From positions 1-48,967 of IMG/VR virus record IMGVR_UViG_3300025168_000137: DNA of 48,967 bases. One strand, written 5' to 3'. The notes below the pieces were generated by a model. That model searched no databases. It was not told the DNA's origin and was given only the letters and a program-made list of their open reading frames with translations. Position 1 is the stretch's first letter. Each line of letters starts with the position of its first letter. This stretch comes from a virus. This document shows, one piece after another, positions 1 through 48,967 of this stretch. Both the position numbers and the translations under genes were made by a program.

Positions 1-22
1 TTTAAAGTAAGTAATAAATAAT

Positions 23-54
23 TTGGAGAACGCATAGAAAGTTCGTATATTTAG
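23..54 (+). promoter_or_regulatory. Bacteroidetes-type promoter, copy 1
   Basis: TTG at 23-25 is followed after exactly 20 nt by TATATTTA (46-53). This matches the known Bacteroidetes sigma-A pattern of TTG near -33 and TAnnTTTG near -7. The flanks TTGGAG and TTCGTAT recur with the same spacing at 3688 and 7363, so this is a phage promoter family and not a chance match. It lies about 50 nt upstream of the first gene. Confidence 0.65.
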
Positions 55-103
55 ACATAAATAAGGAGCGAAAGTTCAAGTCAATAATTAAATTAAAAAC
101 CAA

Positions 104-490
104 ATGACAAAATTAAACAAAGTAGTAGTAGTATTAGATGAGAAAGCAATCAATGAAATTGCAAAGGGTAAAGTAGATAACAGAGTAAACAATACAGGCA
201 GACCTGTAAACAAAAAGTCAGCAAGACAAATTAGATTAAACAAACAAGCATATTACACTAATGTAAATGAAAAATTCAAATCAGGTAATACATTTAAAGT
301 AAGCAATGGTGAATATAAGTACAGTCAACCAAGCAATAACAATGAATATGGTTGTATTGTAAATAATATAACTGGTCATGTGTGTAATATAAGTTACATT
401 GGTAGAACTAAAGTACAAGGTTATACGTTTGTATTAGGTAAGAAAGTGAATGTTGAATTAAACCTTAAGACTTTAAAGTTTGTAAAGTAA
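104..490 (+). CDS. Hypothetical basic protein (128 aa)
   Basis: I do not recognise this protein. It is Asn/Lys-rich, with a hydrophobic start (VVVVLDE), then a basic segment GRPVNKKSARQ at about residues 32-42 that resembles the loop and recognition-helix starts of small DNA-binding proteins. The second half (about 80-128) is rich in Val, Tyr and Gly and looks beta-stranded. It is a single-gene unit, with a Bacteroidetes-type promoter about 50 nt upstream and an intrinsic terminator about 26 nt after the stop. That isolation suggests strong independent, possibly early, expression. A DNA-binding role is only a guess from the basic segment. Confidence 0.7.
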   Translation: MTKLNKVVVVLDEKAINEIAKGKVDNRVNNTGRPVNKKSARQIRLNKQAYYTNVNEKFKSGNTFKVSNGEYKYSQPSNNNEYGCIVNNITGHVCNISYIGRTKVQGYTFVLGKKVNVELNLKTLKFVK

Positions 491-515
491 TAATTTCATA
501 AAATATAATTTGAAA

Positions 516-540
516 GGCCCTTTATAAGGGTCTTTTTTTT
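516..540 (+). terminator. Intrinsic terminator
   Basis: GGCCCT (516-521) pairs with AGGGTC (527-532, one G-U pair) around a 5-nt loop and is followed by a run of eight T. It closes the transcription unit of the gene at 104-490. Confidence 0.8.
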
Positions 541-945
541 CTTTTGAAAGGCCGATAGCGACTCGATAGCGGTACGTCCGCGCCACACCCGCGGGCATTC
601 GGCGGCCGATGGTGCATGCCAAAAGTTTTGGGGTGATTCAGAGCGAACATACGGTTTTTCACCATCGAGCATATATACGCATATATAACCACATATTATA
701 ATGTAATAATAGTGTCATAATTACGTCATTGCTATATTCCCATGTGGTTGTACGTATCCTCAAAAATGATTATGAACACACAAGAAAAAAGGGTAGACAT
801 TTCACCATTCGTTTACATTCTTCTCATAATTGTAGTTTATGCTATAGCTATATAGACATTAAAAAAGAAATCTTCACAAATTTTTTCACGCCGAGCCTAT
901 TATATTTGTATATATTACAGTACATTTATTAAATATTATACAGAC
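541..945. other. Gene-poor stretch with a GC-rich structured patch
   Basis: No convincing long gene lies here. The first part (about 549-640) is strikingly GC-rich against an AT-rich genome. It contains nested inverted repeats: GCCGA (551-555) with TCGGC (599-603), CCGCG (578-582) with CGCGG (590-594) around a 7-nt loop, and CGATGGTG (607-614) with CACCATCG (660-667). The direct repeat CGATAGCG occurs twice near 553-571. After 670 the sequence returns to AT-rich, with ATATATACG-type runs, and leads into the next gene through TATTATATTTGTATATATT (about 899-917), which may be a promoter -10 region. The patch could be a structured RNA, a replication or packaging site, or a recombination remnant. 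I cannot choose between these. Confidence 0.45.
766..855 (+). CDS. Possible small membrane peptide (29 aa)
   Basis: A short frame starts at ATG 766 (or 772) and ends with TAG at 853-855. After a polar N-terminus (NTQEKRVDIS) the remaining residues are almost all hydrophobic (PFVYILLIIVVYAIAI), which would make one membrane helix. A single-helix peptide could be a holin-like or regulatory small protein. There is no ribosome-binding site or homology evidence, so it may be a chance frame in AT-rich DNA. Confidence 0.25.
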   Translation: MIMNTQEKRVDISPFVYILLIIVVYAIAI

Positions 946-1116
946 ATGGCAAAGAAACGCAAACTTAACAGCAAAAACCCAATATACCTTAAGGTGGATG
1001 ATAATGCACCTAAAATTAAAAAAAAGAAATTAATGTGCAACGCTAAAATACGTGGATACGGTGGTTCTGACACAGGACTTACTACACCTGTGTATGGTAT
1101 ATGGTATGAAGATTAA
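946..1116 (+). CDS. Small basic hypothetical protein (56 aa)
   Basis: The frame starts at ATG 946 and its TAA is directly followed by the ATG of the SET-domain gene at 1117, which argues that both are real and co-translated. The protein is very basic at the N-terminus (MAKKRKLNSK) and in the middle (KIKKKK), and ends in an aromatic tail (GIWYED). No family is recognised. The adjoining gene encodes a putative protein-lysine methyltransferase, so a Lys-rich partner or substrate is an attractive but untested possibility. Confidence 0.6.
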   Translation: MAKKRKLNSKNPIYLKVDDNAPKIKKKKLMCNAKIRGYGGSDTGLTTPVYGIWYED

Positions 1117-1425
1117 ATGTATCGTCCATTACCTACATATCTCACAATAAAACAATCACCTGTTGAAGGGTTAGGTTTGTTTGCTACAGAATTTATCAAA
1201 AAATCAACAACATTAGGTATTTCCCATGTTGCAGATCGCCATTTTGCCAATGGTTATGTAAGAACGCCATTAGGTGGGTTTATTAATCATAATACTACAC
1301 CAAATTGTAAGACATTTACAGAAGGACGTCTTATATCTATTATTACATTAAAAGACATTAAAGAAGGAGAAGAACTTACATTAAAATATACTATGTACGA
1401 TCCATCACAGTATTCACGTACGTAG
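1117..1425 (+). CDS. SET-domain protein, putative protein-lysine methyltransferase (102 aa)
   Basis: The protein is essentially a minimal SET domain. Residues 14-27 (SPVEGLGLFATEFI) match the SET-I entry motif. INHNTTPNC (56-64) matches the conserved INHSCxPN S-adenosylmethionine/pseudoknot motif. GEELTLKY (84-91) matches the EELTxDY motif that supplies the catalytic-side Tyr. The family transfers methyl groups from S-adenosylmethionine to protein lysines. At 102 residues it is shorter than eukaryotic SET enzymes but close to the small viral and bacterial forms, and no pre-SET or post-SET zinc region is visible. The start abuts the previous stop, and the gene ends with TAG. The substrate is unknown; host or phage DNA-binding or ribosomal proteins are possible. 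Confidence 0.8.
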   Translation: MYRPLPTYLTIKQSPVEGLGLFATEFIKKSTTLGISHVADRHFANGYVRTPLGGFINHNTTPNCKTFTEGRLISIITLKDIKEGEELTLKYTMYDPSQYSRT

Positions 1426-1433
1426 TCGCAGGA

Positions 1434-1464
1434 TTGGTTCTTTTTTCTTGTGTTTCGTATATAC
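1434..1464 (+). promoter_or_regulatory. Weak Bacteroidetes-type promoter candidate
   Basis: TTGG at 1434-1437 and TTTCGTATATAC ending at 1464 resemble the stronger promoters at 23, 3688 and 7363. Here the gap between TTG and TAT is 21 nt and the final TTTA is degenerate. It lies upstream of the duplicated structural-type genes at 1585 and 2059. Confidence 0.3.
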
Positions 1465-1540
1465 GGATTCATAGGTTGGATTGTTTAGAGAAAGCAAGAG
1501 AGATTCTTTATTTTTTCTTATATGTTTTTTATCATTTTTT

Positions 1541-1549
1541 TATATTTAT
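1541..1549 (+). promoter_or_regulatory. Candidate late promoter element (TATATTTAT)
   Basis: TATATTTAT lies 36 nt upstream of the ATG at 1585. Close copies stand in front of the genes at 16901, 22742 and 27876. T4-like phages use a single -10-type TATAAATA element read by the gp55 sigma factor, and a gp55-like gene is present here. The element is AT-only in an AT-rich genome, so single copies carry little weight. Confidence 0.35.
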
Positions 1550-1584
1550 CGTTGAATAACATTTGAACACTAAAAACAAAATAA

Positions 1585-2049
1585 ATGGCGGCAACAGTAA
1601 AAACAACATTCACATTCTCTAGTACGGATATTGCTTCAGATACTTTATCTTTCTCTGTTTCGGAAACATTAAATTTAACGGGATCTGGAGGTATAGAAAG
1701 AGTGGATTTAGCAATGGCTTCCGGATCAGGTAGCTCATATAGAATATATAATGAAAATGATTTTGGATCAAGTACACCTACTTACTTATATTTAAAGAAC
1801 ATAACAGGTAGTGGATTTAGTGCATCAGCAGGATTTGCTGGTACATCATCAGTAGTTCATATTGTACAAACAGGATCTGCTCAGACAGGTAAGCCTAATC
1901 ACCCAATGGCTAGAGTAACAATGGGTAATTTTTGTTATATACCAATCAACCCATCATCATCATATGAAATTTTTACTGGAGATATAACAAGTAATGAACA
2001 ACATTTAAACGCACAATCAACAATAGTAGAATTCGGAATATTTAATTAA
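1585..2049 (+). CDS. Beta-rich Gly/Ser/Thr protein, paralogue A (154 aa)
   Basis: The composition (Ser/Thr/Gly-rich, few charges) and alternating hydrophobic pattern suggest an all-beta structural or decoration protein. It shares with the next gene the N-terminal block SSTDIASDTLSFSVSETL, the LTGSGG turn, the central TGSGFSASAG block and a C-terminal pattern of YIPINPSSSY...VEFGIF. It has no signal peptide. It lies downstream of candidate promoters at 1434 and 1541 and about 9 nt before its paralogue. A virion surface protein is a reasonable inference, but no family is recognised. Confidence 0.75.
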   Translation: MAATVKTTFTFSSTDIASDTLSFSVSETLNLTGSGGIERVDLAMASGSGSSYRIYNENDFGSSTPTYLYLKNITGSGFSASAGFAGTSSVVHIVQTGSAQTGKPNHPMARVTMGNFCYIPINPSSSYEIFTGDITSNEQHLNAQSTIVEFGIFN

Positions 2050-2058
2050 TAAAAAACT

Positions 2059-2652
2059 ATGGCATCATCATTAAACGCACTTTTAACTTTATCTAGTACA
2101 GATATGACATCTGATACTTTATCATTTTCAGTATCCGAAACTTTACAATTAACGGGATCTGGAGGATTAAAAAGATTCAATATAGATCCAAAATATACTG
2201 GATCAACACCAAGAGATAACCATCCTTTACAATTTGAAAATATAGCTGTAGGAGCAGATACTAAAGTAGGATATGAATTATATGCAGGTTCAGGATCAAG
2301 TAATGCTTCAGTACCTGGAGGTATAACTGGATCTCAATCACACACACCAACTTTTTTATACCTTAAAAACGTAACAGGTAGTGGATTTAGTGCATCAGCA
2401 GGTGGTCCAACTACATCTTCAAATGTACATTTATTTATGAGTGGAGCAGGAATGCATAATGGAGGAGCTACTGGTAGTTATGATATAGCTGTATTAAAAC
2501 AAGGAAGTTTCTTATATATGCCAATTAACCCAAATACATCTTATTACGTTTATACCCCAACAGGTAGTGGTAATTTAGCAACAAATTCTAATGATGTTGG
2601 ATTTGGTGCAGGATTAACAGGTACAATTATAGAATTCGCCGTATTTAAATAA
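2059..2652 (+). CDS. Beta-rich Gly/Ser/Thr protein, paralogue B (197 aa)
   Basis: This is a tandem duplicate of the preceding gene, with the same N-terminal block (SSTDMTSDTLSFSVSETL), the same LTGSGG and TGSGFSASAG blocks and the same ending (MPINPNTSYY...IEFAVFK). It differs by an insertion of roughly 40 residues rich in Gly/Ser around residues 50-95. The 31-nt stretch at 2372-2402 is identical to 1802-1832, which suggests recent duplication or gene conversion. It is probably a beta-sandwich virion component. An AT-rich gap of about 47 nt separates it from the next gene. Confidence 0.75.
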   Translation: MASSLNALLTLSSTDMTSDTLSFSVSETLQLTGSGGLKRFNIDPKYTGSTPRDNHPLQFENIAVGADTKVGYELYAGSGSSNASVPGGITGSQSHTPTFLYLKNVTGSGFSASAGGPTTSSNVHLFMSGAGMHNGGATGSYDIAVLKQGSFLYMPINPNTSYYVYTPTGSGNLATNSNDVGFGAGLTGTIIEFAVFK

Positions 2653-2699
2653 AAACGTCGGTTAAATAAAAAGGTTTCATAAATTTTTATAATTTATGT

Positions 2700-2921
2700 A
2701 TGAAAGCCAATAAAGTAGCCGATCTTATTAATAAAAGGCAAAAAATAGATAAAAAAATTGAGGATATTCAAAAAGAATGTCCTCATTTTAGTAGATCTGT
2801 AAAATCTATACGAGAACGTTTGGATTCCACAACAATGGTTATTAGATGGGTATGTGATAGTTGTTGTAAGATAGTAGGATATCCAAGCAATAAAGAGATA
2901 AATAAATTTATGAAAAAATAA
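2700..2921 (+). CDS. Small putative zinc-binding protein (73 aa)
   Basis: The N-terminal half is a charged helix (about residues 5-26). It is followed by CPH at about 27-29 and by WVCDSCCKIVGYPS at about 51-64. A CxH...CxxC arrangement of this kind suggests one small zinc-binding module. I do not recognise a named family. The start at 2700 gives a compact protein, and the next gene begins 3 nt after its stop, indicating co-transcription with the small genes downstream. Confidence 0.65.
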   Translation: MKANKVADLINKRQKIDKKIEDIQKECPHFSRSVKSIRERLDSTTMVIRWVCDSCCKIVGYPSNKEINKFMKK

Positions 2922-2924
2922 ACT

Positions 2925-3182
2925 ATGTCAGATAAAGAAGTACATATTAAACAAGTATTAAAAAGATTCCCACCAGGTGATAGATGGACACCAGTTGATT
3001 CTGAAGATCCTGTATTTTCTTCATTAACAGAGGGTATTGAATGGGTTTATCAAAACACACAAGCGCGTGATTATTTACTAAGAGCTGGAGAAGGTACAAT
3101 ATTTATATATTCTGAAGAAGATAAACCAGAGCCTGAACCAGAAAAACCAAAAACATATAATTTATATGGCGAATTCGAATAG
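2925..3182 (+). CDS. Hypothetical acidic protein (85 aa)
   Basis: This is an unrecognised small protein. Residues 10-45 include RFPPGDRWTPVDSEDPVF, a segment that looks ordered. The tail (about 64-80) is a Glu/Pro/Lys repeat (KPEPEPEKPK) ending in YNLYGEFE. The gene starts 3 nt after the previous stop, and its last 17 nt overlap the next gene in another frame, so the three small genes look translationally linked. No function can be given. Confidence 0.6.
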   Translation: MSDKEVHIKQVLKRFPPGDRWTPVDSEDPVFSSLTEGIEWVYQNTQARDYLLRAGEGTIFIYSEEDKPEPEPEKPKTYNLYGEFE

Positions 3183-3675
3183 ACAATATAAAGATGCAGC
3201 ACTAGGAGCATTTATAGGATGGATAGGTATACTAATATTTTGTTTATTAGCAGTATTATTTACAGGATGTTATGGAACATATTATATTACAGATGCAGAA
3301 TATGATGATGTACGAGAAGAACATGCTTCTTTAACATATCATAATAATTTAATATATTGGGGTTGGAATAGTGGATATTATTACTACTATGGTACACCAC
3401 ATTATTATCCTTGGTATTATTATTATAATACTTGCCCTCCTTCTCATTATACCCACACAACACATGTTGTAATTACAAGACCCGTTAATAGACCTACACA
3501 TAGGCCTAATAGACCTAAAGTAAATACACACAGGTCTAATATTAAAGTAAAAACAAACACATACCGCAACACAAATACTAAAACTAACGTAAATCGCAAT
3601 AAGGTTAATATAAAAACAAACAGATCTAACAACTCTAATAAAAGATCCGTAAAAACTAACAGAAAACCAAGGTAA
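3166..3675 (+). CDS. Putative Tyr-rich lipoprotein with basic repetitive tail (169 aa)
   Basis: After 12 polar residues comes one hydrophobic segment (about 13-34) that ends in LFTGC with Cys35, a lipobox-like signal for lipid attachment. The middle (about 55-90) is extremely Tyr-rich (YYYYYGTPHYYPWYYYYN). The tail (about 100-169) is a low-complexity array of Arg, Lys, Asn, Thr and Pro (RPTHRPNRPK and similar). The start overlaps the preceding gene by 17 nt. A surface or periplasmic anchor that binds peptidoglycan or another polyanion through the basic tail is possible. The low complexity makes homology reasoning unsafe. Confidence 0.55.
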   Translation: MANSNRQYKDAALGAFIGWIGILIFCLLAVLFTGCYGTYYITDAEYDDVREEHASLTYHNNLIYWGWNSGYYYYYGTPHYYPWYYYYNTCPPSHYTHTTHVVITRPVNRPTHRPNRPKVNTHRSNIKVKTNTYRNTNTKTNVNRNKVNIKTNRSNNSNKRSVKTNRKPR

Positions 3676-3687
3676 TCGCAAAAAAAC

Positions 3688-3717
3688 TTGGAGGAGCTAA
3701 ATATCTTTCGTATCTTG
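3688..3717 (+). promoter_or_regulatory. Bacteroidetes-type promoter, copy 2
   Basis: TTG at 3688-3690 (within CTTGGAGGAGC) is followed by a 20-nt gap and TATCTTG (3711-3717). The TTGGAG and TTTCGTAT flanks match the copies at 23 and 7363. It sits in the 71-nt gap before the gene at 3747 and would start transcription of the envelope cluster at 3.7-7.4 kb. Confidence 0.65.
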
Positions 3718-3746
3718 ACGTCATATTAATCAATACAGATAAAGTT

Positions 3747-3932
3747 ATGTTCCTAAAAAGATTTAAACAAATTGAAGTTCCACTACTCTTTCTAATTATT
3801 GCATCATTTGCATACGAAACCTTGGGTTTATCAACAGCTATTATTTTTGTAATAATTTCATTAGTTAGATTATACCTAAATTACGTATTATTTGAAGAAA
3901 TTCCAGAAGATTTCGAAAACCAAAATAAATAA
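3747..3932 (+). CDS. Small membrane protein, two helices (61 aa)
   Basis: Two hydrophobic segments (about residues 13-30 and 32-50) follow a short basic N-terminus (MFLKRFKQIE), and the C-terminal tail is acidic (FEEIPEDFENQNK). This hairpin topology and size fit a holin-like or other small inner-membrane protein. It lies directly downstream of a strong host-type promoter, 4 nt before a lipoprotein gene and near a lytic transglycosylase, which makes a lysis role plausible but unproven. Confidence 0.6.
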   Translation: MFLKRFKQIEVPLLFLIIASFAYETLGLSTAIIFVIISLVRLYLNYVLFEEIPEDFENQNK

Positions 3933-3936
3933 AATT

Positions 3937-4497
3937 ATGAAAAAGATATTATTATTACTGGTTGCAGGAGCTATGTTAGCTTCTTGTGAAAAAGAATTTT
4001 TAGAAAATTATAATGGACATCATTACGAACCTGCGGATATTGATTATGAATTTAAAATGAATGGTAGATGTTCTCAAGATGCTAATGGTTATTACCATTT
4101 ACCATTAATTCCCAAGGAAGACAAACAAACATTACATAGATTTGGTGCTTATGTTACAGGAGTAGATAAATGGGAATTACCTACACGAGTTACTTGGACA
4201 TGTGATAAATTTTGGTATACACCTGATACATTAGGATTTACATATATTGAAATAGGACAAGTACCAACAGGAGAATCTCCATGGAGTTTTCAAAATTTCG
4301 CAGTAACGGGTTATGAAGGTTTAGTAGTTACTATAGTAAATGGTACAAGTAATGCAGATCTTACTATGGATTCAATATACTGTATGATGGCTCCTATTGG
4401 CGCTATGATTGGTGATACAGCTACTGTGTGGGGTAAAGCATATTTTGAAGAAGGTGATATAATAATAGAAGATAAATTTAAAATAATTTTTGAATAA
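3937..4497 (+). CDS. Putative lipoprotein (186 aa)
   Basis: I place the start at ATG 3937, because it gives a textbook lipoprotein signal: MKK, a hydrophobic core and the lipobox LASC with Cys17. An upstream extension in the same frame would bury this signal. The mature part looks beta-rich with an Ig-like feel, including two or three strand-like segments and an ending EGDIIIEDKFKIIFE. It resembles the small Ig-like lipoproteins of Bacteroidetes in general form, but no named family is recognised. It probably sits in the periplasm or on the outer membrane and is co-transcribed with its neighbours. Confidence 0.65.
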   Translation: MKKILLLLVAGAMLASCEKEFLENYNGHHYEPADIDYEFKMNGRCSQDANGYYHLPLIPKEDKQTLHRFGAYVTGVDKWELPTRVTWTCDKFWYTPDTLGFTYIEIGQVPTGESPWSFQNFAVTGYEGLVVTIVNGTSNADLTMDSIYCMMAPIGAMIGDTATVWGKAYFEEGDIIIEDKFKIIFE

Positions 4498-4498
4498 T

Positions 4499-5050
4499 AT
4501 GAAAAAAACAATTTTATGGATATTAGTTTTTACAGGGTTTATGTATGCCTTTATAGGATTACATAATTCAATAGAACAAGAAAAAACAATTAAAAAAATA
4601 AAAGTACAAACAACTATAGATAGTTTACAAAATGTAATAGATAGTCTATGTTATGAAATAGATACTCTACAATGGGAAAGCCAAATATGGGATTTTAATA
4701 TATCACATAATACAACTCATTTACTATCCGCTATAATGTATGTTGAATCAAGTTATAATGACTCAGCTTATAATTCTTATGAGGATGCTGTTGGGTGTTT
4801 GCAAATTAGAAAGACTATGGTTAATGATGTAAATAGAATATTACGTAGGCAAAAATCAGACTTAAGATTCACATATGATGATAGGTGGTTAAGGAATAGG
4901 TCTATAAAAATGTTTGACATATATTGTAAACATTATGGATTAACCACAGCCGAAGAAATAGCCAGATGTTGGAATGGGGGACCCCGAGGTATGCAAAACG
5001 AGATGACAGCAGGTTATTGGAAAAAAGTAAAAAATCAATTAGACAGTTAA
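4499..5050 (+). CDS. Membrane-anchored lytic transglycosylase (SLT-like) (183 aa)
   Basis: ATG 4499 overlaps the end of the previous gene's context and gives an N-terminal membrane anchor (about residues 4-22), then a coiled-coil linker (about 27-60). The catalytic domain follows: LLSAIMYVESSYN with the likely catalytic Glu83, GCLQI at about 101-105 and the family signature CWNGGP near 160. SLT-type enzymes cleave the MurNAc-GlcNAc bond of peptidoglycan with formation of 1,6-anhydro-MurNAc. A membrane-tethered form in a phage fits host lysis or local wall opening. The fold assignment is firm; its timing is inferred from the position after a host-type promoter. Confidence 0.8.
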   Translation: MKKTILWILVFTGFMYAFIGLHNSIEQEKTIKKIKVQTTIDSLQNVIDSLCYEIDTLQWESQIWDFNISHNTTHLLSAIMYVESSYNDSAYNSYEDAVGCLQIRKTMVNDVNRILRRQKSDLRFTYDDRWLRNRSIKMFDIYCKHYGLTTAEEIARCWNGGPRGMQNEMTAGYWKKVKNQLDS

Positions 5051-5051
5051 T

Positions 5052-5525
5052 ATGAAATGTATAACAGCAAAAGAAGCAGAACAATTTGTTCCATTAAAAA
5101 ATGACATGAAGTCTGACTTAGGTGATGCAGCATATTTTACATTAACACCATCAAAACGAGGAAAAAGTTGGGAAGATGTAACATATTATTTACCTAGACG
5201 TAAAAGAATGTATGAAGGTCGTAAAGGTGATGGAGACTCGTGGGTTTATGTGTTGTCTAACGAATCTCAGCCAGGAATGTATAAAATTGGCTACACATCA
5301 CATGAGGATGTTGATAAGAGAGTTAAACAATTGTCTAGATCTACATCAGTTGCGACTCCTTTTGCTTTAGAATGGGCCTTTCGATGTTTTAATGCAGAAC
5401 GATTAGAAGGAGAGGTACATAAAAAATTACAAGGTCATAGAATATCAAAAGATAGAGAGTTTTTTGCTATATCTCTTAATGAAGCTAAAGAAACTATAGA
5501 AGACTTAGGACAAAAATATGTATAA
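5052..5525 (+). CDS. T5orf172 (GIY-YIG-like) domain protein (157 aa)
   Basis: Residues about 64-150 form a T5orf172/MUG113-type domain, a relative of GIY-YIG nucleases. The signs are WVYVLSN, then MYKIGYT, an Arg-rich helix beginning RVKQLSR, RLEGEVHKKL and the final REFF motif. The first 60 residues are a basic, unassigned lead-in. Family members are often phage- or plasmid-borne and are presumed DNA-binding or nuclease proteins. The gene starts 1 nt after the transglycosylase stop and ends 2 nt before the next gene. Confidence 0.75.
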   Translation: MKCITAKEAEQFVPLKNDMKSDLGDAAYFTLTPSKRGKSWEDVTYYLPRRKRMYEGRKGDGDSWVYVLSNESQPGMYKIGYTSHEDVDKRVKQLSRSTSVATPFALEWAFRCFNAERLEGEVHKKLQGHRISKDREFFAISLNEAKETIEDLGQKYV

Positions 5526-5527
5526 CC

Positions 5528-6091
5528 ATGAAACAATTATTTCTCATACTATTTTTATGTATTGGAGTTAGTGCTAGTTCTCAGTGTGTATCTAACCAAT
5601 CATTTATATTATCATCACCGGGCCCATATTCCCCAGGAGACGTTATTGCAGTAGATTATACTTTAGGTACTTTTACTCAACTAAATATAAACTGGATAAT
5701 AGCGTTTCAAATAAACTTAGGTGTAGGATGGACTAACTTAATTCCTTTAATTACACCAGTTAATACAAGTACTCAATCGGGTTTTTGGTTATGGGATAAT
5801 CAACATACATTCCCTAGTGGTTTAAATTTTGGACCAGGTTGGAGATTTGTAAATACAGGTTTTAATCCAGATTGGGGTAGTAGTTCAACTGGCCCTCTCA
5901 CAATGAGATTTAGAGTAACAGTAGACCAAACATGTACTGCAGATGATTTATCAATTTCTATAAATGTATTTGGTGATTGTCTAACAGGAGGTTGGAATAA
6001 TGGGGCCTGCTGTACAGATCCTGCGTATAACATATATAACGGTGTAGTTCAAATACCACCAATAACAACATCTAATATTAACCATTTTTAA
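5528..6091 (+). CDS. Secreted beta-rich protein, first of a set of three (187 aa)
   Basis: A clear signal peptide (MKQLFLILFLCIGVSASSQ) is followed by an all-beta looking mature chain rich in Gly, Thr, Asn and aromatic residues, with six or more Cys (CVSNQ near the start, a GACCTDP motif near 165). There is no recognisable C-terminal sorting domain. It ends in SNINHF, reminiscent of the QHF end of the next gene. The style is that of Bacteroidetes gliding-associated and adhesin proteins. It is followed at 11 nt by a second and then a third secreted protein, the last with the sorting domain. Confidence 0.65.
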   Translation: MKQLFLILFLCIGVSASSQCVSNQSFILSSPGPYSPGDVIAVDYTLGTFTQLNINWIIAFQINLGVGWTNLIPLITPVNTSTQSGFWLWDNQHTFPSGLNFGPGWRFVNTGFNPDWGSSSTGPLTMRFRVTVDQTCTADDLSISINVFGDCLTGGWNNGACCTDPAYNIYNGVVQIPPITTSNINHF

Positions 6092-6102
6092 AAATCAAGA
6101 CT

Positions 6103-6672
6103 ATGAATTACAAAGAAAACAAACAAGTATTACTAACCCTTTTTATCACAATGATAATGATGGTAACGACCTTATTTACATTTGGTCAAACAACAATTAA
6201 CCCAGACACAGTATGTGCAAATGCAGTAGGTGAACAATATTTTGTTACTAATACTGCTACATCAACTTACAATTGGACTATCACAGGAGGTGGTGGTATA
6301 TTACAAACAGGACAAGGAACCAATTCAATTACGGTAGATTGGGGTGGAGTTACTGGTTTATACCCTAATGCAGTTGAAGTTATTGAATCAAATGCAGCTA
6401 ATTGTCCTGGTAATCCTGTGTTATTAGATGTGTTTGTTTTACTTTTATCAGGTAATGCTATTGGTCCTTTTTGTCCAGGTGATCCTACAACACCTTTAGT
6501 TGGAAATCCAGCAGGTGGAACATGGTCAGGAACAGGTGTAGTAGCTAATGCATTTCAGCCATCAGTAGGTGTTGGAAATTATGTGTTAACTTACTCAATG
6601 GCCGGTTGTAATACAACTATAAATGTTGTTGTAAATAATGGACCAGTAACAGGACCAATCCAACACTTTTAA
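6103..6672 (+). CDS. Secreted PKD-like domain protein (189 aa)
   Basis: A signal peptide of about 29 residues ends in TLFTFGQ. The mature part begins with a PKD-like domain: TSTYNWTITGGGGILQTGQG and then SITVDWGG, the motif set typical of the PKD-like/Ig-like repeats in large T9SS adhesins. A second part contains GGTWSGTGVV, also common in such proteins. It ends in GPIQHF with no sorting domain. The same YxWxIxGG...SITIxW pattern occurs in the next protein, so the two are homologous modules. Outer-surface or periplasmic location is inferred. Confidence 0.7.
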   Translation: MNYKENKQVLLTLFITMIMMVTTLFTFGQTTINPDTVCANAVGEQYFVTNTATSTYNWTITGGGGILQTGQGTNSITVDWGGVTGLYPNAVEVIESNAANCPGNPVLLDVFVLLLSGNAIGPFCPGDPTTPLVGNPAGGTWSGTGVVANAFQPSVGVGNYVLTYSMAGCNTTINVVVNNGPVTGPIQHF

Positions 6673-6673
6673 T

Positions 6674-7204
6674 ATGAAATGGTGGGTATTTTTATTATTG
6701 CCCTTTTCCTTATTAGGTCAAGAAACTTATGTAAATTGTGGTGATTTAACTCCACAAAATTATCAAGTTAATTTTGATGCTGACAAGGTATATTATTGGG
6801 ATATTTCCGGTGGAATAATAACGTATAACAATGGTAACTCAATTACTATACAATGGCCTGATAGTACTGGTACTTATGTTATATCCGCATATACGACAAG
6901 ATTCGGTTGTGATGGAGATACATCATATTATGAAGTAAAAATAGAAGATTGTCCATATTTACAATTATTTATACCAAATTCATTTACTCCTAATGGAGAC
7001 AATTACAATGAAACATTTTATGTACATGGGGCAGACAAAGAAGAAATTAAATCGTTTGTTATTTACAATAGATGGGGCGAAATAATATATGAAGTTGATA
7101 ATAATACGCCATGGGATGGTAAAAATTGCCAAATAGGAGTATATTCTTACTCAGTTAGGACACATAACCAACACTTTACAGGAAATATACACTTAATAAA
7201 ATAA
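6674..7204 (+). CDS. T9SS cargo protein with type B (gliding-motility) sorting domain (176 aa)
   Basis: A short signal peptide (to about residue 15, LLGQ) is followed by one PKD-like module (YYWDISGGI, SITIQWPDSTGTY). The C-terminal domain from about 98 to 176 reads IPNSFTPNGDNYNETF, then FVIYNRWGEIIYE, PWDG, GVYSYSV and GNIHLIK. This is the gliding motility-associated C-terminal (CHU_C, T9SS type B) sorting domain. In Bacteroidetes this domain directs export across the outer membrane by the PorSS/T9SS. Such cargo is usually several hundred to thousands of residues, so this is a miniature form. The gene starts 1 nt after the previous stop. Confidence 0.85.
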   Translation: MKWWVFLLLPFSLLGQETYVNCGDLTPQNYQVNFDADKVYYWDISGGIITYNNGNSITIQWPDSTGTYVISAYTTRFGCDGDTSYYEVKIEDCPYLQLFIPNSFTPNGDNYNETFYVHGADKEEIKSFVIYNRWGEIIYEVDNNTPWDGKNCQIGVYSYSVRTHNQHFTGNIHLIK

Positions 7205-7207
7205 TAT

Positions 7208-7402
7208 ATGTTATTTAGATTTTTTAGAAAACATTCACCAGGTAGAAAAATATATGGATATGGTTTTGCATTTATGTTTAAACATTATACATTTTTAATA
7301 GGTACTAAAAAAATAGAGTATCGTACTTCTAAAAAAAATTATAAAGATTTTGCTAAAAAAACTTGGAGAAGCAAAAAATTCTTCGTATCTTTACGTAAAT
7401 AA
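7208..7402 (+). CDS. Small very basic hypothetical protein (64 aa)
   Basis: This is a Lys/Arg/Phe-rich unrecognised protein (MLFRFFRKHSPGRK at the start, FAKKTWRSKKFF near the end). It begins 3 nt after the previous stop. Its last part is encoded by the DNA that also forms the host-type promoter at 7363-7393, so coding and promoter functions overlap. The ending could therefore simply reflect promoter sequence. The protein is plausible but not certain. Confidence 0.45.
   Translation: MLFRFFRKHSPGRKIYGYGFAFMFKHYTFLIGTKKIEYRTSKKNYKDFAKKTWRSKKFFVSLRK
7363..7393 (+). promoter_or_regulatory. Bacteroidetes-type promoter, copy 3
   Basis: TTG at 7363-7365 (ACTTGGAGAAGC) is followed by 20 nt and then TATCTTTA at 7386-7393. 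Of the three copies it is the closest to the TAnnTTTG consensus. It lies about 15 nt upstream of the ATG at 7409, inside the end of the preceding reading frame, and would drive the metallopeptidase/VWA gene and possibly the units beyond it. Confidence 0.7.
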
Positions 7403-7408
7403 AGATAT

Positions 7409-9208
7409 ATGAAAAATAAATCAGCGTACTGGCTAAGCCATACACCCGTAGATAAATTTAATTTAATTGAATTAGCTCACACACAAAGAGCAATATCTAA
7501 CTTTGTAAAAATACTTACAAAACAAGAAATTCCTGTTGAGTTTTTTGAAAATAATCAGGGAGAATCTATAACAGATGGTAAGAAAATCGCGATATCATCT
7601 ACGATTAATTTAAATAATATTGATAGTGTAGTGGGTTTGGCGCTTCATGAAGGTGCGCATTGTAAACACACGGATTTTTATGTGTTAAAAAAGATTTCAA
7701 ATCGTTTACTTGAAGATAATTTATTAGGGGGACGTAGATGGATTGAAATGTTGTTAAACTTTATTGAAGATCGCCGTATAGATAATTTAGTCTATCACAA
7801 TGCTCCTGGATATCAAGATTATTATAGGGAAATGTATGACAGATATTATTATAGTAAAATAGTAGATAAAGGATTAAAAGGTAAAGAATATAGAGAAGAG
7901 AATTGGGAGTCTTATATGTTTAGAATTATTAATATGTTTAATAAAAATTCAGACCCTACAGCTCTTAAAATGTTACCTCAAGTGTATAAAGCTGTTGACT
8001 TAGAAAATATTGGTAGATTAACATCAACTAAACATTCATTAGAATTAGCTATTACAATATATCAGTTTATAAACATGCATTTTATTTTACATTCGAAAGA
8101 TAAACATCAAGTACAAGAAAATAAAAAAGGTGCTAAACAAAATAAAACGTCAAAAGAAGAAATTAAAAAAGCATTTAGTAAACAAGAAAATTTCTTAAAA
8201 GGACAAACATCTAAAACATCCTTAACTAAAAAAGAAACCAAACAAGTTGAAGCAATTGGTAAGTCTAACATTAAAATTAAAGATATTAAAGTATTAAATA
8301 CAACATGTCCTGTGCATGTTATTGAGGGTATTACACCTGCTATAATTGAAAGTAACTTATATAATGTTTTTAGTATAACTGATTTTAGACAAAGACAACA
8401 AGTAGAAGATGGTATTAATATAGGTAAAAAATTATTACGTAAATTGCAAGTTAGAAATGAACAAATAACTTTAGCATCAAAACGATTAAAATCAGGTAAA
8501 ATTGATCCTAGACGAATTTATGCTGCTAATTTTGAAGATGACTTGTTTTACAAAATAGACAGAGCAAATTACAAACCAATTAACTTACATGTGTCAATTG
8601 ATGGTAGTGGTAGTATGGAGGGTACAAAATGGTGGCAAGTATTAACTAACACAATTGCATTAGGTTATGTTGCATTAAAAATGGATAACATTGATTTAAC
8701 TATATCCATTAGAACATCAGGTAAAAATCCTAACTTGTCATCACAAACAGCACACATACCATTATTAATTTTGGCTTTTGACAGTAAAAAACATACATTA
8801 AGAGACTTAAAACGCCTAGCATATTATAAATGTAATGGATTAACACCAGAAGGTATGTGTTTAAATGCATTAAACAAATATATCCCAAATTCATCATATT
8901 ATCTTGATAGTTATTTAATTAACATGAGCGATGGTTATCCAACATTTGAAATGGGAAAAGATTTAAATTATAGAGGTGAAGAAGCTATATTAGACACAGC
9001 TAAAGCAGTAAAAAATATAAAAAAGAAAGGTGTTAAAATATTAAGTTATTTTATAGATTCATCTACAACAAAAACTAAAGAAAAAGAACTAAATGAGAAT
9101 TTTCAAATTATGTATGGTAAGGGAGCCTCATTTATTGATCCTAAAAACTTAAATGAAGTTACTAAAACATTAAACAGTTTATTTTTAGAAAGAAATTTAA
9201 TATCATGA
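7409..9208 (+). CDS. VWA-domain protein with HExxH metallopeptidase motif, CobT-like (599 aa)
   Basis: The N-terminal half carries VGLALHEGAHCKHTD with His80-Glu81-Gly-Ala-His84, the zinc-binding HExxH signature. Residues about 230-280 are a charged Lys-rich linker. The C-terminal third is a von Willebrand A domain with the MIDAS motif DGSGSM (Asp398, Ser400, Ser402) after LHVSI, a helix GTKWWQVLTNTIALGYVAL, and the later LINMSDGYPT strand and metal site. This layout matches the CobT-like VWA/metallopeptidase proteins that large phages carry, usually partnered with a MoxR/CobS-type AAA+ ATPase. No ATPase is in this window. A chaperone or protease role is inferred. Its stop overlaps the next start (ATGA). 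Confidence 0.75.
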   Translation: MKNKSAYWLSHTPVDKFNLIELAHTQRAISNFVKILTKQEIPVEFFENNQGESITDGKKIAISSTINLNNIDSVVGLALHEGAHCKHTDFYVLKKISNRLLEDNLLGGRRWIEMLLNFIEDRRIDNLVYHNAPGYQDYYREMYDRYYYSKIVDKGLKGKEYREENWESYMFRIINMFNKNSDPTALKMLPQVYKAVDLENIGRLTSTKHSLELAITIYQFINMHFILHSKDKHQVQENKKGAKQNKTSKEEIKKAFSKQENFLKGQTSKTSLTKKETKQVEAIGKSNIKIKDIKVLNTTCPVHVIEGITPAIIESNLYNVFSITDFRQRQQVEDGINIGKKLLRKLQVRNEQITLASKRLKSGKIDPRRIYAANFEDDLFYKIDRANYKPINLHVSIDGSGSMEGTKWWQVLTNTIALGYVALKMDNIDLTISIRTSGKNPNLSSQTAHIPLLILAFDSKKHTLRDLKRLAYYKCNGLTPEGMCLNALNKYIPNSSYYLDSYLINMSDGYPTFEMGKDLNYRGEEAILDTAKAVKNIKKKGVKILSYFIDSSTTKTKEKELNENFQIMYGKGASFIDPKNLNEVTKTLNSLFLERNLIS

Positions 9209-9597
9209 GACACAAAAAAACAGAAAATAGAGGAAGACCATCAGAAAAACAAGTAGAAGCACCTAGACAATTTACTAGAGTATATTATGATTGTCCTTCT
9301 AAACCTGAATTAGGGGGAAAAGCAACTTGGCATTATGATTTAGATAAAACAGATAAAGGTCCCTATTTAGTAGAATTTTATGACCCTAAATTTGATAAAA
9401 TAGATAAATTATATAATAAATTAGAACGATTACAAACACCTAAATATCAAGAAAATGGCAGAAAAAAAAGAACAACTAAGGCTGACAAAATCAAGATGGA
9501 AACTACTGAAAAAGCGTATTGGCGAGAACATTATAAACACTTTCCAGAAGATAAACCTAAAAAACGAAAATCTAGAAAGAAAAATGCAAATGTCTGA
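9205..9597 (+). CDS. Basic hypothetical protein (130 aa)
   Basis: The gene overlaps the stop of the VWA gene by an ATGA, so translational coupling is likely. The N-terminus has a GRPSEKQVEAPRQF segment, the middle is Tyr/Asp-rich (RVYYDCPSKPELGGKATWHY), and the last 50 residues are strongly Lys/Arg-rich (GRKKRTTKADK, KPKKRKSRKK). It may be a nucleic-acid-binding or scaffold-like accessory of the VWA protein. No family is recognised. Confidence 0.65.
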   Translation: MRHKKTENRGRPSEKQVEAPRQFTRVYYDCPSKPELGGKATWHYDLDKTDKGPYLVEFYDPKFDKIDKLYNKLERLQTPKYQENGRKKRTTKADKIKMETTEKAYWREHYKHFPEDKPKKRKSRKKNANV

Positions 9598-9748
9598 GGA
9601 GGAACAAATTGAAGAAATATTAGAAGAAGCTAATGCTTACAATTTAAGACCCGAAGTAGAAGCAGAAGCTAAAAAAATTCTTAAAGAAAACGATGCGTTT
9701 TCTAAAATTGATGCATATGTAAAGGCATATCATGAATTAATTGAATAA
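9590..9748 (+). CDS. Small acidic helical protein (52 aa)
   Basis: The frame runs upstream to 9455, but those residues are the shifted shadow of the preceding basic gene. The sensible start is ATG 9590 (MSEEEQIEEIL) or 9584, which leaves only a short overlap. The product is acidic and almost wholly helical (EAEAKKILKENDAF). Its stop overlaps the next ATG in a TAATG. No function is recognised; this kind of small acidic helix protein is frequent between phage structural and accessory genes. Confidence 0.6.
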   Translation: MSEEEQIEEILEEANAYNLRPEVEAEAKKILKENDAFSKIDAYVKAYHELIE

Positions 9749-9918
9749 TGGAAAATATTTTAGAAAAATTAGAAACACTTATTGATGACATTGAAAGAGA
9801 TTCTCAATTAACAAGAGATGAAATAACTGATGCATTAACCAAATTAAAAACAGAAATTGAAGACTATCAATTAAAAAGAGAAGAAAGTAATTCAATTAAT
9901 TGGGAAGATTTGGATTAA
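9748..9918 (+). CDS. Small coiled-coil protein (56 aa)
   Basis: ATG 9748 overlaps the previous TAA (TAATG), and the frame ends with TAA at 9916-9918. The protein is highly charged and helical (MENILEKLETLIDDIERDSQ, then TKLKTEIEDYQLKREE), a clear coiled coil, and ends in WEDLD. It is the last gene before the tmRNA locus. No function is recognised. Confidence 0.6.
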   Translation: MENILEKLETLIDDIERDSQLTRDEITDALTKLKTEIEDYQLKREESNSINWEDLD

Positions 9919-9940
9919 TAATTAATCTTTTATATATATA

Positions 9941-10241
9941 AGTGATCGCTAGTAGTTATATTAGCTGCTTTTTTGGACGGGGGTTCGATACCCCCCACCT
10001 CCACTACATTTTAAATCTTAGGGGGTGACTGGATTTGACAGGAAGTAAGGATATAATGAAGATCAATGCATAATCGGCACACAGATTAAATCGGTGAAAG
10101 CAGGTACATTTGCTGCTTTAGCTGCAATCAGACTTCTGGCAACAGAAGAGGTTGTTGTTGAAGAAAATGTATTAGCTATGGCTGCCTAATTAGGCACCCA
10201 ACACCAACGGGTATAATCGGACACACATCGTTAAAGTTCTT
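9941..10241 (+). ncRNA. ssrA: Circularly permuted (two-piece) tmRNA gene
   Basis: The acceptor piece comes first. A 5-bp T stem GGGGG (9979-9983) and CCCCC (9991-9995) encloses the loop TTCGATA, then follow the acceptor strand CACCTCC (9996-10002) and discriminator A10003. CCA is not encoded. After an 17-nt spacer the coding piece starts with GGGGGTG (10021-10027), which pairs with CACCTCC over all 7 positions and places a G3-U70 wobble (10023/10000), the alanine identity element. ACTGGATTTGACAGG is the conserved tmRNA D-region. P2-like pairings join the pieces: ATATAA (10051-10056) with TTATAT (9956-9961), and AAGTA (10043-10047) with TGCTT (9966-9970). The tag frame from GCA 10139 to TAA 10187-10189 gives ATEEVVVEENVLAMAA. 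The exact resume codon and the outer ends are inferred. tmRNA with SmpB rescues stalled ribosomes and tags proteins for proteolysis. Confidence 0.9.
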
Positions 10242-10271
10242 GAGAGCAGCCCTAGGGTTGCTCTCCTTTTT
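10242..10271 (+). terminator. Intrinsic terminator of the tmRNA
   Basis: GAGAGCAGCCC (10242-10252) pairs with GGGTTGCTCTC (10255-10265) in an 11-bp stem with one G-U pair and a 2-nt loop region, followed by CTTTTTC. It ends the RNA gene cleanly and confirms that no further tmRNA 3' part lies downstream, as expected of the permuted order. Confidence 0.85.
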
Positions 10272-10304
10272 CATATGTATTTCTGTATATTATAATATTC
10301 GTAT

Positions 10305-11471
10305 ATGAAAAAAATCCTATTATTACTTTTAACGCTAATTACGTTAAATGTTTCGGCACAAGACACTATAGTGACTCCTTCTATTTTTACAAAAATAGCA
10401 GAAATAAATTTAGATCTTAAGACAGTAGAATGGAAACCTCTTTGGAAAAACATATCAAAATTTGCTACAGTTTATGGAGCTGTAAATGGAGGCACATCAT
10501 TATCTGACGTTGATGTTTATTCTGTTACTAATGGTTTACAAACACAAACAGTTCAAACTCCTTACGATTATTCTGTTATTTTAGGTGTTAGAAAAATAGC
10601 TAGAATGGGTTATGAACCAAAAGAAGCATTTAAAAATGGATTAGAAAATTCATTTTCAGATGCATCTACAATTGGTAAAGTGAAGGGATTTGAATATTTA
10701 TTTGAATTATCTTATGTAAGACAAGAAGGAGAAAATTACAATAACCAACACCACTTTTTACGATATATAGACGACACTTATATTCTTAAAGGAGAATATT
10801 TAGAAGATGGATTTGCAGACATAAAATATTTTGAAACTTCACAACGATATAGATATAAAGTAGAAAATTTTAAAGATATAATTCCAGATTTACCTGAGGT
10901 ATTTAAAAAAGGAAAATTATCAGTTAATATAGGGGCAGCTCAACGTTTATCTGAACCTTATGGATATGATCCTCTAGCAGAATGGCAATTATCAAATGGT
11001 AATTTACATTACACTTTTTTAGCATTAGAAGAAGGATATTCAGTTGATTTTACAAATCCAGAAGGTATTCAATATTTAGATCCTTCAGGTAATGTAGTTG
11101 CTACAAGTACAGAAATCTGGGAAGGGGTTGTTATCCCAACAGTATTATCCGATTATACGGAAAAGAAAAGAAATGAATTAGAAAACACAATCCAACATTC
11201 ACTTATTTTAGGTTTTGATTATTACCTTTACACTAAAAAATTATGGCTTCATTCATGGGGAAATTTAATGCCTTATCATTATGATAATGGTGGAGAATAT
11301 TCATACCACAAATACAATGGTGGTGAACAATGGTATGATTATTCAGGAGGATTAATTTTTGGGTATAAGTTAGACAAACATTTAGGTGTGTTTGTAGAAG
11401 GTAAATACAATAAATATTGGAACAGAGAATGGCATGACTTTTCTCTAGGTATAAATTATATATTATTTTAA
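10305..11471 (+). CDS. Putative outer-membrane beta-barrel protein (388 aa)
   Basis: A signal peptide (MKKILLLLLTLITLNVSAQ) is followed by a chain with many amphipathic, aromatic-rich strands and a final strand FSLGINYILF. A C-terminal strand ending in Phe is the recognition signal for outer-membrane insertion by BamA. The latter half (about 290-388) shows repeated strand-turn-strand patterns (SLILGFDYYLY, GGLIFGYKLD, LGVFVEGKYN). No named family is recognised. In a phage such a protein may be a receptor-blocking exclusion protein or come from host-derived cargo. Translation may start only a few bases from a TTCGTATATG promoter-like sequence. Confidence 0.65.
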   Translation: MKKILLLLLTLITLNVSAQDTIVTPSIFTKIAEINLDLKTVEWKPLWKNISKFATVYGAVNGGTSLSDVDVYSVTNGLQTQTVQTPYDYSVILGVRKIARMGYEPKEAFKNGLENSFSDASTIGKVKGFEYLFELSYVRQEGENYNNQHHFLRYIDDTYILKGEYLEDGFADIKYFETSQRYRYKVENFKDIIPDLPEVFKKGKLSVNIGAAQRLSEPYGYDPLAEWQLSNGNLHYTFLALEEGYSVDFTNPEGIQYLDPSGNVVATSTEIWEGVVIPTVLSDYTEKKRNELENTIQHSLILGFDYYLYTKKLWLHSWGNLMPYHYDNGGEYSYHKYNGGEQWYDYSGGLIFGYKLDKHLGVFVEGKYNKYWNREWHDFSLGINYILF

Positions 11472-11474
11472 AAG

Positions 11475-11762
11475 ATGGCAAAAGAGTTAAACGAAGACAC
11501 AGGATTTCAAGTAAGTATAAAAACTTTATTAGGTATAGGGGCTGCGATGGCTACTATAATTAGTATGTGGTTTATGCTACAAGCTGATATTGAAGAAGCT
11601 AAACAATTACCTGTTATAGAGATCCCACCACCAGAAATTACTCGTATGGAATTTGACATGAAAGACCAATTAGTTAGACAAACTATTATGGATACTCAAA
11701 AAGATGTTGCCGAGATAAAAAAGACTTTAGAAAAAATAGAAGATAAATTATACGAAAGATAA
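11475..11762 (+). CDS. Single-span membrane/coiled-coil protein, paralogue 1 (95 aa)
   Basis: One hydrophobic helix (about residues 17-35, LLGIGAAMATIISMWFML) is followed by a proline-rich link (IEIPPPE) and a C-terminal coiled coil (DTQKDVAEIKKTLEKIEDKL). The protein at 11983 has the same plan and matching residues (IPxPE, TQxDVxxIKK). The layout resembles inner-membrane spanins or holin-associated proteins, but similarity alone does not establish this. It begins 3 nt after the beta-barrel gene and ends 1 nt before the next gene. Confidence 0.65.
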   Translation: MAKELNEDTGFQVSIKTLLGIGAAMATIISMWFMLQADIEEAKQLPVIEIPPPEITRMEFDMKDQLVRQTIMDTQKDVAEIKKTLEKIEDKLYER

Positions 11763-11763
11763 A

Positions 11764-11976
11764 ATGAAAAAATTACTAACAGAACGATTTCAAGAATTAG
11801 CAGGAATTAAACCATTAGATGAAATGGCACCTAGAGTAGAATTATCAGATGAAGAAAAAGACTATGCAAGTGATGTGCTTGCAAAAATGCATAAACAATT
11901 AAACCCTACTCTTGATGTAGAAAAATCAAAAGAAATAATGGATTTTACTATAGCAACACTACAAGAAATGTATTAA
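11764..11976 (+). CDS. Small ERFQ-motif protein (70 aa)
   Basis: This is an acidic, helical, unrecognised protein. It starts with LLTERFQELAGIKPLDE, a motif that reappears in altered form at the C-terminus of the protein at 18316 (LQERFQKLANIIK) and in the middle of the one at 20677 (LKERFEELQNMI). The rest is two charged helices. It is sandwiched between the two paralogous membrane proteins with 1- and 6-nt gaps. The motif may be a shared docking peptide for a phage protein, which is inference. Confidence 0.6.
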   Translation: MKKLLTERFQELAGIKPLDEMAPRVELSDEEKDYASDVLAKMHKQLNPTLDVEKSKEIMDFTIATLQEMY

Positions 11977-11982
11977 AATATT

Positions 11983-12336
11983 ATGAAACTTTGGAATAAA
12001 AATATATGTTTAACTTCACCCCTATCTATAATGATTATAGCCGCTTTATTATTTAGTACAATAATGTTTGCTAATGTGTGGTCTGGGGAAGAAGTAATAG
12101 AAGAAATTAAAGAAACACCACCAAATACTGAAGAAGTTGAAATGTGGATCCCTACTCCAGAAGATATCCTTTATCAAGATAGCATGTATACTATAATACG
12201 AAACACTCAAAACGATGTAACTGATATTAAAAAAGATATAGTACATATATTAGAAAGATTAGATTACGCTGATGGTACTTGGGATAGTATTAGATATGTA
12301 AAAGGGGGTAAAATAGATAAACATAGAAATAAATAG
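11983..12336 (+). CDS. Single-span membrane/coiled-coil protein, paralogue 2 (117 aa)
   Basis: An N-terminal basic stretch and one membrane helix (about residues 13-33, LSIMIIAALLFSTIMFA) are followed by an acidic linker, MWIPTPEDIL and a coiled coil (NTQNDVTDIKKDIVHILERL). The matching order of helix, IPxPE and TQxDVxxIKK indicates divergence from the same ancestor as the gene at 11475. The C-terminus is basic (KGGKIDKHRNK). Periplasmic orientation of the coiled coil is expected but not proven. The gene ends with TAG, 2 nt before the next gene. Confidence 0.65.
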   Translation: MKLWNKNICLTSPLSIMIIAALLFSTIMFANVWSGEEVIEEIKETPPNTEEVEMWIPTPEDILYQDSMYTIIRNTQNDVTDIKKDIVHILERLDYADGTWDSIRYVKGGKIDKHRNK

Positions 12337-12338
12337 TT

Positions 12339-12716
12339 ATGAAAAAAGATTATACATGGTTAAAAATGATAACAGGTTATATATTAATATTATTATTTAT
12401 GATAATGTCAAATTCTGCTAATGGTCAATCTCCTTGTGGTGATGGTTTATGTGTAGTACAATTTAATGCAGGATTTAATGAAGCTAATAAAGTAAAATGG
12501 TTAGGTGAATTAAATGATTGTGAAACTAAATTTATTGATATTCAAATAGATACAAAAGCATCTGGAAAATATAAAATAGTAGTTGTGCCCACTATCCTAA
12601 TTTTTAATGGGGATGAAGAAGTTGGTAGATTTCAAGCAAATATTATGATGACAATGGAAGCTACTAAAGATGAGGTACAAGAAAAAATAGATGAAATCAT
12701 AATGGAAGACTTTTAA
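12339..12716 (+). CDS. Secreted thioredoxin-fold protein lacking the CxxC active site (125 aa)
   Basis: An N-terminal hydrophobic signal (about residues 10-30, ending NSANGQ) precedes a thioredoxin-like pattern: strand CVVQFNAGF, helix, strand FIDIQID and KYKIVVVPTILIFNGDEEV, where Pro84 is the conserved cis-Pro, then GRF. The residues after the first strand are NAGFNEANKV where active enzymes have WCxxC, so a redox function is unlikely. Other Cys occur at 33, 38 and 61. The fold is probably used for binding in the periplasm. It lies 11 nt before the large T9SS protein and may assist it. Confidence 0.65.
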   Translation: MKKDYTWLKMITGYILILLFMIMSNSANGQSPCGDGLCVVQFNAGFNEANKVKWLGELNDCETKFIDIQIDTKASGKYKIVVVPTILIFNGDEEVGRFQANIMMTMEATKDEVQEKIDEIIMEDF

Positions 12717-12727
12717 AACATAAGCAT

Positions 12728-15700
12728 ATGAAAAAAATACAGTTATTATTATTAACACTATTAATACCTTTTTTAGGTTATACACAAATTAATACATTTC
12801 CTTGGACTCACGATTTTGAAAGTTTTATAACTTTAGAGGAAGATACTACTGATGATGGAGATTGGTTATTAAAACAAGGACCAACTAGTTCTTTTAACAC
12901 AGGACCACAAGGAGACCATACAACGGGTAATGGTATTTATTATTATGTTGAATCATCTACGCCTAACTATCCAGGTAAAGTATTTACAACTTACACACCT
13001 ACATTCGATATATCATCTACACCAGGACAAGTAATATCATTTTGGTATCACATGTATGGATCTTCAATGGGAGATTTAGAAGTAGGTATAGTAGATAATA
13101 ATGGTTATCAGTTTTTAGATATTATCTCAGGTGATCAAGGTGATGAATGGCAAATTTATTATTCAGCAATTCCTGTAACCGATACTTTCAAAATACAATT
13201 TACAGCTACTACAGGTACTTTATATTATAGTGATATTTGTATAGATGATTTATATGTTGGTGATCCATTTACATTAGGTTGTATGGATACTGCTGCATTA
13301 AATTATAATCCATCTGCTGTTATAGATGATGGTTCATGTGCTTATCCTCCTTGTGGAGGATTTCTTACATCTAACGCATATCAAATGTGTTGGGGAAGTC
13401 AAGCAGCAATACAATTTGAATGGACAAGTGATACAGCACTTTCACAATGTGATGTTATTGAAATACATGTAGGTGATGAAAATGGTTGGTCTATGATGTA
13501 TGGAGGATATTGGCCAGCTTCAAATGGTTTAAATGGACATGCAGTCGCAGTTGGTAATGGACAAATGCCCCCTAATTGGTCTGTAGAACATTATGCAGTT
13601 TTAGAATATGATGATGGAACATTATCAGACACTATATTTTATACTCCTACATCTTGTATTCCAGGATGTACAGACCCAACAGCTATATCTTATAATCCTT
13701 GGGCTACTACTGATGATGGTTCATGTGGTGGTACAAATTGTGATCCAGTTACAGAACAACAAGTTACAATGACAATCAGATTAGATAATTGGCCAGGAGA
13801 AACGTCTTGGAATATGGTTACTAATGCAGGGTCAAATGTTATTACTCCTCAAGGAACATATACTTTTAATGATATAGGTGTAACTTACACTTATAATTTT
13901 TGTGTGTCTTCAACAGCTGGTTTTGAATTTATATTAAATGATTCATATGGTGATGGATTAGCAGGAAATGGTACTCCAGGAGCCGCAGGAGAAGTAGTTA
14001 TATATGACTGTAACGGAGATACTATAACATATCTTACATCAGGAACTTGGGTAGATGGGAGTCAAAATCCAGTAGGAGTCAATTTTGGGACTGTAGCTTA
14101 TTCAGGGGCTCAAAATGGAGTAGCTTGTGCAGGACCACCTACAATACCTGGTTGTTTAGATCCAGCATATCAAGAATTTGACATTACAGCTACTATAGAT
14201 GATAGTTCATGTGTTAATTTACATACATTTGGTTGTATAGATCCTTCGTCATTTAATTATGATGCATCAGCAACTAAAATGGATATAGTTGATTCATGTA
14301 ATTATATTTTAAAAATAGAAGATGATGCAGCAGATGGTTGGGGTAATTCATATGTAGGAGTTACACAAGGAACTAATACTTGGACATATACAATGGGGCC
14401 AGGAAATTATGTTCAAAATTTCCCATTAAATTTAGAAACAGACAAACCAGTTACTGTTTATTATTTTGAGATTCCTAACGCACAAAATCCAGACCCACAA
14501 CAAACTACTTTCCAAACAATGCAAAACTCATTTACATTAACAAATGCAGATGGAGTTGTATTATTAGAAGAAGGAACCAATCCTTTTGCAAATAATGGAC
14601 AAGGAGCATTACAAGGATTTGCAACCCCTTTCTGGGTAACATACACAGCAATGCCTTATTGTGGTGATTATTGTATCCCAACAATATTAGGTTGTATTGA
14701 TATAATTGCATTTAATTATGATTCAACAGCAAATACGGATGATGGTGGTTGTATTCCCGTTATTACTGGGTGTACAAATAGTTTAGCGTTTAATTATGAT
14801 TCTTTAGCTAATACTGATGATGGTAGTTGTGTATCAATAATAATTGGTTGTATGGATTCATTAGCGTTTAACTTTAATCCATCTGCTAATACAAATGACC
14901 AATCATCATGTATTCCAGTTATATTAGGTTGTATGGATGATACAATGTTTAATTATAATGCAGCTGCAAATACGAATGATGGAACTTGTATACCAGTTAT
15001 GTTTGGATGTACAGATATGGCTGCCTTTAATTATGATCCAACAGCAAATACTAATAATGGTTCTTGTATACCAGTAGTATTTGGGTGTACTGATCCAACA
15101 ATGTGGAATTTTGATATAAATGCTAATATTGATAATAGCTCTTGTCTTCCATATGTTTATGGGTGTACAGATTCAACAGCTTGGAATTATGATTCTTTAG
15201 CTAATACAAGTGTAGGGTGTATTCCTTTCTATTATGGTTGTACAGATCCTACAATGTTTAACTATGATCCAAATGCAAATACAGATGATAGTTCTTGTAT
15301 TCCTTATATATTAGGATGTAATGATATCACTGCTTTAAATTATGACTCAACAGCAAATGTAAATACAGGGTGTGTTTATCCTATTTTAGGGTGTACTGAT
15401 CCAACAATGTTTAATTATAATCTTAATGCTAATGTAGATGATGGTAGTTGTATAGCTTTTGCTTATGGATGTACTGATATAACAGCTTGGAATTATGATT
15501 CATTAGCTAATACTAGTGTTGGATGTATCCCCTTTTCTTATGGTTGTACAGATCCTTCAATGTTTAACTATAATCCTTTAGCCAATACAGATGATGGTAC
15601 ATGTTACCCAATCATACTTGGTTGTATGGATACTTCAGCATTTAATTATGATCCTTTAGCTAATACAAATTTTGGTTGTAATCAAGTATTTTTAGGTTGT

Positions 15701-16849
15701 ACTGATGTTGCTGCTTTTAATTACAATTATTTAGCAAATGTAGATAATGGGAGTTGTATCCCCGTTGTTTTAGGTTGTATTGATGTTAATGCTCTTAATT
15801 TTGATTCTTTAGCTAATACAAATGTTGGTTGTATTTATCCAATACCTGGATGTACAGATCCTTCAATGTTTAATTACAATCCTTTAGCAAACGTAAATAA
15901 TGGTACATGTATTCCTGTAATAATTGGTTGTACAGATCCAACAGCATTAAACTTTGATTCAACTGCTAATACTAATAATGGTTGTATATATCCGATTTAT
16001 GGATGTACTGACCCAATAATGTTTAATTATGATCCATTAGCTAATACTAATGATGGAAGTTGTATCCCTTTTGTTTATGGGTGTACAGATGTTACAGCCT
16101 TTAATTATAATTCATTAGCAAATACTGACAATGGAAGTTGTATTCCAGTAGTATTTGGGTGTATAGATTCAACAATGTTTAATTATGATCCCTTAGCTAA
16201 TACAGATAATAATTCTTGTATACCATTTATTTATGGTTGTACTGATATTACAGCACTTAATTACAATTCAAATGCAAATACATTAGATAATAGTTGTTGT
16301 TATATAGGAGGTTGTACAGATAGTACGGCAGTTAATTATAATCCTTTAGCTTGTTTTGATGATAATAGTTGTATAATAGCAATAGTAGGATGTACAGACG
16401 TTTCAGCTTACAATTATAATCCACTAGCTAACGTAACAGATTCTACTGCTTGTTTATATGATGCAGGTTGTTATGGAGGACCTGGAATACCATATTGGTT
16501 AAATGATGGGTGTTATGCTTGGGTAATAGATGTTGATGATTTTTGTTGTACTAATGATTGGGATGCTTCATGTCAAGCAATGTATGATTATTGTCAATTA
16601 GGATGGCCTACAGCAGTAGAAAATATTTCATCATTAGGGATAGTTGTTTATCCTAATCCTACTAAAAATGTAATAACTATAGAAACTAGATTAGAAATTA
16701 AAATAGAAGTATATGATATAATGGGTAAATTATTAATTAAAGAAGAAAATACTAAACGTTTAGATCTATCAGATTTATCAAATGGTTTATATAATCTATC
16801 TATTATATATAATAATAAACGATATAATAAACAAATAATTAAACAATAA
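12728..16849 (+). CDS. Large secreted repeat protein with MAM-like domain and T9SS type A sorting domain (1373 aa)
   Basis: A signal peptide (MKKIQLLLLTLLIPFLGYTQ) is followed by a MAM-like domain (about 25-178: WTHDFESF, FNTGPQGDHTTGNGIYYYVE, ISFWYHMYGSSMGDLEV). The chain then carries 27 copies of a roughly 26-residue repeat of the type GCTDPTMFNYDPLANTDDGS-C. Four copies are scattered between about 183 and 520, and 23 are contiguous from about 655 to 1246. A Cys-rich module (CCTNDWDASCQAMYDYC) precedes the end. The last 70 residues (from VVYPNPTKNVITIE at about 1304, then YDIMGKLL, LSNGLYNLSI) are a T9SS type A sorting domain. Cargo of this kind is exported to the Bacteroidetes surface. The Asp/Asn-rich loops may bind calcium. 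It is probably an adhesin or surface coat protein. Confidence 0.85.
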   Translation: MKKIQLLLLTLLIPFLGYTQINTFPWTHDFESFITLEEDTTDDGDWLLKQGPTSSFNTGPQGDHTTGNGIYYYVESSTPNYPGKVFTTYTPTFDISSTPGQVISFWYHMYGSSMGDLEVGIVDNNGYQFLDIISGDQGDEWQIYYSAIPVTDTFKIQFTATTGTLYYSDICIDDLYVGDPFTLGCMDTAALNYNPSAVIDDGSCAYPPCGGFLTSNAYQMCWGSQAAIQFEWTSDTALSQCDVIEIHVGDENGWSMMYGGYWPASNGLNGHAVAVGNGQMPPNWSVEHYAVLEYDDGTLSDTIFYTPTSCIPGCTDPTAISYNPWATTDDGSCGGTNCDPVTEQQVTMTIRLDNWPGETSWNMVTNAGSNVITPQGTYTFNDIGVTYTYNFCVSSTAGFEFILNDSYGDGLAGNGTPGAAGEVVIYDCNGDTITYLTSGTWVDGSQNPVGVNFGTVAYSGAQNGVACAGPPTIPGCLDPAYQEFDITATIDDSSCVNLHTFGCIDPSSFNYDASATKMDIVDSCNYILKIEDDAADGWGNSYVGVTQGTNTWTYTMGPGNYVQNFPLNLETDKPVTVYYFEIPNAQNPDPQQTTFQTMQNSFTLTNADGVVLLEEGTNPFANNGQGALQGFATPFWVTYTAMPYCGDYCIPTILGCIDIIAFNYDSTANTDDGGCIPVITGCTNSLAFNYDSLANTDDGSCVSIIIGCMDSLAFNFNPSANTNDQSSCIPVILGCMDDTMFNYNAAANTNDGTCIPVMFGCTDMAAFNYDPTANTNNGSCIPVVFGCTDPTMWNFDINANIDNSSCLPYVYGCTDSTAWNYDSLANTSVGCIPFYYGCTDPTMFNYDPNANTDDSSCIPYILGCNDITALNYDSTANVNTGCVYPILGCTDPTMFNYNLNANVDDGSCIAFAYGCTDITAWNYDSLANTSVGCIPFSYGCTDPSMFNYNPLANTDDGTCYPIILGCMDTSAFNYDPLANTNFGCNQVFLGCTDVAAFNYNYLANVDNGSCIPVVLGCIDVNALNFDSLANTNVGCIYPIPGCTDPSMFNYNPLANVNNGTCIPVIIGCTDPTALNFDSTANTNNGCIYPIYGCTDPIMFNYDPLANTNDGSCIPFVYGCTDVTAFNYNSLANTDNGSCIPVVFGCIDSTMFNYDPLANTDNNSCIPFIYGCTDITALNYNSNANTLDNSCCYIGGCTDSTAVNYNPLACFDDNSCIIAIVGCTDVSAYNYNPLANVTDSTACLYDAGCYGGPGIPYWLNDGCYAWVIDVDDFCCTNDWDASCQAMYDYCQLGWPTAVENISSLGIVVYPNPTKNVITIETRLEIKIEVYDIMGKLLIKEENTKRLDLSDLSNGLYNLSIIYNNKRYNKQIIKQ
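14690..16465 (+). repeat. Protein-coding tandem repeat, 23 contiguous units of about 77 nt
   Basis: The block encodes uninterrupted copies of a GC-D-FNYD-AN-DDGSC-type unit. Unit lengths vary by one or two codons (for example forms with ANTSVGC lack two residues), and the DNA between units is diverged. The array is old or under protein-level selection, not a fresh slippage product. Alternating unit types are visible: TMFNYDPLA and TAWNYDSLA or TALNYDSTA, which suggests that an early unit of two repeats was amplified. Confidence 0.85.
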
Positions 16850-16869
16850 CACAGCTTCCAAAATAAATT

Positions 16870-16879
16870 TATATTTATA
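16870..16879 (+). promoter_or_regulatory. Candidate late promoter element (TATATTTATA)
   Basis: TATATTTATA lies 21 nt upstream of the ATG at 16901, in the gap after the T9SS gene, at the point where the gene content changes from envelope cargo to virion-type proteins. The same ten bases stand before the gene at 27876, and near-copies stand before those at 1585 and 22742. Confidence 0.4.
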
Positions 16880-16900
16880 TAGGAATAATACATTATACAA

Positions 16901-17860
16901 ATGGCAAATAATAAACTTCACGGATATAATCCCGATCCTTCTAAAGAAGTAGAACACTATGGTAAGGCTACATATGGAAATCGTCTAGATCAATTTAACC
17001 CTGCAGAATTTAGAAAAGGTATGGATTATGAACTAATTGATTTAGGGTGTTCAAGATTATCAGAGTCTACCGAAGATGAAAGAAGAAAAGCAACTGAAAC
17101 TGTTCTTAAAAATTTAAAAGAATATAATGGTTATTATTCTTCTTTAATACATTACGAAACTCAATTTAGAAATACAGATAAGAAACCAACATTTAAACAG
17201 TGGTTAGCAGAACAAGGCGAAACTCAAATGAAAGAAGTTGATAAAGAATATAAAAATGATAAAATGGTTGAACCTAAACCAAATGATTTAAATAACATAA
17301 AAATGCAAACACTCCAACCTTTAAAAGAAGCAATTAAAAAAGAAATATCTAATTTATTAGAAGTAAAAGGCAAAGAAGCAGAAAAAGTTAATAAAGCAGA
17401 CGCTAAAAAGGAAAAAGATGATGAAAAATCATCTGTAACTACTGCTAAAGGAAAAGCTAAAAAATTAGCTAATTTAGAAAAAGAAGCTTCAAAATTAGAT
17501 TCAGAAAGAACAAAACTTAAAGACAGTCAAAAAGCACCATTAGCAAAATATAAAGATGGTAAAATGTCATCTTCTGAATATACAACAGCAACTAAAGAAT
17601 CAGTAAAAAGAATTAAAGAAATTATCACTAGGTTAAAAGAAATTGAAACTGAGAAAGATGAAATTACTTTAGCTGAAAAAATGGGTAGAAGAGAAGTAGC
17701 TAAAACTATGATGGAAAAAGATACTCATATGGAAATATTAAATATCATTAAAGAAGCAGGTGTTAATTTAAGAGAAGGAGCTGGTGGTATTAAGATGTAT
17801 TATGAAATAGCAAAAACAGCCTATCAAGAAGGGTTTATGGCAGGAGTAAATAAAAATTAA
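16901..17860 (+). CDS. Coiled-coil protein, possible virion or scaffold component (319 aa)
   Basis: The N-terminal 90 residues are ordered and aromatic-rich (LHGYNPDPSKEVEHYGKAT). Residues about 110-265 are Lys/Glu/Ala-rich coiled coil (EKEASKLDSERTKLKDSQK and similar). The last 60 residues contain a compact helical end (GAGGIKMYYEIAKTAYQEGF). There is no signal peptide. It follows a candidate late promoter and opens the structural half of the window, so a virion or assembly role is inferred. No named family is recognised. Confidence 0.65.
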   Translation: MANNKLHGYNPDPSKEVEHYGKATYGNRLDQFNPAEFRKGMDYELIDLGCSRLSESTEDERRKATETVLKNLKEYNGYYSSLIHYETQFRNTDKKPTFKQWLAEQGETQMKEVDKEYKNDKMVEPKPNDLNNIKMQTLQPLKEAIKKEISNLLEVKGKEAEKVNKADAKKEKDDEKSSVTTAKGKAKKLANLEKEASKLDSERTKLKDSQKAPLAKYKDGKMSSSEYTTATKESVKRIKEIITRLKEIETEKDEITLAEKMGRREVAKTMMEKDTHMEILNIIKEAGVNLREGAGGIKMYYEIAKTAYQEGFMAGVNKN

Positions 17861-17863
17861 AAA

Positions 17864-18028
17864 ATGAATAAAGACAAAATATTATGCTACTTAAAATGCT
17901 ACGGAGGTTATATATTAGCAGTAGGAGCAGGGTGTACATTTGGTATGAGCTTATTATGGGGGACTATATTATTAGCAGGAGCAGCTGGATGGGCTTATAA
18001 AACAAGATATTCAACTTGTAAGTTATAA
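17864..18028 (+). CDS. Small membrane protein (54 aa)
   Basis: ATG 17864 is 3 nt after the previous stop and the frame ends at TAA 18026-18028. The protein has a hydrophobic hairpin (about residues 14-44, YILAVGAGCTFGMSLLWGTI followed by LLAGAAGWAY) with Lys-rich ends and four Cys. This size and topology fit a holin-like or small membrane-anchor protein. No family is recognised. The next gene begins 13 nt later. Confidence 0.55.
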   Translation: MNKDKILCYLKCYGGYILAVGAGCTFGMSLLWGTILLAGAAGWAYKTRYSTCKL

Positions 18029-18041
18029 ATAAAAATAAATT

Positions 18042-18311
18042 ATGGAAAAAATAAAAAGTTACTTTAAAAGGTTGTGGAAAGCGCTTTGGGATTCAACAGA
18101 TTTAGATGAAAAAGCAGCAGCAGCATTAAAAGAAGCGAAAGCTAGAATCGCAGAAATGAAAAAAGAACTAGCAGATGTAAAAAAAGCAGCTAAAAACGTT
18201 GTAGCACAATCAAAAGACGTTGTAGATGCAGCAAAAGGAAAAAAAAGACGAGGAAAAAAACCTTATTATAAAAATAAAAAGAAAACCAATAATAATAAAC
18301 CAAAAAAGTAA
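18042..18311 (+). CDS. Helical protein with basic tail (89 aa)
   Basis: The N-terminal amphipathic helix (IKSYFKRLWKALWDST) is followed by an Ala/Lys/Glu-rich helix (about 25-65, EAKARIAEMKKELADVKKAA). The tail from 66 on is almost entirely Lys, Arg and Asn (GKKRRGKKPYYKNKKK). A DNA-binding or capsid-interior protein would look like this, and the pairing with the acidic gene immediately downstream is suggestive, but neither is a recognised family. Confidence 0.6.
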   Translation: MEKIKSYFKRLWKALWDSTDLDEKAAAALKEAKARIAEMKKELADVKKAAKNVVAQSKDVVDAAKGKKRRGKKPYYKNKKKTNNNKPKK

Positions 18312-18315
18312 AAAA

Positions 18316-18777
18316 ATGACTTTAAAAGAATTACAAACAATGATTAAAGAAGAATTCACAGCTTATCAAAATGAGGCTGATGATGTAGATGTATCTGTTA
18401 ATCCAGATACTGATATAGACGCTGAAATGGGCGATGAAATGGCTCCTGAGGGAGAAGAAGATGTTCTTCGTAAAATTTATGATCTATTAGCTATGCACTT
18501 CGATGGTGGTGAAGAAACACCAGCTGGAGATGACATGGGAGATGACATGGGAGATGATATGGATGAAATGGATGTTGAAGAAGACATGTATGAAGCTAAA
18601 GATTCAGATTTAGATGAAGCTTCATCTATGGGATTTGGAGATAAAGGAAACAAGAAAACTTCAGGTGCTAATGCAGGATATACTCCCGCTAAAACTACAA
18701 AAGGATCTACTGGATATGATGGTAGTTCAAAAGCACTACAAGAAAGGTTTCAGAAGCTAGCTAATATTATTAAGTAA
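18316..18777 (+). CDS. Acidic protein, possible prohead-core/scaffold-like (153 aa)
   Basis: I choose ATG 18316, since the upstream 30 codons are the out-of-frame tail of the basic gene before it. The protein opens with LKELQTMIKEEFTAYQ and is strongly acidic in the middle (GDDMGDDMGDDMDEMDVEED). It then has a Gly/Ser/Lys linker and ends with LQERFQKLANIIK. Acidic, helix-capped small proteins of this type form the prohead core in T4-like phages. That is analogy and not a sequence match. The ERFQ end motif is shared with the protein at 11764. Confidence 0.6.
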   Translation: MTLKELQTMIKEEFTAYQNEADDVDVSVNPDTDIDAEMGDEMAPEGEEDVLRKIYDLLAMHFDGGEETPAGDDMGDDMGDDMDEMDVEEDMYEAKDSDLDEASSMGFGDKGNKKTSGANAGYTPAKTTKGSTGYDGSSKALQERFQKLANIIK

Positions 18778-18784
18778 TATTACC

Positions 18785-20182
18785 ATGACTCTCGACGAGT
18801 TATTATTGGAATGGTCGTACAGGTCAGAAAGGGGATATCCATCATTGGATAACCCTTCTGATATCTCTGTATTTAAAAAAATACTATCTGAATTAGATAT
18901 GCCTGCTGAAGAAATTGTAGATCAATTAGAAAATTTAAGAGGAGATGAAGATGATGAAGAGATAGATGGTATGGATACTCCTACAACTTCATTAAACTCT
19001 CCTGAAGAAGTAGAAAAAGCAATAGGTGATGATGTTGATACATGTGATATTGATCAATTAAAAGCAGCTCTTGATAAATTAAAATCACAAGGTAGATTAA
19101 ACAATAAGAATGTAGGTTATATGTTAAAAAACATTCAAAATACCTGTGCTTATGATCCTGTTTTAGATGCTTTAAGGAGAAAAGGTTATGGACAAAAAAC
19201 AGATAGGAAAGGTAATACCACAGAACACCCTATTATTAAAAAATACGCTAACGAAATTAAAGATTTAACTTTAGATGCTACTGAAGCTGAAAGAGACGCA
19301 TATATTAATTATATTTCAGATCCCTCTAAACAAATAAATTTTACACCTAAACCTAAAGGAAATTTAAATGATGATGCTAAGGCAACAGGGATTCCTGAAT
19401 CTATAACTAATAAGTTAATGATGTACGTTACTACAGATGCAGGTAATAAAGGTGTAGGGATGGGTGAGTTTGCAATGAGTCTTTTATTTAAAAATATAGG
19501 AGATGCTGTAGGTGCTGGAGATTTATCTATAAATGGAGAGACTTTTGAAATTAAAGGTGAAAATGCTACTTTAGGAAAAAGACCGGATGAAATTAATGCT
19601 ATTGATGTAAAGAATTTTGCAAAATATATGATTAAAACTACTGATGAAGTAGATGATACCGATTTATTATTTAGAAAAGAACAAAGAAAAACAGCTGCAG
19701 GGAGAAATAAAAATGTAAATGTTTTTTATTATAAAGGACAAGAGGTTAAAAAAAATACATTTGCCGAAATAATGTCAGATGTATATAATAATTCTAGTAA
19801 TAAAGAGGGTTTTAAAAATGATTTTAAAGAAGCACTAAGAATATTAGATACTTCTAAAAAAGAAAAACACAGTGAAGCTATAGATGAATTTTTTGATGAT
19901 ATTGATTTTACAAGCCCCCAAGGAATACAAAACGGGATAGCTTTATTAAATTTCTATCGTTATATTTTAAAAGAAGAATTTCAACATTTCTTAGCCCATG
20001 ACTTTGGAAAAAAAGGAAACAACACAGGAGCTTACGTTTACGCAACAGGTACACCAAGAGAAATGGTAAAACAATTAATGGGTGTAGCAACATTTCAAGC
20101 AATATCTCCTGACAATTTAAAACCTAGAATTGGGTTTGGAGGAAGTATGAGAGAAAATCTCATAACTAAAATGTTTTATTAA
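18785..20182 (+). CDS. Putative PD-(D/E)XK nuclease-fold protein (465 aa)
   Basis: The N-terminus (LDELLLEWSYRSERGYPSL) resembles a helical lead found in marine myophage proteins, and residues 55-80 are acidic. Around 215-270 a restriction-endonuclease-like core is visible: Glu228 in GMGEFAMSLLF, then GAGDLSINGETFEIKG with Asp246, Glu255 and Lys257. This is the spacing of E...D...ExK in the PD-(D/E)XK superfamily. The remaining C-terminal 190 residues (helical, then GAYVYATGTPREMVKQLMG) are unassigned. A DNA-cutting or end-processing role is a family-level inference. A terminator follows the gene. Confidence 0.6.
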   Translation: MTLDELLLEWSYRSERGYPSLDNPSDISVFKKILSELDMPAEEIVDQLENLRGDEDDEEIDGMDTPTTSLNSPEEVEKAIGDDVDTCDIDQLKAALDKLKSQGRLNNKNVGYMLKNIQNTCAYDPVLDALRRKGYGQKTDRKGNTTEHPIIKKYANEIKDLTLDATEAERDAYINYISDPSKQINFTPKPKGNLNDDAKATGIPESITNKLMMYVTTDAGNKGVGMGEFAMSLLFKNIGDAVGAGDLSINGETFEIKGENATLGKRPDEINAIDVKNFAKYMIKTTDEVDDTDLLFRKEQRKTAAGRNKNVNVFYYKGQEVKKNTFAEIMSDVYNNSSNKEGFKNDFKEALRILDTSKKEKHSEAIDEFFDDIDFTSPQGIQNGIALLNFYRYILKEEFQHFLAHDFGKKGNNTGAYVYATGTPREMVKQLMGVATFQAISPDNLKPRIGFGGSMRENLITKMFY

Positions 20183-20214
20183 AAAAGCTTGGTTTATACC
20201 AAAATAAGTACTAT

Positions 20215-20235
20215 CCTACTACTGTAGGGGTTTTT
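20215..20235 (+). terminator. Intrinsic terminator
   Basis: CCTAC (20215-20219) pairs with GTAGG (20224-20228) around a 4-nt loop and is followed by GGTTTTT. A second small inverted repeat, TTGGT/ACCAA (20189-20202), lies just upstream. Together they fit a transcription end after the PD-(D/E)XK gene. Confidence 0.6.
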
Positions 20236-20267
20236 AGGTCGAAACGGCGAACCGCAACACCGAACAC

Positions 20268-20642
20268 ATGACACAATACAACCCGAAAAACATAGAAGAG
20301 ACACTGAAGCGGATGGAAAAGGCCGATGAGTTGAAGGGTATACACCGCTCCGGTACTAATATAATGTCGTTCTTTGATGATAATGATAAAGAACACGAAT
20401 TACAAAAACAACAATCAGCAGCAGAAGTTAAAAAAGATGAGTATCTTAAAAGTGTTGAATTACTTAAAAAACTTATACAAAAAAAGGGAACACAAATTGA
20501 ATCTACCCGTATACTAGCAATTGGTCATTTAATTGAATCAACAGACTTTCTCAATATACCATCAAAAGTTAAAAAAACGTTAAAAGAAAATATGATTTGG
20601 TGTAATAAACAATATGAAAAATATGTGGATACCACAAAATAA
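20268..20642 (+). CDS. Hypothetical helical protein (124 aa)
   Basis: This is an unrecognised, mostly helical, Lys/Glu-rich protein (NIEETLKRMEKADELKG at the start, SVELLKKLIQKKG in the middle). Its first 30 codons and the 30 nt before the ATG are clearly GC-richer than the rest, with codons such as GCG, CGG, AAG and GCC that the neighbours avoid. This might mark a local RNA structure or a different origin of the 5' end. It lies after a terminator, so it may have its own promoter nearby. Confidence 0.6.
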   Translation: MTQYNPKNIEETLKRMEKADELKGIHRSGTNIMSFFDDNDKEHELQKQQSAAEVKKDEYLKSVELLKKLIQKKGTQIESTRILAIGHLIESTDFLNIPSKVKKTLKENMIWCNKQYEKYVDTTK

Positions 20643-20676
20643 TTTATTATAATTAATATAAACACAAAAAATAAAT

Positions 20677-20895
20677 ATGAAATACGGACAACAAACACAA
20701 GACGCTTTAGATAGATTAGATCAAGCTTTAGCACAATTAAGAAATTTTATAAAAAGAGGCGAAAATGCAGAAGCAATTCGTTTTATGGAAGAAGGAGCAC
20801 TTAAAGAAAGATTTGAAGAATTACAAAATATGATTTCTATATCACAAACAAATGGATTAGGATCAAGAGGAACGTCACAAACAGGAACATTATAA
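20677..20895 (+). CDS. Small helical protein with ERF-type motif (72 aa)
   Basis: The first 50 residues are an amphipathic helix pair (YGQQTQDALDRLDQALAQL, then FMEEGALKERFEELQNMI). The C-terminal 15 residues are Gly/Ser/Thr-rich. The ERFEEL segment resembles the ERFQ motif of two other proteins here. The gene ends 1 nt before the HD-domain gene and is therefore probably co-transcribed with it. No family is recognised. Confidence 0.6.
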   Translation: MKYGQQTQDALDRLDQALAQLRNFIKRGENAEAIRFMEEGALKERFEELQNMISISQTNGLGSRGTSQTGTL

Positions 20896-20896
20896 T

Positions 20897-21673
20897 ATGT
20901 TATCAGCAGAAAAAATCCAAGCAAATTGGGACCGTTATATAAGTGTAATAGGAACATGTTTTTCAAAAGAAAGAACAGACATATTATTACCCTTTTTAGA
21001 CAAATATAAAGAAAGAATGATGATGATGCCTGCTTCAAGTAAGAATTGGCACCATTCAGCATTTGCAGGTGGTTATACTGATCATGTTTTGCGTGTTTTT
21101 GATTGTGCTAATAAGTTGTATGAAACATGGATAGCAATGGGTGGTGACGTTTCCACATATACTGTTGAAGAAATGAAGTTCGCAGCATTATTCCATGATT
21201 TAGGCAAGATGGGTCAACAAGAAGGCGAATATTATCAACCAAATGACTCACAATGGCATATGGATAAGTTAGGTCAAATGTATAAATTTAACACTGACAT
21301 TCCTGCTATGAAAGTTCCAGAACGTTCATTATTTATCTTACAGGAAATTGGATGTAAAGTTACTCAAAATGAATTTATTACAATTAAAATTCATGATGGT
21401 TTGTATGATGAGTCAAATAAGTTTTACTTTATGTCTGGTCAAAAAGAAACTAGATTAAGAACACATTTACCATTGTTAATGCATCAAGCAGATCATATGG
21501 CTGCTCAAATTGAATTTGAGTTGTGGAATAATTCAGCTAATCCTTCTTCTAAACCAGCTAATGCTACTAAAGGTGATAAAACATTAAGAGCAGCTAAAAA
21601 AATAAAAGTAGAAAATAACCCAAAATTAGCATCAGCAACATTAGATGTTATAGATTCATTTTTTAAAGATTAA
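20897..21673 (+). CDS. HD-domain phosphohydrolase (258 aa)
   Basis: Metal-binding signatures of the HD superfamily appear in order. WHHSAFAGGYTDHVLRV (about 51-67) contains the first His residues, FHDLGKMG (99-106) is the HD doublet His100-Asp101, and LMHQADHMAAQ near 195 is the distal Asp. The family hydrolyses phosphomonoesters or phosphodiesters such as nucleotides or cyclic nucleotides, and some are RNA or DNA processing factors. The substrate cannot be told here. The C-terminus is a short Lys-rich helix ending in FFKD. The gene sits between small proteins and the sigma-like gene, with gaps of 1-2 nt. Confidence 0.75.
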   Translation: MLSAEKIQANWDRYISVIGTCFSKERTDILLPFLDKYKERMMMMPASSKNWHHSAFAGGYTDHVLRVFDCANKLYETWIAMGGDVSTYTVEEMKFAALFHDLGKMGQQEGEYYQPNDSQWHMDKLGQMYKFNTDIPAMKVPERSLFILQEIGCKVTQNEFITIKIHDGLYDESNKFYFMSGQKETRLRTHLPLLMHQADHMAAQIEFELWNNSANPSSKPANATKGDKTLRAAKKIKVENNPKLASATLDVIDSFFKD

Positions 21674-21675
21674 AT

Positions 21676-21924
21676 ATGATTACACTTAGTATTATATTAA
21701 CAGTAGTAATAACAGCTTCCTTTTTTGTTATTAGAAATTTATTACAAAAAAACGAACAATTAGAAGATTTTATTTCAAAACAAAGCGATGCAATTTCTGC
21801 TTGTGATAAAAGATTAAAAGAAATAGATGATAAAAATATATTCTACGCAGATGATCAAATTGGGTTCTTTTTTAAAGAAGTACAAAAAATACAAGACGCC
21901 TTAAATGAATTTATGCTTAAATAA
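21676..21924 (+). CDS. Single-span membrane/coiled-coil protein (82 aa)
   Basis: An N-terminal membrane helix (about 2-20, LSIILTVVITASFFVI) is followed by a coiled coil (NEQLEDFISKQSDAISAC) and a second helix at the end (FFKEVQKIQDALNEFML). This plan is common among small phage membrane proteins of unknown role. It starts 2 nt after the HD gene and lies 14 nt before the sigma-like gene. Confidence 0.6.
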   Translation: MITLSIILTVVITASFFVIRNLLQKNEQLEDFISKQSDAISACDKRLKEIDDKNIFYADDQIGFFFKEVQKIQDALNEFMLK

Positions 21925-21938
21925 AATGTAAAAAATAC

Positions 21939-22715
21939 ATGTCAAACAAAACCAAGTACGCCCCATCACCCCCTCCAGAACCAGTAATCACTGGTTCTCT
22001 TGAGCCAGGACCTAAAAAAAGAGGTAGAAAAAGAACTAAAAAACAATATTTTACTCCTGATACAGACGCAGCTATAAAAGAATATTTATCTTCATCAAAT
22101 CAAGATGAAAGAGATGAAATATTTAAAGAAAGAATTTGGTATCCTTTTTATAAATTAGCAGAAAACTTAATCCATACATTTAAATTCTATTATACAGAAG
22201 TAGATGATTTAGAAGATTTAAAACATGAAGTAATTTGTTTTCTTTTAGAAAAACTAGATTATTTTAAACCTGACAGAGGTTCAAAAGCTTTTAGTTATTT
22301 TTCAATTGTAGGAAAAAATTATCTTATTCTTTATAATAATAATAATTACAAAAAGAAAAAACAAAAAGTAGACGTTTTAAAAGCAGACGAAGATGATGGT
22401 GTTTTATATCAGTTAGGAAGAGATGGACGTAAAGAGGAAATAAAAAACTTTATAGATTATTTTACAGAATATGTAGATAAACATATGTTTACTATGTTTA
22501 AAAAAGAAAAAGATAGAAAAGTATGTGATGCTATTAATATATTATTTAAACGTAGAGAAAATTTAGAAATATTTAATAAAAAAGCCCTTTACATTTATAT
22601 TCGTGAAATGACAGGAGTAGAAACTCCCATAATAACTAAGGTAACTAAAGGTTTAAGAAAACTTTATAAAAAACTTTATTCTGAGTATGATGAAACAGGA
22701 TATGTAAGAGTCTAA
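21939..22715 (+). CDS. T4 gp55-like sigma factor for late transcription (258 aa)
   Basis: A disordered Pro/Lys-rich N-terminus (about 1-40) precedes a sigma-70 region-2-like core. The core is seen as YKLAENLIHTFKFYY, DLEDLKHEVICFLLEKLDYF and then DRGSKAFSYFSIVGKNYLI. The pairing of a KHEV helix with a GxxAFSYFS motif is characteristic of T4 gp55 and relatives, which bind host core RNA polymerase and recognise one simple -10-like late element. The C-terminal half is basic and helical (KVTKGLRKLYKKLY). It presumably reads the TATATTTATA elements found in this window. The fold assignment is good, and the family name is by motif memory. Confidence 0.75.
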   Translation: MSNKTKYAPSPPPEPVITGSLEPGPKKRGRKRTKKQYFTPDTDAAIKEYLSSSNQDERDEIFKERIWYPFYKLAENLIHTFKFYYTEVDDLEDLKHEVICFLLEKLDYFKPDRGSKAFSYFSIVGKNYLILYNNNNYKKKKQKVDVLKADEDDGVLYQLGRDGRKEEIKNFIDYFTEYVDKHMFTMFKKEKDRKVCDAINILFKRRENLEIFNKKALYIYIREMTGVETPIITKVTKGLRKLYKKLYSEYDETGYVRV

Positions 22716-22721
22716 AAATTC

Positions 22722-22732
22722 CATATTTATAA
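22722..22732 (+). promoter_or_regulatory. Candidate late promoter element (CATATTTATAA)
   Basis: ATATTTATA stands 10 nt before the ATG at 22742, immediately after the gp55-like gene, and would head the baseplate/tail module. The spacing to the start is short, so the leader would be only a few bases. Confidence 0.3.
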
Positions 22733-22741
22733 TAAAATAAT

Positions 22742-23122
22742 ATGGATTCATTAAACCAAATACTTTTTGATGATAAATCCTTTGGTGATTTATTAAAAGA
22801 AATTCACGGTAATCAAAAGAAAAAAGCAAAACAACTTGCATCTTTAATTGCTGAATTACGTCCTTTAGTTCAATCATTAGGTGATGCTACTGTTGTAGTT
22901 CCATTAATTAAGGAATATATGGAAATAAGTGTTAAAAATGATGATCAATTAATTAAAATGGCTGCTATTGTACAACGTTTATCTTCAGGAGCAGCTAACT
23001 CAGGAGATGGTGGTTTATTAACTACTGAAGAAATGGACCAATTAATGGATGTAGCAGAAGAAATAGCAAAAACAGTTGAAAAACCTAAAGAAATAGAATC
23101 TCCTAAAAAAGAAGAAAAATAA
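22742..23122 (+). CDS. Hypothetical helical protein (126 aa)
   Basis: This protein is helix-rich throughout (FGDLLKEIHGNQKKKAKQL, then VPLIKEYMEISVKNDDQLI), with a short Gly/Ser turn (SSGAANSGDGG) and a Lys/Glu/Pro tail. It opens the tail module and its stop overlaps the next start (TAATG). It may be a baseplate-assembly or regulatory partner. I do not recognise its family. Confidence 0.6.
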   Translation: MDSLNQILFDDKSFGDLLKEIHGNQKKKAKQLASLIAELRPLVQSLGDATVVVPLIKEYMEISVKNDDQLIKMAAIVQRLSSGAANSGDGGLLTTEEMDQLMDVAEEIAKTVEKPKEIESPKKEEK

Positions 23123-24204
23123 TGGGTGGAAACGGAGAGATGGTTTTAGGCTCAGATCAAGGAGCAACAACGGGAAACACACAATCCCCTCCACAAATAA
23201 TAGCTGTTAGAGTATTAGATATTATTTTAGATTCTTCTCATTCAAAATTTGGGGATCTTGGTTCTTATGATAGTATAGGAACTATATTTTATGGAAAGGT
23301 ATTAAATAGAAAAGGTAATGATGAACCAAATATAGAATATAGAGCAAAGCCTCTTTTTCAATCAATAAAACAATATCCCTTAAAAAATGAAATTGTATTA
23401 TTAGTAGATGCTCCTAATAAGTTATTAGATCATAATCGTAATAAAGATGCACAATCTAAATATTACTTACCTAATGTAAATATTTGGAACCATACTCATA
23501 CTAATGCATTACCTAATATGCAGTATTATAATGAGGGGGGAGTAGAAAGAAGCGCTGAAAATTATGGAACAGTAGGGGGAAACACAGTAAGAATAGCTGA
23601 AGAAGATAATTCCGTAGAAATTCCTTTAGGGGAATATTTTACTGAAAAGTTACAAATACAACCATTATTACCTTTTGAGGGTGATACTATTATAGAAGGT
23701 CGTTTTGGTAATTCAATAAGATTTGGAGCTACAGCTAAAGAAGCATCAGAAAAAGCAGCATATTCAACTAAAGGAAATACAGGAGATCCTATTATAGTTA
23801 TACGTAATGGTGCTTTAGTAGAAGAAGAAGATAATGGTTGGGAACATACAATAGAAAATATAAATGATGATCATTCAACTATATATTTAACATCAAATCA
23901 AATATTACCTAATATGGAAATAGTAGCAGGTAATTGGGATTCATGGTTAGCTAATCATGATATATTAGATGTAGGAGAAGGAGCAAACGCCTTTGATAAT
24001 ATAACTAGAGGTCCTAAACCTGACGTTTCTGAAGTTGATCCTGAAGATGAAGAAAACAAACCAACAGACAAAGAATTTAAAAATGAAGATATAGAGGAAG
24101 ATAATTCTGAAGAATTCCCAGTTGAAGATGAAGAAATAGAACCATTATTTAGATATGGGTGGAGGGATGAAAATAGATCAGATTTAAATAAAGAAGAATT
24201 ATAA
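23122..24204 (+). CDS. Baseplate hub-type OB-fold protein (360 aa)
   Basis: The N-terminal part has the recurrent tail-hub pattern AVRVLDIILDSSH...FGDLG...IGTIFYGKV, with YPLKNEIVLLV at about 92-102. The central block LQIQPLLPFEGDTIIEGRFG, then NSIRFG and GDPIIVIRNG matches a motif shared by many large marine myophage baseplate proteins, an OB-like barrel. The C-terminal 60 residues are strongly acidic. In T4 the OB domain is the first part of gp5. Here it is a separate protein followed by a hydrolase gene and a beta-rich gene. Role: tail-tip/baseplate hub, by motif and position. Confidence 0.65.
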   Translation: MGGNGEMVLGSDQGATTGNTQSPPQIIAVRVLDIILDSSHSKFGDLGSYDSIGTIFYGKVLNRKGNDEPNIEYRAKPLFQSIKQYPLKNEIVLLVDAPNKLLDHNRNKDAQSKYYLPNVNIWNHTHTNALPNMQYYNEGGVERSAENYGTVGGNTVRIAEEDNSVEIPLGEYFTEKLQIQPLLPFEGDTIIEGRFGNSIRFGATAKEASEKAAYSTKGNTGDPIIVIRNGALVEEEDNGWEHTIENINDDHSTIYLTSNQILPNMEIVAGNWDSWLANHDILDVGEGANAFDNITRGPKPDVSEVDPEDEENKPTDKEFKNEDIEEDNSEEFPVEDEEIEPLFRYGWRDENRSDLNKEEL

Positions 24205-24224
24205 ATTAATAATAAAAGAACAAA

Positions 24225-26255
24225 ATGCCACTTAATAATTGTGTACAATGTACAAGTATAACTGGAGGTGCAAGATTTAGAATAGTCGGTTATGCGGAAG
24301 ATGACCCATTAGGAGGGTGTAATTGGACAGAGTTAAGGGATTGCCAAAAATCAAATCTAGGATATGGTAGAAACGAAACATCAGTAGCTGATCTAATGGG
24401 TTCATCTACTTCAGAGGTTACGGATTATGAGGTAACTCCCACTGTTAACGACATTGAAAATGGTATAGATGAAATTAAAGGTGAGGAAGCTACTGATTAT
24501 CAAGAAGGTAGTGATCAATGTTTAAAACATTTAGAAGTTTATAGTAGGATTTTAAAAAAATGTGTCCCTGATTTAGACATGACAGATATAAAATGTAAGG
24601 GAAATATAGATCCAGAAAATACAAGTTTCGCTACTTTTAGCACTTGGAGTGTACAATCACAAAAATGTGTAATGTGTAAAATAGGACAATATTGGGATGA
24701 TGACCATCAAGTATGTGAGTGGATTAATGATGAACTTGATGATTTACCTGATTATTTTCCTTGTGATGGTGTAGAATGTGGAACAGGGGGAGCCTGTGAA
24801 GAGGGTGTTTGTGTATGTCATGCTGGTTATGAACATGAAGATGAAAGTGATTTAACATCTAAGTGTGTAAAAATTCCTGCTCCTGCTATAGATCCAGATG
24901 AACTTAACACTTTTGAATTAGAACAAGAATTTAAAATTAATAACAATACTGAATATAGTTTTCTAGCTTTAGCGATTAGTTTTAACCCTGCCTGGAATGA
25001 TGAGGTGGGGGGAACTTGGAAGGGTCATATAAATAAAGATTTACCTATATGGCGAGCTGGACAAGTACATTCAGGAGCTAAATTACCAGCAACACTTGAG
25101 TATAAAGGGGGGCCCCTAAAAAATTATGCTGGTAAAGTACCTCCAAAAAAATATATAAATCCTATTTTACATGAAATGTTTTGTGGTGGAAAAACATTAG
25201 CAAATGCAGCAGATCACTTAAAATATGGAACTTGGTATGGAGACAATGATGCAGTAATTCCAGCACATCTTTCCGATGCTGGTGAGGATGATAGCAGAAG
25301 ATTTAATATTCGTACGGCAGGAAAATATGATGATGTATCTAAATCCTCTCCTTTTAAGTATTGTTTTCCAGGAAAAGGCCCAGCAGAAGAAACAATTAAA
25401 ACATATAAATATAAAACGGGCGATACTATTCCTACAGGTAAAAAGGTAGGAGATAAATATTCTGTTACAAAAAAACATTCTAGACAATATATTCCCAAAA
25501 GGTGGGGTTATTGTTATGAACATAACACAGATGGGGCTAATTCTAATGGAGATTCTTGGCTTTTTTGCGCTGCGGGAGTCTCGTATACAATGGACTTATT
25601 TAGAATGAAATATTTTCAATATTTAAATACAGGTGAAATTCCTGGGGGAAATGGATTAGGAAAAGGAGACACAGGCTCTTACCAATGTGTAGCTAAAAAC
25701 GCAAAAAATGGAGGGGGTTCTAAATACTACGAAAAAAATGATGAGACTTTTGTTTATTGGCATAAAAAAGAATATGTTGGTAGTAAACTTACAGATACTA
25801 AGAAAAATATTGCAAAAATGACTAGGATTTCAAACTGGAAAGGAGCTATATTTGCATATAACTATGGAAAGGGGGGTCATATAGGAATAGTTATGCATAT
25901 AGAAAATCCAAGTACACCTTCTAAATGTTATATATGGACTCTTGAATTTAACACAAAAGTTAATAGTAGTGGAAGTCAAGATGGAGCTCAGTTAGCCTTT
26001 AATAGAAGACGAGTTAGGGGGAGGAACTATTGGAAGTTTTCTAGCACAGAACATATATTTGGGGGAACTTGGGCACCTAATGGATTAGGAGATCATGATT
26101 ATATAAAAGACCTATTAGGGGTAGAGGGAAACCCAGATTGGGATAACAAAACAGGAACAGAAGAGGTATCTATAACTAAAGGTGAGGGTGCTAATAAGAT
26201 AACAACAGTTGAAACTAAATTATCATCTGATACAATAAAATCCTATTTTAATTAA
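24225..26255 (+). CDS. Tail-associated protein with EGF-like and papain-type (CHAP/NlpC-like) domains (676 aa)
   Basis: The N-terminal 175 residues are Cys-rich (CVPDLDMTDIKC, CVMCKIGQYWDD). At about 179-217 there is an EGF-like module, CDGVECGTGGACEEG followed by VCVCHAGYEHED. The C-terminal part has the catalytic pattern of a papain-like amidase/peptidase: Cys448 in SWLFCAAGVSYTMDL, His552 in KGGHIGIVMHIE, and Glu574/Asn576 in WTLEFN. Such domains cut peptidoglycan peptides or cross-links. Placed right after the hub OB protein, it is the likely tail lysin, in the position held by the lysozyme domain of T4 gp5. The catalytic residues are inferred from motif order. Confidence 0.65.
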   Translation: MPLNNCVQCTSITGGARFRIVGYAEDDPLGGCNWTELRDCQKSNLGYGRNETSVADLMGSSTSEVTDYEVTPTVNDIENGIDEIKGEEATDYQEGSDQCLKHLEVYSRILKKCVPDLDMTDIKCKGNIDPENTSFATFSTWSVQSQKCVMCKIGQYWDDDHQVCEWINDELDDLPDYFPCDGVECGTGGACEEGVCVCHAGYEHEDESDLTSKCVKIPAPAIDPDELNTFELEQEFKINNNTEYSFLALAISFNPAWNDEVGGTWKGHINKDLPIWRAGQVHSGAKLPATLEYKGGPLKNYAGKVPPKKYINPILHEMFCGGKTLANAADHLKYGTWYGDNDAVIPAHLSDAGEDDSRRFNIRTAGKYDDVSKSSPFKYCFPGKGPAEETIKTYKYKTGDTIPTGKKVGDKYSVTKKHSRQYIPKRWGYCYEHNTDGANSNGDSWLFCAAGVSYTMDLFRMKYFQYLNTGEIPGGNGLGKGDTGSYQCVAKNAKNGGGSKYYEKNDETFVYWHKKEYVGSKLTDTKKNIAKMTRISNWKGAIFAYNYGKGGHIGIVMHIENPSTPSKCYIWTLEFNTKVNSSGSQDGAQLAFNRRRVRGRNYWKFSSTEHIFGGTWAPNGLGDHDYIKDLLGVEGNPDWDNKTGTEEVSITKGEGANKITTVETKLSSDTIKSYFN

Positions 26256-26259
26256 TAAT

Positions 26260-26814
26260 ATGGCAGACAGTAAAGTAAAAATAATAAGAAAACCAAAACA
26301 ACCTTTTGCTTATCAAGGCAATCAGGTAATTATTAACACTGATAGAATTGTAATGCAATCTAAACACGATAGTATTTTAGCATTTGCAAATGAACATATG
26401 TCTTTTAGTGCTAATGGGAGTATTCATTTTGACACAAGTAATGCAGATTCAAGTTATTTTATAATAAATTCTCCAAAAATGATTTTTGGATTAGAAAATA
26501 ATGGAGCTAAATTACCTACAGAACCTGCTTTATTAGGAGAAAAAACAGAAGCATGGATGTCAGAATTATTAGCATGTATAGATGCTTTATGTGATATATT
26601 AAGTGGGGCACAAAATACAGATTCAGCTGATGATGTTCCTTCAGCTGCCTTAGTTGAAGCTTTAAATAAAATTATAGTAAAAAAACATTTAAAAGCTTTA
26701 GGTCATAAAATTGGATATAAACAAGATGGACAAGGTAATTTTTCAAAAATGTCAGGGCAAAAAAGCACAATATCTAGTAAAAGAATATATTTAGCAGATA
26801 ATAAAGGAGAATAA
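26260..26814 (+). CDS. Beta-rich baseplate/needle-type protein (184 aa)
   Basis: Residues about 10-80 show short repeating strands (QVIINTDRIVMQSK, DSILAFANEHMSFSANGSI, YFIINSPKMIFG), the style of a beta-helix needle. A helical segment (WMSELLACIDALCDIL) follows and then a basic end (SGQKSTISSKRIYL). It directly follows the OB protein and the hydrolase, so the three genes reproduce the domain order of T4 gp5 as separate proteins. No exact family is recognised. Confidence 0.6.
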   Translation: MADSKVKIIRKPKQPFAYQGNQVIINTDRIVMQSKHDSILAFANEHMSFSANGSIHFDTSNADSSYFIINSPKMIFGLENNGAKLPTEPALLGEKTEAWMSELLACIDALCDILSGAQNTDSADDVPSAALVEALNKIIVKKHLKALGHKIGYKQDGQGNFSKMSGQKSTISSKRIYLADNKGE

Positions 26815-26817
26815 ATT

Positions 26818-27834
26818 ATGAATAAAATATTAGGAAAAATAAAAACAAAAGCTGATAGTGTCTTATTTGATCTTAAAGAAAAAGGCAAAAAAGAGGGGGA
26901 AAAACAAGTTAATAAATGGAAAGATAAGTTACCTAATGAAGACCAAATAGCAGAAAAATTAGGAAAATATGCACCTAATATGTGTGATCCTGCTAAGAAA
27001 AAAAAATTAGAAGCAAAATATAATAAAATAAAAAATTTCTTAAATAAAGCACAAACAATAATAGGGGCTTCTGTAGCTGCATTAAATGCACTATTAGGTT
27101 TATTAAAATTAGTAGAAAAATTAATAAAAATATTAGAAACTATAATAAAAGTATTAAATGTTATTTTAAAAGTATTAAAAATAGTAATAAAAATAGCAAA
27201 AATAGTAGTTAAATTTTTAGGAGGAACAGGCACAGGAGGACTTATAGATATAATATCTAGATTAATAGTAAAAGCAGAATATAAAATAAAAGGATGGTCA
27301 GAAGCAGTTAAAAGAGTCTTAGAATGGATTAAAAAGAAAAAAGCAAAATATATAGACCCAATATCTAAAATTTTAAATAAAGCAATAAAAGCATTAACTA
27401 AATTATTAGGAATGATATCTGGATTAATAGCTATATTAGAAATGTTATATTTATTTCTTTTATCTAAATGTGTTTTAACCCAAGAAAACGACTCTGGAGC
27501 AAATGATAATAATAGAGGTAGAGGAACTGCAGGAACAGGAGCAGGCGGAGGAGGAGATACAGGAACAGGAGATGGATATATAGGAGGCTCTGGAGAAAAT
27601 AAAGGAGACCAATTAGAAAAACTATCAGCAACTTTAGATAGTGGTTCTCCTGAAGAAATAATGGCTAGATTTGGAGGAACCGGAAATGCAGAATATATAC
27701 ATTATGTAGAAAGAGCAGGATTTGTATCTTTTGGATATGAAAGATTTAACGCAGCTACAGGTAAAGAACCAATAGTAGAAGCAGTTACAAAATTTGGGGC
27801 TCTAGGAGACGAGTATTCATCAGAAAATTTATAA
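26818..27834 (+). CDS. Hydrophobic helix-repeat virion-type protein (338 aa)
   Basis: Residues about 70-230 are a long series of Ile/Leu/Lys amphipathic helices (IKILETIIKVLNVILKVLKI and similar). They could form membrane-active or bundle-forming segments. The N-terminus is a charged helix (LKEKGKKEGEKQVNKWKD). From about 225 the chain becomes a Gly/Asp/Asn-rich linker (GTGAGGGGDTGTGDG) and then a compact C-terminal domain (FGGTGNAEYIHYVERAGF). Such a helix-repeat protein in the tail module may be a tail-tip or membrane-penetrating component. No family is recognised. Confidence 0.55.
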   Translation: MNKILGKIKTKADSVLFDLKEKGKKEGEKQVNKWKDKLPNEDQIAEKLGKYAPNMCDPAKKKKLEAKYNKIKNFLNKAQTIIGASVAALNALLGLLKLVEKLIKILETIIKVLNVILKVLKIVIKIAKIVVKFLGGTGTGGLIDIISRLIVKAEYKIKGWSEAVKRVLEWIKKKKAKYIDPISKILNKAIKALTKLLGMISGLIAILEMLYLFLLSKCVLTQENDSGANDNNRGRGTAGTGAGGGGDTGTGDGYIGGSGENKGDQLEKLSATLDSGSPEEIMARFGGTGNAEYIHYVERAGFVSFGYERFNAATGKEPIVEAVTKFGALGDEYSSENL

Positions 27835-27849
27835 AAAAACTAATTAATT

Positions 27850-27860
27850 TATATTTATAA
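27850..27860 (+). promoter_or_regulatory. Candidate late promoter element (TATATTTATAA)
   Basis: TATATTTATA, identical over ten bases to the copy at 16870, lies 15 nt upstream of the ATG at 27876, in a rare 41-nt gap inside the tail module. It would provide extra transcription for the baseplate wedge genes. Confidence 0.45.
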
Positions 27861-27875
27861 CAAACACAAGAAACA

Positions 27876-28286
27876 ATGAAAGCAAAAACATTCGAAAATC
27901 TAATTAGAAAAGTAGTTAGAGAAGAAATCGATTATGCGTTACGTAGAGAAATTAAAACACTTAAAGAAGATTTACGTGATGAATTAAAACCATCAATCAC
28001 AGAACATACTGAAAGAATGGTTGAAGTCCCTGAAATAACAAAAAATTCTTTAAGAGAAAAAATAATGGGTAATGAACCAATAAAACAACGCCCACAACAA
28101 AATTACACATCTAATGGAGCATTAAATGATTTATTAAATGAAACAGCACAAGGAGACACAAACACACAAACAGCTATGGCTCCTAGCATAACAGAAACAA
28201 CAAATATACCTGACCCTATAGCAAAAGCAGTAACAAGAGATTATAGTGATTTAATGAAAGCAATAAGCAAGAAAAAAGGAAGATAA
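27876..28286 (+). CDS. Coiled-coil baseplate-adjacent protein (136 aa)
   Basis: The N-terminal half is a charged coiled coil (FENLIRKVVREEIDYALRRE, then LKEDLRDELK). The second half is Pro/Thr/Asn/Gln-rich and probably flexible. The opening KVVREEI pattern is often seen in small proteins next to gp25 in marine myophages, so a structural assembly role is likely. The next gene (gp25-like) starts 3 nt after its stop. Confidence 0.6.
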   Translation: MKAKTFENLIRKVVREEIDYALRREIKTLKEDLRDELKPSITEHTERMVEVPEITKNSLREKIMGNEPIKQRPQQNYTSNGALNDLLNETAQGDTNTQTAMAPSITETTNIPDPIAKAVTRDYSDLMKAISKKKGR

Positions 28287-28289
28287 TAA

Positions 28290-28721
28290 ATGGCTATTAT
28301 ACAAAGATTAAATAGAGGGATACATCCCTTAGACATGCCAGAAAATGAACGAGTAGCAATTGGTGTTACTTTACCATTTGATGGTGAAGCTGTATTTAAT
28401 TCTTCGTATACAACTAAGGCTCAAATCAAAAGTAATTTACTTAATTTATTATTAACAAACCCTGGTGAAAGATTCATGAATCCTAGATTTGGAATAGGAA
28501 TAAGAAAATTTCTATTTGAACAGGTAATTGACAGAGAACAATTAACAAACAAAATACAAGATGGAATAGTAAGATATATTCCTGCAATTGAATTAACAAA
28601 TTTAGTTATGGGAAGACAAGGTATGGAAACTACTCCTGAAATTCATACATTTAAAATTCATATAGCTTATAAAATTAAAAGAGAAGACTCAGTGGATGCA
28701 ATAGAATTAAATTTAAACTAA
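28290..28721 (+). CDS. Baseplate wedge protein, gp25-like (143 aa)
   Basis: The gp25/GPW signature is present: a beta-rich N-terminus (IGVTLPFDGEAVFNSSYTT), an alpha helix (AQIKSNLLNLLLT) followed by NPGERFMNPRFGIGIRKFLF, which holds the conserved GER...P.FG element. The length is normal for this family (T4 gp25 is about 132 aa). gp25 is part of the baseplate wedge sheath initiator found in all contractile injection systems. The start ATG is 3 nt after the preceding stop, and the gp6-like gene follows after 1 nt. Confidence 0.85.
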   Translation: MAIIQRLNRGIHPLDMPENERVAIGVTLPFDGEAVFNSSYTTKAQIKSNLLNLLLTNPGERFMNPRFGIGIRKFLFEQVIDREQLTNKIQDGIVRYIPAIELTNLVMGRQGMETTPEIHTFKIHIAYKIKREDSVDAIELNLN

Positions 28722-28722
28722 A

Positions 28723-30618
28723 ATGGCTTTTTCAAAAACATCAAATACAGTAAGAGATAAAGATATAAAATACCTTAATAAAACATTTAATGATTTTAAA
28801 AGTCAATTAGTTGAGTTTTCTAAAGTATATTTTCCAGATACTCATAATGATTTTAGTGATGCATCTCCAGGAATGATGTTTATGGAAATGGCGGCGTATG
28901 TAGGAGACGTTTTATCATATTATCAAAATACACAATTACAAGAAAACTTTTTATTATTAGCTAAAGAAAAAGAAAATTTATTTAATTTAGCCTATTCTTT
29001 AGGGTATAGACCTAAAACAACAAATACCTCAGCCGTAGAATTAGAAATATACCATTTAGTTCCTTCTGATCCTAATGATAGCTATTTACCAGATATGAAA
29101 TATGCTGTTACTATTGCAGAAGGATCATCTTTTATATCAAATGAAGGACCTGAATTTATAATAGAAAAAGATGTTAATTTTAAACTAGACACAGAATTTG
29201 AACCATTAGAAACAACAATATATTCTATTAATAACAGTACTGATAAACCAGAATATTATCTTCTTAAAAAGAAAGTAAAGGCATTTTCTGGAGAAATTAA
29301 AACAATTAGTTTTTCTGCAAACGATTACGAAAAATTTAGATCATTTCAAATAAATGAACCATATATAATAGGAATAGATTCAATAGTAGATTCTAATGGT
29401 GAAACATGGACTGAAGTACCTTATTTAGCTCAAGATACCGTTTTTGAAGCAGTTGAAAATATAGCTTCTAAAGACCCAGCATTACATGGGTATAATGAAA
29501 CTTCTCCTTATCTTTTAAAAGTTAAAAAAGTACCAAGAAGATTTATAACACGACTAACATCAGATAAAGTATTAAATATACAATTTGGAGCAGGAGAAGC
29601 AGGTTCAGTAACTGAAGAAATTATACCAAACCCAGATAATATTGGTTTAATGATTAAAGATGGAAGATCAAAATTAGATTTTGCCTATGATCCTTCTAAC
29701 TTTTTATATACGGGAACTTATGGAATAGTTCCTACAAACACACAACTAACAGTAAATTATAGATGCAATAGTTTTGGTATAAAAGCAAATGTATCTGCTA
29801 ATACTATAGAAGAATTAGGAACAGTAAATATAAAAACAGCACCAAATTTAGATTCAGGTCTTCAACAATATTCTGTAGATTCTATAGCAGTTACAAACCC
29901 CCAACCAGCAACCGGAGGAGGATCAGGAGATACTATTGAAGATATAAGACAAAATGCTATGGCTTCTTTTTCTTCTCAAAATAGAACAGTAACTAAAGAA
30001 GATTATTTAATTAGAACTTTATCTATGCCTGCTAAATTTGGTAGGGTAGCTAAAGCTTATATAACACAAGATGATCAAATTTCTCCTTTAGTTTCTAGTC
30101 CAGGAAGAATACCTAATCCTATGGCGTTAAATTTATACACTTTAGGTTATAATAAAAATAAACAAATAACAACATTAAATGAAGCTACTAAAACTAATTT
30201 AGCAACTTATTTAGAACAACATAGGATGTTAACAGACGCTGTTAATATTAAAGATGCATTTCCTATTAATATTAGTGTAGATTTTGAAATTATTGCATTT
30301 AAAAACTTTAATAATCAAGAAGTATTAATGAACTGTATTAAAGAATTAAAACAATTCTTTCTAATAGATAAATGGCAAATAAACCAACCAATAATAATTT
30401 CTGAAATATATAATACTATAGGAGCAGTAGAAGGAGTACAATCAGTCCCTACAGTAAAACTTGAAAACATAGCAGGACAAGATTTAGGATATTCACCTTA
30501 CAAATATGACTTACATGATGCTACTATAAAGGGAATAATTTATCCTTCGCTAGATCCAAGTATATTTGAATTAAGATACCCTAATTCAGATATTCAAGGA
30601 AAAATAACACAATACTAA
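28723..30618 (+). CDS. Baseplate wedge protein, gp6/baseplate-J-like (631 aa)
   Basis: Residues about 40-95 carry the gp6/J signature DASPGMMFMEMAAYVGDVLS followed by YYQNTQ and LAYSLGYRPKT. The middle contains FGAGEAGSVTEEI. A C-terminal block with TVTKEDYLIRTLSMPAKFGR and later VDFEIIAFKNFNNQEVL is typical of baseplate J/gp6 proteins. Length agrees with T4 gp6 (660 aa). It joins the wedge around the central hub and follows gp25 as in many T4-like genomes. It is adjacent to its neighbours within 2 nt. Confidence 0.85.
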   Translation: MAFSKTSNTVRDKDIKYLNKTFNDFKSQLVEFSKVYFPDTHNDFSDASPGMMFMEMAAYVGDVLSYYQNTQLQENFLLLAKEKENLFNLAYSLGYRPKTTNTSAVELEIYHLVPSDPNDSYLPDMKYAVTIAEGSSFISNEGPEFIIEKDVNFKLDTEFEPLETTIYSINNSTDKPEYYLLKKKVKAFSGEIKTISFSANDYEKFRSFQINEPYIIGIDSIVDSNGETWTEVPYLAQDTVFEAVENIASKDPALHGYNETSPYLLKVKKVPRRFITRLTSDKVLNIQFGAGEAGSVTEEIIPNPDNIGLMIKDGRSKLDFAYDPSNFLYTGTYGIVPTNTQLTVNYRCNSFGIKANVSANTIEELGTVNIKTAPNLDSGLQQYSVDSIAVTNPQPATGGGSGDTIEDIRQNAMASFSSQNRTVTKEDYLIRTLSMPAKFGRVAKAYITQDDQISPLVSSPGRIPNPMALNLYTLGYNKNKQITTLNEATKTNLATYLEQHRMLTDAVNIKDAFPINISVDFEIIAFKNFNNQEVLMNCIKELKQFFLIDKWQINQPIIISEIYNTIGAVEGVQSVPTVKLENIAGQDLGYSPYKYDLHDATIKGIIYPSLDPSIFELRYPNSDIQGKITQY

Positions 30619-30619
30619 A

Positions 30620-31765
30620 ATGGCATATTATTCTATATTTCCCGAAAAAGACGCAACTATATATAGTCATCCTAACAGAACAGGTTTAAATACTGGTAGA
30701 GATGAAATATTAGAATTATTAGAAGAAAAAGACTCAGGTAAAGAAATTTACTATCCTTCTAGATTTTTAATTAAATTTAAAAATACTGAAATTAAAGACA
30801 TAATAGAAAACAAACTAAATGGAAACGATTTCAACACACATTTAGAAGTATTTTCTGCAGAACATAAATCATTACATGCAAATCACATAGTACAAGTTTA
30901 TGCAGTTTCTCAATCATGGGATGAAGGTACAGGTAGATTTCATAATAATCCTACTTCATCTAATGGTGTGACTTGGGATATGAGAACAGACACAGGTTCA
31001 AGTGCAAGATCTATATGGGCTACTTCAAGTTTCGCTACTAATTCAACAGGTTCTTGTTGTGATTTTATGCCTATCTCCGGAGGAGGAACTTGGTGGACAG
31101 GGACTAATTTTGTAGCTGAAACGTCTTTTTCTAATGCAGATAATTTAGATTTAGATGTAAATGTAACTGATTTAGTTAAATTCTTTTCTGCAAGTTATTA
31201 TCAAGGAGCTACTTACCCAACAGGAATAGAAAATGAAGGTTTTATAATAAAAAAACCTATCGCCACAGAATGTGATGGTTCAGCTAGCTTTGGTGAACTA
31301 CAATATTATTCGGTAGATACACATACAATATACCCACCAAAATTAACTTTTAAATGGGATGATTCATCTTATTCTATAGGTAGTGGTACTGTATTAAGTA
31401 GTAGTTTATTTTTAGCATTAAATAATAACCAAGATATTTTCCAAAGAAAATCAAAACAACGTTTTAGATTAACAACAAGAAAAAGATTTCCAGATAGGAC
31501 TTTTGTAACATCTTCAAATTATTTAGATACACAATATTTACCAACTACAAGTTATTATAGTTTACGTGACGCAACTACAGAGGAAATAATAATCCCCTTC
31601 GATACTTCATATACAAAATTAAGTGCAGATGGAGAAGGAATGTATTTTGATTTATGGATGGAAGGATTACAACCTGAACGTTATTATAAACTACAATTTA
31701 GGGTAGATAGTAATGAGGGTATAAACATATATGACGAAGATTATTATTTTAAAGTAGTTAGATAA
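30620..31765 (+). CDS. Beta-rich structural protein, DNRLRE/jelly-roll-like (381 aa)
   Basis: The first 190 residues resemble the DNRLRE-type beta-sandwich: FPEKDATIYSHPNRTGLNTG, then SRFLIKFKN and VYAVSQSWDEGTGRF. Such domains carry ligand-binding or linking functions in surface proteins. The second half has more strand-like segments (RFRLTTRKRFPDRTFV, YYKLQFRVDS). It sits between gp6 and the larger tail genes, so a baseplate or fibre connector is likely. Its stop overlaps the next start (TAATG). The family match is by pattern only. Confidence 0.6.
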   Translation: MAYYSIFPEKDATIYSHPNRTGLNTGRDEILELLEEKDSGKEIYYPSRFLIKFKNTEIKDIIENKLNGNDFNTHLEVFSAEHKSLHANHIVQVYAVSQSWDEGTGRFHNNPTSSNGVTWDMRTDTGSSARSIWATSSFATNSTGSCCDFMPISGGGTWWTGTNFVAETSFSNADNLDLDVNVTDLVKFFSASYYQGATYPTGIENEGFIIKKPIATECDGSASFGELQYYSVDTHTIYPPKLTFKWDDSSYSIGSGTVLSSSLFLALNNNQDIFQRKSKQRFRLTTRKRFPDRTFVTSSNYLDTQYLPTTSYYSLRDATTEEIIIPFDTSYTKLSADGEGMYFDLWMEGLQPERYYKLQFRVDSNEGINIYDEDYYFKVVR

Positions 31766-33561
31766 TGTTAAATAAGAATACACTAATAGAAAAAGGAGAA
31801 TCAGCACTTCCAGTAAAAGTAGTTAAATTTAAAGGGGCGACTGAGAGGATGGTTACATCTAATGGAACGCAGGGCCATGTTCATCAATTTGTAGTGTATG
31901 AAGATGATACAGTTGAAATATTTGAGCATCTTTCACAAAATAACCAAACAGGAGAAATAACTTCTCACACACACGAATATGTAGGAGAATATCCTTATGG
32001 TTATATGTTAGAAGAACAAATAAAAGGAATTCATCATATACATAAAATAGGTAGTGTATCTCATCCCATTACAATAAAAAAAACAGTATATAGTAGTAAA
32101 TCTTTAAATAAAGTTATAGATAAAGGTTTTTCTGAATTCCACGAATCTAAAGGAAGTGATGAAGTTGATTTAAAAAAGTTTTGGAAGGATCATGCAAAAG
32201 TTTTTTATGCAATTCCTAAAGAAGGATCTATTGATTCACATGAATATTTAATAAAATCAAGTCTAGATCATTATAATAATTACCAAGATGAAAGAGATGA
32301 AGAAATAATAGAACTAACAGAAAGAATAGCTGAATTAGAAATAGAACTAGCTCAAACAGATGATTTAGATAAAGAGCATCCAATATTTAAAAATGGTTCT
32401 TTCTTAAAACAACCTGATAATCCTACAATTTATTATATGGATCAGGGTAGAAAAAGAGCAATTAAAAAATTTGATACTTATCTTATTCTTAAAAGAACAC
32501 AAGGCCATCTTGAAGAAACTCCAGACGAAGAAGTATACATATTAGTTACTGAAGATGTAGTTAAAGGAATACCTTCAGGTCCTGAATTCCAAAATGAAGA
32601 TCTTTATGGAGATGAAGAAGAAAGAAAACAAGCAGAAGATAAAAAAATAATACAATTAGATCCAGACGACTTTATAGCAGATCCTTCTAATTACCCAACA
32701 GTAAATGATTATATAGCTGCTTTAGATAAAGAAACTCGCCAATTATTAGCTAAAGAAGAATATTTAGAAGGCCTTAGATACAGATATCAACGTGATCTAG
32801 GAGCAAGAGGAGCAGTAGATTTAACTCCAGATGAAAAAATAAGCGCACAATCTAGATTAAACGAAGTAACTCCAGATTTATTAAAAACTAGACGTACTAT
32901 TATAAGATACACAAAAATATTAGAAAAAGTAGATCCCGATGGAGATCTTAAAAACTTAACAATAGATACTAGTAAACTTAAAAATATAGTAACAGGTGAA
33001 ATGGATAAAAAAGTTACTAGTGAAGAAAGAAATAAACTTATAGGTAAAAATCTTATTGACAGATTTATTAATCGAGTAAAAAACTCAGATAAAAAAGCTC
33101 AAAAAGACTCCTCTTCACCTTCTTCCCCAGATAATATATCAACTTCTTCAGCTTTAGGAATGGCAGGAATATCTGCACCTGGAATGCAAGGATTAGCAGG
33201 AGAACCACAACCAAAAAGTCCACCATCCGGATTTAGAGCTAACCCTAGTAATTTATTAAAAAATGATAGTATAGGAGAAGCAGGAAAATTAATGAGATTA
33301 GGAGTAAGTTCTCCTAAAGGAGATTGGTATTGGGGATTAAAATATATTAAAAATACAGATGAAACACCAAAATTAGAAAATGGTGTTTATAAAAGATGGC
33401 AAGATTGGAGACCATCTATAGGAATTCCTATAAACCCACATACTAAACCAATTTCTAGGTATTTTTGGAGTGAATCTAGATTTGAGTGGATACCAAAAGC
33501 AGGAACTTTTGGAATAAAGGATAGATATTGGCATGGTAAAAAAATAGATAGTATGAGATAA
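31765..33561 (+). CDS. Tail/baseplate protein with HxH motifs (598 aa)
   Basis: Residues 38-40 (HVH), 68-70 (HTH) and 90-93 (HHIH) form three histidine pairs in a beta-rich N-terminal domain. Metal-binding HxH pairs are known from phage fibre and spike tips. Residues about 180-320 are charged and helical, with a Lys/Glu coiled coil. The Ser/Pro-rich linker (SSSPSSPDNISTSSALG) leads to a Trp/Tyr-rich C-terminal domain (GDWYWGLKYIK, WQDWRPSIGIP). Function is unknown. It sits in the gp7-like position, and its stop overlaps the next start (TAATG). Confidence 0.55.
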   Translation: MLNKNTLIEKGESALPVKVVKFKGATERMVTSNGTQGHVHQFVVYEDDTVEIFEHLSQNNQTGEITSHTHEYVGEYPYGYMLEEQIKGIHHIHKIGSVSHPITIKKTVYSSKSLNKVIDKGFSEFHESKGSDEVDLKKFWKDHAKVFYAIPKEGSIDSHEYLIKSSLDHYNNYQDERDEEIIELTERIAELEIELAQTDDLDKEHPIFKNGSFLKQPDNPTIYYMDQGRKRAIKKFDTYLILKRTQGHLEETPDEEVYILVTEDVVKGIPSGPEFQNEDLYGDEEERKQAEDKKIIQLDPDDFIADPSNYPTVNDYIAALDKETRQLLAKEEYLEGLRYRYQRDLGARGAVDLTPDEKISAQSRLNEVTPDLLKTRRTIIRYTKILEKVDPDGDLKNLTIDTSKLKNIVTGEMDKKVTSEERNKLIGKNLIDRFINRVKNSDKKAQKDSSSPSSPDNISTSSALGMAGISAPGMQGLAGEPQPKSPPSGFRANPSNLLKNDSIGEAGKLMRLGVSSPKGDWYWGLKYIKNTDETPKLENGVYKRWQDWRPSIGIPINPHTKPISRYFWSESRFEWIPKAGTFGIKDRYWHGKKIDSMR

Positions 33562-36500
33562 TGGAGAATATAAAAATAAATAATATTTCAAGAATAGATG
33601 TTAGAGACAAAGGTAAGATTGTTTCTAAAACCCAACAAAGAAAATTTGGTAAAATAAATGACTATATAGAATTTCATATATTTGATATGGGGGGGACTTT
33701 ATTATATTCTATAGATGATTATGAGGATTGGCAATATCCAGAAATTTTAGATACCCAAACTCCAAATTTAACAAATACTATATTTGTTGATCCTACTAAA
33801 AAACTTCAAGAATTAGGATTTAACCAAGGTCAGTATTCTTGTGTGTATAATTTACAAAGAAAAAAAATATTAGATACTTTTGCTAAATTCTTTTACATTA
33901 AAGAAATCTCACCATCTAGAACAGAATTAAAATTATATTCTGAATCTTATGATGATGAGCAAATTCAATCAATGGTAGAAAGATACATGAGTGAAATTGG
34001 AGCTTCTGGTTTTGAAAGAGATTTTATACTTAATTTTGGGGGTAATAAAAATATATTAGGAATTAATATAGCATATAGTTTAAAAGAAAAATGTGTATTA
34101 ATAAAATTATATGAACCCCTTCCAGAAGATGTAGAAGACAACGCAAATTTAAGAATATGTGAAGATGTTATAGATCCATTAGAATTTGTAATAGATTTAG
34201 GAACTGCTGCTCCTGATGATCCAAATATAGCTATAAAAGGACCCAACTTTAGAATAGATACACGTTTAAATGATTCTGTTCCTTCAGCTTTTAAAACATA
34301 TAATAGTTTTTTAGAAGGAGCTAATTCAGCTTCATTATATAATGTATTAAGTCATTTAAGTGAAAGTGTAAAACTATCAGTAGATTTTACAAAAACAGGT
34401 ACTGGTTCTTTAGAAACAGGATATCATTTTGAAAATTTTACTCATTTTGGTAGTGCAGAAGAAAGATTAAGAAATTTTAAATATAAATTAAGTTTAGTAG
34501 AATTATACGAAGCCCAAATAGAAGACATAGGAACAATAACAGGAACTATATCAACTTCAACTGCTGTTATAAATAATAGAAATACCATAGAATCAAAAAG
34601 AGCTAAATTAATTAGTAGTTTTGATAATTATGAAAAATTCTTATATTATGAACACCATCCTTATGCTTGGCCTAAGATTCCTGATTTTGGTATAGGAAAC
34701 CTACAATTAACAGGATCAGTTGCTCTTGTACCCTCTTCTTCATTTATGGTAGTAGGATTAGATGATTGTGATGTATTTGTTAAACCTTTTAACTTGTATC
34801 CTACAACATCAGATGAAGCTGTAGAATGGTTTGGTAATCTAGATGAATATAGCACAGAATATGGAGGACAAATATTATCAGCTTCTAGATTTGATAGAGA
34901 TAATGGTTATAATTTACAAAAAACATTACCTCAACATATTCTTGAAAGAGAAGAAAATGAACAATATGTAACTTTTACTAATATGATTGGTCAATATTTT
35001 GACCAAATATGGATATATATAGATCATGTAAGTAAAATAAGAAATGCAAACAATTCCTTTACTGAAGGAATATCAAAAGATTTAGTATTTACTGCATTAC
35101 AAAGTTTAGGAATAGAAGCTTTTGATCAATTTGAAAATGAAGAATTATTTGAATATATAATAGGAACTTCTAAAACAAAAACAGGTGCTTTTGGAACATA
35201 TGAAGCTCCTCCAGGTCAAGAAATGATAACAGCTGACGTTGTTAAATGTGATCATGGAGGAAGTTCAATACCTAAGGGAGATATAACTAAAGAAGTATGG
35301 AAAAGATTATATCATAATTTACCTTTTCTTTTAAAAACTAAAGGAACAGAAAGAGGAATTAGAGCATTAATGAGTTGTTATGGAGTTCCAGAAACTATAT
35401 TAAACATAAAAGAATATGGAGGACCTACAACAGATGAAACAACATATAAAACTTTTAATTATGAAAAATTCTCATATACTTTACAAGGAGACTCTGGAGC
35501 AAATGGATTTTTTATAGAATCTCCTTGGTATGTTGATGATCCTGCATTCACAGGAGTATCTGTAAGTCAACCTGGTAAGGCAAAGGGACAAATAGTATGT
35601 TCAATGGGTACTATTGGTGAAAATTTTGATCAACCTTTTCCAAAAACAATAGAATTAGAAGCAACTGATGGGTCTACTCATATATTTTCATCAGGTATTG
35701 AATTTGAAATACATGCACAAAGTGGTTTAGAAACAGCTCAAAGTATAACAGCTTGTATAGATGCACATCCTTTATTTAGTGCTTCTTTAGAAGTACCTAA
35801 TGATTTATTCCATTATAATCATTATGAATACAATTTAGATCTAGTAATAAAACTAGAACAACATTTAATGGGAATAGAAGGTAATACACCTATAGAAGGT
35901 ACTTTCTTTGAAGATATGACTACTCCTGCTTGTGGTAATCCTCAACAATTCCCACAAGTAGAATTTTTAACAAAACATGATTTTGGATCGGGGGGGCCTG
36001 AAGACGCAGGAGGAGGAGCTAATAATTCTACTTCAGTTACAACTGTAGTTCCAGGAACAAATTCATGTGATAGTAAAATTTTAATACAAAATGGTATAAA
36101 ATTTGATGGATCTGGAACAACGGTAATTAATGGAATAGAAACATATGGTTTATTTCAAGATGAAGAGGGGTTTTTAGATTTTGTAACTGATTGTACAAAT
36201 GGGTATTGTAGTCACGATATATCTACTTTTAGTTTTGAATCAGTAAATCCTACAAAAACTCCTTTATTTTTAGGAGAAAAACAATGTACAGGGGTTAATG
36301 ATTACGGATTATTTGTTTTAGAATGTTTTGAAGTAGACCCAACATGTGTAAAACACTCAAACGCTAAAGGAGGCTCATGTAATGCAAATTTCACTTTACA
36401 CGTATCAAACGCAAATGTAGATATAAACTTAACAGCAGAACAATTAATTGATTATCTCTTTATGGGGGATTCAGGAACTTCTAATATTACTAATGACTTA

Positions 36501-39500
36501 TTATTAGCAATACCTGGTGCAGAAGGAGCTTTTATATGGGATGAGAATCTAAACACATATAATGGAGATATAAATGTTTTAAATAGTTCTGAAGATGGAG
36601 GTGGAAATATATATTGGAGTAGTCCAAGTATTAATGCATCTGCCTACTTAACAGGATTAGAAGTAATAAATTATTTAAGTTCAAATTGTGAACACACAGG
36701 AGGAATAACAGGAAATTGTTATAAAATATATAATAATTTTATAAATGAATTAAATACTGCAGGATATGAAAATCCTGCAATACCTGGAGTAAATACAGAT
36801 ACTATATTTTCAGAATTAATAACTCCAGATGTACTTACAGAATTTCCACCTTCATCTTCTTGTGGGTGTGATGATTTTACTGTATTAGATGGACCAGGAA
36901 AAGAAGCAGATGCCCCATTATATTTTCCAAGTTCAGGTGGAGAAGGAGGTAATCCAGCAACAGGGGGTGTATCGTGGTGTAATGATGATAGTTTTGTTAG
37001 TATATATAATGGTTTAACAGTAATATTAGAAGATTCATCTGGAACAACACATACATTTACAATATCAGGAAGTAGTAATATAGATCAAGCCCAGAATTTA
37101 GCAAATGATATAAATGCTAATAATAACTTTAATGCTGTATATGATGATCAAGGGGGAAAAAATATACTATGTTTAATATCAACAACAGATGAATCATTAG
37201 CAGCTAATACTCCAATAACAGGTACTCTTATGAGTTATATTACTGGAGGAAGTCCTGAAACACCTGGACGTAATTGTGTAGATGCTTCTCCTGGTAATAC
37301 TAGTACTTATGGTCTTACAGGAGGGACAGATGGTACAATTGATACTTGTACTAATGATTTAATTGGAAAAACATTAATATTACAAGATATTAATGGAACA
37401 TTACATACTTTTACAATAAATGGTAATACTGTTTTAACACAAATACAAAACTTAGCAAATGATATAAATCAAAATTCAGAATTTAACGCTTACTATAGTA
37501 CAGGACCAAATAGAGTAGAAATATCACAAAACCAAGTAGGAACAAGTGGAAATACTCAAATGTCAGGAACATCTACATTACAACAAAATGCTAGTGGTGG
37601 TCCTTGTATTTATACTCAATTATCTCCACTTAAACGGGAATTTACAGGGGGAACAAATGCTGGGGCAGGTGGTGGAACATCTACATCAACACAATTACTA
37701 CAAGTACCACCAACAGTAAACTCAACATCTACCCTACAAAATGGAGCTCAATCAACAGTTTATGGTAAAAATGGAGCTAAATTTTTTGCAGATCCACTTT
37801 CATCAAACTTCCATGGTAATATTACAAATACGTATTTTGGAAATCCTTCTCAAAATACAAGTGATGGAAGATTAAACCAAATAGGGGTATGGGATGATAC
37901 AGATACTTATAATCCTAGTGGTGGTAATACTCAACTTATGAATCCATTAAACCAATGGATAGGATTTTCTGAATGTATAACAGTTCCTGCAGATGGAGAA
38001 TATTTAATAGGACTAGGAGGGGATAATAGAATTAGATTTCTTGTTGATGGTGAAATAGTAGTAGAAAAAAATTCAGATGCAGGAGAAAACTTTAATAATT
38101 GGTGGGTATATAAAATAAACCTAACAGCAGGAGACCATGTAATTAATATGGAAGGATGGAATTCAGGACAAATAGCATCTTTTGGGTGTGATATAGTTGG
38201 TCCTTTTCCTTCAAACACATTTATAGATGAAACTATTTTTAGTAATGTAGATAGTGGAGGGGTAACTATTGATGGAACAACTTATACTAATTTAGAAGAT
38301 TTATACACTCAAAATATAATATTTAGCACTGAAGGTATTGGATCTTCAAATACTGATACTTGTACAGGTAAAACAGATACAGGAGTAATAGGTGTAGGAG
38401 CAAGTGCAGCTTTAATGCAAATGTCTCATATCTCAACAAACAACCCAACATTAAATTTTGATACCTTTTTATATGGTGATACCACAACATCAGGAACACC
38501 AGATGTTTGTATAGATGGGAATAGAAGTGCAGAAAACTTATTTATAACTCATATTACGATAGATGCTTTAACCAACTCTACTTATGCTTCTATAGATGGA
38601 AATACTTATTATAATTGGGAAGCTTTAATAACAGATATAGAATCTATATTAGGAATTACTCTTACTGGACCACAGCGTACTTTTGCTAATGTAGAATCTG
38701 AGGTATTTGGAGAAGGACAAAATATTTATGTATACACAGATTATTGTCTTTGCACAACTTCAGTTGGGGGAGGAGAATTTAATACATCAACAAATACATG
38801 TGATGAAAATGACGGATACTTTTACAATGAATGTACTGGTTTTTGTGAAAAAACAACAACAACAACAACAGTAACTCCAACAGGTTGTGGTCTTATACAA
38901 AATCCTATAGGGAATGGAACATTCCAAAATTCAACTGAATTTTTAGATTATTTTACTACATATTCTAATGGATTTTATGGGTATAATATTGATGAATATT
39001 TTTATGAAACTTTTGAACCCTTACCAAATAACGAAACAGTAGAAAGTCCTTGTTTGGGACCAAACAATGGATATATAAGAAGGGTTATGGGCTTTAAAAA
39101 AGATCCAAATGTCATACCTTTTGATGATACTTTATATATTAATTACCAATCATTTTTACAACAATTAAATGCAGATGGTCATAATGTAGAAGAAGATGCA
39201 AATAGTGTTAGGTTTTCTCTTTTAACAACAGCTTTAATATTAACAGAAGCAGAAGGACCTTGTGATAGTAAAACATTAATTTTAAACCCAGCAACAAGTA
39301 ATGGGGCTTTTGAAGGAGATGCAATATCTCAAATAACTCCTATACAAGAGTTTATGGATTATTATTCTGATATTAGTACATCTGATCCAACTTTAGGTAA
39401 TCTTCAAGATATAGATATAAATACTCTTAAATTTAATATCTCAGAAGACTCACTAAATCAGATACTCCAAGAACAATGTCCTATAGATGCATCAATATAT

Positions 39501-42500
39501 TGTTTTTATGATGGTACTTCTATGACTGTTAGCCAGGCTACATCAGCAATGCAAACTGTAGAAAATTGGGTAGTTCAACAAGGAGCTGCATTTACAGGAC
39601 AAGTTTATCATATGATTTCTTCTCATGAAAGATGGTTAGATATAGCTAGATTACCTTTTTCAAATATAGGAAACTATTTACAAAATGCTTTTGAAGCAGA
39701 TGGTTTTACTCCTTCAGCACAAGGATCAGGTTCTATTAGTACGTGTTATAGTACTAATGATACTATATCAGCTGCCCAACCTTGGGATGAAAGTGCTGAT
39801 CTTGAGCAAGCTTCAGGCCATAATTGGTATGTACTTCCTATGGACACAACATCAGATGGCCGAGCAATATCAATAAAAAACGAGGTATGGACTGGTGGTA
39901 ATACTATAACAATAGGAGGACAAGCTGTACCTTTAAAAGATATAATTAATGATGGTTTAGGATTGTATGATGATCATGCTCCTAACACAACCTCAGGATT
40001 ATCAGGAGAGGGTAATGCATGGAGGGGTCCAGCACCTTCATTAGAAAACGCAACTGATAAGGCTTTATGTTTTAATTTCTATGATGAGTCAGGGGCACAC
40101 ACAACTGACCAAGATCAATATACAGGTTTTGCATCCTCTATCACTCCTACATTTGCTGATATTAGTTGTACTCAAGCAGAAATTGAAGGAAATAAACAAG
40201 GAAAAGAAGTTTGGAGAAGTGATTATGAATTATATATTCACACATATTTAGAAACTGTAGATAGATCTGCGCCAGAATATGAAAACCAAGGAGATTTGAT
40301 TCATATGATGTATCCTTCAGCTCCAGTAGGATTAAGTTCAGGTGGTAATAAATTGCTAGGAGCAGATGGATCAACTTATTTTTACAAATCACAATTAGCC
40401 TTCCCCCTACATGTGTTAGGAGCAATATTAACAGGTAGTGTGAATGAAAATCCAGGTATGTTAGAACCTAGCCATGAGATTTTACTACCAGGGGCTAATA
40501 GAGCTATAAATCTTGATGCTTTAAATGGTTATTTTGGAGTAAATGTAAACCCTTATTGTGGAGCAACTTGGGCATATACGGCGGGACAAGGAGAATATCC
40601 TGTAGGATATGACCCACAATATGGATATGGTGGTTTACAACAATATGGATGGAATGTAACTGAGGAATCTATTAAAGAAAACCCACTTACACAAGTAGAA
40701 CTTGAGAATGCTATAGATATTGTAGTAGGAGAAACATTATGTGCTGATTGGGAAAGTGATATAGGTGTATCAGTAATAACATGTAAAGAAGATGATGGAT
40801 TAGGTAAAGGAACATTCAATTATACTTTTTCAGTAGATAATTTCTTTATAGATCCTTTAATAGATCCAAACCAAACACCTTTTACAACATATACAGGTTT
40901 TATAGATAGAGCTATAAATTTAGGAAATTCAGTATCTTTAAGTGATGATTGGACAGACACAGAAATAGGAGGAGATATAATAGCAGACGAATGTTTATGT
41001 GCTGAAGAATGTCCTGATACTTTAATAATAAATGATAATACAGAAATAACAATAACAGGTTCCTCTCTTACAAATATTTTTAGTTTAAATGAACCAGTAA
41101 ATCAACCTAACAATGGAAGTTTTAATGCTACTATTATAGAAATAAATTCTGGAACTGATGATATAGCAATTATAATAGATATAACTAGTGGTACTTTAGA
41201 TAAAGAATTAGACATTATAGGAGATACTAGTGGTGCTGTTTTAAGTTCACTAACAGTAGATCAATTTAAAGTAGAAGGATCTACTCAAGATGGTTTATTT
41301 GAAATAGGAGAATCAGTAACTCAATCAGGTAATGGAGGTTTAATAGCAACAATAAAAGAACTAACACCTAATCAACTTATAGCAATCCCCCCAGTAATAG
41401 TTTTAGAAGTAACAGCAGGAACTTTAAGTAGTTATGGACAAATATCAGGAGGAACATCAGGAGCTACAATAAATGAACCCTTTATTATAACTCCTTTTGG
41501 AGAACATATAATTCCTTTACCACAAGGAGCTTTTGCAAGTCTTGATCATTTTATGGATTATGTTTCAATAGATCCAACCTTAAAAACAACTGATATAAGT
41601 ACTTTAAAATTTGAATTAGCTACAGAATACACTACAACAGTAAAAACATCATCTATAGCTTTAGAACCAGGAGGAATATGGTATGTTAAGGGAACTAGTT
41701 ATATGTACCCAAGTCGTAATATTTTCCCAAATTTAATTGGGGGTTATGGTGATGGAGAACCTAACGCAGGATATTATGGTGGTTTAGGAGAAGCACTTTC
41801 TTATACAGTATATGCAAACGAAAAAATAGGAAGTTTTCAAGTAGGAGAAGAATTAACCCAAGTAGGTAATTCAGGATTAGAAGCTGTAGTAGGACATTTA
41901 TTTTCTCATCCACATTATGGAGATACATCAAATTATCCTAATACAGATCTTCAATTTATGTATAGAATAATTATATTTTTATCACCTTCTTCATCTCCTA
42001 TTGATATAAGTAGTAATGAACCTTTAGTAGGATCTTCTACATCAGCTCAATTTGGAGACCCTAATATAACAGGTATTCTTTATTATGGTAGTGCTGAAAA
42101 TTGTATATTAGCTACTCAAAATAGTGTACATTTGGGATATGGAGGACCATACCAATATTCTACTAGTCACGCCGGAGATCTTTATACCCAAGCAAATGCA
42201 GGAAAGGCAGATTCTACACACAGAATAGATTTACCAATAGAATCAGATATAATATGGAATTTTGATGGTAATAGTAATACTTCATACGATAAAGCCATTC
42301 CAAATACTGGTGGTAGATCTTCTACCTCTTTAAGAGGTCCATGGGCGGAACCAAATACTGATAATCAGATGAATGGAGGATCAAAGTGGAATCAATCCGT
42401 ATATATAGATTCTGTAGTAGCTCATCGTGAACAATTAAAAATAGCATGGGAATGGTATGGACAAAACAATCCATCAGCTCGACCATGGCAAATGCCTTCA

Positions 42501-45500
42501 AGTACTAATATTTTAAAATATTTTTCAGGAATAGGATTTAATAGTGATAAATCTAATGATCTTTATGGAGGACCCGGTTTTTATAATTCTACAATTCTTT
42601 CTTCGGATATGGATTATCAAACTGATAAATGGGAAGGTGTAGATTATGGTATTAATAATCCAGATTATTGGTTAGATTGGGATGGAGATGGTGATGGTGA
42701 TTTACAAGGAAGACGTCATATAGATTCTAAAATAATAGAATGCCCTGCTGTAATGAAAGGACCAACAGGAGGAGCTCCTAACTCAGGAGGAGGATATGCT
42801 ACTCCTCACTACATTAGATTATATGGATATGATAATTCATTTTATGGTTATAATAAATTTTATACTGATGGTACAAATAATGGAGGACCATGGATACCTA
42901 ACCCACAAAACACTAATAATATTGAAAATTATGAAAGCAAAATAGAACCTAACCATGATTGGAGTAGTAATTTAACATCCATTCCAAATAATGGTGTATC
43001 TCATCAAAATATAAAAACACACACAAATTATGCTTATTATGATTTAATTGCAACAACTTCATGTACGGTATCAACTCAATGTCCACCTGGAGGAGGTGGA
43101 ACAGCAGCACTTGATAATTGTACTTGTGATGAAGCATCTGGAGGACAAAGTATGGGTACCACACTACCTAAAACATGGTATTCTTGGGAAAATTTAATTG
43201 ACGATATAAATGCAATAAGAGGAGACGCAGCAATAATGGCGGCTACTGTAGGATCACAAAGTGCACAACCTGCTTTTCCTTATGCAACTCCCTTTAATGT
43301 TATAGAAAATGAATTATATTATGTACAATATGGTGATTCACAAATTGGAGACCATACACGACCAGGATTTCTAGATAAAAATGATATCTCTCCAGCTCCT
43401 TCACCTAAATCAAATGCTCACAATCTACATTCATACCATTCAAATCACCCAAACAAAGAATATGAATTTTATATTGATCTAGATTCTTCAGCAACACCCC
43501 AATGTATTGAATTAGAATCTAATAATGAAGTAAGTGAAACTACAAGTATAACTTATGATGTAAATAATTTATTATGTTTAGGACCAAATTCAGCTTTAAG
43601 AAATAAATATGGATTGTTTACTATTCAAGGATTTTATCAAAATTCAATAATAGATCCATCATCAACAGTATATGAATACCCAACAGATATAAATTATTAT
43701 ACTACTTGGTTTGATTTTTTAAATGCTAAAATATCAGAAATGGGACTAACAGGGGAACATTGGGACGAAAATTGGGCAGGAAGTTCAGTAGTATCATCGG
43801 GTACTGATTTATCATTATCCTCAACATACCATGAAACAACAGCATCTGTAGAATTAGCTAATACACAATACCAAACAGGAGGAGAAGATATAATTACTAC
43901 AGAAAACATATTCCAATACTTTCCTTTTAATAATGGTGGGGGAGGAGTAGAAAGTCCTTATTTCTCAGGAGTTGAAGATAATGCTGATCCTTTTGCTTTT
44001 TGCGATTGGTTGATTCATGGTACTCAAATTACAATAAATACACAGGCACAAGGAAATGTAGTATGTGCACTCCCACCAACTAATGGTCATTCTACTAACA
44101 TTTCTGGTTATTTTTATGTGAATACTAGTTATGATAATACTACAGATCATGGAGGTTGTACCTGTGGTCCTCTTGAAGCACAACCTGCAGTTCTTAGAAA
44201 TAATTTACCTCCAATAACCCCTTTTAATCCAGGAAATAATAATTGTAGTGGAGAAGGTATATTTGTAAGACCTTCAAACATCTATGTAAACACAGACTAT
44301 ATAAATGAAACTAATGGTACTAGTTGGATAGAGGGGATAACAAATGGAGTGACTAATGCAGTATATGCTAATTGGGAATCATTAATAAATGCCTTAATGA
44401 TATTACACGAGGATCCAATTAATGGTTTTGGGACCCCTTGGTTAATAAATGGTAATGTTGTTACTTCAGATTTCTCTACAGTTCCTTTTATGGATGTAGT
44501 AGATAATATGTGTCCTGATCCAACTAAAAGAGGAATGGACACATCTAAATTATTATATATCACAGAATATAAAGCAACATGTGAAGACATACCTGGAGAT
44601 ATTATACAAGCACCTATAACAAATAACCCTAATATTATGGCTCCTTTAGTAGGCCAAATAGATGGAGCAGCTTGTAAATGTGCAGCTATAGCTTCAGGAG
44701 GAGATCCACTACCAGGAGATATAGAATTTGAAGGATGTACATGTTGTCCTGCATCTTCATCAATAGAATATGGATGTCCTGTACCAGGACCAATAAGTAG
44801 TAGTAGATGTGAGTGTGTATTACCTACATATACTACAGTAGTAACAGAAATACCCCCAGAAATAATTACAGACTGTCATGTAACAGCATCTTCGAAAACA
44901 ATAGAATTTAGAATAAACCCTAGAAGATTAGATGATGCTAGAGGACTTTCGCCTATTCAATTATGTTGTGGTCCAACAGGAAGTGCACAAACTAATATAC
45001 ATTTATTTAGTTTATATAATCCAAACTTCCCAGGAAATGATCCTCATTTATTATTAACACCTTATGTAGGTGCTGATATTTCATCTTCAAATGATTATAA
45101 ACAATGGGGGTCTTTAACATTAACAGTTAATGGAAGCGTAAGAGCTACATCAGAGTTATTTCCCGCATTTAATGGAGATTTTTGGAATATATTTATAGGA
45201 ACTGAAGGAAAATCAGGAAGTGCTGATTTTGTAGACTTTGGAGCTTATCAATCAAATTTCTTAGGAAATGTTACTTATACAACATCTTCAGCCTTATTTA
45301 GTGAATATGAAAGAGCTGTAACATTTGGAGACGCAGCTAATAATTGTGATAATACAACTCCTGCTACACATGCTTATTTTGGAGGACACCCACATGCAGC
45401 AGAAGCGTATTCAGGATCATTCCAAGAAATAAAATTCCACACAACAGAATATTTAACTCATGATACTCTATTAAAACATGCACTTGACCCTTTTCAATAT

Positions 45501-46619
45501 TCAGGTAATACTATTAGTTCATCTTGGGATAATGTATATTTAAGATTACCTTTAGGAAGTAATAATAAAATAGAAACAGATTCATATATGAATCAACATA
45601 TACAGTATAATGGAACAGGATATGTTAAAAATTTCAACCCCCATCCTGAATTTGATCTTTATCCTTCTCAAAGTATAAGAAGTATTATGGTAAGTCAATC
45701 TTTTGGAGCTGTATATGAAACTCACAGACATTTAACTCCAGACACAGTAGGTATTTCAACTACAAGTGAAAAAGTAAGAATAGATTCAGGTTCAGTAGAT
45801 AGAAGTATATTATCTTTTGATATTAAATCAGAAGACTCAACTTTGGATAGACAACCTTTAGATTATAATGATTTAGGAGTATTTTTCTCACCACAAAAAG
45901 AAATAAATGAAGATATAGTTTATACTTTAGGTGCTTTTAGAATGGATGATTTTATTGGAGATCCAAAACACCAAAAAAGAGAAGACTATCCAGATTTAAC
46001 AAAATTAAGATTAACATACTTTAAAAAATACCTAAATAGCTATAGACAAAACTTCTGGGATTATTTAAAAACAATACAATATTTAGACCATACTTTATTT
46101 AAAATAGTAGAACAACATGTTCCTGCAAAAGCAAATCTAAAAACAGGTTTATTAATTGAACCTCATTACTTAGAAAGACAAAAGTTTGCAAGAAATATAC
46201 CTACAATAGAAAGATTAGAAAGAGAAACAATCATTCCAATTGCACCTCCTTTAGAAGGAAATATACCTGTATATAATGCTTGTATTAATATTAGTGATGT
46301 TGAAGATGAAAATATGTGGAGAGACGGACAAGGTCATGCTACACAAAGTGATTATCGTCATATGAGTCAAAGTAAATATGGAAGTCCTGGTAGTTGTCAA
46401 ACTAATTATGTAACTTTATGGGATAATATGCATCCTATATTAACATTTGATGGATGTAGAACAAGTAAAACATATTATTATGTACCACAGCCTATAGGAA
46501 GAAATGTGCCTTTCATAAATACTTTTAATACATTACCAAGATCACCAGTATCTCCTGTAGGTAGTGGTAAGTTTACAACTAATTACAATATAACAGCAAC
46601 TAATACAGGAAAAAACTAA
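33561..46619 (+). CDS. Giant multidomain tail/baseplate protein (4352 aa)
   Basis: The N-terminal 650 residues look like a conserved virion domain (LPFLLKTKGTERGIRALMSC then YGVPETILNI, about 585-612). From about 690 the chain is a series of beta modules. One type is seen three times: ELEATDGSTHIFSSG (about 698), ILEDSSGTTHTFTISG (about 1155) and ILQDINGTLHTFTING (about 1273). At about 1397-1550 there is a PA14-like module (GKNGAKFFADP, EYLIGLGGDNRIRFLVDGE, NNWWVYKINLTAGDH). Two similar GNxGLxA modules occur at about 2580 and 2770. At about 3774-3974 there is a LamG/concanavalin-like domain (KTIEFRINPRRLD, SLTLTVNGS). The C-terminal 200 residues are helical and conserved-looking. It may extend the wedge (gp7 position) with binding modules. 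Function inferred from position. Confidence 0.7.
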   Translation: MENIKINNISRIDVRDKGKIVSKTQQRKFGKINDYIEFHIFDMGGTLLYSIDDYEDWQYPEILDTQTPNLTNTIFVDPTKKLQELGFNQGQYSCVYNLQRKKILDTFAKFFYIKEISPSRTELKLYSESYDDEQIQSMVERYMSEIGASGFERDFILNFGGNKNILGINIAYSLKEKCVLIKLYEPLPEDVEDNANLRICEDVIDPLEFVIDLGTAAPDDPNIAIKGPNFRIDTRLNDSVPSAFKTYNSFLEGANSASLYNVLSHLSESVKLSVDFTKTGTGSLETGYHFENFTHFGSAEERLRNFKYKLSLVELYEAQIEDIGTITGTISTSTAVINNRNTIESKRAKLISSFDNYEKFLYYEHHPYAWPKIPDFGIGNLQLTGSVALVPSSSFMVVGLDDCDVFVKPFNLYPTTSDEAVEWFGNLDEYSTEYGGQILSASRFDRDNGYNLQKTLPQHILEREENEQYVTFTNMIGQYFDQIWIYIDHVSKIRNANNSFTEGISKDLVFTALQSLGIEAFDQFENEELFEYIIGTSKTKTGAFGTYEAPPGQEMITADVVKCDHGGSSIPKGDITKEVWKRLYHNLPFLLKTKGTERGIRALMSCYGVPETILNIKEYGGPTTDETTYKTFNYEKFSYTLQGDSGANGFFIESPWYVDDPAFTGVSVSQPGKAKGQIVCSMGTIGENFDQPFPKTIELEATDGSTHIFSSGIEFEIHAQSGLETAQSITACIDAHPLFSASLEVPNDLFHYNHYEYNLDLVIKLEQHLMGIEGNTPIEGTFFEDMTTPACGNPQQFPQVEFLTKHDFGSGGPEDAGGGANNSTSVTTVVPGTNSCDSKILIQNGIKFDGSGTTVINGIETYGLFQDEEGFLDFVTDCTNGYCSHDISTFSFESVNPTKTPLFLGEKQCTGVNDYGLFVLECFEVDPTCVKHSNAKGGSCNANFTLHVSNANVDINLTAEQLIDYLFMGDSGTSNITNDLLLAIPGAEGAFIWDENLNTYNGDINVLNSSEDGGGNIYWSSPSINASAYLTGLEVINYLSSNCEHTGGITGNCYKIYNNFINELNTAGYENPAIPGVNTDTIFSELITPDVLTEFPPSSSCGCDDFTVLDGPGKEADAPLYFPSSGGEGGNPATGGVSWCNDDSFVSIYNGLTVILEDSSGTTHTFTISGSSNIDQAQNLANDINANNNFNAVYDDQGGKNILCLISTTDESLAANTPITGTLMSYITGGSPETPGRNCVDASPGNTSTYGLTGGTDGTIDTCTNDLIGKTLILQDINGTLHTFTINGNTVLTQIQNLANDINQNSEFNAYYSTGPNRVEISQNQVGTSGNTQMSGTSTLQQNASGGPCIYTQLSPLKREFTGGTNAGAGGGTSTSTQLLQVPPTVNSTSTLQNGAQSTVYGKNGAKFFADPLSSNFHGNITNTYFGNPSQNTSDGRLNQIGVWDDTDTYNPSGGNTQLMNPLNQWIGFSECITVPADGEYLIGLGGDNRIRFLVDGEIVVEKNSDAGENFNNWWVYKINLTAGDHVINMEGWNSGQIASFGCDIVGPFPSNTFIDETIFSNVDSGGVTIDGTTYTNLEDLYTQNIIFSTEGIGSSNTDTCTGKTDTGVIGVGASAALMQMSHISTNNPTLNFDTFLYGDTTTSGTPDVCIDGNRSAENLFITHITIDALTNSTYASIDGNTYYNWEALITDIESILGITLTGPQRTFANVESEVFGEGQNIYVYTDYCLCTTSVGGGEFNTSTNTCDENDGYFYNECTGFCEKTTTTTTVTPTGCGLIQNPIGNGTFQNSTEFLDYFTTYSNGFYGYNIDEYFYETFEPLPNNETVESPCLGPNNGYIRRVMGFKKDPNVIPFDDTLYINYQSFLQQLNADGHNVEEDANSVRFSLLTTALILTEAEGPCDSKTLILNPATSNGAFEGDAISQITPIQEFMDYYSDISTSDPTLGNLQDIDINTLKFNISEDSLNQILQEQCPIDASIYCFYDGTSMTVSQATSAMQTVENWVVQQGAAFTGQVYHMISSHERWLDIARLPFSNIGNYLQNAFEADGFTPSAQGSGSISTCYSTNDTISAAQPWDESADLEQASGHNWYVLPMDTTSDGRAISIKNEVWTGGNTITIGGQAVPLKDIINDGLGLYDDHAPNTTSGLSGEGNAWRGPAPSLENATDKALCFNFYDESGAHTTDQDQYTGFASSITPTFADISCTQAEIEGNKQGKEVWRSDYELYIHTYLETVDRSAPEYENQGDLIHMMYPSAPVGLSSGGNKLLGADGSTYFYKSQLAFPLHVLGAILTGSVNENPGMLEPSHEILLPGANRAINLDALNGYFGVNVNPYCGATWAYTAGQGEYPVGYDPQYGYGGLQQYGWNVTEESIKENPLTQVELENAIDIVVGETLCADWESDIGVSVITCKEDDGLGKGTFNYTFSVDNFFIDPLIDPNQTPFTTYTGFIDRAINLGNSVSLSDDWTDTEIGGDIIADECLCAEECPDTLIINDNTEITITGSSLTNIFSLNEPVNQPNNGSFNATIIEINSGTDDIAIIIDITSGTLDKELDIIGDTSGAVLSSLTVDQFKVEGSTQDGLFEIGESVTQSGNGGLIATIKELTPNQLIAIPPVIVLEVTAGTLSSYGQISGGTSGATINEPFIITPFGEHIIPLPQGAFASLDHFMDYVSIDPTLKTTDISTLKFELATEYTTTVKTSSIALEPGGIWYVKGTSYMYPSRNIFPNLIGGYGDGEPNAGYYGGLGEALSYTVYANEKIGSFQVGEELTQVGNSGLEAVVGHLFSHPHYGDTSNYPNTDLQFMYRIIIFLSPSSSPIDISSNEPLVGSSTSAQFGDPNITGILYYGSAENCILATQNSVHLGYGGPYQYSTSHAGDLYTQANAGKADSTHRIDLPIESDIIWNFDGNSNTSYDKAIPNTGGRSSTSLRGPWAEPNTDNQMNGGSKWNQSVYIDSVVAHREQLKIAWEWYGQNNPSARPWQMPSSTNILKYFSGIGFNSDKSNDLYGGPGFYNSTILSSDMDYQTDKWEGVDYGINNPDYWLDWDGDGDGDLQGRRHIDSKIIECPAVMKGPTGGAPNSGGGYATPHYIRLYGYDNSFYGYNKFYTDGTNNGGPWIPNPQNTNNIENYESKIEPNHDWSSNLTSIPNNGVSHQNIKTHTNYAYYDLIATTSCTVSTQCPPGGGGTAALDNCTCDEASGGQSMGTTLPKTWYSWENLIDDINAIRGDAAIMAATVGSQSAQPAFPYATPFNVIENELYYVQYGDSQIGDHTRPGFLDKNDISPAPSPKSNAHNLHSYHSNHPNKEYEFYIDLDSSATPQCIELESNNEVSETTSITYDVNNLLCLGPNSALRNKYGLFTIQGFYQNSIIDPSSTVYEYPTDINYYTTWFDFLNAKISEMGLTGEHWDENWAGSSVVSSGTDLSLSSTYHETTASVELANTQYQTGGEDIITTENIFQYFPFNNGGGGVESPYFSGVEDNADPFAFCDWLIHGTQITINTQAQGNVVCALPPTNGHSTNISGYFYVNTSYDNTTDHGGCTCGPLEAQPAVLRNNLPPITPFNPGNNNCSGEGIFVRPSNIYVNTDYINETNGTSWIEGITNGVTNAVYANWESLINALMILHEDPINGFGTPWLINGNVVTSDFSTVPFMDVVDNMCPDPTKRGMDTSKLLYITEYKATCEDIPGDIIQAPITNNPNIMAPLVGQIDGAACKCAAIASGGDPLPGDIEFEGCTCCPASSSIEYGCPVPGPISSSRCECVLPTYTTVVTEIPPEIITDCHVTASSKTIEFRINPRRLDDARGLSPIQLCCGPTGSAQTNIHLFSLYNPNFPGNDPHLLLTPYVGADISSSNDYKQWGSLTLTVNGSVRATSELFPAFNGDFWNIFIGTEGKSGSADFVDFGAYQSNFLGNVTYTTSSALFSEYERAVTFGDAANNCDNTTPATHAYFGGHPHAAEAYSGSFQEIKFHTTEYLTHDTLLKHALDPFQYSGNTISSSWDNVYLRLPLGSNNKIETDSYMNQHIQYNGTGYVKNFNPHPEFDLYPSQSIRSIMVSQSFGAVYETHRHLTPDTVGISTTSEKVRIDSGSVDRSILSFDIKSEDSTLDRQPLDYNDLGVFFSPQKEINEDIVYTLGAFRMDDFIGDPKHQKREDYPDLTKLRLTYFKKYLNSYRQNFWDYLKTIQYLDHTLFKIVEQHVPAKANLKTGLLIEPHYLERQKFARNIPTIERLERETIIPIAPPLEGNIPVYNACINISDVEDENMWRDGQGHATQSDYRHMSQSKYGSPGSCQTNYVTLWDNMHPILTFDGCRTSKTYYYVPQPIGRNVPFINTFNTLPRSPVSPVGSGKFTTNYNITATNTGKN

Positions 46620-46625
46620 AAAATT

Positions 46626-46841
46626 ATGCCTACTGAAATAATAACACAACCTAATATATGGCGCGGAGAGTGGGGTAGTATAACATCTGTTTCATCTGAC
46701 CCTCCAATAGGGTGGCAATGGAATGGAACACTATCAGTATGGGAATATGTAGGACCTACAGCAGCCCAAAGTAATATGATTGTTCAAACATCTACAGCAA
46801 CTTGTACTCCAGAACCTAATGTATATAGTAGTCAATCTTAA
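46626..46841 (+). CDS. Small structural-type protein (71 aa)
   Basis: This is an unrecognised Thr/Ser/Pro/Trp-rich protein (PNIWRGEWGSITSVSSDPPI, then GWQWNGTLSVWEYVGP). It begins 6 nt after the giant gene's stop. The Trp-rich short strands suggest a small beta domain that packs onto a tail fibre or baseplate. There is no signal peptide. Confidence 0.55.
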   Translation: MPTEIITQPNIWRGEWGSITSVSSDPPIGWQWNGTLSVWEYVGPTAAQSNMIVQTSTATCTPEPNVYSSQS

Positions 46842-46884
46842 TGATAAAATAATAAATAAGTTAATATGTATAATAAATTAAAAA

Positions 46885-48967
46885 ATGCCTGGACCGTTTA
46901 ATAAAGGAAACTATAGTGCCCCTATGGGAGAAAGTTCAGTTCCTGCTGCACCATCAGTTAACCCCCCAATAGAAGCCCCTGTTGTAGGTAGTAGATTCTT
47001 TAATGTATGTTTTGAAGATAGTTTATTATCTTCAAAAGGATGGACAAGACCTAGATGGGAAGGAACTAAATTAATAGGATTATATTACAATGAATTTACA
47101 GATGAAATGGAAGATGGGAAACATTTAGGTCCCTTACAAAATAGATATGTAGATAATTATATAGATGGAATGAATTTTATAATAAGATCTGGAGAAAGAG
47201 CAGGTTTTAATTATTATAAATGTACAGGTCCTTTTAAAGAAACAATAGGAAATGTTGTTGAACCACATTCAGCTAGTGGAATAGGAACAACTTTATATGA
47301 TGTATATGCTAAATCTTTAAGATGGATTAATGAATTTAATGAAGATTTAGAAGAGTGGGAAAAATACCCTCCAAAACACGCTAGTTGGGTGTGGGATCCT
47401 CATTCTCCTAATTCACAGGGGGGAATTGGACTATACGTAGACGATGCAGCTTCAAACCCTATTGTTTACCCCTCAGGATATACGCTAGATGGGGTAAATG
47501 TTGGGGGTCAAATAGATAAATTATGTTTACAAAGAAATGCATCTACATCTACATTTGAAGAAGCTTTATTTTATACAGGATCTGAATATTATGGAAAAGA
47601 TTTACATAACCATGCTCCTTTTTCTGAAATCTCAAATAATGTTCCTTTAACTCCTTCTCGTCATTATAAAATAGATCCCTATACTCAAAAACAAGATCAT
47701 ATAGAAAGATTTGGTGATTTTCATATTCCTAAACCTATAATGTTAAATCCAATTGACCCTAAAGGGCTTAATGGTCCACCTAAACATTTATCACATAATG
47801 GGCCTTTAGGATCAGAAACTATAATAACTTATGTTTCAAGATCATATAATTATGATGGGACAGGTTTACCGGTATTAGCTAATCCTTGGACAGATACTGA
47901 AATAACTAGATCAGCTATAATACCTAGAAGAAAATCAGAAGGGGATATTAGCCATGGAACAGATCCTGTGATTGCAACTTATTCAAATGCTATTTTTGTA
48001 GGTAATTCAATATTTGGATATCAAGAAAACGAGGTGTTTCCAGGACCAGGTCCTGATTTTTCTTATGTAAGATTAGATAAAGCAGTAGTTTTTAATTCTG
48101 AAGATGATTCTTTCTTTGTACAAGAAATAAGAAAAAAAGGAGAAGATGCAGTATTTGCAAAATTAATGCAATCAACTTTTCCTTGGGCTTCTGAATTTAA
48201 AATTAAATTATTAGATTATGAACACCCTAACAACTTAGATACAAGTTATAATGTACATTGGAATAAAGGATATTTTTCAGAAGTTGCAAGTTACACAACA
48301 GAATCTTCAAATCTAATGCCTCAAGGACATTTCCCAGGAACAGGAATACATTTTGGAGAAGATGGAAGGTGGTTAACAGATTATCATGCTACAGATAATC
48401 CTTATGGACACCCAACAGAAAAAGCAATCTACACAACTTTACGTGATAATTTAATAGCTCAAAATTGGAAAGAAATAGAAAAAGAAGATAAAGCTACTGC
48501 AGTCTTATATGAAGGAACGGGGGGCGCAGCGTCTAGAGAAACAGGAAAAGGAGGAGGTTTTTTCTATTTAGCAAGTGATGAGGGAGGAGGAGAAGCAGCT
48601 AATCTTCATACGGGTTTTAAAGCAGCAGGTATGGGAATAGGAAAAAACCAAAATACATTCCCTGAACACCCTAGTCCCCAAGTAAATGGAAATTGGCAAA
48701 CAGGTCCAGGATATGCAGGATATATGGGTATGGATCCTTTTCCTGGGGGAATGAGATATTATAATTCAAGATTTGTTCCTATTGACATGTATGGAGATGG
48801 TTTATCCCAATATAAAGATCTTAGTGGAAATTTAAGTTCAAGACATCTGTCTGGTAGAATGCTAACAGGTACTTTTAAAGTAAACTTTAAAAATCCTTCA
48901 GCAAGATGGTGGTTTGAACAAGGGGGACAAAAAGATTTATTTTGGGCATCTGAAAGTATGGCGGGAG
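46885..48967 (+). CDS. Virion-type protein, truncated by the window end
   Basis: ATG 46885 starts a frame with no stop through base 48967 (694 complete codons plus one base), so the gene continues beyond the window. The chain has a Pro/Ser-rich start (MPGPFNKGNYSAPMGESSVP) and no signal peptide. It then shows a beta-rich, aromatic sequence with GWTRPRWEGTKLIGLYYNEF near 50 and ERFGDFHIPKPIMLNPIDPK near 275. The composition (Gly, Tyr, Asn, Pro) equals that of the giant gene before it. It is likely another tail/baseplate component; no family is recognised. Confidence 0.65.
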   Translation, partial: MPGPFNKGNYSAPMGESSVPAAPSVNPPIEAPVVGSRFFNVCFEDSLLSSKGWTRPRWEGTKLIGLYYNEFTDEMEDGKHLGPLQNRYVDNYIDGMNFIIRSGERAGFNYYKCTGPFKETIGNVVEPHSASGIGTTLYDVYAKSLRWINEFNEDLEEWEKYPPKHASWVWDPHSPNSQGGIGLYVDDAASNPIVYPSGYTLDGVNVGGQIDKLCLQRNASTSTFEEALFYTGSEYYGKDLHNHAPFSEISNNVPLTPSRHYKIDPYTQKQDHIERFGDFHIPKPIMLNPIDPKGLNGPPKHLSHNGPLGSETIITYVSRSYNYDGTGLPVLANPWTDTEITRSAIIPRRKSEGDISHGTDPVIATYSNAIFVGNSIFGYQENEVFPGPGPDFSYVRLDKAVVFNSEDDSFFVQEIRKKGEDAVFAKLMQSTFPWASEFKIKLLDYEHPNNLDTSYNVHWNKGYFSEVASYTTESSNLMPQGHFPGTGIHFGEDGRWLTDYHATDNPYGHPTEKAIYTTLRDNLIAQNWKEIEKEDKATAVLYEGTGGAASRETGKGGGFFYLASDEGGGEAANLHTGFKAAGMGIGKNQNTFPEHPSPQVNGNWQTGPGYAGYMGMDPFPGGMRYYNSRFVPIDMYGDGLSQYKDLSGNLSSRHLSGRMLTGTFKVNFKNPSARWWFEQGGQKDLFWASESMAG

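Follow-up and report, generated by a model that had tools for sequence, protein, structure and literature searches.

The 48,967-nucleotide stretch of viral DNA analysed here (the window; IMG/VR record IMGVR_UViG_3300025168_000137) carries a circularly permuted tmRNA gene, as shown by its gene order and pairings. The 5' piece is preceded by a T arm (5/5 bp) and an acceptor 3' strand (7/7 bp), giving an arm geometry of 12/12 upstream versus 7/12 for the best arm downstream; the arm-geometry scan found nothing comparable to a second T arm or acceptor 3' strand downstream of the 5' piece. Permuted tmRNA has been described from three bacterial lineages. Taken as a whole, the locus is likely to be a working, phage-borne permuted ssrA derived from a Bacteroidota-type one-piece gene; its processing, charging, origin and part in rescue and degradation are inferred.

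The Rfam covariance model for permuted tmRNA (RF04321, tmRNA_permuted) matched positions 9943-10189 with 75 bits (E 1.1e-12), above its gathering threshold of 47 bits, and the standard tmRNA model (RF00023) reached 28.8 bits, under its cut-off. ARAGORN also called the gene permuted ('tmRNA*'); the gene ends it reported (9912-10399) are a misread and its tag (GHTSLKFL...) comes from the wrong location, and both were rejected. The RF04321 score was dropped as sole proof of permutation, because genes reading as one-piece tmRNAs score 47-65 bits with this model. Since the model is not specific by itself, we tested the geometry directly in 119 loci that share the 5' motif, a number that includes duplicates. 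The upstream arm was 12/12 in every window-type gene, whereas in genes classed as one-piece the downstream arm was 12/12 and the upstream arm never above 10/12. The features of the locus are as follows.

9943..10003, + strand: acceptor piece (RF04321, arm geometry, covariation)
9943-9947, 9955-9962 and 9968-9973, + strand: P2 strands of the acceptor piece
9979-9995, + strand: T arm, with T stem 9979-9983/9991-9995
9996-10002, + strand: acceptor 3' strand, followed by discriminator A73 at 10003
10004..10020, + strand: intervening sequence, 17 nt, presumably removed (distance from arm to 5' strand)
10021..10065, + strand: coding piece, 5' part (RF04321, arm geometry, alignment, covariation)
10021-10027, + strand: acceptor 5' strand GGGGGUG, with G3 of G3-U70 at 10023
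10026-10041, + strand: D region UGACUGGAUUUGACAG
10040-10045, 10050-10057 and 10061-10065, + strand: P2 strands of the coding piece
10067..10088, + strand: small pseudoknot at the tag start (covariation in 22 loci)
10067-10069 (UGC) with 10077-10079 (GCA), + strand: small pseudoknot, stem 1
10071-10075 (UAAUC) with 10084-10088 (GAUUA), + strand: small pseudoknot, stem 2
10076..10189, + strand: probable tag reading frame, 37 aa, from resume codon GGC (10076-10078) to stop UAA (10187-10189)
10184..10195, + strand: H5-like hairpin GCCUAAUUAGGC, containing the stop codon (read from sequence)
10207..10239, + strand: 3' pseudoknot (pairing in relatives)
10207-10210 (ACGG) with 10228-10231 (UCGU), + strand: 3' pseudoknot, stem 1
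10219-10222 (GGAC) with 10236-10239 (GUUC), + strand: 3' pseudoknot, stem 2
10243..10271, + strand: terminator-like hairpin (about 10243-10265), then a T-rich stretch (read from sequence)

CCA is not encoded; A10003 is followed by CUA. The intervening sequence measures 16-21 nt in most window-type siblings, many of which have H5-like hairpins akin to that of the window, and a hairpin like the terminator is also present in siblings with long tags and in L078.

Pairing between the two pieces, through the acceptor stem and P2, is supported by covariation. In an alignment of 22 related loci we followed 39 proposed pairs, spanning the three cross-piece P2 helices, the T stem, the acceptor stem and the two stems at the tag start. 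Among these, 97.7% of cells were paired and both-side changes were observed in 87 cells, compared with 21 in shuffles. The paired fraction dropped to 40-50% in slid controls; the pairs were picked by inspecting the same sequences, which biases these controls somewhat in their favour, and the double changes carry more weight. The U-G pair of the acceptor stem (G3-U70, the alanine identity) is invariant in 22/22 sequences. The second stem of the small pseudoknot is 100% paired in the 22 loci, with both-side changes at two pairs, and that of the 3' pseudoknot is fully paired in 19/19 relatives representing eight sequence types. Altogether, these results bear out the structural claims of an initial annotation made from sequence alone: a T arm and acceptor 3' strand (9979-10003) upstream of a 5' half at 10021 (geometry and RF04321), a perfect 7-bp acceptor stem with G3-U70 (7/7), P2-like pairings between the halves (covarying across the 22 sequences) and no second T arm downstream. 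The strong terminator it described is present as a terminator-like hairpin, by reading only. It had proposed a covariance-model search as a check, and the pattern that would have refuted it, a match to the downstream half only, was absent.

The permuted form is not unique to the window virus. A pattern scan of IMG/VR gave 28 stretches with the same permuted layout; the counts there are at least 18 window-type loci with 10-residue tags and 7 with 37-residue tags, and some 20 permuted loci of lower similarity, with the same motif, have longer spacers. The annotated SsrA (2467-2799) of the cultured Maribacter phage Panino (L235, PP540027.1) is also permuted ('tmRNA*' by ARAGORN); the Panino paper reports ssrA without mentioning the permuted form (PMC11590407). 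The search of phage genomes for the same locus that the initial annotation had suggested thus found relatives in IMG/VR and a permuted gene in Panino. No match to the same tmRNA or tag was found in named phages. RF04321 gave no match across 50 contigs sharing the T9SS-type protein, though it missed a partial long-tag copy at the contig end of one of them, L014, and the gene is therefore not universal in the group. In L149 (4786-4860, - strand) and L159 (4462-4536, + strand), the tmRNA intervening sequence is about 90 nt long and contains an intact tRNA-Ala (TGC) gene; such an arrangement has been called unique to one nominally archaeal case (PMC11915505).

The window gene also appears to encode a long tag, which was absent from the initial annotation. 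Read from the GGC resume codon it is likely to be 37 residues, GTQIKSVKAGTFAALAAIRLLATEEVVVEENVLAMAA, for which there are no protein data. The corresponding frame of a sibling, GGC GAA CAA GUU GAA AUG GCG AUG GCU GCC UAA, gives GEQVEMAMAA, a tag of 10 residues. Bacteroidota host tags with the same UGGCGAA start are GETNYALAA in L105 and GESNYALAA in L122, and GETNYALAA was also found, by reading, in Bacteroides finegoldii (L173). The bases at -4/-3 of the GGC are AA in 22/22 sequences. We take GGC as the resume codon because the host tags start at the matching GGC and this AA is invariant. The codon sits within the small covarying pseudoknot. The window tag ends in ...LAMAA followed by the stop, a hydrophobic degron-type end with the stop in a hairpin.

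An alternative that we initially favoured places the resume codon at GCA 10100-10102, leaving a tag of 29 residues in the window and of two (Ala-Ala) in short siblings, with the pseudoknot as an ordinary PK1 11 nt upstream of the tag. In its favour, the pseudoknot would take the usual position ahead of the tag, the spacer does not vary in length and two-residue tags have already been published (PMC11915505). Against it, host genes begin at the equivalent GGC, the AA at -4/-3 of GGC never varies, and the sibling codons ahead of GCG are AUG, CUA or UUA, conservative substitutions if translated. The host-tag comparison and the invariant AA led us to demote the GCA start, which we now consider unlikely, in favour of GGC.

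With GGC as the resume codon, the tag has 37 codons in 7 loci (the window counted as L001) and 10 codons in 18; a further, partial long-tag copy lies at the contig end of L014. A Por_Secre_tail gene is present in every long-tag contig tested (the window, L002, L010, L060, L075, L149, L159 and L074, the last truncated inside the tag). The closest syntenic relative, L078, has flanking proteins 73-90% identical to those of the window, yet its tag is of 10 residues, while the more distant relatives L002, L010, L149 and L159 have 37-codon tags. The locus has therefore seen a switch in tag length, in an undetermined direction. Across the long-tag copies the frame is open and its length constant. Amino-acid constraint, unlike the open frame and constant length, is not demonstrated by the codon test for the window-type tag (pN/pS 0.72 in frame versus 0.58 in the +1 frame; stops in the remaining frames). 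It is clearer in a family of one-piece phages with tags of ~35 residues, of which FpV4 is a cultured relative; there the codon test is positive (pN/pS 0.42 in frame, last 29 codons).

The virus is marine and of Bacteroidota type, the latter judged by sequence-based host indicators. The ORF at 6674..7204 (+) carries a CHU_C type IX secretion domain (Pfam PF13585, 49.8 bits), and that at 12728..16849 (+; 1373 aa) carries MAM (PF00629, 71.6 bits) and Por_Secre_tail (PF18962, 47.9 bits) domains. The baseplate protein shares 45% identity with its counterpart in Flavobacterium phage immuto. This match is ambiguous, since the score of a Microcystis phage record is as high (47%), and the host phylum therefore rests mainly on the T9SS domains, which support the Bacteroidetes-type phage of the initial annotation. 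The window also has one ORF of 4352 aa (33561-46619). TATATTTAT elements at 1541, 16870 and 27850, each 26-44 nt ahead of an ORF, may possibly be a phage promoter; the element also precedes several sibling tmRNAs, but not that of the window.

As to the origin of the permuted gene, the initial annotation had left open independent permutation or transfer between distant lineages; the former is the likelier, although it is not proved, Bacteroidota genomes being unsurveyed. The window and the one-piece tmRNA of Bacteroides finegoldii share an identical D region, UGACUGGAUUUGACAG, and the D spacing of the window, from the acceptor stem through GAC, is 12 nt. Permuted genes of alphaproteobacteria have D sequences such as AAAUAGGAUCGAC, a spacing of 13 nt in 26/26 parsed, a different T loop and an encoded CCA. 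The RF04321 consensus and three cyanobacterial/beta-like viral genes have the D region UGGUUUCGACG; the cyanobacterial and beta comparison is limited to these, with no such genome knowingly sampled. The Bacteroidota-group D regions were read directly and left out of the automated tally. Window-type tags open with Gly, as in Bacteroidota hosts. Independent permutation is favoured because the D region, 12-nt spacing, unencoded CCA and GGC match Bacteroidota one-piece tmRNA. Scored against the traits of each lineage, the window gene meets neither those of the alpha lineage (alpha D region, T loop, encoded CCA) nor those of the beta and cyanobacterial genes (UGGUUUCGACG-type D region, 13-nt spacing, encoded CCA). 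It meets those of Bacteroidota one-piece genes in its D region UGACUGGNUUUGACAG, 12-nt spacing and GGC resume codon (few host genes were compared), but not their unpermuted order.

Two other histories were considered. In the first, the permuted gene came from alphaproteobacteria, betaproteobacteria or cyanobacteria, and drift or recombination later brought it closer to Bacteroidota sequence. In favour of this, marine phages infecting those hosts commonly carry permuted tmRNA genes (PMC9004378), and the phage genes exceed the cut-off of a model that is based on those three lineages. Acquisition is nonetheless unlikely: D sequence and spacing, unencoded CCA and the Gly resume codon all fit Bacteroidota one-piece genes, and the T loop differs from that of alpha genes. 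In the second, the permutation is an old bacterial one, with some Bacteroidota chromosomes carrying a permuted ssrA that phages took up. This is unlikely but remains possible, as Bacteroidota genomes are unsurveyed and a Bacteroidota-like sequence would be equally expected. Against it, the Bacteroidota host genes L105, L122 and L173 are one-piece, and the sole bacterial-genome match to the window-type pattern is a misbinned phage contig. That contig, CAJQJC010000010.1 (L083) of a Pelagibacter MAG, was rejected as a bacterial gene and judged a Bacteroidota phage fragment; it is nearly identical to L002 across the tmRNA and has phage-like genes. The motif itself occurs in only 3/150 genomes of the phylum of this MAG, one of them being the phage contig, a scarcity that counts toward independent permutation. 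The tRNA-like domain offers too few positions for a reliable tree, and whether permutation took place in a virus or a bacterium, and how many times, is unsettled in the absence of a Bacteroidota genome survey. Independent permutation thus stays the favoured reading. A bolder one joins it to the other findings: a fourth lineage, independently permuted from Bacteroidota one-piece tmRNA, in Bacteroidota phages, with the first pseudoknot enclosing the resume codon and a switch between 10- and 37-residue tags at one syntenic locus. We lean slightly against all of this holding together; if it did, the phage would alter the fate of tagged proteins.

The proposed working of the gene has no RNA or protein data behind it. 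One transcript would contain the acceptor half, the 17-nt spacer and the coding half. RNase P would cut at 10021, and 3' processing and CCA addition would follow A10003, all by host tRNA enzymes; this follows the accepted view of how two-piece tmRNA matures (PMC3985003), and the tRNA-Ala inside the L149 and L159 spacers is consistent with it. Pairing in the acceptor stem and the long P2 helix would keep the two RNAs together, and host AlaRS would charge the molecule through G3-U70. With EF-Tu and SmpB of the host, the latter presumed because no smpB was found in the 49-kb fragment, the RNA would serve during infection to rescue ribosomes that stall on broken mRNAs, adding Ala and a tag, probably of 37 residues ending in LAMAA, that would target the product to the AAA+ proteases of the host. 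The gene most likely derives from a one-piece ssrA of Bacteroidota type that was permuted independently of the alpha, beta and cyanobacterial genes. As to the purpose of the long tag, one can only guess at an altered interaction with proteases or adaptors of the host. Alternatively, the RNA could be a decoy that blocks host trans-translation, as an RNA of phage DS6A with only the tRNA-like domain inhibits endogenous tmRNA in E. coli (PMC11915505). We consider this very unlikely, since the tag frame and both pseudoknots, needless for a decoy, are retained across diverged relatives.

Among known systems, the window gene shares with the permuted tmRNAs of RF04321 (alpha, beta and cyanobacteria) the gene order, the join through acceptor stem and P2, G3-U70 and reduced pseudoknots. 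It differs from them in D region, D spacing, CCA, Gly resume codon, the probable 37-residue tag and the resume codon within the first pseudoknot, and from the alpha genes in its T loop. Bacteroidota one-piece tmRNA (B. finegoldii, L173) resembles it in D region, 12-nt spacing, GGC, unencoded CCA and a hydrophobic Ala-Ala tag end, but is unpermuted, about 390 nt long and has a 9-residue tag. The Panino gene is likewise permuted and from a Bacteroidota phage, with a closely similar D region, but has another spacer and tag. Permuted, phage-borne tmRNA has already been published for phage Melnitz and other marine phages (PMC9004378); these two-piece genes differ in being of alphaproteobacterial type according to the authors, with OM43, SAR11 and cyanobacteria as hosts. 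FpV4 and its relatives share the Bacteroidota phage setting and a long tag, but their tmRNA is unpermuted and the tag, of about 35 residues, unrelated. A 2025 tmRNA database lists 79 phage tmRNAs (PMC11915505), and in the open-licence literature searched we found no description of permuted tmRNA in Bacteroidota phages.

A further case, of Bacteroidota type and carried by phages, would show that permutation recurs, and would make it possible to set permuted against one-piece forms in phages that infect a single host phylum. At 35-50 residues, tags in Bacteroidota phages are at or beyond the range of 8-35 quoted by a review (PMC3968760); such long tags make phage reprogramming of protein tagging and turnover during infection directly testable. 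One-piece tmRNAs with tags of 35-50 residues are found in the Bacteroidota-type phages L085, L086, L134, L139, L147 and others, and in FpV4 (L236), a phage of F. psychrophilum in whose record the gene is unannotated. Finally, an unannotated stretch of Acinetobacter phage BUCT628 (H67, MZ593728.1; 39485-39576) fits the RF04321 consensus from the T arm through the 5' piece, and this phage may possibly carry a permuted tmRNA as well.
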